A DNA stretch of 34,280 nucleotides from a virus. Made by a program: the position numbers and the translations under genes. The notes beneath the pieces were generated by a model. That model had not been told where the DNA came from, ran no database searches, and worked only from the letters and a program-made list of their open reading frames with translations. The stretch spans positions 1-34,280 of IMG/VR virus record IMGVR_UViG_3300021959_000185; one strand, given 5' to 3'. Positions within the stretch are counted from its first letter, which is position 1. The number at the start of each line of letters is the position of its first letter. Shown piece by piece: positions 1-34,280 of the stretch.

Positions 1-246
1 GTTGTGGGATATAAGATAGAACCTTGGTTAAAAACTACTACAGAAGATATGTTTATAGTAAATTTAAATGATGTACTAACTTTAACAGAATCTTCTGATA
101 TAGAAATGATTATGCTTCATCAAAACTATATGAGACAATCAGATACAAAAGGTGATAATGAATATAAAATTGATCGTAAAATGGGATATATTTCTAGTGT
201 AAGAGATGCTAAAGAGATTTTAGAGAAGATATATAAAAGTAGCTAA
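1..246 (+). CDS. Unidentified protein, C-terminal part (5'-truncated by window)
   Basis: The reading frame is open from base 1 to a TAG-free run ending in TAA at 244-246, so this is probably the tail of a longer gene; a GTG at 4 could also serve as start for an 80-residue protein. The visible sequence is soluble and mixed in charge, with an ISSVRDAKEILEKIYKSS C-terminus that looks helical. I do not recognise the family. It precedes the strong promoter of the gp55 operon and is followed by an AT-rich gap. Confidence 0.6.
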   Translation, partial: VVGYKIEPWLKTTTEDMFIVNLNDVLTLTESSDIEMIMLHQNYMRQSDTKGDNEYKIDRKMGYISSVRDAKEILEKIYKSS

Positions 247-268
247 GCCATCCTTATCAACCCTAACA

Positions 269-297
269 AAGGTATTCTACTAAAAAATTAATACCTT
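269..297 (+). terminator. Possible hairpin after the first gene
   Basis: AAGGTATT (269-276) pairs perfectly with AATACCTT (290-297) across a 13-base A-rich loop. The stem is AT-rich and is not followed by a clear T-run, so as a rho-independent terminator it is weak. It overlaps the -35 box of the next promoter and could be a regulatory hairpin instead. Confidence 0.3.
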
Positions 298-324
298 GTC
301 AAGTATCTTTAAATATGATATAAT
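296..324 (+). promoter_or_regulatory. Host sigma-70-type promoter for gp55-gp47-gp46
   Basis: TTGTCA at 296-301 and a perfect TATAAT at 319-324 are separated by 17 bases, with an extended -10 TGA just upstream (316-318). Transcription would begin near 331, before the gp55 start. This is the form expected for an early cyanophage promoter read by unmodified host RNA polymerase. Confidence 0.75.
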
Positions 325-348
325 TCATACATACTATGAGATACCTTT

Positions 349-843
349 ATGATACGTCCTGGAATGGTAAAAAGAAAAAGATCAGAGCATTACGTTAACA
401 ACAAAGAATTTCTTGCTGCTTTAATTAGATATAGAGAAGATCTTGAAATTGCAAAACTACAAGATAAACAAAAACCACCCATTCCACGATACATTGGTGA
501 ATGTTTTTTAAAGATTGCAAATCACTTATCATTTAAACCCAACTTCGTCAATTACATGTTTAAGGAAGACATGATCTCTGACGGAATTGAGAACTGCGTT
601 CAGTATATACATAACTTTAACCCAGAGAAATCCCAGAATCCCTTTGCGTATTTCACTCAGATTATTCATTATGCTTTTCTGCGTCGTATTCAGCGAGAGA
701 AAAGACAGTTAGAAATTAAAAATAAAATTATTGAAAAGTCTGGATTCAGTGAAGTCTTTGACGACAATAATACTATTGACGGATCAAACTATTCCGACTA
801 CAATCAAATTAAAGATAACGTCCATTCCAAACTGCGTAATTGA
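349..843 (+). CDS. 55: Late-transcription sigma factor gp55
   Basis: This is the T4 gp55-type sigma factor that recognises TATAAATA late promoters together with the gp45 sliding clamp. The protein is 164 residues, close to the family's usual size. The middle part (about residues 78-125) has the region-2-like sequence NPFAYFTQIIHYAFLRRIQ, which matches cyanophage gp55 proteins. An inner ATG at 364 (MVKRKRSEHYVNN) resembles the usual start of cyanophage homologues and may be the true one; neither start has a strong Shine-Dalgarno site. It is first in an operon with gp47 and gp46 behind an extended -10 promoter. Its target motifs occur elsewhere in the window (12496, 26844, 14209 on the minus strand). 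Confidence 0.9.
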   Translation: MIRPGMVKRKRSEHYVNNKEFLAALIRYREDLEIAKLQDKQKPPIPRYIGECFLKIANHLSFKPNFVNYMFKEDMISDGIENCVQYIHNFNPEKSQNPFAYFTQIIHYAFLRRIQREKRQLEIKNKIIEKSGFSEVFDDNNTIDGSNYSDYNQIKDNVHSKLRN

Positions 844-1883
844 TGAAAGTTGCAATCATTACCGATCAACACTTTGGTTGTCGTAAAAATTCTAAATTAT
901 TTCACGACTATTTTTTAAAATTTTATAATGATGTTTTCTTTCCATATCTGGAAGAAAATGGAATTACCGAAGTGATTGATATGGGCGATACCTTTGATAG
1001 TCGTAAAGGAATTGATTTTTCTGCATTGGCTTGGGCAAAGGATAATTATTATGATCGCCTAAGAGATATGGGCATCATAGTTCACACTATTGTGGGAAAT
1101 CATACTGCGTATTATAAGAATACGAATAAGGTCAATGCTGTTGATCTTTTACTTCGTGAGTATGAAAATGTGCATGTTTATGATGTTGCTAGTGAAGTTG
1201 AAATAGGCAATCTTCCCATATTGTTCATACCATGGATTAATAAGGAAAATGAGGAAAACACTTTTAGGTTTATTCAAGCGTCAAATTGCCATTACGCGAT
1301 GGGGCACCTTGAGCTTGCAGGATTTAGAGTTAATAAACAAATCGTCATGGATCATGGTCATGAGAGCAAGTTATATTCAAAGTTCGAGAAGGTCTTCAGC
1401 GGTCACTACCACACTCGATCGGATGATGGACGGATCTTCTACTTGGGAAATCCATACGAGATGTTTTGGTCAGATGTCGGAGATAGGAGAGGATTCACAA
1501 TCTTTGATACAGAAACTCATGAACATTTTCCAGTAGATAATCCATATCGCCTATTCTATAACATCTACTATGAAGATACTGATCATCAAACTTTCGATGC
1601 AAGGGAGTATGAAAATAAAATTGTAAAAGTTATTGTTCGTAAAAAAACAAATATTAAAAAATTTGATAAGTTCATTGATAAACTATACTCTTCAAATGTA
1701 TCTGAGTTAAAAGTAATTGAAAATTTCTCAATAGTTGAACCTGAAGAATTTGAAGCATTTGAATCTGAAGATACTCTCTCCATCTTAAATAGATATATTG
1801 GGGAGGCAGAAATTAATCTAGATAAATCAAAGATTCAGAAAATGATTCATGAGGTTTATCAAGAGGCTTGCGAATTAGTTTAA
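843..1883 (+). CDS. 47: Recombination nuclease subunit gp47 (Mre11/SbcD-like)
   Basis: gp47 is the metallophosphoesterase partner of gp46; the complex resects DNA ends for phage recombination-dependent replication. The phosphoesterase motifs appear in order: DQH at residues 8-10, GDTFDSRK, GNHT, and GHYHTR. The length of 346 residues is close to T4 gp47. The ATG at 843 overlaps the gp55 stop by one base; an upstream TTG at 840 is in frame but less likely. The operon order 55-47-(DUF3110)-46 is the usual cyanophage arrangement. Confidence 0.93.
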   Translation: MKVAIITDQHFGCRKNSKLFHDYFLKFYNDVFFPYLEENGITEVIDMGDTFDSRKGIDFSALAWAKDNYYDRLRDMGIIVHTIVGNHTAYYKNTNKVNAVDLLLREYENVHVYDVASEVEIGNLPILFIPWINKENEENTFRFIQASNCHYAMGHLELAGFRVNKQIVMDHGHESKLYSKFEKVFSGHYHTRSDDGRIFYLGNPYEMFWSDVGDRRGFTIFDTETHEHFPVDNPYRLFYNIYYEDTDHQTFDAREYENKIVKVIVRKKTNIKKFDKFIDKLYSSNVSELKVIENFSIVEPEEFEAFESEDTLSILNRYIGEAEINLDKSKIQKMIHEVYQEACELV

Positions 1884-1884
1884 A

Positions 1885-2157
1885 ATGTTTATTCTAACAA
1901 TTAGTGGTAAGGAAACTGATGGAGCATACTCGGTAACTGATGACGATGGGCAAAAAATACTTTATATGTTTGAGCAGGAAGATGATGCCACTCGTTATGC
2001 TATGATGTTGGAAGAAGAAGGATTTCCAGAGATGCAAATTCTAGAAATTGAAGATAGTATAATGATAAAAACATGCCAACTGCATGGATATCACTATACT
2101 TTGATTACACCTAATGACATAGTTATTCCCCCTGATATTAAATATGATTTTATTTGA
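1885..2157 (+). CDS. DUF3110-like small protein
   Basis: This 90-residue protein lies between gp47 and gp46. The segment MFEQEDDATRYAMMLEEEGF resembles cyanobacterial DUF3110 proteins, which have the same MFE-x-EDDATR-F/Y pattern. The function is unknown. It starts one base after the gp47 stop and overlaps gp46 by 14 bases, so it is translated with the nuclease subunits. A role linked to gp46/47 is inferred only from position. The family is shared with cyanobacteria, which supports a cyanobacterial host. Confidence 0.7.
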   Translation: MFILTISGKETDGAYSVTDDDGQKILYMFEQEDDATRYAMMLEEEGFPEMQILEIEDSIMIKTCQLHGYHYTLITPNDIVIPPDIKYDFI

Positions 2158-3856
2158 AAAAATTTGTTGGAAGAATTTTCTGTCTACTGGAAATCAGTTT
2201 ACTGAAGTTGACTTTACAAAAAATAAAACAAACTTAATTGTAGGTACAAATGGTGCAGGTAAAAGCACTATTCTTGATGCACTAACTTTTGCTTTGTTTG
2301 GAAAACCTTTTCGTAAAATTAATAAACCACAACTTATCAATTCAGTTAATGAAAAGGATTGTAGTGTTGAAGTTTCATTTCTTATCGGTAGTGTTGAATG
2401 GAAAGTTGTAAGAGGAATAAAACCAAATATTTTTGAGATATATCGAAACGATTCTTTGTTAGATCAAGATGCAGCAGTTTTAGATCAGCAAAAGTGGTTA
2501 GAAAAAAATGTTCTAAAAATGAATTACAAATCTTTTACTCAAATTGTAATTCTTGGTAGCAGCACATTTGTTCCTTTTATGCAACTTTCTGTTGCAAATA
2601 GACGTGAGGTAATTGAAGATCTTTTAGATATTCGTATTTTTTCTTCTATGAATAGTGTTATAAAAGATAAAATACGTGCTTTAAAGGATGAGATAAAAGT
2701 ACTTAACTTCAAAAAAGAGTCTCTCAGCGATAAAGTTGAGATGCAAACAAATTTTATTAGTGAGTTGGAAAATCGTGGTAATGAAAACATTAAAATAAAA
2801 GAAGATGCCATCAAAGAACTTCTTAATGAAGAGAATGATGCTATGATTGATAATTCAAAACTTCATGAAGAGCTTGATGATTTTAATAGATTAATCTCTA
2901 CATATGAAGGTGCTACTAACAAACTTCGTAAGTTAGGAAATTTAAAAGGTAAGATTTCTAACAAAGTATCAACTATTACTAAGGAACATAAATTTTTTAC
3001 AGAGAATAAGGTTTGTCCTACCTGCACACAACCCATAGAAGAGGACTTCAGAATAAATAAGATTGACGACGCTCAAAATAAAGCAAAAGAACTTCAATCT
3101 GGATATAAAGAATTGGAGCAGGCAATTGAATCTGAAGAAGAACGTGAGCGTCAATTTATCAAACTATCTAAGGAGATTATTAGACTAACTAATGGCATTT
3201 CTAAAAACAATACTAAGATCTCTGGATGTGAAAAGCAGATCAGAGATCTGGAATCGGAAATTCAAAGAATTACCGAACAGCTTGCAGATAGAAATACTGA
3301 GAATGAAAAGTTAAAAACTTTTACTAATAATCTAAAAATTACATACGATAATTTAGAAACTAGAAAAGAAATAATTAACTACTATGATTTTTCATATAGT
3401 TTGCTAAAGGATGGTGGAGTCAAATCCAAAATTATCAAGAAGTATCTACCATTGATTAATCAGCAAGTCAATCGTTATTTGCAAATGATGGACTTTTATA
3501 TTAATTTTACTCTTGATGAAGAATTTAATGAAACGGTCCAATCTCCAATTCATGAAGATTTTTCTTATGCATCTTTTAGTGAGGGTGAAAAAATGAGAAT
3601 TGACTTGGCACTCTTGTTTACTTGGAGAGAAGTTGCAAGGATGAAAAATTCTGTTAGTACGAATCTACTGATAATGGATGAAGTCTTTGATAGTTCTCTT
3701 GATGGATTTGGAACAGAAGAATTTTTGAAGATTATTAAATATATTGTTAAGGATGCGAATGTATTTGTAATCTCTCATAAAACTGGAATGGATGATAGAT
3801 TTGAAAGTGTTATAAAATTTGAAAAGATAAAAGGATTTTCACGTATGGAATCCTAA
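2144..3856 (+). CDS. 46: Recombination ATPase subunit gp46 (Rad50/SbcC-like)
   Basis: gp46 is the SMC-like ATPase of the gp46/47 exonuclease complex. Visible features in order: Walker A GTNGAGKS (residues 34-41), a long charged coiled-coil arm, a zinc-hook CPTC (291-294), a second coiled coil, the ABC signature SFSEGEKMRIDLALL, and Walker B LLIMDEVFDSS near the C-terminus. The length of 570 residues is normal for the family. It overlaps the preceding small gene by 14 bases and closes the gp55 operon. Confidence 0.95.
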   Translation: MILFEKICWKNFLSTGNQFTEVDFTKNKTNLIVGTNGAGKSTILDALTFALFGKPFRKINKPQLINSVNEKDCSVEVSFLIGSVEWKVVRGIKPNIFEIYRNDSLLDQDAAVLDQQKWLEKNVLKMNYKSFTQIVILGSSTFVPFMQLSVANRREVIEDLLDIRIFSSMNSVIKDKIRALKDEIKVLNFKKESLSDKVEMQTNFISELENRGNENIKIKEDAIKELLNEENDAMIDNSKLHEELDDFNRLISTYEGATNKLRKLGNLKGKISNKVSTITKEHKFFTENKVCPTCTQPIEEDFRINKIDDAQNKAKELQSGYKELEQAIESEEERERQFIKLSKEIIRLTNGISKNNTKISGCEKQIRDLESEIQRITEQLADRNTENEKLKTFTNNLKITYDNLETRKEIINYYDFSYSLLKDGGVKSKIIKKYLPLINQQVNRYLQMMDFYINFTLDEEFNETVQSPIHEDFSYASFSEGEKMRIDLALLFTWREVARMKNSVSTNLLIMDEVFDSSLDGFGTEEFLKIIKYIVKDANVFVISHKTGMDDRFESVIKFEKIKGFSRMES

Positions 3857-3870
3857 GACCAATTTAAAAA

Positions 3871-3914
3871 GTGTCACAATAGGTTCCCCATGCTGGTTCT
3901 TTTTGCAATACTAT
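3871..3914 (+). promoter_or_regulatory. Putative promoter of the VWA/HEXXH gene
   Basis: A GTGTCACA box (3871-3878) lies 38 bases (start to start) before a -10-like TACTAT (3909-3914), and the ATG follows 28 bases after the start of that -10. The same spacings recur before the MoxR ATPase gene at 6197-6265. No good -35 box is seen here, so the assignment rests mainly on the likeness between the two regions. Confidence 0.45.
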
Positions 3915-3936
3915 ATGCACATACGAGACAAATTTC

Positions 3937-6057
3937 ATGACAGTCAAGCACGAAATCAAGTCGCAACTTGCTAAGCTTCTTGCAACTGAAGATTTAATAG
4001 TTGAGCATCGTCATGTAGATACTGCCCAATTTAATGTTCATAGTCGTGTTTTGACTCTTCCTTTATGGGGAAAGGCAAGTAATATTGTCTATGATATGCT
4101 TGTTGGCCATGAAGTTGGACATGCGTTGTTTACACCTGATGAAGATCACCCACAAGAAATTCCTCATCAATTTATTAATATTGTTGAAGATGCTCGAATT
4201 GAAAAGTTGATGAAACGCAAGTACATGGGTCTTGCTAAAACTTTTTATGGTGGATATAAAGAGATGTTTGATGAAGATTTTTTTGAAATAGGAGATCAAG
4301 ATATTTCAACTATGAATCTTGCAGATCGTGCAAATCTTTATTTTAAGATTGGTAATTATGTTGATATTGAATTTGTAGAAGAAGAAAATAAAATCATTGA
4401 AATGATTTCCAAGACTGAAACTTTTGCAGATGCTATTCTTGCTGCAAAAGTTTTATATGAATTTTGTAAAGAGAATTTGGAAAATGAAAAAATTTCTGAA
4501 TCTGAAATTCCTCCAGTACAAGGAAACTCTGAAGGCAATTCTTCAGAATCTAAAGAGTCACCTAAATCTGATTTTAGTTCTGAAGGAATATCTCAAGAAA
4601 AATCATCTGATGAAAGTGATATAATTTCTGAAGATAGTGAATCAGAAAATTCTGAATCTAGATCCGAACCTGAAGTTCATACTGCACAAAATCTAGAAGA
4701 AAATTTAAAAAATTTAATTTCAAACTATGGTGGAGAAAACATTTATGTTGAGATTCCTAAAGTAAATCTTGATACTATTGTTATCTCAAATAATAAAATT
4801 CATAGTGAAACTACTTCTTTTTTCGTTCACCAACAAAAAGTTACGGATATCAATATCTATGAAAATGTCGATGATCAATTTTTAAAATTTAAAAAATCTG
4901 CACAAAAAGAAGTTAGTTATTTGCTAAAAGAGTTTGAATGTCGTAAGGCAGCAGATTCCTATGCACGTACTACTACCTCACGTACTGGTGTTTTGGATTG
5001 TTCCAAACTTCATACTCACAAATACAATGAAGATCTTTTTAAGAAAGTAGGTACTCTTGCCGAAGGTAAGAATCATGGATTGATTTTTGTTTTAGATTGG
5101 AGTGGATCTATGAGCAAGGTCCTTCTTGATACTATTAAACAACTCTATAATCTAATTTGGTTTTGCAAAAAATCTAACATTCCTTTTGAAGTATATTCTT
5201 TCACTAATGAGTGGAATCGTTTTGCCTTTGATTATGAGACTAACAAATATTTGAACACAGAATTGCAACCTCATTATGAAAAGGATGAAAATTTGCTTTG
5301 CGTACCATCTTCTTTTTCAATGCTCAACATTTTTACAAGTAAAGTTTCTACAAAAGAAATGGAACATCAAATGTTAAATATTTGGCGTATTGCATCATAT
5401 TATCACAGTAATTATACCAAATATAGTGTTCCTGAGCGTATGTCACTTTCAGGTACTCCTTTAAATGAATCTTTAGTATCACTCCATCAAATTCTTCCTA
5501 AATTTCAAAAAGAAAATAAACTGCAAAAAGTTCAGTGTATTATCTTGACTGATGGTGAGGCTAGTCATCTTGTTCGCCATGTTAAAATTTCAAATACAAA
5601 CGAGGATTATATTGGAACACGTCGTTTAAATCCTGATTCATGTTTTATTCGTGATCGTAAGTTGGGATCAACATATAAAGTTCATTATGATTATCATAAT
5701 TTTTCTAGTATGATGATTAAAATTTTGCGTGATAATTTTCCATCAGTAAACTTTATTGGTATTCGTGTCTTACAAAGTCGCGAAGCAAATAACTTTATTA
5801 AACTCTATCATAACTATGGAACTGATAGTTATGATAAAATTATTTTTGATTGGAAAAAGAATAAGAGTTTCTGCATCAAAAATTCTGGGTATCATGCATA
5901 TTTTGGATTACCATCAAGTTCACTTTCCGAAGATACTAATTTTGAAGTTGACTATGGTGCAAGTAAGTCAAAAATTAAATCTGCCTTCATTAAATCTTTG
6001 AAAACTAAAAAACTAAATAAAAAGGTTCTTAGTGAATTTATTTCTCTGGTTGTATGA
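3937..6057 (+). CDS. VWA-domain protein with N-terminal HEXXH motif (CobT-like)
   Basis: A large 706-residue protein. Near the N-terminus it has a zinc-metallopeptidase-type HEVGH (residues 58-62) followed by VEDARIEKL, which could supply further ligands. A serine- and acid-rich linker follows (about 185-250). The C-terminal half is a von Willebrand A domain with a MIDAS: DWSGS (387-391), a later SGTPLNES and LTDGEAS. Cyanophage homologues are annotated as peptidase or CobT-like. VWA proteins usually work with a MoxR-type AAA+ ATPase, and one is encoded just downstream. Cobalt chelation, protein remodelling and proteolysis are all possible; the sequence does not decide. Confidence 0.8.
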   Translation: MTVKHEIKSQLAKLLATEDLIVEHRHVDTAQFNVHSRVLTLPLWGKASNIVYDMLVGHEVGHALFTPDEDHPQEIPHQFINIVEDARIEKLMKRKYMGLAKTFYGGYKEMFDEDFFEIGDQDISTMNLADRANLYFKIGNYVDIEFVEEENKIIEMISKTETFADAILAAKVLYEFCKENLENEKISESEIPPVQGNSEGNSSESKESPKSDFSSEGISQEKSSDESDIISEDSESENSESRSEPEVHTAQNLEENLKNLISNYGGENIYVEIPKVNLDTIVISNNKIHSETTSFFVHQQKVTDINIYENVDDQFLKFKKSAQKEVSYLLKEFECRKAADSYARTTTSRTGVLDCSKLHTHKYNEDLFKKVGTLAEGKNHGLIFVLDWSGSMSKVLLDTIKQLYNLIWFCKKSNIPFEVYSFTNEWNRFAFDYETNKYLNTELQPHYEKDENLLCVPSSFSMLNIFTSKVSTKEMEHQMLNIWRIASYYHSNYTKYSVPERMSLSGTPLNESLVSLHQILPKFQKENKLQKVQCIILTDGEASHLVRHVKISNTNEDYIGTRRLNPDSCFIRDRKLGSTYKVHYDYHNFSSMMIKILRDNFPSVNFIGIRVLQSREANNFIKLYHNYGTDSYDKIIFDWKKNKSFCIKNSGYHAYFGLPSSSLSEDTNFEVDYGASKSKIKSAFIKSLKTKKLNKKVLSEFISLVV

Positions 6058-6200
6058 TGAAAGAAAACTGGAGAGAGATGGCTAAATTATCTGAAAAGGA
6101 TCCTAAGGTGATTAAAATCCTTGAGGATGGTCCTAGATCTCTTCATCAGGCATATCTACTCCAAGCCATGAGATATAAGTATGGACAATCTAATAAGTGA
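6054..6200 (+). CDS. 48-residue protein between the VWA and MoxR genes
   Basis: A short ORF whose ATG overlaps the stop of the VWA gene (ATGA at 6054-6057) and which ends with TGA at 6198-6200. It encodes a charged, helical-looking protein starting MMKENWREMAKLSEKDPK. I do not recognise it. The tight overlap suggests translational coupling. Its stop codon lies inside the GTGACACA box of the next promoter. Confidence 0.6.
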   Translation: MMKENWREMAKLSEKDPKVIKILEDGPRSLHQAYLLQAMRYKYGQSNK

Positions 6201-6240
6201 CACATGGTGGGTTTGAGACTCCCTTTTTTTATCCTATAAT
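6197..6240 (+). promoter_or_regulatory. Promoter of the MoxR/CobS gene
   Basis: TTGAGA at 6213-6218 and a perfect TATAAT at 6235-6240 are separated by 16 bases. A GTGACACA box at 6197-6204 lies 38 bases (start to start) before the -10. Transcription would start near 6247, which rules out the longer ORF start at 6197 and supports the ATG at 6263. The layout mirrors the region at 3871-3939. Confidence 0.65.
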
Positions 6241-6262
6241 AACTTCAGTTCAAACAAACCAA

Positions 6263-7354
6263 ATGTCCCTCTCACCTGAGTTCATTCGCACTTCCCTTCA
6301 GGGACTATATGGTGAGTCTGTTGCTGCTGCTGATATTCGTGCCTGGTGTGCTATGAATGGTGCGAACTATCAAACTGTCACTAACAAACTTACTGAGTAC
6401 AAGACTAGTCGTGGAAAGTGGAACTTGACTGTACAAGAAAAACTAGAACAAAACTATCAGGCACCACCTGCAATGCCTTCTGTCGAGCAAAACCTTATTC
6501 CTGCAAAAGATGATACCTTCGTCAGCTTTGGTAACTTCGCTGATATTAAAAGGATTATTAAGTCCAATCTATTTTACCCTACGTTCATTACGGGTCTTTC
6601 GGGTAATGGTAAGACGCTCTCTGTGGAGCAAGCATGTTCTCAAACAAAACGAGAACTTATCCGTGTAAACATCACAATCGAAACAGATGAAGATGATCTT
6701 ATTGGTGGTTTCCGTCTTGTTAATGGCGAAACCGTCTGGCACAATGGCCCAGTCATTGAAGCACTCCAACGTGGAGCAATCTTGCTCCTTGACGAAATCG
6801 ACCTTGCCTCAAACAAAATCCTTTGTCTCCAATCTATTCTCGAAGGAAAGGGAGTTTTCCTCAAGAAGATTGGCAAATTCGTTGCGCCCTCAGAAGGTTT
6901 CAACGTATTCGCAACCGCAAACACAAAAGGTAAAGGTTCAGAAGACGGACGATTCATTGGCACTAACGTGCTCAATGAAGCCTTCCTTGAACGATTCCCT
7001 GTAACCTTTGAGCAGTCCTATCCTGTCTCTGCAGTAGAGCAGAAGATCCTTATGGCACTCTGTAGTGATACTGAGTTTTGTAAGCGTCTCTGTGATTGGG
7101 CAGACATCATCCGTAAGACATTTTATGATGGTGGTATTGAAGAGATCATCAGCACACGTCGTTTGGTCCATATCGTTCGTGCATACAGCATCTTCAATGA
7201 TAAGGCAAAGGCAATTCAGGTTTGTGTGAATCGTTTTGATGATGAGACTAAGCAGGCATTTCTGGAACTGTATGATAAAGTTGATGTAGATTTCCAAATG
7301 CCTTCTAATGAGACTGTAGTATCTGTTTATATTGACAATAATGAAAATAATTGA
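6263..7354 (+). CDS. cobS: MoxR-type AAA+ ATPase (annotated CobS in cyanophages)
   Basis: A 363-residue AAA+ ATPase. An N-terminal helical domain (about 1-65) precedes Walker A GLSGNGKT, Walker B ILLLDEIDLA, sensor-1 VFATANT and an arginine-finger segment FLERFPV. Most cyanomyoviruses carry this protein under the name CobS, after the cobaltochelatase ATPase, although MoxR ATPases have many other roles. An in-frame ATG at 6197 would extend the protein through the promoter and is rejected. Its natural partner is the VWA protein upstream. Confidence 0.88.
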   Translation: MSLSPEFIRTSLQGLYGESVAAADIRAWCAMNGANYQTVTNKLTEYKTSRGKWNLTVQEKLEQNYQAPPAMPSVEQNLIPAKDDTFVSFGNFADIKRIIKSNLFYPTFITGLSGNGKTLSVEQACSQTKRELIRVNITIETDEDDLIGGFRLVNGETVWHNGPVIEALQRGAILLLDEIDLASNKILCLQSILEGKGVFLKKIGKFVAPSEGFNVFATANTKGKGSEDGRFIGTNVLNEAFLERFPVTFEQSYPVSAVEQKILMALCSDTEFCKRLCDWADIIRKTFYDGGIEEIISTRRLVHIVRAYSIFNDKAKAIQVCVNRFDDETKQAFLELYDKVDVDFQMPSNETVVSVYIDNNENN

Positions 7355-7360
7355 TATAAT
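7332..7360 (+). promoter_or_regulatory. Perfect consensus sigma-70 promoter, extended -10
   Basis: TTGACA (7332-7337), a 17-base spacer and TATAAT (7355-7360), with TGA just before the -10. The promoter overlaps the 3' end of the MoxR gene. The first ATG of the next ORF (7361) comes directly after the -10, so transcripts starting near 7367 would lack it. It probably drives the clamp and clamp-loader operon. Confidence 0.85.
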
Positions 7361-7873
7361 ATGTCTAACTCTTGGTCCTTATTATACGATGAATTGAATA
7401 TGGAATACTCTTCTTCTGATATATTTACTATGAATACAGATAAATCACATACTAAAGCAGATGGATATTCTGTTGACGGTATTTCTTTTTCAGACTATGA
7501 CCCAAATAAAATTATTCTTACCCCTATGACTCCTGAAGATCGAATAGATCTAAACCTTGATCAACTTTCAAACAATGGTTTTTGGAAGTATGAAGAAGAT
7601 CTTACTATGAAGGAGGTTCGTGAATACCTCTCAGAAACATATAGATCACATTATGTTTCTAAAGAATCTAAGACACAAACTCTAGATCTTGTTGAAGCAA
7701 TTGGTGATGCTGAACCATTTTGTCGCTCCAATGCAATCAAGTATCTTTCTCGTTTTGGTAAAAAGAACGGCAAATCAAAAGGTGATATTTTGAAAGCAAT
7801 TCACTATTGCATTCTTCTTTATCACTTCTCTGGACTACACAATGAAACTAAGGGAACCTATGAAACTTTCTGA
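7361..7873 (+). CDS. DUF3310-like protein (T7 gp1.7 family)
   Basis: The C-terminal half (about residues 90-165) fits DUF3310: a SHYVSK start, LDLVEAIGDAEPFCRSNAIKYLSRFGKK and a DILKAIHYCILL helix. The family includes T7 gp1.7, a nucleotide kinase, but kinase activity here is only an inference. The N-terminal 60 residues are not recognisable. The ATG at 7361 abuts the -10 of a perfect promoter, so from that promoter translation would begin at a later ATG such as 7400 or 7430. The 3' end overlaps gp45 by 14 bases. Confidence 0.65.
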   Translation: MSNSWSLLYDELNMEYSSSDIFTMNTDKSHTKADGYSVDGISFSDYDPNKIILTPMTPEDRIDLNLDQLSNNGFWKYEEDLTMKEVREYLSETYRSHYVSKESKTQTLDLVEAIGDAEPFCRSNAIKYLSRFGKKNGKSKGDILKAIHYCILLYHFSGLHNETKGTYETF

Positions 7874-8525
7874 TAAAACTCTTTCAGTACTTAAAAACTT
7901 TTCTTCAATCAACCAATCCATTCTTTTCAAGCAGGGAAACAAACTTCGCACTATTAGTGTGATGAAAAATATTCTTGCCGAAGCAACTATCAGTGAAGAA
8001 TTGATCAAAGACTTTGGAATCTATGATCTAAATCAGTTTCTTAATGGTTTATCACTTCATTCTAGTCCCGAACTTGACTTTTCTAATAATGGATACGTGA
8101 TGATCCGTGAAGGAAAGTCTCGCTCAAAGTACTTCTTTGCAGACCCTAATGTTATTGTAACTCCTCCTGAAAAAGAGATCACACTTCCTAGCGAAGATGT
8201 ATCTTTTGAACTGAGTACAGAACAATTGGGACAACTGCTTAAAGCTTCTGCTGTATATCAATTGCCAGACCTTTCTGCTGTTGGTGAAAATGGTGTTGTC
8301 AAACTTCTTGTTCGTGACAAGAAGAATGATACATCCAATGATTATGCTGTGGTCGTTGGTGAAACTGACTCTACATTCTCATTCAACTTTAAAGTTGAGA
8401 ATATCAAAGTTCTTCCTGGAACTTATGAAGTCGTTGTATCACAAAAACTTTTGTCACGATTTACTTCCAAGAATCATGATTTGACTTATTATATTGCCTT
8501 AGAACCTGATTCTACTTTTGGTTGA
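7860..8525 (+). CDS. 45: DNA polymerase sliding clamp gp45
   Basis: gp45 is the trimeric processivity clamp for gp43, loaded by gp44/62. It also activates late transcription by contacting gp55. The protein is 221 residues (T4: 228) and starts MKLSDKTLSVLKNFSSINQS, typical of cyanophage clamps. An in-frame ATG at 7842 exists, but 7860 has an AAGGGA ribosome site and gives the family start. It overlaps the DUF3310-like gene and is followed by a coupled membrane protein. Confidence 0.92.
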   Translation: MKLSDKTLSVLKNFSSINQSILFKQGNKLRTISVMKNILAEATISEELIKDFGIYDLNQFLNGLSLHSSPELDFSNNGYVMIREGKSRSKYFFADPNVIVTPPEKEITLPSEDVSFELSTEQLGQLLKASAVYQLPDLSAVGENGVVKLLVRDKKNDTSNDYAVVVGETDSTFSFNFKVENIKVLPGTYEVVVSQKLLSRFTSKNHDLTYYIALEPDSTFG

Positions 8526-8734
8526 TGACCTTTGATGTTGCTATGAGAATCACTGGCAGTGCTCTTGCGATCATTGCATACTTTGTGGTTCTTCATGTTA
8601 GTGTTGCCTTTGGAGTACTTCTCCACTTTATTGGAGATGCTATTTCAGTTCCTTACTTTATAAGGACAAAATCGTGGGATGTGGTTATAATGTTATCATT
8701 CCTTTTGATAATCTCTTTATCAAAAATATTATGA
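8525..8734 (+). CDS. Small membrane protein (about two helices)
   Basis: A 69-residue hydrophobic protein (MTFDVAMRITGSALAI...) with two or three likely membrane segments and a C-terminal LLIISLSKIL. Its ATG overlaps the gp45 stop (TGATG), so it is coupled to the clamp. The 3' end overlaps the next gene by four bases. Function unknown. Confidence 0.6.
   Translation: MTFDVAMRITGSALAIIAYFVVLHVSVAFGVLLHFIGDAISVPYFIRTKSWDVVIMLSFLLIISLSKIL
8663..8691 (+). promoter_or_regulatory. Candidate promoter before the NHPC protein
   Basis: AGGACA (8663-8668), a 17-base spacer and a perfect TATAAT (8686-8691), about 40 bases before the ATG at 8731. The -35 is poor (4 of 6) and the site lies inside a coding region, so it may be chance. 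Confidence 0.35.
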
Positions 8735-9258
8735 ATATCTTTGTAACTGATCCCAGCCCATACAAGTCTGCTGTGGTTCTTCCTGACAAGCACATTGTCA
8801 AGATGCCCTTAGAGACCTGTCAGATGCTTGCTATTGTATGCTCTGACAAATGGGGACATAACTTCGGCACTCTTCCTAGAGCAGACGGTACTCCCTATGC
8901 TACTGAGAAGGGTGCCTTTCGCAATCACCCCTGCACTAAATGGGCGAATGAGTTTGTAACTAACTGGCAGTGGTTACTTGCACATGGTCTTGCTATGTGC
9001 GATGAGTATACTGATCGTTATGGTAAGGTCCACACCTGCCAGAAGACGCTTCTAGCAGCAAAGGAGATACTTCCTACTGCAGATCCACAAGGTCGCAGTG
9101 GAAAAGAGACAACACCATTCGCCAGAGCTATGCCTGACGAATTCAAATATGATGATAGCATTGATACATTCACTGCTTATAAAATGTATATTGCTTCTAA
9201 ACCATGGGTATGCGATAATTATCTTCGTATGCCACAGCGTAAACCTGATTGGGTATGA
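8731..9258 (+). CDS. Conserved phage protein with NHPC-TKWA motif
   Basis: A 175-residue protein starting MNIFVTDPSPYKSAVVLPDK. It carries a set of motifs I remember from an unnamed family in many phages: DKHIVKMPLETCQML, NHPCTKWANE, a LAMCDEYTDRYGKVH segment and TPFARAMPDEFK. No function is established to my knowledge. Conserved H, C and D/E residues suggest an enzyme or metal binder, which is inference. The start at 8731 is preferred over an in-frame ATG at 8674, which would overlap most of the membrane gene. It ends KPDWV and overlaps the next ORF (ATGA). Confidence 0.7.
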   Translation: MNIFVTDPSPYKSAVVLPDKHIVKMPLETCQMLAIVCSDKWGHNFGTLPRADGTPYATEKGAFRNHPCTKWANEFVTNWQWLLAHGLAMCDEYTDRYGKVHTCQKTLLAAKEILPTADPQGRSGKETTPFARAMPDEFKYDDSIDTFTAYKMYIASKPWVCDNYLRMPQRKPDWV

Positions 9259-9377
9259 ACTACCAGAAAGGCGATGTTTTCCTTGACAAGAATACACACA
9301 AGTTGTATATTTTTGATGGGAATGAATGGTTGGAAATTGTTCCTACCTCCGTATTGAAAAAACCAGATTGGATTTAA
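9255..9377 (+). CDS. 40-residue protein before gp44
   Basis: A short ORF from an ATG overlapping the previous stop (ATGA at 9255-9258) to TAA at 9375-9377. The product starts MNYQKGDVFLDKNTHKLYIF and looks like a small beta-strand domain of the kind GDVFLDx-x-xKLYxFDGxEW, common in phage accessory proteins. It ends KKPDWI, echoing the KPDWV end of the preceding protein. Function unknown. Confidence 0.55.
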   Translation: MNYQKGDVFLDKNTHKLYIFDGNEWLEIVPTSVLKKPDWI

Positions 9378-9379
9378 TT

Positions 9380-10327
9380 ATGAGTCGTGATGAATTTCTT
9401 TGGGTGGAGAAATACCGTCCCAAAACTATTGAAGAATGCATCTTGCCAGATGCAACTAAGAAAACCTTTCAAGACTTCCTAGATAAAGGTGAGATACCTA
9501 ATATGCTCCTTGCAGGACCTGCAGGTTGTGGAAAGACTACGGTAGCCAAAGCACTATGTAACGAACTGGGAGTAGATTTTTATGTCATCAATGGATCCGA
9601 TGAAGGACGATTCCTTGATACCGTCAGAAATACTGCGAAGAATTTCGCTTCGACCGTCTCGCTTTCGTCAACTGCAAAACACAAAGTCATCATCATTGAT
9701 GAGGCAGATAACACAACGAACGACGTACAACTCCTCTTACGTGCGTTTATTGAGGAGTTTAGTGGCAACTGCAGATTCATCTTTACCTGCAACTTCAAAA
9801 ACAAAATTCTCGAACCACTTCATTCCCGCACAACGGTTATCGAATTTGGAATTGGAGGTAAAAACAAACCTGCCATTGCAGCCTCATTCTTCAAACGTCT
9901 CCAAGAAATCTTGGATACAGAAGGTGTTAAATATGATAACAAGGTCCTGGTAGAACTTATTAATAAGCATTTTCCAGATTGGAGACGTGTTCTTAATGAG
10001 TGCCAAAGATATTCTTCTTCTGGTACTATTGATCCAGGTATTCTTGCAACCTTTAGTGATGTAAAAGTAAATGACTTGGTTAAGAAACTTAAGGAAAAAG
10101 ATTTTCCCGAAGTACGTAAATGGGTTGTCAATAACCTGGACAATGATACTGCTGTCCTACTGCGTCGTATTTACGATGCTTGTTATGATTCCATGGTTCC
10201 GAATAGTATTCCTGCTGCTGTGCTTACTCTTGCTAAGTATCAATATCAAATGGCATTTGTGGCGGATCAAGAAATAAACATGTTAGCATGTTTGACTGAA
10301 TTAATGGTGGAATGTACTTTCAAGTAA
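9380..10327 (+). CDS. 44: Clamp loader ATPase gp44
   Basis: gp44 is the ATPase subunit of the gp44/62 clamp loader that opens gp45. The 315-residue protein starts MSRDEFLWVEKYRPKTIEEC, the usual opening of RFC-like loaders. It has Walker A GPAGCGKTT (residues 46-54), the DEAD box IIDEADNTT (107-110) and an SRT motif (about 150) that would act as arginine finger. The ATG at 9380 lies three bases after the preceding small gene; a longer in-frame start at 9326 would overlap it and is rejected. Confidence 0.93.
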   Translation: MSRDEFLWVEKYRPKTIEECILPDATKKTFQDFLDKGEIPNMLLAGPAGCGKTTVAKALCNELGVDFYVINGSDEGRFLDTVRNTAKNFASTVSLSSTAKHKVIIIDEADNTTNDVQLLLRAFIEEFSGNCRFIFTCNFKNKILEPLHSRTTVIEFGIGGKNKPAIAASFFKRLQEILDTEGVKYDNKVLVELINKHFPDWRRVLNECQRYSSSGTIDPGILATFSDVKVNDLVKKLKEKDFPEVRKWVVNNLDNDTAVLLRRIYDACYDSMVPNSIPAAVLTLAKYQYQMAFVADQEINMLACLTELMVECTFK

Positions 10328-10344
10328 ATGGAGTGTGAATTCAA

Positions 10345-10536
10345 ATGAAAAACAAAATTAAAGCACAAGTAAAATCTAGATGGTATTACGTTTTTTGGGG
10401 GACTGCCACAGTATCAGTTGTCCTTGGGCAATTGTATGTCGGCACTGGATACCGTGTTTTGCATAATGACTTGCAACAATTACTGAATCAGGTTGATGGT
10501 GTTCTTCTTCGTGCGGATGAACCTAATTACCTATGA
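10345..10536 (+). CDS. Small single-pass membrane protein
   Basis: A 63-residue protein with a basic N-terminus (MKNKIKAQVKSRWYY), one likely membrane helix (about 14-34) and a soluble tail rich in leucine. It overlaps the next gene by four bases (ATGA). Unknown function; short membrane proteins at this place are common in cyanophages. Confidence 0.6.
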   Translation: MKNKIKAQVKSRWYYVFWGTATVSVVLGQLYVGTGYRVLHNDLQQLLNQVDGVLLRADEPNYL

Positions 10537-11597
10537 TTTTATCTGAGAGTGATGCAGTTTATGCTGCTAATAAATTTATTGATTATTATACTCAGTTTAA
10601 TCGTATTGATGACTATCTTCGTCATATTAAAGAAGATAGGGGAGAACAACGTTCTGGATATTTACCTGGATTTGGTGCAGATTCAGAAATGTTTGATGAC
10701 TTTAATATTCATCCAAATGATATGAAGTTTAAAATTCATGTTGTTGATACGAATCCAAAAACAAATTCAAAGTATAATCAGTGGCTTTATTCTGAGATAC
10801 TGAACCTTACTGCATCTAATCCCATTGAAGAGGCAATTCCTGGAAGAACTCATAAATGGATTGTTGTTGAAACAAATACTGATAAGGTAGTTGGTGTTGT
10901 TCGTTTTGGTTCACCAACTATTAATAGTAAACCACGTAATAATTACTTTGGGGAAATCCCTTCTCTTTCTGATATTAATGCTGGATTTGTTATGGGGTTT
11001 AATATTGTCCCCACTCAACCCTTTGGATTTAATTACTTGGGTGGAAAATTGCTTGCTCTTCTAGCATCTTCTAAAGAACTTAAGCAGCAGTTTGATGAGA
11101 AGTACAAAATAGATCTCAAATATTTTGAGACAACTTCTCTTTATGGCACAACAAAGGGTGTGTCTATGTATGATGGACTCAAACCATTCTTGAGGCATAT
11201 TGGTGATACTGAAAGTAACTTTTTACCTCTCTTTCATGATGATGTTTTTAGGGAATTTTTCTGGTGGTTCAACGAACGTAATGGTGGAGAGCGTTTAATC
11301 TCTGCAGATAAGTCGTCTAAAAAACTTAAGATTCAAGTTAAGATGATATCTATTATTAGAAATTCTTTGCAGGATGAAGAAAAACTAAAAGAATTTGATG
11401 ATTGTATAGAACATGCAAAATCTTTAACTGAAAAGAAACGTTATTACCTAGGTAAGTTTGAACATACAATGGAAGAAGCAATTGTATGGTGGAAGAAGAA
11501 AGCAACTAAGAGATATGAAAAACTTCAATCACAACATCGAGTAAGAACTGAACTTGAGATTTGGGGAACTACTGAGAATATGGAGATTATTAGATAA
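10533..11597 (+). CDS. DUF4338 (DruA)-like / acetyltransferase-fold protein
   Basis: A 354-residue protein. Its core (about residues 105-235) resembles DUF4338, the domain of DruA from the Druantia defence system: HKWIVVETNTDKVVGVVRFGSP, then GFNIVPTQPFGFNYLGGKLL and LKYFETTSLYGTTKG. This corresponds to the family's VGAI-x-FGSP, L-LPWV-x-NLAS and LLETFVD-x-GT-Y patterns as I remember them. The C-terminal 100 residues are lysine-rich and helical. It sits between gp44 and gp62, overlapping neighbours by four and one bases. A role in replication or counter-defence is speculation. Confidence 0.5.
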   Translation: MILSESDAVYAANKFIDYYTQFNRIDDYLRHIKEDRGEQRSGYLPGFGADSEMFDDFNIHPNDMKFKIHVVDTNPKTNSKYNQWLYSEILNLTASNPIEEAIPGRTHKWIVVETNTDKVVGVVRFGSPTINSKPRNNYFGEIPSLSDINAGFVMGFNIVPTQPFGFNYLGGKLLALLASSKELKQQFDEKYKIDLKYFETTSLYGTTKGVSMYDGLKPFLRHIGDTESNFLPLFHDDVFREFFWWFNERNGGERLISADKSSKKLKIQVKMISIIRNSLQDEEKLKEFDDCIEHAKSLTEKKRYYLGKFEHTMEEAIVWWKKKATKRYEKLQSQHRVRTELEIWGTTENMEIIR

Positions 11598-11965
11598 TGG
11601 AATTAAAAGACTGGTTAAATTCAATCAATTTCAATAAGGAAAATTTAAGTGAGAACATTAGCTCTTACCCTCCATATATCGTTAATCGTTGTCTGTCTGG
11701 GCACCTTGATTGTGTCATGTACGCTAACGAGATGAACAAGTATCCTAATTTAGATAAAGATATGCAATATTCTTTTTATCTAAATACTTTGAGGAAAAGA
11801 AAGAGGTTCTCTCCCTGGATCCGAAAGGATAAAGTCCAGGATTTAGAATGTGTCAAACAATACTATGGTTATAGTAATGAGAAGGCATCTCAGGCTCTGA
11901 AAATTCTGACAAATGAACAGATTAACTTTATTAAACAACGACTTGATGTTGGAGGAATGAAATGA
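11597..11965 (+). CDS. 62: Clamp loader small subunit gp62
   Basis: A 122-residue protein starting MELKDWLNSINFNKENL, with YPPYIVNRCLSGHLDCVMYA and a C-terminal helix ending ILTNEQINFIKQRLDVGG. The sequence pattern and position just before regA match gp62 of T4-like cyanophages. gp62 completes the gp44/62 loader. It is shorter than T4 gp62 (187), as usual in cyanophages. One-base overlap with the gene before and four-base overlap with regA. Confidence 0.85.
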   Translation: MELKDWLNSINFNKENLSENISSYPPYIVNRCLSGHLDCVMYANEMNKYPNLDKDMQYSFYLNTLRKRKRFSPWIRKDKVQDLECVKQYYGYSNEKASQALKILTNEQINFIKQRLDVGGMK

Positions 11966-12399
11966 CTACTGTGGAACCTACAGTTCAATGGTCTCAGGAC
12001 CAAATGGTTGAAGTGCTTCTCAATGAACCTGATGATTTTTTGAAGGTGAGAGAAACGTTGACAAGGATTGGTGTTGCATCAAGAAAAGAAAAAAAACTTT
12101 ATCAATCATGTCATATCCTTCATAAACAAGGAAGATATTATATCGTTCATTTCAAAGAACTTTTCGCTTTGGATGGTAAACACGCTAATCTCACTCTTAA
12201 TGATGTTCAGCGTCGTAATCGTATTGCTCGTCTTCTAGCAGATTGGGGACTTATCTCAATTGTAAATGAAGATTCTGTTCTTGATATTGCACCTCTAAAT
12301 CAAATTAAAGTTTTGGCTTATAAGGATAAGGGTGAATGGATTCTTGAACAAAAATATAATATAGGAAAAAAGACCAAACCCCAAGAAGAAACTCAATAA
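11962..12399 (+). CDS. regA: Translational repressor RegA
   Basis: RegA binds phage early mRNAs at their start codons and blocks translation. The sequence follows T4 RegA closely: NEPDDFLKVRETLTRIGVAS, LYQSCHILHKQGRYYIVHFK and a LLADWGLISIV segment. The protein is 145 residues (T4: 122) with N- and C-terminal extensions. It overlaps gp62 by four bases and is the last gene before a terminator. Confidence 0.95.
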   Translation: MTTVEPTVQWSQDQMVEVLLNEPDDFLKVRETLTRIGVASRKEKKLYQSCHILHKQGRYYIVHFKELFALDGKHANLTLNDVQRRNRIARLLADWGLISIVNEDSVLDIAPLNQIKVLAYKDKGEWILEQKYNIGKKTKPQEETQ

Positions 12400-12402
12400 A
12401 TA
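12395..12402 (+). promoter_or_regulatory. Weak late-promoter candidate AATAAATA
   Basis: AATAAATA differs from the T4 late -10 box TATAAATA in one base and lies across the regA stop codon. A transcript from here would run only about 75 bases to the terminator at 12452. May be chance in AT-rich DNA. Confidence 0.3.
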
Positions 12403-12451
12403 AGAATGAGACTCTTTTCGTGCGGTCTCTACAAAAGTCGGAACACCACAT

Positions 12452-12485
12452 AAAGAGGTATGGTTAACCCTATACCTCTTTTTTT
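12452..12485 (+). terminator. Rho-independent terminator after regA
   Basis: AAAGAGGTAT (12452-12461) pairs with ATACCTCTTT (12472-12481). The loop contains an inner GGTT/AACC pairing, and the stem runs into a T-tract to 12485. It closes the clamp-loader/regA operon. Confidence 0.88.
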
Positions 12486-12495
12486 ATTGTCGTGT

Positions 12496-12503
12496 TATAA
12501 ATA
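12496..12503 (+). promoter_or_regulatory. T4-type late promoter for hsp20
   Basis: A perfect TATAAATA, the gp55-dependent late -10 box, stands 11 bases after a terminator T-tract and 60 bases before hsp20. The position between terminator and gene supports it. Confidence 0.8.
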
Positions 12504-12562
12504 AGTATGGATGCCTTCGGGGTCCACAAAACACAAACTCGCTTTTAAAGGAGCTACGAATC

Positions 12563-12997
12563 ATGGGAACCCTTGCACGATATACTGCTGCGGACCTACC
12601 TGCGTTGATGGAACGCATAAATAGGAATAGCATTGGAATGGATGAATACTTCGATAGGTTGTTTAATCTCCACGAAACAACAAAGAACTATCCTCCATTT
12701 AATCTGGTCACGGTCAGCAACGTAGAATCGAGACTAGAAATAGCACTAGCAGGATTTAAAAAGAAAGAAGTAAATGTCTACACACAAGATGGAAAACTTT
12801 TTGTTGAAGGACAAAAAGAGGACACCGAATCAGAAACCACTTATGTCCACAGAGGAATGGCTCAACGATCTTTCACCAGATCTTGGACACTGGCAGAGGA
12901 TACGGAAGTTAGATCAGTTGAATTTGAGGATGGGTTGTTAACTATTGTTCTGGGAAGAATTGTACCCGAACATCATCAGAAGAAAGTCTGGTTCTAA
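12563..12997 (+). CDS. hsp20: Small heat-shock protein Hsp20
   Basis: A 144-residue alpha-crystallin-domain chaperone, a hallmark gene of T4-like cyanophages. The core domain spans about residues 48-135, with VESRLEIALAGFKKKEVNV, a RSFTRSWTLAEDTEV segment and FEDGLLTIVLG. The IxI-type tail is not obvious; the protein ends VWF. A clear AAAGGAG ribosome site precedes the ATG. It has its own late promoter and terminator, so it is likely a single-gene late unit, perhaps aiding capsid assembly. Confidence 0.93.
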   Translation: MGTLARYTAADLPALMERINRNSIGMDEYFDRLFNLHETTKNYPPFNLVTVSNVESRLEIALAGFKKKEVNVYTQDGKLFVEGQKEDTESETTYVHRGMAQRSFTRSWTLAEDTEVRSVEFEDGLLTIVLGRIVPEHHQKKVWF

Positions 12998-13031
12998 ATA
13001 GTTTTGGCTACCTTGTAAATATCGTCGTCGC

Positions 13032-13073
13032 AGAGGGGTAACTGGCACAATCCAGTTGACACCCCTCTTTTTT
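13032..13073 (+). terminator. Rho-independent terminator after hsp20
   Basis: AGAGGGGT (13032-13039) pairs with ACCCCTCT (13061-13068), and an inner AACTGG pairs with CCAGTT across a CACAAT loop. A three-base bulge separates the stems and a T-run follows. Confidence 0.88.
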
Positions 13074-13105
13074 ATTGGTAAAATAAATGAAGGAAACTAA
13101 AATTT

Positions 13106-13456
13106 ATGACTATTAAACTAGCACTACTCAAATCTGGTGAAGATATTATTTCTGATATCAGTGAAATGACTTCAGGTGATAGAGTAATTGGTTATTATAT
13201 GACCAAACCATGTGTCGTTAAACTTCTAAAACCAAACATGCAGGAAGGAGGCAAACCAGGAGTTGAAATTACTTTATATCCATGGATGCCTTTAACAAAA
13301 GACACTGAGATTCCAATTCCTGCCGATTGGTTAGTTACGATGGTAGAACCAGTTGACAACCTAAAAGAAATGTACACAAGAGACGTAATAGAACATGGAA
13401 AAGACAATCAAAGCGATTCTACTGGAGAACAATCAGATTCTGATCAGTCAGATTGA
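13106..13456 (+). CDS. Small beta-barrel-like protein, paralogue A
   Basis: A 116-residue protein starting MTIKLALLKSGEDIISDISE, with YYMTKPCVVKL, YPWMPLTKDTEIPI and DWLVTMVEP, then an acidic Ser/Asp tail. The strand-rich N-terminal half looks like a small Sm-like barrel, which is inference. It aligns with the next protein throughout the first 90 residues, so the pair probably arose by duplication. It follows a terminator and may have its own promoter (AATAAATG near 13083 is only a weak late-type match). It overlaps the next gene by 62 bases. Confidence 0.65.
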   Translation: MTIKLALLKSGEDIISDISEMTSGDRVIGYYMTKPCVVKLLKPNMQEGGKPGVEITLYPWMPLTKDTEIPIPADWLVTMVEPVDNLKEMYTRDVIEHGKDNQSDSTGEQSDSDQSD

Positions 13457-13655
13457 TGAAGTTCCTGCATCAATTCCTGGAGAACCAGATTGCAAACTGA
13501 CTAAGCCTTTCCTTGTAGTGGAAGGTGGCATGCTAGAATCATGGATGATGGATGTAACAAGAAATGATGAATTTATGATTAGTTCTGACAAAATTTTAAC
13601 TCTTGCAGATCCAACTCCAACACTAATTGAAAAGTATCAGGACTTAACTAAGTAA
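13395..13655 (+). CDS. Small beta-barrel-like protein, paralogue B
   Basis: An 86-residue protein (MEKTIKAILLENNQILISQI...) that repeats the pattern of its neighbour: I-x-S-x-I-DE, KLTKPFLVV, ESWMMDVT, DKILTLADPTPTLIEKY. It starts inside the acidic tail of the upstream gene, in another frame. Its last eight bases overlap the convergent homing endonuclease gene. Function unknown. Confidence 0.6.
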   Translation: MEKTIKAILLENNQILISQIDEVPASIPGEPDCKLTKPFLVVEGGMLESWMMDVTRNDEFMISSDKILTLADPTPTLIEKYQDLTK

Positions 13656-14187
13656 TGCTTTTCTTTTTATAACGAGAATACCATCCAGTATATTTTCCGT
13701 TTTTATAATTTGCATTATTTTCCCCCCTTACTTCATCGTAAGTTCTATCTGTTCGTCTCCCTTCACTATATGCTTTTTGTAAAGAAAGGGAAATTTTTTT
13801 CTTTTGCTCTTCTGACATTTTTTTTCCTTTTTGTGAAGATACTTTTCCTTTCCTATACGAAGACATTTTTATCTTAGTTTCTTCGGAGTGTCTAAAACCT
13901 AAAGTTCCTTGCCCACCTTTATTGCAATTATAACCTTCCTTCAAGGTATTAAAATGTTCTATCCAATATTGCTCTTTCTCATCAAGTAAACAAATGTTAC
14001 ACTCTTCAAGTGTAAATATTTTAAAATCTTGTTTTGAGTATTTTCTTATTGCGTGATATAATGGAGTATCAACACCTTTTTTTGCCTGCAACCAGTGCTG
14101 ATATATTCTTTTTGACAACCTTTGTTTAGTTTGTCCGATGTATCTCTTATTAGTTATTAAATTTTGAATACAATAGATACATCCCAT
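13648..14187 (-). CDS. GIY-YIG homing endonuclease with NUMOD3 repeats
   Basis: The only minus-strand gene. The 179-residue protein has an N-terminal GIY-YIG nuclease domain: CIY (3-5, glycine replaced by cysteine), YIG (16-18), R27, E72 in EQYWIE, and N87/N89 in YNCNKGG. Two NUMOD3-type DNA-binding repeats follow (GFRHSEETKIKMSSYRKGK and GKKMSEEQKKKISLSLQK), then a basic tail with NYKNGKYTGW. It is a free-standing homing endonuclease of the T4 Seg/I-TevI kind, squeezed between paralogue B and gene 43. A CATAAATA late box lies upstream on its own strand. The base composition looks more AT-rich than its neighbours. Confidence 0.9.
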   Translation of the reverse strand: MGCIYCIQNLITNKRYIGQTKQRLSKRIYQHWLQAKKGVDTPLYHAIRKYSKQDFKIFTLEECNICLLDEKEQYWIEHFNTLKEGYNCNKGGQGTLGFRHSEETKIKMSSYRKGKVSSQKGKKMSEEQKKKISLSLQKAYSEGRRTDRTYDEVRGENNANYKNGKYTGWYSRYKKKSIT

Positions 14188-14208
14188 AATAGTTCTTTTA
14201 TCTAATAT

Positions 14209-14216
14209 TATTTATG
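14209..14216 (-). promoter_or_regulatory. Late promoter of the homing endonuclease
   Basis: On the minus strand the sequence reads CATAAATA, one base from the late consensus, 21 bases before the endonuclease ATG. It overlaps the gp43 start codon (14214-14216) on the other strand. A transcript would start near 14202. Confidence 0.55.
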
Positions 14217-16715
14217 TCTCAAAGGTTTTACACTAATGTTCAATTAATTGGAAATCAATTCCTCGTTCGTGGAGTTGATAATGGAAAACGATATGAGTAT
14301 AGAGATGAGTTTTTTCCCACTCTATTTGTAAAGAGTAAAAAAGATTCTAAGTATAGAACATTAAGTGGACAGTCTGTAGAAGAAGTAAATCCTGGTACTG
14401 TTAGGGATTGTAGAGAATTTTATAAAACTTACGATGATGTTAATGGATTTGAGATCTATGGAAATGATCGATATATCTATCAATATATTTCAGAAAAATA
14501 TCCAGAGGATGAAATTAAGTTTGATATTAGTCAAATTAAATTAGTAACTCTTGATATTGAGACTGCATCTGAAAGAGGATTTCCCGATGTTGAATCTGCA
14601 TCAGAAGAAATTCTTGCCATAACCATTCAAGATTATAATACAAAGAAAATTACAACTTGGGGTATAAAACCTTTTTTCAATAAGCAAAAGAATGTGACTT
14701 ATCATCATTGTCCTACTGAACAAGAACTTTTAAGTCACTTTATTAATTACTGGATGGTTGATGTACCAGATGTAATTACTGGTTGGAACATTCAGTTTTA
14801 TGATATTCCATATATCTGTAAGCGACTCAATCGTGTATTGGGTGAGAAACTGATGAAAAGATTCTCACCATGGGGACTTGTTACTGAAGGCGAAACCTAT
14901 GTTCAAGGCAGAAAAAATACTACATTTGATGTAGGTGGTGTCACTCAACTTGATTATCTTGACCTCTATAAGAAATTCACTTATAAGGCTCAGGAATCAT
15001 ATCGTCTTGATTATATTGCAGAAGTAGAACTGGGACAAAAAAAACTAGATCACTCTGAATTTGATACCTTCAAAGACTTCTACACTCATGGATGGCAAAA
15101 GTATATTGAATATAATATTGTTGACGTAGAACTTGTTGACCGATTGGAAGACAAGATGAAGTTGATTGAATTAGCTTTGACTATGGCATATGATGCCAAA
15201 GTAAATTATGTTGATGTGTTCTATCAAGTTAGGATGTGGGATACTATTATCTACAACTACCTGAAGAAAAGGAATATTGTCATCCCCCCAAAAAATAAGT
15301 CAATAAAAAATGAAAAGTACGCAGGTGCTTATGTTAAAGAACCGATTCCTGGAAAGTATGATTGGGTTGTGTCTTTTGACCTCAACTCTCTCTATCCTCA
15401 TCTTATCATGCAGTACAATATTTCCCCAGAGACCCTACTGGAGGAACGACACCCAACGGCTACAGTTGATAGAATACTTGAAGAGGAAATAAACTTTGAA
15501 CTTTATAAAGATAATGCTGTATGTGCCAATGGAGCAATGTACCGCAAAGATGTTCGTGGGTTCTTACCAGAACTTATGGAGAAAATGTATGGTGATCGTG
15601 TAATCTTCAAAAAGAAGATGCTCCAAGCAAAGAAAGAATATGAGAAGACGCCTACTAAAGCACTTGAAAAGGAGATCGCCAGATGTAACAACATTCAAAT
15701 GGCGAAAAAGATTTCTCTTAACTCTGCTTATGGTGCTATTGGTAATCAATATTTCAGATACTACAAACTAGCAAATGCTGAAGCAATTACCTTATCAGGT
15801 CAAGTTTCTATACGTTGGATTGAAGGTAAGATGAATCAGTATCTAAATAAATTGTTGCAAACAACAGATGAGGATTACGTAATTGCATCCGATACAGATT
15901 CAATTTATCTTAATCTTGGACCTCTTGTTAATAAATTTTTTGCTGCTAAGTCTAGCGACAAAGCTGCAATTGTGGGATTACTTGACAAGATCTGTGAAGA
16001 TAAGTTTGAACCGTACATTGACAAGTGTTACCAGGACTTGGCGAATTATGTATCGGCGTATGACCAAAAGATGCAAATGAAACGCGAGAATATCGCTGAT
16101 CGTGGTATCTGGACTGCTAAGAAACGATATATCCTTAATGTCTGGAATAGTGAGGGTGTCTCATATTCAGAACCCAAATTAAAAATGATGGGTATTGAAG
16201 CAGTTAAATCATCAACACCTGCACCTTGTAGAAAGATGATTAAAGATGCTCTTAAATTGATGATGAGTGGGACGGAGGAAGAAGTGATTGACTTCATTGA
16301 TAAATCTCGTTCAGAGTTTAAAAAACTTCCACCTGAACAGATATCATTTCCACGTTCTGTATCGGATGTTGTAAAATATAAATCGTCTTCAGACATTTAT
16401 TCTAAAGGAACTCCTATTCATTGTCGTGGAGCATTATTGTTTAATCACTATATTAAAAAACATAAATTGGACAATAAGTATTCTCTTATTAAAAATGGTG
16501 AGAAAATTAAATTTTGCTATTTAAAAAAACCAAATATTATTCATGAGAATATTATTTCATTCATTCAAGATTTTCCCACAGAACTTGGTCTTGACAAGTA
16601 CATTGACTATGACTTACAATTTGAAAAGTCTTTTGTTGAACCATTGAAATCAATTCTTGATTCTATTGGATGGAATGTCGAAAAAACTGTAAACCTAGAA
16701 CTATTTTTCTCCTAA
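14214..16715 (+). CDS. 43: DNA polymerase gp43 (family B)
   Basis: The replicative polymerase with 3'-5' exonuclease. The exonuclease motifs include LDIETA (D114, E116) and TGWNIQFYDIPYI. Polymerase motif A is DLNSLYPHLI (D389), motif B is KKISLNSAYGAIGNQ and motif C is SDTDSIYL (D560, D562). The length of 833 residues is complete (T4: 898) with no split or intein. The gene begins directly beside the oppositely oriented homing endonuclease, so its 5' untranslated region has been replaced compared with phages where regA or small genes lie upstream. Confidence 0.97.
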   Translation: MSQRFYTNVQLIGNQFLVRGVDNGKRYEYRDEFFPTLFVKSKKDSKYRTLSGQSVEEVNPGTVRDCREFYKTYDDVNGFEIYGNDRYIYQYISEKYPEDEIKFDISQIKLVTLDIETASERGFPDVESASEEILAITIQDYNTKKITTWGIKPFFNKQKNVTYHHCPTEQELLSHFINYWMVDVPDVITGWNIQFYDIPYICKRLNRVLGEKLMKRFSPWGLVTEGETYVQGRKNTTFDVGGVTQLDYLDLYKKFTYKAQESYRLDYIAEVELGQKKLDHSEFDTFKDFYTHGWQKYIEYNIVDVELVDRLEDKMKLIELALTMAYDAKVNYVDVFYQVRMWDTIIYNYLKKRNIVIPPKNKSIKNEKYAGAYVKEPIPGKYDWVVSFDLNSLYPHLIMQYNISPETLLEERHPTATVDRILEEEINFELYKDNAVCANGAMYRKDVRGFLPELMEKMYGDRVIFKKKMLQAKKEYEKTPTKALEKEIARCNNIQMAKKISLNSAYGAIGNQYFRYYKLANAEAITLSGQVSIRWIEGKMNQYLNKLLQTTDEDYVIASDTDSIYLNLGPLVNKFFAAKSSDKAAIVGLLDKICEDKFEPYIDKCYQDLANYVSAYDQKMQMKRENIADRGIWTAKKRYILNVWNSEGVSYSEPKLKMMGIEAVKSSTPAPCRKMIKDALKLMMSGTEEEVIDFIDKSRSEFKKLPPEQISFPRSVSDVVKYKSSSDIYSKGTPIHCRGALLFNHYIKKHKLDNKYSLIKNGEKIKFCYLKKPNIIHENIISFIQDFPTELGLDKYIDYDLQFEKSFVEPLKSILDSIGWNVEKTVNLELFFS
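16591..16620 (+). promoter_or_regulatory. Candidate internal promoter at the end of gene 43
   Basis: TTGACA (16591-16596), an 18-base spacer and TACAAT (16615-16620) lie within gp43 coding sequence, about 95 bases before the 56-aa gene and uvsX. It may provide extra transcription of uvsX and gp41, but it could be chance. Confidence 0.35.
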
Positions 16716-16885
16716 TGAACATGTCTATCAGCGATAGGGAACTTGACACTATTATTAGCGCCATGCGTCTTGGGGGCGATGCTGCTCTCTATCAAAAACT
16801 ACAAAGAATTAGAGATGTCCGTAATGATAAATTAAACGGTTCATATAAAAAAAACACTACTGAAGAATTTGGATTTGTATTATAA
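16715..16885 (+). CDS. 56-residue protein between gp43 and uvsX
   Basis: The ATG at 16715 overlaps the gp43 stop by one base (TAATG) and the ORF ends one base into uvsX, so it is coupled on both sides. The product starts MNMSISDRELDTIISAMRLG and is helical and charged. A second ATG at 16721 is possible. Not recognised; the position suggests a link to replication or recombination. Confidence 0.6.
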   Translation: MNMSISDRELDTIISAMRLGGDAALYQKLQRIRDVRNDKLNGSYKKNTTEEFGFVL

Positions 16886-17892
16886 TGGATTTTTTAAAAG
16901 AGATTGTAAAAGAAATCGGAGATGACTTTACCCAACTCGCATCAAACATCGACGACACAGAAACCTATGTGGACACGGGTTCTTACATTTTTAATTCACT
17001 GGTCTCAGGTAGTGTATTTGGTGGTGTTTCTGGGAATAAGATTACTGCCATTGCTGGTGAGTCTTCTACTGGGAAGACTTTCTTTAGTCTCGCTATGGTT
17101 AAGAATTTCCTGGATAGTAATCCTGGTGGTTACTGTTTGTACTTTGACACTGAGGCAGCAGTTAATAAGTCTCTTCTTAAAAGTCGTGGCATTGACTTAG
17201 AACGATTGGTTGTTATTAATGTTGTTACGATCGAACAGTTCAGACAGAAAGCACTGCAGGCTGTTGATATATACTTAAAGAAATCTGAAGATGAACGCAG
17301 TCCATGCATGTTTGTGCTAGACTCTCTTGGTATGCTTTCGACAGAGAAAGAGATTCGTGATGCTCTAGACGACAAACAAGTTAGGGACATGACCAAATCC
17401 CAACTGGTGAAAGGAGCATTTCGTATGCTCACACTCAAACTTGGTCAGGCAAAAATTCCAATGATTGTTACCAATCACACCTATGATGTCATCGGTTCTT
17501 ATGTCCCTACAAAAGAAATGGGGGGAGGCAGTGGCCTCAAGTATGCAGCGTCTACAATCATCTATCTCAGCAAGAAAAAGGAAAAGGATGGAACAGAAGT
17601 GGTCGGAAATCTTGTCAAGGCTAAGACTCACAAGTCGCGTTTAAGTAAGGAGAACAAGGATGTTACTATACGTCTTTATTATGATGAGCGTGGTCTTGAT
17701 CGATATTATGGTCTTCTTGAACTTGGTGAGATTGGAGGACTTTGGAAGAATGTAGCAGGTCGCTATGAAATGGATGGGAAAAAAGTTTACGCCAAGCAAA
17801 TTTTAAAAGATCCTGAAACATATTTCACCCCTGAGGTGATGGAAAAATTAGATCAAATTGCAAAGAAGGAATTTAGTTATGGAGAAAGTTGA
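16885..17892 (+). CDS. uvsX: UvsX recombinase (RecA-like)
   Basis: UvsX performs strand exchange in recombination-dependent replication and repair. The 335-residue protein has Walker A GESSTGKT (residues 58-65), a Walker B-like PCMFVLDSLGML, and the L2-like region TKEMGGGSGLKYAAST. It overlaps the preceding small gene by one base and gp41 by 14 bases. Confidence 0.95.
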   Translation: MDFLKEIVKEIGDDFTQLASNIDDTETYVDTGSYIFNSLVSGSVFGGVSGNKITAIAGESSTGKTFFSLAMVKNFLDSNPGGYCLYFDTEAAVNKSLLKSRGIDLERLVVINVVTIEQFRQKALQAVDIYLKKSEDERSPCMFVLDSLGMLSTEKEIRDALDDKQVRDMTKSQLVKGAFRMLTLKLGQAKIPMIVTNHTYDVIGSYVPTKEMGGGSGLKYAASTIIYLSKKKEKDGTEVVGNLVKAKTHKSRLSKENKDVTIRLYYDERGLDRYYGLLELGEIGGLWKNVAGRYEMDGKKVYAKQILKDPETYFTPEVMEKLDQIAKKEFSYGES

Positions 17893-19258
17893 GTTTCTAA
17901 TACTTAGAAACCTTTTATATAATGAAGAATATCTACGCAAAGTTGTTCCATTTATTAAGGTAGAATACTTTGAAGATCCTAATCAAAAAATTATCTTTGA
18001 AGAAATTTTAAATTTTATTACCCAATACAATAAACCTGCTACTAAAGAAGTTCTTTGTATTGAAGTTGAGAATAGATCTGACATTACTGACACATCCTTT
18101 AAAGAAGTAACTCAACTTATCAGTTATCTTGAAGAATCTCCTACTGATTTTAATTGGTTACTTGATACTACAGAAAAATGGTGTCGTGATCGAGCCATCT
18201 ATTTGGCATTGATGGAGTCTATTGCTCTTGCAGATGGAACTGGTAAGGAAAAAGATAGAGATGCTATCCCAAGTATTCTTTCAGATGCTCTAGCAGTTTC
18301 TTTTGATACTCATATTGGGCATGATTATTTGCTTGATTATCAAGAAAGATATGATTTCTATCATAAAGATGAAGCAAAGATTCCATTTGATCTTGAATAC
18401 TTTAATAGGATTACGAAGGGAGGTATGCCTAATAAGACACTAAGTATCGCTTTGGCTGGTACTGGTGTTGGCAAATCTTTGTATATGTGTCATGTTGCAA
18501 GTTCAGTATTGTTGCAGGGGAAAAATGTATTATACATTACTCTTGAAATGGCTGAAGAAAAGATTGCAGAGAGAATCGATGCCAATCTTCTTAATGTTTC
18601 TATTCAAGAGATAATGGAACTTCCTAAGATGATGTTTGAGGATAAGGTGACCAACCTTTCACAAAAAACTCAAGGCACTCTTATAATTAAAGAGTATCCA
18701 ACTGCAAGCGCACATAGTGGACACTTTAAAGCACTTCTTAATGAACTTGCACTTAAGAAGTCATTTAGACCTGATATTATTTTCGTTGATTACCTTAATA
18801 TATGTGCTTCCGAAAGATATCGCGGAAATAGCACTGTCAATTCATATTCATATATCAAAGCAATTGCTGAGGAGCTTCGAGGGTTGGCTGTCGAAGCAAA
18901 CGTCCCTATCGTTTCTGCCACGCAGACCACTCGCTCTGGTTATGGCAGCAGTGATGTTGAACTCACTGATACTAGTGAGTCCTTTGGGTTGCCTGCTACT
19001 GCTGATCTTATGTTTGCCCTTATTTCTACAGATGAGCTTGAGGGGCTTGGACAAATTATGGTAAAGCAATTGAAGAATCGATATGGTGACCCAACTATGA
19101 ATAAGAGATTTGTGGTTGGTATTGATCGTGCTAAGATGAGATTGTATGACTGTGAACAATCTGCACAAGATGATATTCTTGACAGTGGGCGTGAAGATGA
19201 GTATAATAATGATGAACAGAAATCAAAGAAATCATTTGAGGGGTTTAAATTTTCATGA
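17879..19258 (+). CDS. 41: Replicative DNA helicase gp41 (DnaB-like)
   Basis: A hexameric 5'-3' helicase that works with primase gp61. The 459-residue protein has an N-terminal helical domain, Walker A GTGVGKS (residues 194-200), a Walker B-type DIIFVDYLNIC, and a VPIVSATQTTRSGYG segment typical of DnaB/gp41. The ATG at 17879 (MEKVEFLILRNLLYN) is preferred over an in-frame upstream codon at 17858. It overlaps uvsX by 14 bases and mazG by four. Confidence 0.95.
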   Translation: MEKVEFLILRNLLYNEEYLRKVVPFIKVEYFEDPNQKIIFEEILNFITQYNKPATKEVLCIEVENRSDITDTSFKEVTQLISYLEESPTDFNWLLDTTEKWCRDRAIYLALMESIALADGTGKEKDRDAIPSILSDALAVSFDTHIGHDYLLDYQERYDFYHKDEAKIPFDLEYFNRITKGGMPNKTLSIALAGTGVGKSLYMCHVASSVLLQGKNVLYITLEMAEEKIAERIDANLLNVSIQEIMELPKMMFEDKVTNLSQKTQGTLIIKEYPTASAHSGHFKALLNELALKKSFRPDIIFVDYLNICASERYRGNSTVNSYSYIKAIAEELRGLAVEANVPIVSATQTTRSGYGSSDVELTDTSESFGLPATADLMFALISTDELEGLGQIMVKQLKNRYGDPTMNKRFVVGIDRAKMRLYDCEQSAQDDILDSGREDEYNNDEQKSKKSFEGFKFS

Positions 19259-19659
19259 CTGTTGACACCGAAAAGTATCTTGAGTTTGTGCATGGAGTGA
19301 CTAGCGAACCTAGTCTTAATTACCCTGCATTGATATCATGTTTAAGTGAACTTGAAGCATCTGGTGCAAACGTCACTCAACTTTTGACTGCTGCTCTTGG
19401 ACTATCTGCAGAAGCAGGTGAGTTTACTGAAGTTGTAAAGAAGATCTTCTTGCAAGGAAAACCTTACAGTGAAGAGAACGTCTTTCATATGAAACGTGAA
19501 CTGGGTGATATCTGTTGGTATCTTGCTCAGGCATGTATGGCACTTGATACAACCTTTGATGAGGTGATTGAGATGAATGTAGAGAAACTCAAAGCACGTT
19601 ATCCTGGTGGTGAGTTTGATGTTCACAAATCTGAAAATCGTAAGGAAGGTGACCTTTGA
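19255..19659 (+). CDS. mazG: MazG-type nucleotide pyrophosphohydrolase
   Basis: A 134-residue all-alpha NTP-PPase with the metal-binding pattern EAGEFTEVVKK (E-x-x-E) and RELGDICWYLAQ (E-x-x-D). Cyanophage MazG proteins hydrolyse nucleoside triphosphates and have been proposed to alter host (p)ppGpp or nucleotide pools. It overlaps gp41 (ATGA) and the next ORF (TTGA). Confidence 0.9.
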   Translation: MTVDTEKYLEFVHGVTSEPSLNYPALISCLSELEASGANVTQLLTAALGLSAEAGEFTEVVKKIFLQGKPYSEENVFHMKRELGDICWYLAQACMALDTTFDEVIEMNVEKLKARYPGGEFDVHKSENRKEGDL

Positions 19660-19868
19660 TTAACATTGAATTGGACGTAAGAACTGCTGCAGCAGTTCGT
19701 GAATCATTATTTGGAGACACAAAAAATTACACCTATGATCCAACTTGTTGTCCACAACGAGTTGTTGATATTCGTAATGTGATCGTGAACCTAGATACAC
19801 AGATTGAAGAAGAACTAGAAAAAGCAGTAAAAGAAATTAAGGAGATAGATGAAACTACTGACGCTTGA
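19656..19868 (+). CDS. Small acidic protein, TTG start
   Basis: A 70-residue ORF starting with TTG that overlaps the mazG stop (TTGA). An AAGGAAGGT ribosome site lies a few bases upstream and supports the unusual start. The protein (MINIELDVRTAAAVRESLFG...) has a CCPQRVVDIRNVIVNLDTQIEEELEKA helix and an acidic end. Unknown function. Confidence 0.6.
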   Translation: MINIELDVRTAAAVRESLFGDTKNYTYDPTCCPQRVVDIRNVIVNLDTQIEEELEKAVKEIKEIDETTDA

Positions 19869-20073
19869 AGATTATCAAAAGGCAGGTGAATCATTCTGGC
19901 CAAAGTATTGGTACGTTGCCAAAGAACTTGGTGAAGGTGCTAAGACAGAAGACATTCTTAAATGTATGGAAGCTGTTGGTGGTGTTGCTCTTAAATTGGC
20001 ACTAGAAGAGAAATCAGCAGGTCCATTCGGTTTTAATAAAAATAAAGAGGAAGAAAATAATGATTCAAACTGA
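19849..20073 (+). CDS. Small unknown protein
   Basis: A 74-residue protein (MKLLTLEDYQKAGESFWPKY...) with an AGGAGAT ribosome site, overlapping the previous gene by 20 bases and the next by 14. The tail is rich in Lys, Glu and Asn. No family recognised; part of a run of small genes after mazG. Confidence 0.6.
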   Translation: MKLLTLEDYQKAGESFWPKYWYVAKELGEGAKTEDILKCMEAVGGVALKLALEEKSAGPFGFNKNKEEENNDSN

Positions 20074-20311
20074 TACTCAATTGGAAGTTATTGTACCTGA
20101 AGGTGCTGAACTTATTGATGAGTGTTTCTATGTTTGGAAGAGTAGGTATGGTCTATTCTCTACTATGACTAAAATTGGTCGTAAAATGCTTACTGGTGCC
20201 ACTAAAGATGGCGTTATTAAAATGACACGTTGGCATCTTAAGTGTGAACAAGATGGTACACTAGATCTATACACCACAGTTACTAATGTTAGTATGGGTG
20301 TTAAACTTTAA
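20060..20311 (+). CDS. Small unknown protein
   Basis: An 83-residue strand-rich protein (MIQTDTQLEVIVPEGAELID...) with a VWKSRYGLFSTMTKIGRKML middle. An AAAGAGGAAG ribosome site precedes the ATG. Overlaps the gene before by 14 bases and the one after by one base (TAATG). Unknown function. Confidence 0.6.
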   Translation: MIQTDTQLEVIVPEGAELIDECFYVWKSRYGLFSTMTKIGRKMLTGATKDGVIKMTRWHLKCEQDGTLDLYTTVTNVSMGVKL

Positions 20312-20502
20312 TGCTTACTATCACCAACTACATAACAGCATTCTGGACTGTAGTTGTGGTAAATTGTATTCAACCAGTCAATTGGAAAGCATGTATTTCA
20401 GTTCATGAATGGTTAATTCCAGAACTGGAGTATGCATGGAAACTCAAGACTGGTGAAATAGTTCCTTATCAAACAGAGAAGGACTATCTCAAGGGGTTAT
20501 AG
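20311..20502 (+). CDS. Small protein whose gene runs into tRNA-Ala
   Basis: A 63-residue protein (MLTITNYITAFWTVVVVNCI...) with a hydrophobic N-terminus and a polar tail ending DYLKGL. Its last ten bases, including the TAG stop (20500-20502), are also the first bases of tRNA-Ala. Unknown function. Confidence 0.55.
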   Translation: MLTITNYITAFWTVVVVNCIQPVNWKACISVHEWLIPELEYAWKLKTGEIVPYQTEKDYLKGL

Positions 20503-20565
20503 CTCAGTTGGTAGAGCGCCTGCTTTGCAAGCAGGATGTCAGGAGTTCGAGTCTCCTTAACTCCA
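20493..20565 (+). tRNA. tRNA-Ala(TGC)
   Basis: A full cloverleaf: acceptor GGGGTTA with TAACTCC (one G-T pair), D arm GCTC/GAGC, anticodon stem CCTGC/GCAGG around TTTGCAA (anticodon TGC), and T arm AGGAG/CTCCT with TTCGAGT. The discriminator is A at 20565 and no CCA is encoded. It reads GCA codons. Its 5' end overlaps the stop of the preceding ORF. Confidence 0.95.
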
Positions 20566-20566
20566 T

Positions 20567-20574
20567 TCTAAATA
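20567..20574 (+). promoter_or_regulatory. Late-promoter variant TCTAAATA
   Basis: TCTAAATA stands just after tRNA-Ala and 20 bases before the 462-aa gene. CTAAATA also precedes the next gene of the cassette (21986-21993). It overlaps a perfect hairpin, AATACTT-AAA-AAGTATT at 20571-20587, that could aid tRNA 3' processing. Confidence 0.4.
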
Positions 20575-20593
20575 CTTAAAAAGTATTACTAAA

Positions 20594-21982
20594 ATGGCAG
20601 GAGCAAGCACTGAATTATATTCTGAAGTGTTGGCACAAGTTTGTCTAGCATATTCTATAAAGAATAATTCTGCCCTAACAAAGGATATATTAATAAAGGG
20701 TGATAAGTTAGATCCTAAAATTATCAAGGATATTGAAAGATATATGATTACCCAGTCATCGGTTAATCTTTCCAGTCCTATGTTTGCTGATGGATTTGTA
20801 AAATATATTAGTGGCAATGTCAGTGGAAAATTGAACTGGATTGATGCTCAAGGAAGAAATATGCAAGAGGTGAAGAAAAGATTTAAAATTGGCAATAAGC
20901 ATAAAGTATTCAATGATAAGTTATTTGATAGTAGAGCAACTTCAAATAATCCATATACAGCATTCTTAAAAGCAGGAACAGGAGCAAAAACTGATAAATG
21001 GAATCCTGCAGATGTTTGGGCGATGAATTTAGATGGTATAAGAGCACTTAATAGACTAAACAAAAGAGTGATGTCTAGATCAAAAATATCTCTTGAGTAT
21101 TGCAATCAATTTTTGGCAGATCAATTTAGTCATGGAAATATCATACCCATCTCTTTGAAGAAACCTCAAAAAACACCTCATATAGAGATAGTCAATAGTA
21201 ATGAATTTGTATCTAGGATTGCTTTGAATGAGACTAGAAATGCCACAATAGAATATGACTATGGAAACAAAGACGTAAAAATTAATTTTACGATAGAAAC
21301 AGTTCAACTTTCAAAGGGACAAAAAGCATCAACCGCGAGAAGAAATCCTAATTCTATTAGTGGAAAAGTAGTTGCTGGTTCCCAAAAACATATTAGATTG
21401 AAGTATCATGTTGATAATAAAAAGATAGAACTTGAATATACTCAATCTGGATATCCTTCAAGAGCTGCAGCAAAGATGGGTAATCTTGGAGCCACTAATT
21501 TTCAAAAAATAATAAACGATACTGCTAAATCTGGGGTAAGTAAATTGAACCAGATACAAAGTAATTATAATGATATTGATGTAAAAACTAATCCTTGGTT
21601 TAATGGTAGACAATTGGGTGTGACAAAAGCAAGAAATGAAAAGAGTAAAATAACTCCACACATGGATAGGATTGCAGAGTATGTTGGAGAGATGTGGAAA
21701 GAAATAAATGGAACTGTATTTGATCCCTCTGAAAGATCTATGAAAGATGAGTCTGCAATTTGGAGCAAGGCAAGAGCAGGAGAATTGGGAGTAGCAATTT
21801 CTGCTATCCCTAATGAGAGAGTGAAGCAAAGAGTAATTCAAAACTTATATGAAGCTGCTGCCTCTATCAGTTATGTTACTGGTTTGAACAAAGAAGAGAT
21901 GGAATTGGAAAAAGAGGTTGGGATGGATCCATCTTCAAGAAAAACAAACTTTAATGCTAGTGTTTATGTTAAGGTGTTTTGA
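20594..21982 (+). CDS. 462-residue protein of unknown function (late cassette)
   Basis: The first gene of the virion-like cassette. The protein starts MAGASTELYSEVLAQVCLAY and contains TDKWNPADVWAMNLDG (about residues 132-148), a basic central part, and RSMKDESAIWSKARAGELG near the C-terminus. I remember KWNP-x-D-x-W motifs from unnamed phage proteins but cannot name a function. Its late-type upstream motif and neighbours suggest a virion-associated or late protein; that is inference. Confidence 0.65.
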   Translation: MAGASTELYSEVLAQVCLAYSIKNNSALTKDILIKGDKLDPKIIKDIERYMITQSSVNLSSPMFADGFVKYISGNVSGKLNWIDAQGRNMQEVKKRFKIGNKHKVFNDKLFDSRATSNNPYTAFLKAGTGAKTDKWNPADVWAMNLDGIRALNRLNKRVMSRSKISLEYCNQFLADQFSHGNIIPISLKKPQKTPHIEIVNSNEFVSRIALNETRNATIEYDYGNKDVKINFTIETVQLSKGQKASTARRNPNSISGKVVAGSQKHIRLKYHVDNKKIELEYTQSGYPSRAAAKMGNLGATNFQKIINDTAKSGVSKLNQIQSNYNDIDVKTNPWFNGRQLGVTKARNEKSKITPHMDRIAEYVGEMWKEINGTVFDPSERSMKDESAIWSKARAGELGVAISAIPNERVKQRVIQNLYEAAASISYVTGLNKEEMELEKEVGMDPSSRKTNFNASVYVKVF

Positions 21983-21985
21983 TAC

Positions 21986-21993
21986 ACTAAATA
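21986..21993 (+). promoter_or_regulatory. Late-promoter variant ACTAAATA
   Basis: ACTAAATA lies 31 bases before the nucleotidyltransferase gene, in the short gap after the 462-aa gene. It shares CTAAATA with the site at 20567; a variant of the T4 late box is plausible but untested. Confidence 0.4.
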
Positions 21994-22016
21994 ATGTATA
22001 AGGATTATCAATATCA

Positions 22017-23237
22017 ATGAAAAGTTTCTTTCAGTTCCTGACAGAGGCACAATCGCAGGCAAGTATGCAGGCGAGTAAATTAAACCTCAAAAGTGACGGA
22101 CACGGTGGTTGGTTAGACACTCGTGGCAACTTTGTTGCGACTACTGAAGATGGTAAGTTAAAGTTTTTAGATAAAAAGAAATCAAAAGCAGAAGATGGCA
22201 AACCTGCACAAGCAAGAGCAGCAGCAAAACCTGAGGAAAAATCTGACAAGGTTGCACCTAAAGAGACTGATAAGACATCATCAAAAGAAAGTGGAGGAGA
22301 TCAGACTGGTTCAGAGACTGCAGAAACTCTGACTGTTGCATTTGGTCGTTTTAATCCACCAACTATTGGTCATGGAAAACTTTTGAGTGGTTCAAAAAAG
22401 GCAGCTGCAGGTGGTGACCTTAAAATTTATCCTTCAAGGACTCAAGATTCAAAGAAGAATCCACTTGATCCTGATATGAAAATTTCATATATGAAAAAAA
22501 TGTTCCCCGAATATTCAGAGAACATTGTAAATGATGCTGAAATGAAATCTATTTTTGATGTCTTAATTGCTGCTTCTGAGAAAGGATATTCCTCAGTAAA
22601 TATTGTTGTAGGATCTGATCGTCAAGCAGAGTTTGAGAATTTAGCACAAAAATATAATGGAGAACTTTACAACTTTGATTTGATTCGTGTTATTTCTGCA
22701 GGTACTCGCGATTCTGATGCAGAAGGTGTTGAAGGTATGTCAGCATCTAAGATGAGGAAGGCTGTACTTGATGACGACTTCGATTCTTTTAGAAAGGGCA
22801 CACCAAAAGAGTTAGATGATGGTGATACTAAAGCATTGTTCAATGCAGTTCGTTCTGGAATGTCTGTAAAGAAAAAGAAAAAAGTTGAAGAACTTTGGCA
22901 GATTATTCCAAAATTTGATATGAAGAATCTTCGTGAGAATTACATTTCGGGAAAGATCTTCAAGATTGGAGATATTGTGGAAAATACTAATACTGGATTG
23001 GTTGGTAAAATTATACGTCGTGGAACTAATCATCTCATTTGTGTTACTGAAGAAGACTATATGTTTAAGGCATGGATTCATGATGTTATGGAATCTGTTG
23101 TAAATTATTCTGGACCTTCAGGAGTTCCTGCAAATCAGAGACTGGTTGGTACTGATGCTCATAAAAAATATGTTATGAAAATGATGGGTGTTAAGGAAAT
23201 TAGGAACTTCATAAATAAATATAAGGATAAAAAGTAA
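22017..23237 (+). CDS. Nucleotidyltransferase-domain protein with capsid-targeting-like N-terminus
   Basis: A 406-residue protein in three parts. The N-terminus MKSFFQFLTEAQ resembles the T4 internal-protein capsid-targeting peptide (MKTYQEFIAE as I recall) and contains LTE, a possible (L/I)-x-E cleavage site of the gp21 prohead protease. A basic Lys/Ala linker follows. The middle (about residues 100-285) is a nucleotidyltransferase of the NadM/cytidylyltransferase type with TVAFGRFNPPTIGHGKLL and GMSASKMRKA, the family's T/HxGH and ISxSxxR motifs. The C-terminus (about 305-355) has a KOW/SH3-like FKIGDIVENTNTGLVGKIIRR. It is likely packaged in the head. Its substrate is unknown. Confidence 0.75.
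   Translation: MKSFFQFLTEAQSQASMQASKLNLKSDGHGGWLDTRGNFVATTEDGKLKFLDKKKSKAEDGKPAQARAAAKPEEKSDKVAPKETDKTSSKESGGDQTGSETAETLTVAFGRFNPPTIGHGKLLSGSKKAAAGGDLKIYPSRTQDSKKNPLDPDMKISYMKKMFPEYSENIVNDAEMKSIFDVLIAASEKGYSSVNIVVGSDRQAEFENLAQKYNGELYNFDLIRVISAGTRDSDAEGVEGMSASKMRKAVLDDDFDSFRKGTPKELDDGDTKALFNAVRSGMSVKKKKKVEELWQIIPKFDMKNLRENYISGKIFKIGDIVENTNTGLVGKIIRRGTNHLICVTEEDYMFKAWIHDVMESVVNYSGPSGVPANQRLVGTDAHKKYVMKMMGVKEIRNFINKYKDKK
23210..23221 (+). promoter_or_regulatory. Late-promoter candidate before the 827-aa gene
   Basis: CATAAATA (23210-23217) and an overlapping AATAAATA (23214-23221) lie 31-42 bases before the ATG at 23252, inside the last codons of the upstream gene. Each differs by one base from TATAAATA. 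Confidence 0.45.
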
Positions 23238-23251
23238 ACGTATCTATACTT

Positions 23252-25735
23252 ATGACTCACCTTAACGATATTACCAAAATTTATTTGGATCAAATTGCTG
23301 AGAAAAAAGACGATTCATATCTGGAACCAGATATGAAGAAGCGTCAGGCAAACAATGAGAAGGCTCGTAAGGAACTTGCAAAGGGTCCTCAAATGAAGAA
23401 CCCCCACTTCGAGTCGGTTGAGGTTGAAGAAGAGAAGAAACCTTTGCCTAAGACAAAAATGTTCCGCAAAGCGGGCAACCTTGGACGTGATGCAATCAGT
23501 ACTCCTATTGATCCTGAGAAGCGTCAGAAGGCATATGATCGTTCCAAAAAGATTATCAAAACTCTGAATGTTGAGGGACTTGATCCAGTAGGAAAAGAAG
23601 ATAGTGATATTGATAATGATGATAAGAAAAATACCAAGGCAGATAAGTATTTGATGAATCGTCGTAAGACGATTGGAAAGGCTATGAATAAAGTTGATGA
23701 GGCAGTTCATGCATCTAAAACTAAAATTCATTCTCCTCATGAAGTTCCTGATAAAAATTTAAAGGGACTTGTATCAAAAGCAGTCAAGAGAATTGATACT
23801 GATGTTGATGGAGATACCGATAAGAATGACAAGGCAAAAGGTGAACTTGGTGAGTTTGTACCAGGAGTAGGAAACAAGAGACTTTATTCGACTACAAGAA
23901 CAAAAACTGCAAAAGAATCTTTCTCAAACTGGAGACAAGATCTTTCTGAAGTTATGGGAGAGGGCGAAACCGAAAAAAAGATCAAAGAAAAAAAAGTAAA
24001 TAATAAAATCAAGATCAATCCAAAACTTGGTGAAGCAATTGAACAAATTGGTGGAACTCTCTTAGAGGAAATTGAAGTTGATGAGATGGATTTTATCATC
24101 GAGAGCGTATATGATGAACTACTTGAAGAAGGTTATGCCGAAGATGATGTTGAAGAAGCAATTGAAAATGCTATGGAAGCAACGGTAACCTTTGGTTCTG
24201 ATACCAAACCAATGAAAAAAGATGGTTCTCAAGTAGGATCAAGAAGAAAGTTCCTTAAGAGAAAGGCTGGCGAGTTTCTTCAAAAATCAAAGAAGAAAGT
24301 AGGAATGGCAGTTGCTCAGGCACGAGTTGATGCTTACAATAAAAAGAGAGAAGTAAAGCAAGCAGCAAAAGATAAGGTAAACCAGAAGAAGCAAAGTCTT
24401 AAGAACTTTATCAAAAATAAGGCTCAAAAGGTTGTTGACCGTATGAGTGAGGAAGTTGAAGTAGAAGAGTATGTTGATTTCCTTATTACTGAAGGGTATG
24501 ATTGCTCTGATCTTACCTGGGATGATATGTATGAAGAGTATCAATCTTTAGATGAAGGTTTACGTTCTGCAGTAAAGAGACTTCTTGGTAAGAAGAAAGA
24601 AGAACCAGCAAAACCCATGAGTAGGGGTGATCAACTTCGTAAGAAGTATAATGTTGGTCCAGAAAAATCTGATACTTCTGCTAAGGCTCAAATTCTTAAG
24701 AAGACCCGTGCAAAAGCAGATAGTGATCAAAAAGAATTTGGTGGATCACGTTATTCTAAAGGTGTTGCAGATAGATCAAAAGCAGCACATGAACGTCAAT
24801 TGAAAGGTGGTTATAGTAAGTATGGTGCTGATGATGCGAGAGGCAGTGGTAACAAAGCCCGCAAACGTGCCGCAGCTTTAACTAAAGAAGAACTTGAGCA
24901 GATTGAAGAACTTCATAAAGGTAGGCACGGACAGACTGAGAAGCAGTATCAGGACAGCAGATCTGATGCTGGTAAGATGATCTCTGGTGACTCTAAAATG
25001 AGTGGATCTAGGTATGCTCAGGGCAGAAGAACTAGCAGTGATGCTGGTCCTCAACCTGCTGGTGGGTCTAAGAAACCTGCAAGTCAGGGTAAGATGGACA
25101 GTGGCACACGCACTGACATCACCTTCCGTAAGGCAGCACTTAAAAAGAAAGCAGCAGAAATGAAGGAGGATGCAGAAGTTTCTGAAGGTGTATATGGTGA
25201 TAAAACTTCAATGAGAAAGGCAGCCGCCAAAGAAAGAGCATCAGAAAAAAAAGCAGGAAGCAAGGCAAAGGCTCCTGGTAGACTTGGACCTTCTGCTGGA
25301 AAGTCTTATGCTGATCATGAAGAGTATTCAATTAGAGCACACGATAAGATTACTAAAAAGACTAAACCATCTGTTGTTGGAATGACCAGTGAAGAGGCAT
25401 CAATGTCTCCTCAAGAATTGCAACTTCAAAAAAAGAAGGCAAGAATTGATAGAATGATTGCTATGAAGAGGGCACAAAATCTTTCTAAAAAAAAGACTGG
25501 TGCTGAAACCCCAGCAAAGGCAATGGGAGAAGCAACCGAAGATTCTCTGAGAGACCGTCGCATGGAACGCGGTGGTGTGGATGGTAATGTCAGATATGAT
25601 AGAGCACCTAAACCTGCTAACACTGCTGGTAAAAAGAAACCTGCTTCTGATGGCATGTCTGCATTTGAGAAAGTAAAGGCAAGCATTCGTGCCAAGCATG
25701 GACAGGGTGCAATCATGAATACCGAGAAGAAGTAA
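23252..25735 (+). CDS. Large lysine-rich virion-type protein with acidic metal-binding-like loops
   Basis: An 827-residue, highly charged protein. The N-terminus MTHLNDITKIYLDQIAEKK is of a type I remember from cyanophage structural proteins, and its IAE fits a prohead-protease site. EF-hand/dockerin-like acidic runs are DSDIDNDDKKNTKAD (117-131) and DTDVDGDTDKND (182-193). Residues 160-222 recur in the next protein with 89% identity. Two modules of the form F-I-IES-x-YDELLEEGY and DFLITEGYDCSD-x-TWDDMYEEY are helical. The second half is basic, low in hydrophobics and rich in Gly/Ser/Lys. Probably an internal or scaffold-like head protein. Stop overlaps the next start (TAATG). Confidence 0.65.
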   Translation: MTHLNDITKIYLDQIAEKKDDSYLEPDMKKRQANNEKARKELAKGPQMKNPHFESVEVEEEKKPLPKTKMFRKAGNLGRDAISTPIDPEKRQKAYDRSKKIIKTLNVEGLDPVGKEDSDIDNDDKKNTKADKYLMNRRKTIGKAMNKVDEAVHASKTKIHSPHEVPDKNLKGLVSKAVKRIDTDVDGDTDKNDKAKGELGEFVPGVGNKRLYSTTRTKTAKESFSNWRQDLSEVMGEGETEKKIKEKKVNNKIKINPKLGEAIEQIGGTLLEEIEVDEMDFIIESVYDELLEEGYAEDDVEEAIENAMEATVTFGSDTKPMKKDGSQVGSRRKFLKRKAGEFLQKSKKKVGMAVAQARVDAYNKKREVKQAAKDKVNQKKQSLKNFIKNKAQKVVDRMSEEVEVEEYVDFLITEGYDCSDLTWDDMYEEYQSLDEGLRSAVKRLLGKKKEEPAKPMSRGDQLRKKYNVGPEKSDTSAKAQILKKTRAKADSDQKEFGGSRYSKGVADRSKAAHERQLKGGYSKYGADDARGSGNKARKRAAALTKEELEQIEELHKGRHGQTEKQYQDSRSDAGKMISGDSKMSGSRYAQGRRTSSDAGPQPAGGSKKPASQGKMDSGTRTDITFRKAALKKKAAEMKEDAEVSEGVYGDKTSMRKAAAKERASEKKAGSKAKAPGRLGPSAGKSYADHEEYSIRAHDKITKKTKPSVVGMTSEEASMSPQELQLQKKKARIDRMIAMKRAQNLSKKKTGAETPAKAMGEATEDSLRDRRMERGGVDGNVRYDRAPKPANTAGKKKPASDGMSAFEKVKASIRAKHGQGAIMNTEKK
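23729..23917 (+). repeat. 63-codon module, copy 1
   Basis: Encodes residues 160-222 of the 827-aa protein. It aligns without gaps to 25930-26118; 56 of 63 residues are identical by eye. Shared landmarks are PHEVP, KNLKGLV, DTDVDGDTD, GELGEF and PGVGNKRLYSTT. Many differences between the DNA copies are synonymous. Confidence 0.9.
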
Positions 25736-26577
25736 TGCCTGCTGTATCTAAAGCACAGCAGAAGTTCTTTGGGATAGTTCGTGCCATCCAAAAAGGTGAG
25801 ATGGCAGCGACTACTCCTGAGACTGCAAAGGCAGCTTCTGATATGAAGAAGAAAGATGTAAAGGATTTTGCTTCTACTAAACATAAAGGACTTCCGAAAA
25901 AGAAACTTGAAGAGATCCATAAACAAGCACACACGCCACATGAAGTTCCTTCTAAAAATTTAAAGGGACTTGTAAAAAAAGCAGTAAAAAGAATTGATAC
26001 TGATGTGGATGGTGATACAGATCATAACGATAAAAAAAAGGGAGAACTTGGTGAGTTTATTCCTGGCGTAGGAAATAAAAGACTCTATTCTACAACTGGA
26101 ACAAAAACTGCAAAGGAAGCATATTATGGTGGTGAGGAGCAGAGGAAGAAAGACGAGAAGAAGAAAAAGATTGATGCCTTCATGGATAGGGCAATGCCAA
26201 AGCGCACCTTTGATCAGATGGGAAGAGAGACTGACCGTCGTACTGGTAAACTAAAAGAGGAAGATAATTTCACTCAAAAGAAAAAGATACTGAAGAGAGC
26301 AAAACCTCTCCATAAACATCTTTATAAAAACCTCCATAAAAAAGATATGTCTGGTGATGTAAATGAGGTCTATAGTAATTCTGATGCATCCCGTGCAGAG
26401 AAATATTCTAGAGATGATAAAGAGAAGAAACAATTTGCTAAGAACGACAAACGTAAGAAGTTTGGTAAGTTTGTGAAGGATGTAGAAGCAGTCCGAGGCA
26501 AGCGTAAGGGTATGCGTGGAACTAGTAAGGGTAAGTGGGGAACTTTTAATAAAGGTGTCTTTACTCCAGATAATTGA
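25735..26577 (+). CDS. DUF3008-like basic protein sharing the 63-residue module
   Basis: A 280-residue basic protein. The N-terminus (about 1-62: MPAVSKAQQKFFGIVRAIQK, then DVKDFASTKHKGLPKKK) matches DUF3008, known from bacteria and cyanophages. Residues 66-128 are the module also found in the 827-aa protein, with an EF-hand-like DTDVDGDTDHND at 88-99. The rest is rich in Lys, Arg and Asp and ends GTFNKGVFTPDN. Strong basic charge suits DNA contact inside the head, which is inference. It is coupled to the upstream gene. Confidence 0.7.
   Translation: MPAVSKAQQKFFGIVRAIQKGEMAATTPETAKAASDMKKKDVKDFASTKHKGLPKKKLEEIHKQAHTPHEVPSKNLKGLVKKAVKRIDTDVDGDTDHNDKKKGELGEFIPGVGNKRLYSTTGTKTAKEAYYGGEEQRKKDEKKKKIDAFMDRAMPKRTFDQMGRETDRRTGKLKEEDNFTQKKKILKRAKPLHKHLYKNLHKKDMSGDVNEVYSNSDASRAEKYSRDDKEKKQFAKNDKRKKFGKFVKDVEAVRGKRKGMRGTSKGKWGTFNKGVFTPDN
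25930..26118 (+). repeat. 63-codon module, copy 2
   Basis: Encodes residues 66-128 of the DUF3008-like protein and aligns without gaps to 23729-23917. The amino-acid differences are seven substitutions; the acidic loop differs only at K/H. Confidence 0.9.
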
Positions 26578-26605
26578 TATATAGAGTGTAGAACTGAGGT
26601 TCATT

Positions 26606-26809
26606 ATGCTCGCATTCTTACTTCCACTCGCATCAAAAATTATCACCGATGCTGTTGCTAAAATTCCAGAAAATGAAGAACTTGGTGAGAAGATGGTTGA
26701 GATCTGTCTTGTTATTCTTGCTAAAGCGGTTAAGCTGACCAAGACTGATATGGATGATCAACTTCTTGAAGTTGTATCAAAGGCAATCAAAACAAGAGAC
26801 GAAGAGTAA
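26606..26809 (+). CDS. Small protein with hydrophobic N-terminus
   Basis: A 67-residue protein, MLAFLLPLASKIITDAVAKI then an acidic region and two amphipathic helices (KMVEICLVILAKAVKLTK, LLEVVSKAIKTRDEE). A GAGGT site precedes the ATG. It could be a small membrane-associated or virion protein; not a clear holin. A strong terminator follows. Confidence 0.6.
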   Translation: MLAFLLPLASKIITDAVAKIPENEELGEKMVEICLVILAKAVKLTKTDMDDQLLEVVSKAIKTRDEE

Positions 26810-26812
26810 TAG

Positions 26813-26844
26813 ATGGGAGACCAAATTCAAGGTCTCCCATTTTT
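26813..26844 (+). terminator. Strong rho-independent terminator
   Basis: ATGGGAGACC (26813-26822) pairs perfectly with GGTCTCCCAT (26831-26840) across an eight-base loop, followed by TTTT that leads straight into the late promoter at 26844. Confidence 0.92.
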
Positions 26845-26851
26845 ATAAATA
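26844..26851 (+). promoter_or_regulatory. T4-type late promoter, perfect TATAAATA
   Basis: TATAAATA starts on the last T of the terminator tract and lies 32 bases before the ATG of the next gene. It fits a gp55-dependent late promoter for the 183-aa virion protein. Confidence 0.85.
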
Positions 26852-26882
26852 TAATTAGCAAATAATTCAACGGAAGAAAGAC

Positions 26883-27434
26883 ATGGCACTTTGGGGGAAT
26901 AATGATTCCATCCGTGGCGGTGGAACAGTTTTTATCAACTATCAAACTGGTATTGTCACTGGTACTGCCACCACGTTTGGTCAGACTGGCGCAATTCAGG
27001 TTGGTGATGTTATTAGAGTTGGCGACCGTCTTCCTGGTGGTGCCTACTATGGTGACGCAGTAGTTACTAAAATCACTAGCGCAACTAATCTGACTATCGG
27101 TTCAACTGCCGGTCTTAGTGGTGCATTGGTTGGTGCAGCAGGAACTAGTTATGTTGGCTCACAACTTCCTAAATCCTCTATTCTGGATTCTAAGTTTAGT
27201 GAGAAGTATGGTACTGAGAGTAACAACGTATATGGTGTTGCAGCAGAAGGTTTAGATAACGCACAGTCTTCTACCTATCAACTGTCTCATGCTGGTTGGG
27301 TCGGTGTTACCACCTACACTGATGCAGACGGAAATCATAGAGTTAAGTCTGAAGTTCTTGTAGCGATGTCTGGTATTACCACGGGCAACGCACCTGCATT
27401 CCCACCTGGTAACGCTTACGGCGGCGAAAGCTGA
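26883..27434 (+). CDS. Putative virion structural protein
   Basis: A 183-residue strand-rich, Gly/Thr-rich protein starting MALWGNNDSIRGGGTVFINY. It includes GDVIRVGDRLPGGAYYGDAVVTKI, which looks like a small beta domain, and ADGNHRVKSEVLVAMSGITT near the end. Proteins opening MALWGN are frequent among cyanophage structural proteins as I recall. A perfect late promoter upstream supports a virion role. A GGAAG site precedes the ATG. Confidence 0.7.
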   Translation: MALWGNNDSIRGGGTVFINYQTGIVTGTATTFGQTGAIQVGDVIRVGDRLPGGAYYGDAVVTKITSATNLTIGSTAGLSGALVGAAGTSYVGSQLPKSSILDSKFSEKYGTESNNVYGVAAEGLDNAQSSTYQLSHAGWVGVTTYTDADGNHRVKSEVLVAMSGITTGNAPAFPPGNAYGGES

Positions 27435-27454
27435 TAAACTAATCTGATTAAAGT

Positions 27455-27850
27455 ATGATTTTTAATGAACTGAATGAGGACAACTTCCTCCTGTTTGCCA
27501 TCAAATATCATGAGAATCCTCAGGCAGTCACTAAAAAAGACTTTGAAAAAGATTTAAATCATTTCAAGTATATTAAACGACTACTGAAACGATACCGCAA
27601 TACAGGTGAACTCAAAACTCACCTGTTAGTAAATCACTTTATTATTCTTTATAACATATTTGGTGAAGCAGCAACTCCAATGCTGTTCTTCAAAATTGAC
27701 TCCGACTTGTGGCCTGCAATGAAGAGTTTTATTATATTCTTGAACAAGTTTCCTGAGTATCCTAAAACCTTTATTCATGATATCCAAGTTGATCTTAATT
27801 GTATGAAATACCTTTATAAAATCTATAATGGAAAAGAAGAATCTGTTTGA
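27455..27850 (+). CDS. Conserved T4-like protein of unknown function
   Basis: A 131-residue helical protein with the pattern FNELNEDNFLLFAIKYHENPQ, KYIKRLLKRYRNTGEL, and LLVNHFIILYNIFGEAATPMLFFK. I recognise this arrangement from many T4-like phages (NEDNFLLFA opening, LNH-x-I-x-LYN-x-FG core), always without a known function. Its 3' end overlaps the next gene by 23 bases. Confidence 0.7.
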   Translation: MIFNELNEDNFLLFAIKYHENPQAVTKKDFEKDLNHFKYIKRLLKRYRNTGELKTHLLVNHFIILYNIFGEAATPMLFFKIDSDLWPAMKSFIIFLNKFPEYPKTFIHDIQVDLNCMKYLYKIYNGKEESV

Positions 27851-28022
27851 AAAATTAAAGCGAATTCGCGAAGAAGGTGTTATTGGAGCGAATGTTCCTA
27901 CTAACTCAATGGCGAGTGGCAAGATTGCAGGTTCTGTTGAAGCGGGAGATGATCCTCCAGTGAGAAGAAAGAGAAAGAAATATATCTATCAGAAAGGTCT
28001 AAGAAAAATCTGGAAACCATAA
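27828..28022 (+). CDS. Small basic virion-type protein
   Basis: A 64-residue protein (MEKKNLFEKLKRIREEGVIG...) with a KIAGSVEAGDDPPVRRKRKKY segment and the end LRKIWKP. The GDDPPVR plus basic run is a signature I recall in small T4-like cyanophage proteins near structural genes. It overlaps the gene before and lies one base before the next. Confidence 0.6.
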   Translation: MEKKNLFEKLKRIREEGVIGANVPTNSMASGKIAGSVEAGDDPPVRRKRKKYIYQKGLRKIWKP

Positions 28023-28023
28023 A

Positions 28024-28425
28024 ATGGCAGATCAAGTTAAAGTTGCGGTACTTGAAGAAAGACTTGAGAATTTTGAAATGTTTGTCTCTAAGTTAGATTC
28101 TGCTATTGAAAAAATTGCAGAGGTAAATAATAATGTGTCGCGCATGTTGGCGGTTCATGAAGAAAGAATATCTAGGCAAGAAGAAATCGACTCAGTATTG
28201 TTTGATAAGATCGACAAACTCCGTGATAAAATGGACAGCGATCATGACAGCGTTACTAAACGACTATCATTACTGGAACGAAAACTTTGGATTGGCCTCG
28301 GAGCACTGGGAGCAGTAGTAGCACTATCTAATCCACAAGCAATTAAAACGTTAAAACCCTTGTTATCTTCTGCTGAAAGTGCTATAGTGTTGCCAGCGGT
28401 TGCCCTTGTGAATGGATCATATTGA
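28024..28425 (+). CDS. Coiled-coil protein with C-terminal membrane segment
   Basis: A 133-residue protein. Residues about 1-95 are a heptad-type coiled coil (VLEERLENFEMFVSKLD, SLLERKL), followed by a hydrophobic segment LWIGLGALGAVVAL (about 96-109) and a second at the C-terminus. The layout resembles haemolysin XhlA-type or holin-associated phage proteins; lysis function is only a guess. It overlaps gp61 by 14 bases. Confidence 0.65.
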   Translation: MADQVKVAVLEERLENFEMFVSKLDSAIEKIAEVNNNVSRMLAVHEERISRQEEIDSVLFDKIDKLRDKMDSDHDSVTKRLSLLERKLWIGLGALGAVVALSNPQAIKTLKPLLSSAESAIVLPAVALVNGSY

Positions 28426-29389
28426 TTCCAAGTTTATTGGACTCGTATCACCAAGACTTCAGAAGTTTAAGAGAGTAAAGTCAAACCTCTATAACTTCCG
28501 ATGTCCTGTCTGTGGAGACTCACAGAAAAACAAGAATAAGACTAGGGGTTATTTGTATGCCGTAAAGGTAAACACTAACTTTAAGTGTCACAATTGTGGT
28601 GCTTCAATGTCCTTTAATAATTTCTTGAAGCAGATAGATCCTGCTCTCCATAAACAATACACTATGGAAAAGTTCAAGGGTGGACATACTGGTAGAAACT
28701 TCTTTACTGAAGAACCAGAGTTTACGTTTGAAATACCGAAGTTCAAGCAGAAAATTAAACTTCCCAAATGTTCAGAGGATGCTAGGCCTCAAGGATATCT
28801 TTTGGCAAGGAAACTCAACCCCGAAGACTTTTACTTTGCGGAACATTTTAAGAAGTTTGTCAATAAACTGAAACCAACTTTTGGTGATACAAAGTATGAT
28901 GAACCGAGAATTATCATCCCTCTGTATTATCAAAAAACCTTAATTGGAATCCAAGGCAGATCCATGGATTTTGGAAATCCCAAATCTGTTAAATATATCA
29001 CTGTGATGATTAATGATGACGCACCAAAAATCTACGGACTTGATAACATCAGAAAAGATGAACCAGTTTATGTCACCGAAGGTCCTTTCGATTCCACATT
29101 CATTCGCAATGCGATTGCTATGTGCGGAGCTGATGCTGATGTTAGTCGCTGGGGGATTAGCAATCCTGTGTGGATTTATGATAACGAACCACGCAATAGA
29201 GAAATCGTCAATCGTATCTCCAAGACAATTGATGCAGGCGACTCCGTAGTTATCTGGCCAGATACCATTGACGAAAAAGATATAAATGATATGGTAATGT
29301 CTGGACTAGATGTGCAGTCTGTGATAGAATCAAACACCTATGCTGGTTTAGAAGCAAAACTAAAATTTACCTCCTGGAAGAAAATATGA
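28412..29389 (+). CDS. 61: DNA primase gp61
   Basis: The primase makes RNA primers and acts with gp41. The 325-residue protein has an N-terminal zinc finger, CPVC (31-34) and CHNC (59-62), then a Toprim-type VYVTEGPFDSTFIRNAIAM and VVIWPDTIDEKDINDM. Length matches T4 gp61 (342). It starts within the coiled-coil gene and overlaps nrdA by four bases. Confidence 0.93.
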   Translation: MDHIDSKFIGLVSPRLQKFKRVKSNLYNFRCPVCGDSQKNKNKTRGYLYAVKVNTNFKCHNCGASMSFNNFLKQIDPALHKQYTMEKFKGGHTGRNFFTEEPEFTFEIPKFKQKIKLPKCSEDARPQGYLLARKLNPEDFYFAEHFKKFVNKLKPTFGDTKYDEPRIIIPLYYQKTLIGIQGRSMDFGNPKSVKYITVMINDDAPKIYGLDNIRKDEPVYVTEGPFDSTFIRNAIAMCGADADVSRWGISNPVWIYDNEPRNREIVNRISKTIDAGDSVVIWPDTIDEKDINDMVMSGLDVQSVIESNTYAGLEAKLKFTSWKKI

Positions 29390-31686
29390 CCAACGGTACT
29401 AAAGTAAAGAAAAGAGATGGGAGAATTGAATCTCTTGACCTGGATAAGATGCATCTGATGGTGGATGAAGCATGTCAAGGTCTGGCAGGAGTGTCTGCAA
29501 GTCAAGTTGAGATGAAATCTGGTATCCAATTTTATGATGGAATTACTACAGGAGAAATCCAAGAGATTTTGATTAAGTCTGCAAGTGACTTGATTGATTT
29601 GGAACATCCTAACTATCAGTTTGTTGCTGCTAGGCTCCTTCTGTTTGCCCTTCGTAAGCAGTTGTTTGGTCGTATGAGAGAGTTTCCCTCCTTATCCGAT
29701 CATATCACCAAACTTGCATATGATGATGTTTACGATAAGGACATTTTCATCAAGTACTCGACTGAAGAAATTGAAAAGGCAAGTACTTATATTGACCATG
29801 ATCGTGATTTCCTGTTTACTTATGCTGGTTTAAGACAGGTTGTAGATAAATACCTAGTACAGGATAGATCGTCTGGAGAAGTCTTTGAGACTCCTCAGCA
29901 GATGTACATCATGATTGCACTGACCATCTTCCGCGACTATCAAAAGGACACTAGGATGTCCTACGTCAAGAGGTACTATGACGCAATCTCCAAGCACAGG
30001 ATCAACATCCCAACGCCAATCATGGCAGGGGTCAGAACACCCATTCGTCAATTTGCATCTTGTGTTCTCGTTGATGTTGATGACACCCTCGATAGTATCT
30101 TTAGCAGCGATATGGCTATTGGTAAATACGTCGCACAAAGGGCTGGCATCGGTATTAACGCAGGCAGAATTCGTGGCATCAACGCTAAAATCAGAGGCGG
30201 AGAGGTACAACACACAGGCGTTATCCCCTTCCTTAAAAAGTTTGAAAGCACTGTCCGATGCTGTACACAAAACGGCATCAGAGGTGGTTCTGCTACAGTT
30301 CACTTTCCTATCTGGCACCAAGAAATAGAAGATATTATTGTTCTTAAGAATAATAAGGGTACAGAAGACAATCGAGTGAGGAAACTTGACTACTCAATCC
30401 AGATTTCAAAACTTTTCTACGAACGTTTCATCCAGGATGGAGAGATTAGCCTCTTCTCACCGCATGACGTACCAGGTCTCTATGATGCTTTTGGTACTGA
30501 TGCATTTGACGCTTGCTATGTGGACTATGAATCAGATCAGTCTATTCCAAGAAAGACTGTCAGCGCACAAAAACTCATTCTGGATATCCTAAAGGAGAGA
30601 GCAGAGACTGGTCGTTTGTATATCATGAACATCGACCACTGCAATACTCACTCTTCATTTAAAGACAAAGTGAATATGAGTAATCTCTGTCAGGAAATTA
30701 CTCTGCCCACTGATCCCATCAATCATATTGATGATACTTCAGGTGAGATTGCTTTGTGTATTTTGTCTGCTATCAATATTGGTTTGGTCAAATCAGATAA
30801 AGAATTAGAAGAATTGTGTGATTTGGCAGTTCGTGGATTAGAAGAACTAATCGACTATCAAGGATATCCAGTTGCTGCAGCAGAACGAGCTACAAAGGCA
30901 CGTAGATCCCTTGGAGTGGGGTTCATTGGTCTTGCACATTATCTTGCTAAGTTAGGATATAATTACGATACTCAAGAGGCATGGGACGCAGTTCATGGCC
31001 TGACTGAATCTTTCCAGTATTATCTTCTGAAAGCATCTAATCAGATCGCTAAGGAGAAGGGTTGGTGTGAAGAGTTTGGTCGCACCAAGTATGCTGACGG
31101 CATCCTTCCAATTGATACTTACAAAACGGACGTAGACGAAATTTCGACACAGGAGTTGCAACATGATTGGGAGGATCTTAGGGCATCTATCTCCAAGTAT
31201 GGACTACGGCACAGCACACTGTCCGCACAAATGCCTTCGGAGAGCAGTTCCGTTGTGTCAAACGCAACGAATGGAATTGAACCACCGCGTGATTATTTGT
31301 CCATTAAAAAATCAAAGAAAGGGCCTCTTAAACAAATTGTTCCTCAATACAACTCTTTGAAGAATAATTATACTTTGCTGTGGGATATGAAATCCAATCA
31401 GGGATATATTAATATAGTCGCAGTAATGCAAAAATTCTTTGATCAAGCGATTAGTGGTAACTGGTCGTATAATCCTGAACACTTTGATGATAATGAAGTT
31501 CCAGTGTCTAGGATGGCAAATGATCTTTTGACTACATATAAGTACGGTTGGAAAACTTCTTACTATCAGAATACAAACGATCTTAAATCTGATGAAGTTG
31601 AAGAAGATACCAAAACCGAATTAAATAATTTAGTAAATGAGTTAGAACACGCCGAGGAGGGAGAGTGTGAATCCTGTGCAGTTTAA
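29386..31686 (+). CDS. nrdA: Ribonucleotide reductase class Ia, large subunit NrdA
   Basis: NrdA reduces ribonucleoside diphosphates to deoxy forms for phage DNA synthesis. The 766-residue protein has an N-terminal ATP-cone-like region (VKKRDGRIESLDLDKMH), the active-site cysteines C226 (RQFASC) and C458, the NLCQE set N433, C435 and E437, the radical-transfer tyrosines in GWKTSYYQNT, and a C-terminal CESC (761-764) for reactivation by thioredoxin or glutaredoxin. All key residues are present. ATGA overlap with gp61. Confidence 0.97.
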   Translation: MTNGTKVKKRDGRIESLDLDKMHLMVDEACQGLAGVSASQVEMKSGIQFYDGITTGEIQEILIKSASDLIDLEHPNYQFVAARLLLFALRKQLFGRMREFPSLSDHITKLAYDDVYDKDIFIKYSTEEIEKASTYIDHDRDFLFTYAGLRQVVDKYLVQDRSSGEVFETPQQMYIMIALTIFRDYQKDTRMSYVKRYYDAISKHRINIPTPIMAGVRTPIRQFASCVLVDVDDTLDSIFSSDMAIGKYVAQRAGIGINAGRIRGINAKIRGGEVQHTGVIPFLKKFESTVRCCTQNGIRGGSATVHFPIWHQEIEDIIVLKNNKGTEDNRVRKLDYSIQISKLFYERFIQDGEISLFSPHDVPGLYDAFGTDAFDACYVDYESDQSIPRKTVSAQKLILDILKERAETGRLYIMNIDHCNTHSSFKDKVNMSNLCQEITLPTDPINHIDDTSGEIALCILSAINIGLVKSDKELEELCDLAVRGLEELIDYQGYPVAAAERATKARRSLGVGFIGLAHYLAKLGYNYDTQEAWDAVHGLTESFQYYLLKASNQIAKEKGWCEEFGRTKYADGILPIDTYKTDVDEISTQELQHDWEDLRASISKYGLRHSTLSAQMPSESSSVVSNATNGIEPPRDYLSIKKSKKGPLKQIVPQYNSLKNNYTLLWDMKSNQGYINIVAVMQKFFDQAISGNWSYNPEHFDDNEVPVSRMANDLLTTYKYGWKTSYYQNTNDLKSDEVEEDTKTELNNLVNELEHAEEGECESCAV

Positions 31687-31735
31687 AATTTCATCAGTGG
31701 AAGATCCAAGTTCCGTGAAAAAAACTGTTGAGGGC

Positions 31736-32866
31736 ATGACTGTCTTCAATACAGAACAAGTTGATACTAAAAAACAACCAATGTTTTTTGGAAAACCTCT
31801 GGGTGTCCAGAGGTATGATTCCTACAAATATCCAATCTTTGATAAACTGACTACTCAGCAACTTGGATATTTCTGGAGACCAGAAGAAGTGTCACTCCAA
31901 AAAGATCGTGGAGATTATCAAACACTTCGCCCAGAACAGAAGCATATCTATACTTCCAATCTGAAGTATCAGATTATGCTTGACTCAATTCAAGGTAGAG
32001 CACCTGGAATGGCTTTTATTCCTTACTGTTCTCTACCAGAACTTGAAGCATGTATGGAAGTATGGGGATTTATGGAGATGATCCATAGTCGCTCCTATAC
32101 ATACATCATCAAGAACGTCTACGCAGACCCCTCAGAGGTCTTTGATAAGATCGTAACTGATGAACGTATCCTAGAACGTGCATCAAGTATTACAGGTGCA
32201 TATGATAATTTTATCAATGCTGCCCAAACATGGGGTAATGGTAATATGTGGCAAGATGGTTTCCGAGACTCACTTAGTTCAAAATGGGAAATCAAAGACG
32301 TAAAGAGAAAACTTTACAGAGCAGTTGCAAACGTTAATATCCTTGAGGGTATCCGATTCTATGTTAGTTTCGCTTGCAGTTTTGCATTTGGTGAACTTAA
32401 ACTTATGGAAGGATCCGCTAAAATCATCTCACTTATCGCTAGAGATGAAAATCAACATCTTGCGATCACTCAAAACATACTGAATAAGTGGAAGAAGGGT
32501 GATGATCCTGAAATGAAGCAGATCATGAAGGAAGAAGAAGAGTGGACATACGCAATGTTTGATAGGGCTGTCAATGAGGAGAAGCGTTGGGCAGATTATC
32601 TGTTTAAGGATGGATCTATGATCGGTCTTAACGATAAACTTCTACAGCAGTATGTTGAGTGGATTGCTAATCGTCGCCTTAAGGGCATTGGTTTGAAACC
32701 AGTCTATGATATAGCATCAAATGCTAATCCACTTCCCTGGACGCAACACTGGATCTCTTCTAAGGGTCTTCAGGTAGCACCACAGGAGACAGAAGTTGAA
32801 TCTTATGTCGTTGGTGGAATTAAACAAGATGTGAAAAAGGAAACATTCAGTGGTTTCCAACTCTAA
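31736..32866 (+). CDS. nrdB: Ribonucleotide reductase class Ia, small subunit NrdB
   Basis: NrdB carries the di-iron centre and tyrosyl radical. The 376-residue protein starts MTVFNTEQVDTKKQPMFFGK. The iron ligands are D83 (MLDSIQG), E114 and H117 (MEMIHSRSYT), then E in NILEGIRF and E/H in DENQHL. The radical tyrosine is Y121. The ATG at 31736 has a GAGGG site; the frame also opens at a GTG (31667) inside nrdA, but the shorter form matches known cyanophage NrdB starts. A terminator follows. Confidence 0.96.
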   Translation: MTVFNTEQVDTKKQPMFFGKPLGVQRYDSYKYPIFDKLTTQQLGYFWRPEEVSLQKDRGDYQTLRPEQKHIYTSNLKYQIMLDSIQGRAPGMAFIPYCSLPELEACMEVWGFMEMIHSRSYTYIIKNVYADPSEVFDKIVTDERILERASSITGAYDNFINAAQTWGNGNMWQDGFRDSLSSKWEIKDVKRKLYRAVANVNILEGIRFYVSFACSFAFGELKLMEGSAKIISLIARDENQHLAITQNILNKWKKGDDPEMKQIMKEEEEWTYAMFDRAVNEEKRWADYLFKDGSMIGLNDKLLQQYVEWIANRRLKGIGLKPVYDIASNANPLPWTQHWISSKGLQVAPQETEVESYVVGGIKQDVKKETFSGFQL

Positions 32867-32880
32867 TATGTGCTTAAATA

Positions 32881-32903
32881 GGGGGAGTAATTCCCCCTTT
32901 TTT
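32881..32903 (+). terminator. Rho-independent terminator after nrdB
   Basis: GGGGGA (32881-32886) pairs with TCCCCC (32892-32897), loop GTAAT, followed by six Ts. It ends two bases before the ATG of the next small ORF. Confidence 0.9.
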
Positions 32904-32904
32904 A

Positions 32905-33066
32905 ATGCCTAAAAATGAATTGAAGAAAGAAGAGTTGAAAAATCGTATAATCAAATTAAAAAATGAAGTATACGAAGAACCTGACACAGTGTGGCAAGGG
33001 GATCGAGATATGGCACATAAATATCTCGACAAGGTATTGAACATCATTGAAGAATATAGATACTGA
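32905..33066 (+). CDS. 53-residue helical protein
   Basis: A short ORF directly after the nrdB terminator. The protein (MPKNELKKEELKNRIIKLKN...) is charged, helical and ends NIIEEYRY. The region WQGDRDMAHKYLDKVL is of a type I remember from small cyanophage proteins. No strong ribosome site is seen, and the terminator hairpin overlaps where one would be, so expression may need read-through. Its end overlaps the next gene by 20 bases. Confidence 0.6.
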   Translation: MPKNELKKEELKNRIIKLKNEVYEEPDTVWQGDRDMAHKYLDKVLNIIEEYRY

Positions 33067-33493
33067 TTATGAAAACCCATGGATCTATTTGGGCACTCCC
33101 TTTGATGGTAGCCTTATTGGGGACCACTTTGGTTTTGTTTATAACATTACCAATCTCACCAACCAACGACAATACATTGGGCGAAAGTATTTTTGGTCTT
33201 TCCGAACACCAAAAGGAAAAAAGAGAAAAGTAAAACAAGAATCTGATTGGAGAAAGTATTATGGGTCTTGTCCAGAACTTAAAGAGGACATTGACAAACT
33301 GGGTAGACAAAATTTTAGTAGAACTATCATCAGCCTTCATAAAACGAAGGGCAAAACTAATTTTGAAGAAACGAAACAACTCTTCGGAAACAACGTTCTT
33401 ACCGAATCCCTTGACGACGGAACCCCTTGCTACTACAATAGCAACATCCTCTCAAGGTACTTCCGAAAAGATTATTATGGAAAAGACGACTGA
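33047..33493 (+). CDS. SegE-like GIY-YIG domain protein, TTG start
   Basis: A 148-residue protein with FGFVYNITNLTNQRQYIGRKYF (GIY-YIG core near residues 28-48), a basic RTPKGKKRKVKQESDWRKYY segment and a GTPCYYNSNILSRYF end. The pattern fits a SegE-like GIY-YIG family common in T4-like phages. An in-frame TGA at 33038-33040 limits the start to TTG at 33047; no in-frame ATG lies near. Unlike the gene at 13648 it is co-directional and overlaps both neighbours, so it may be a resident nuclease rather than a mobile one. Confidence 0.75.
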   Translation: MKNIDTDYENPWIYLGTPFDGSLIGDHFGFVYNITNLTNQRQYIGRKYFWSFRTPKGKKRKVKQESDWRKYYGSCPELKEDIDKLGRQNFSRTIISLHKTKGKTNFEETKQLFGNNVLTESLDDGTPCYYNSNILSRYFRKDYYGKDD

Positions 33494-33677
33494 AGACATT
33501 GTATGTCACATTCGTGAGTGGTCTCTAGAACGCATCTCAGAAATCCATGAAGGGGTTGCAGGCAAGCAACATGATAATGGCGAACTAGATGACGCCTATG
33601 CCATCTACCAGGAGTTTGAGGAGTGGCTTGAACCCGAAGGAGATGATATTGAACTCCTTTCATTGGAAGAACAATAG
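33477..33677 (+). CDS. 66-residue acidic protein
   Basis: Starts at an ATG (33477) that overlaps the SegE-like gene by 17 bases and ends before the terminator. The product (MEKTTEDIVCHIREWSLERI...) is acidic and helical, with DDAYAIYQEFEEWLE and an acidic tail. A longer in-frame start at 33261 would lie inside the SegE-like gene and is rejected. Unknown function. Confidence 0.6.
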   Translation: MEKTTEDIVCHIREWSLERISEIHEGVAGKQHDNGELDDAYAIYQEFEEWLEPEGDDIELLSLEEQ

Positions 33678-33697
33678 AGCGCCATACAGAGCATTAC

Positions 33698-33725
33698 AGA
33701 GGGGTCTTAAGACCTCTCTTTTTTT
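33698..33725 (+). terminator. Rho-independent terminator before the tRNA region
   Basis: AGAGGGGTC (33698-33706) pairs with GACCTCTCT (33711-33719) with one G-T pair and a TTAA loop, followed by a T-run to 33725. Confidence 0.9.
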
Positions 33726-33729
33726 ATGC

Positions 33730-33758
33730 TTGACAATACTCTGATTGATAAGTAGAAT
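33730..33758 (+). promoter_or_regulatory. Near-consensus sigma-70 promoter 1 of the tRNA unit
   Basis: TTGACA (33730-33735), 17 bases, TAGAAT (33753-33758), directly after a terminator. Start expected near 33765. The 50 bases after it hold no ORF; a CTTG/CAAG pairing and an ACTTAAGT palindrome are visible. Confidence 0.7.
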
Positions 33759-33813
33759 TTGGCTTGTCCGGTTCCAAGGGGAGCTATAAGTATTACTTAA
33801 GTATCTAAGAGAT

Positions 33814-33842
33814 TTGACATTCTACTAAAAATACTGTATATT
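33814..33842 (+). promoter_or_regulatory. Near-consensus sigma-70 promoter 2 of the tRNA unit
   Basis: TTGACA (33814-33819), 17 bases, TATATT (33837-33842), one mismatch in the -10. Start expected near 33849, at the foot of the first leader hairpin. Second of two promoters 84 bases apart. Confidence 0.75.
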
Positions 33843-33847
33843 ATATG

Positions 33848-33912
33848 AGTGGTTGAGAAACCACTGCGGTAACTTCCTTATTGCCATTGGAAGTACGATC
33901 ACAATCTGTGAT
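33848..33912 (+). ncRNA. Three-hairpin leader RNA before tRNA-Arg
   Basis: Three perfect stems follow one another: AGTGGTT-GAGA-AACCACT (33848-33865, a GNRA-type tetraloop), ACTTCC/GGAAGT (33872-33894, 11-base loop), and ATCACA-ATC-TGTGAT (33898-33912). tRNA-Arg begins seven bases later. It could be a processed leader, a separate small RNA, or a remnant; no tRNA fold fits it. Confidence 0.45.
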
Positions 33913-33918
33913 TAGTTT

Positions 33919-33991
33919 GCCCCGTTAGCTCAGGAGACAGAGCACGAACCTTCTAAGTTTGCGGTCGGGGGTGCGAATCCTCCACGGGGCG
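33919..33991 (+). tRNA. tRNA-Arg(TCT)
   Basis: Acceptor GCCCCGT/ACGGGGC is perfect; D arm GCTC/GAGC; anticodon stem CGAAC/GTTTG around CTTCTAA (anticodon TCT); T arm GGGGG/CCTCC with TGCGAAT. Discriminator G; no encoded CCA. It reads AGA, frequent in this genome. Confidence 0.93.
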
Positions 33992-34050
33992 TTGGGCATT
34001 GGAAGAGACCACCACCACCACCTCCTCTTTCATGTAAGGCCCACCTATAT
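33992..34050 (+). other. Spacer between tRNAs with ACC repeats and nested stems
   Basis: Five ACC units (34008-34022) are flanked by AAGAG/CTCTT and outer TGGGC/GCCCA complementary segments. The C-rich tract is unusual in this AT-rich sequence. It could fold as an imperfect hairpin between the two tRNAs. Confidence 0.4.
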
Positions 34051-34121
34051 GCGGAATTAGTTTAGAGGTAAAACTAAAGGTTTCCAACCTTTCGTCACCA
34101 GTTCGATTCTGGTATTCCGCT
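34051..34121 (+). tRNA. tRNA-Gly(TCC)
   Basis: Acceptor GCGGAAT/ATTCCGC perfect; D arm GTTT/AAAC; anticodon stem AAAGG/CCTTT around TTTCCAA (anticodon TCC); T arm ACCAG/CTGGT with TTCGATT. Discriminator T, usual for glycine; no encoded CCA. Reads GGA codons. Confidence 0.94.
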
Positions 34122-34136
34122 TGTCCTCTTTATACT

Positions 34137-34280
34137 ATGGATCCTGTAAAAATCTTACTTCTAATATCTGATTTGGAAGGAAGTTATCATCACCTCAAAG
34201 TAAATGATTTTGATGATGACAAAGATACTATCAGAGAAATGTGTAATAGATATTATAAAATGTATTTCAAACTTTGTAAG
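34137..34280 (+). CDS. Unidentified protein, N-terminal part (3'-truncated by window)
   Basis: An ORF from ATG at 34137 stays open to the window end (48 residues seen: MDPVKILLLISDLEGSYHHL...). The stretch DFDDDKDTIREMCNRYYKMY looks helical. Too little is visible to name it. It lies 15 bases after tRNA-Gly and may be on the same transcript. Confidence 0.5.
   Translation, partial: MDPVKILLLISDLEGSYHHLKVNDFDDDKDTIREMCNRYYKMYFKLCK

Follow-up and report, generated by a model that had tools for sequence, protein, structure and literature searches.

A nucleotidyltransferase gene of a T4-like cyanophage with a capsid-targeting-like N-terminal peptide: a candidate head-packaged and injected enzyme

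The locus, its modules and its neighbours

The window, i.e., the whole stretch of DNA that was analysed, is a virus fragment of 34,280 bases whose T4-like replication genes are ordered as in Synechococcus phage S-SM2. Here, we describe an open reading frame at 22017-23237 on the plus strand, which starts with ATG and encodes 406 amino acids in a single closed frame; replication genes flank it on one side, and primase and ribonucleotide reductase genes on the other. The gene, its modules and its closest surroundings are as follows.

20594..21982 (+): upstream neighbour, 462 aa; positional counterpart of S-SCSM1 ORF 90, an annotated virion protein, assigned by gene order, not alignment
21987..21993 (+): CTAAATA, a late-promoter-like element 23 nt before the ATG, judged from its spacing in homologues and its enrichment before virion genes
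22017..23237 (+): whole gene, predicted 406-aa nucleotidyltransferase; PHROG 395 / T4-GC190, E 1.5e-103
22017..22046 (+): propeptide MKSFFQFLTE, capsid-targeting-sequence-like, residues 1-10; T4 register, kept in 73 homologues, with the L-x-E/A site of capsid proteins (a slash marks the known or predicted cut)
22077..22184 (+): small folded "SDGHGGW" module, residues 21-56; pLDDT about 94; also in a kinase and a Cas9/HNH-like protein of phage S-CREM2
22194..22316 (+): charged disordered linker, residues 60-100; pLDDT under 50
22326..22874 (+): predicted HIGH-superfamily nucleotidyltransferase domain with TxGH and SxSxxR motifs, residues 104-286; fold matches Z 12.3-13.7, invariant G118, H119, S242 and R247
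22929..23096 (+): KOW/SH3-like module, residues 305-360; predicted strands 320-359
23252..25735 (+): downstream neighbour, 827 aa, basic, low-complexity; counterpart of S-SCSM1 ORF 92, an annotated virion protein, by the same MTHLND start and gene order
26883..27434 (+): 183-aa protein; counterpart of S-SCSM1 ORF 95, an annotated tail fiber and virion protein, by a similar MALWGN start and gene order

The match to PHROG 395, known as T4-GC190 in the cyanophage literature, spans residues 97-401, i.e., the enzyme and C-terminal modules. The family has matches in 533 phage records, cyanophages for the most part, where the usual annotation is "cytidyltransferase"; PADLOC gave no match for the 406-aa protein. 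Among the closest known systems is the S-SCSM1 ORF91 NMNAT (T4-GC190 / PHROG 395), which is 67.5% identical with the peptide and all modules included and shows no difference in kind. The structure model (mean pLDDT 82) places a helix at residues 4-10 of the peptide and a small domain up to about residue 56. The linker is largely missing in the homologues of P-RSM6, S-N03 and S-CREM2, where the targeting peptide is kept. An earlier note on this DNA had read the C-terminus as KOW/SH3-like, and this is borne out by the predicted strands (pLDDT about 90-95) and by matches of the region to several phage families without the enzyme domain (PHROG 4808, 22379 and 1945); in S-RSM4 the module is a small gene of its own, and in P-HM2 it sits within a separate gene.

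In the S-SCSM1 record, ORFs 89-93, 95 and 97 around the enzyme are all marked as virion proteins, and it is on this basis that the block 20594-27434 suggests a virion-protein island within the replication region. The neighbouring virion proteins carry no clear capsid targeting sequence (CTS); a candidate on the 23252 neighbour (IAE, residues 15-17) was dropped, since its relatives have IAS and VAK. About 65 residues (HEVPxKNLKGLVxKAVKRIDTDVDGDTDxNDKxKGELGEFxPGVGNKRLYSTT) are common to the proteins of 23252-25735 and 25735-26577, which points to a basic module that was duplicated or exchanged between adjacent virion genes. A tRNA-like sequence at about 20495-20567 directly precedes the 20594 gene, and S-SM2 and S-SCSM1 have tRNA-Ala at that place. 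Elsewhere in the window, a GIY-YIG-like frame of the homing endonuclease type (13648-14187, minus strand), recognized by eye from the sequence, immediately precedes the DNA polymerase gene.

The CTAAATA element is a one-base variant of the published cyanophage late promoter motif NATAAATA (PMC2984593). CTAAATA or TATAAATA occurs in the 60 bp upstream of 37 of 71 close homologues, and 32 of these keep the 23-nt distance; immediately upstream of more distant homologues, the element is missing. Before virion genes detected by mass spectrometry (60 bp; counts are approximate, as the gene start was taken as the first ATG), CTAAATA is enriched in S-CREM2 (17/50 vs 9/139, p 7e-6) and in S-SCSM1 (9/48 vs 9/216, p 0.0014), and ATAAATA in S-SCSM1 (16/48 vs 9/216, p 8e-8). 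GTAAATA and TTAAATA are not enriched before such genes in either phage, nor is TATAAATA alone in S-CREM2. Within the window, CTAAATA also stands 19 nt before the ATG of the 20594 gene, ATAAATA upstream of the 23252 gene, and TATAAATA at 26844, before the gene at 26883..27434.

The N-terminal peptide

The protein begins with MKSFFQFLTEAQ, the first residues being MKSFFQFLTE/A. The earlier note had likened this start to the targeting peptide of T4 internal proteins; the T4 record indeed has MKTYQEFIAEA at the starts of IPIII (193 aa) and IPII (100 aa). In T4, residues 4 and 7 of this peptide serve targeting and residues 8 and 10 processing, and the gp21 prohead protease cuts after L/I-x-E (PMC9026906). 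The window peptide is in register at all four of these positions. The (L/I)-x-E site that had been proposed, LTE, is present; the cut, however, would follow residue 10 (E), not residue 9. The same FLTE/A site is seen in major capsid proteins, i.e., GSFLTE/A in T4 gp23, GSFLAE/A in S-SCSM1 gp23 and LLTEAP in S-CREM2, and T4 gp23 is cut after the glutamate of its site. S-SCSM1, a close relative, has a T4-type prohead protease (ORF40); the 34-kb window covers another region.

In a set of 73 distinct close homologues for which the enzyme domain was the only criterion, F7, L8 and E10 are present in all 73 and F4 and A11 in 72 each, and the codons at the fixed positions change synonymously; residue 9 is free (N/S/K/T/G). 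Fixed residues 7, 8 and 10 around a free residue 9 are the pattern expected if a protease recognizes L-x-E, and to judge from these alignments the peptide is evidently under selection on the protein sequence. For the wider family, four further distant queries were added, and 330 distinct proteins were grouped into 75 clusters at 75% identity. The motif F-x-x-[FYIL]-([LIV])-x-E is found at the start in 53 of the 64 clusters whose enzyme is preceded by ten residues or more, and among the remaining 11 several come close, e.g., MKLSQFLSEA; internal windows show the same pattern in about 1% of cases. Please note that the clusters are related and their counts are therefore not independent trials, and that some of the searches, including some with distant queries, were seeded with the N-terminal peptide itself, which biases them toward peptide-bearing homologues. 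In a search without the N-terminal seed, all 51 Melnitz-type proteins carry the motif. In many short forms, only the peptide precedes the enzyme (MRSFRELTEAKETVVFGFGRFNPP).

Alignment thus bears out the conservation that the earlier note had asked to see. Homologues that keep the enzyme and lack the peptide, which would, by the same note, refute its reading, do exist: 11 of the 75 clusters have no N-terminal extension (P-HM2, S-RSM4 and the jumbo phages K64-1 and 121Q). They belong mostly to other phage lineages, and we read them as non-packaged forms.

Virion-borne homologues and other proteins with the peptide

The earlier note had also called for mass spectrometry of virions. The window's phage is uncultured; published work on other phages finds homologues of the enzyme in purified virions, i.e., of S-SM1 (PMC3037559), S-SCSM1 (PMC9602691), S-SZBM1 (2 peptides; PMC9146016) and S-CREM2 (3 peptides; PMC10665884). 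These homologues start with MKKFSAFLNEA (S-SM1), MKSFLQFLKEA (S-SCSM1), MRFRQFIIEA (S-SZBM1, shorter by one residue) and MKNFSSFLTEA (S-CREM2). A virion-borne, injected NMNAT has already been suggested in print, together with the caution that abundant cell proteins may survive CsCl purification (both in PMC9602691 and PMC10665884). Since virion carriage and an NMNAT-like role are already in print, what is new is the targeting peptide, and the packaged enzyme is not. In the open-licence literature we found no description of a targeting peptide on a packaged cyanophage enzyme, only a T4 review being matched; as far as we searched, neither the peptide nor its occurrence on several packaged enzymes has been described.

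Whole genomes were scanned for the strict motif at gene starts, for which chance alone predicts about 0.01 hits in the window and about 0.1 in an entire phage genome. In S-CREM2, all four genes with a strict CTS start encode virion proteins (Fisher 0.0026): the cytidylyltransferase, a SAM lyase/hydrolase, an APH-like kinase and ORF136. A slightly altered motif, accepted within 28 residues of the start, adds a Cas9/HNH-like virion protein and one non-virion ORF. The pattern FxxF[LIM]xE lies near the N-terminus of all four non-lytic enzymes of the S-CREM2 virion vs 5 of 216 ORFs. Virion genes of S-SCSM1 show no CTS enrichment, with one of two strict hits being a virion protein (Fisher 0.31), which we attribute to most virion proteins there being tail or shell proteins. 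Three of the virion-detected S-CREM2 proteins (OR473000, locus L171) are listed with their peptides.

10579-12846: kinase; MKRFDAFLTEE
7704-10313: Cas9/HNH-like protein; RFASFMAEA at residue 18
3837-5081: SAM lyase; MKDFDSFLEEF

Both the kinase and the Cas9/HNH-like protein also share the module that follows the peptide in the window protein, SDGHGGWxDxxGxFVA.

Proposed delivery, substrate and alternatives

The earlier note had placed two motifs in the enzyme, FGRFNPPTIGH and MSASKMR; both are present, at residues 109-119 and 241-247. The protein is predicted to be a HIGH-superfamily nucleotidyltransferase, on the evidence of a Rossmann-like fold, (H/T)xGH and the downstream SxxxxR. PF01467 is matched by 41 of 48 diverse members of the family, the S-CREM2 homologue being above the cut-off (22.3 vs 21 bits).

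We consider it quite probable, leaving the substrate aside, that the enzyme of this T4-like cyanophage is packaged by means of its peptide and delivered at infection. The gene would be expressed late from its own late promoter, and residues 1-10 would serve as the capsid targeting sequence by which the protein enters the prohead core. There, gp21 would cut after L8-T9-E10 and free the enzyme inside the head. Kept there at low copy, the enzyme would leave with the DNA at infection; in the host, it would use the adenylyltransferase mechanism of its superfamily to couple a nucleotide to a small phosphorylated substrate, and if NMN/NaMN were converted to NAD, host NAD would be raised or rebuilt from the first minutes. 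That the protein is packaged is very likely, the predicted gp21 cut at E10 is likely, and injection is probable. The resemblance that the earlier note pointed out is real, and most of what the note made of it stands.

The alternative that fares best keeps the injected enzyme and gives it another substrate, e.g., a CoA precursor, a nucleotide-activated headgroup (cytidylyl transfer being the annotated activity) or RNA (TmcAL-like); we give it nearly even chances, an estimate that overlaps with that for packaging and delivery because it is a variant of the same reading. PPAT tops the fold scores (Z 13.7, rmsd 2.8, 150 aligned) by about 1 Z over NadD (Z 12.7, rmsd 3.3, 153 aligned) and NadM (Z 12.6, rmsd 3.4, 161 aligned), close to a tie, so an NMNAT assignment by fold was rejected. 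Among PDB entries, MJ0951 (UPF0348) is matched best by sequence profile (E 6e-5), and the "cytidyltransferase" annotation is common. Against this, in NCBIfam the NMNAT-type model TIGR00482 matches 32 of the 48 members and NadR 28, whereas CoaD (TIGR01510) matches only 4 (best E 0.0088); the best TIGR00482 match among the other members has E 1.3e-7. The window protein itself reaches no NMNAT model in NCBIfam, only TIGR00125 at 15.2 bits vs a cut-off of 27.7, and being below the curated cut-offs it is not filed here as an NMNAT. It resembles NadM, NadR, NadD and CoaD in fold and in the TxGH and SxSxxR motifs, and differs from them in its low identity (about 10-16%) and in a conserved loop around SxxxDxKKNPL. 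Of the proposed NMN- or nucleotide-adenylylating enzyme, then, the adenylyltransferase fold stands and the choice of NMN does not follow from fold. NMN/NaMN is the likeliest single substrate that we can predict, tentatively and at somewhat less than even chances. A role in NAD supply is attractive, given that some defences drain NAD and that NAD rebuilding by phages is known (PMC12774641, PMC7824862); that the enzyme plays this role is speculation.

Alternatively, the protein may be packaged and work as an internal core or assembly protein that need not be injected as an enzyme, with catalysis serving head assembly or vestigial. T4 IPIII influences head assembly (PMC9026906), and the adjacent genes of the block carry virion annotations with no function assigned. 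This is unlikely in our view, as G118, H119, S242 and R247 are invariant in the 48 members and the enzyme-only homologues keep them. As in T4 IPII/IPIII, the window protein has a ten-residue N-terminal peptide with aromatic residues at 4 and 7, a hydrophobic residue 8, E10 and A11, and would be head cargo; unlike them, its cargo is a predicted catalytic domain from a widespread superfamily of enzymes, accompanied by further modules, and its cleavage is predicted. T4 Alt, a packaged and injected ADP-ribosyltransferase, is likewise head-packaged and cut by gp21 (PMC9026906), and is NAD-related as the window enzyme would be if the NMNAT reading holds; Alt, however, consumes NAD in modifying proteins and has an unrelated fold, whereas the window enzyme would make a dinucleotide.

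It is also conceivable, although rather unlikely, that a cytosolic late enzyme co-purifies with the particles and that its peptide has another role, e.g., as an assembly or solubility helix. The caution of the S-SCSM1 and S-CREM2 authors and the small peptide numbers (2 in S-SZBM1, 3 in S-CREM2) point this way. On the other side, homologues were detected in four independent phages, the photosynthesis and metabolic enzymes of S-SCSM1 are not marked as virion proteins, unrelated virion-detected enzymes carry the same peptide, and the T4 register is exact, with only the x of L-x-E free. The enzyme of S-PM2 appears joined behind DUF6267 with the peptide absent, and virions of that phage did not yield it; we set this apparent natural knock-out aside and do not use the absence as evidence, because the same study missed gp4, 5, 14, 21, 25, 48 and 53. 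Chance likeness to the T4 peptide, which involves only ten residues, is rejected in view of the low expectation in the window, the 53 of 64 clusters and a conservation that extends over hundreds of homologues across large divergence, and is given a negligible probability.

The proteomics papers place the enzyme and several other proteins in cyanophage particles and leave cargo vs contaminant undecided. The conserved targeting peptide offers a mechanism for cargo and a direct test, i.e., a new N-terminus after E10. If packaging and delivery are right, the hundreds of cyanophages with this gene would inject its product and have it at work on the host ahead of all phage gene expression, possibly on NAD, which several defence systems drain.

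More broadly, the T4-type peptide, often with the "SDGHGxW" module, may be a general delivery tag for head-loaded, injected enzymes in cyanophages and their pelagic relatives, which we regard as an even call. The set would comprise the NMNAT-like nucleotidyltransferase, a Ser/Thr or APH-like kinase, a SAM lyase and a Cas9/HNH-like nuclease, and possibly DUF6267 proteins and an adenylate kinase; if so, injected effectors would be predictable from sequence.

In environmental contigs, the peptide heads DUF6267-like proteins (KWDGAP motif) and one adenylate-kinase-like protein near the nucleotidyltransferase, e.g., in L471 (start 967), L371 (870) and L406 (846), with peptides such as MINFSSFLTED and MKSFKNFITEA. 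T4 gp61.1 (NC_000866, 18966-19130, minus strand; gene 61.1, locus L493), a protein of 54 aa, starts with MKTFKEFIKED, a near-perfect CTS, and may be an overlooked head-packaged protein of T4. Small conserved head-region proteins of S-SZBM1 (122311-122628) and S-SCSM1 (44215-44535), unreported in virions, start with MK[ST]FK[SQ]F[LM]SESVNISGDF, which resembles a targeting peptide, and are possible core proteins that get cut up.
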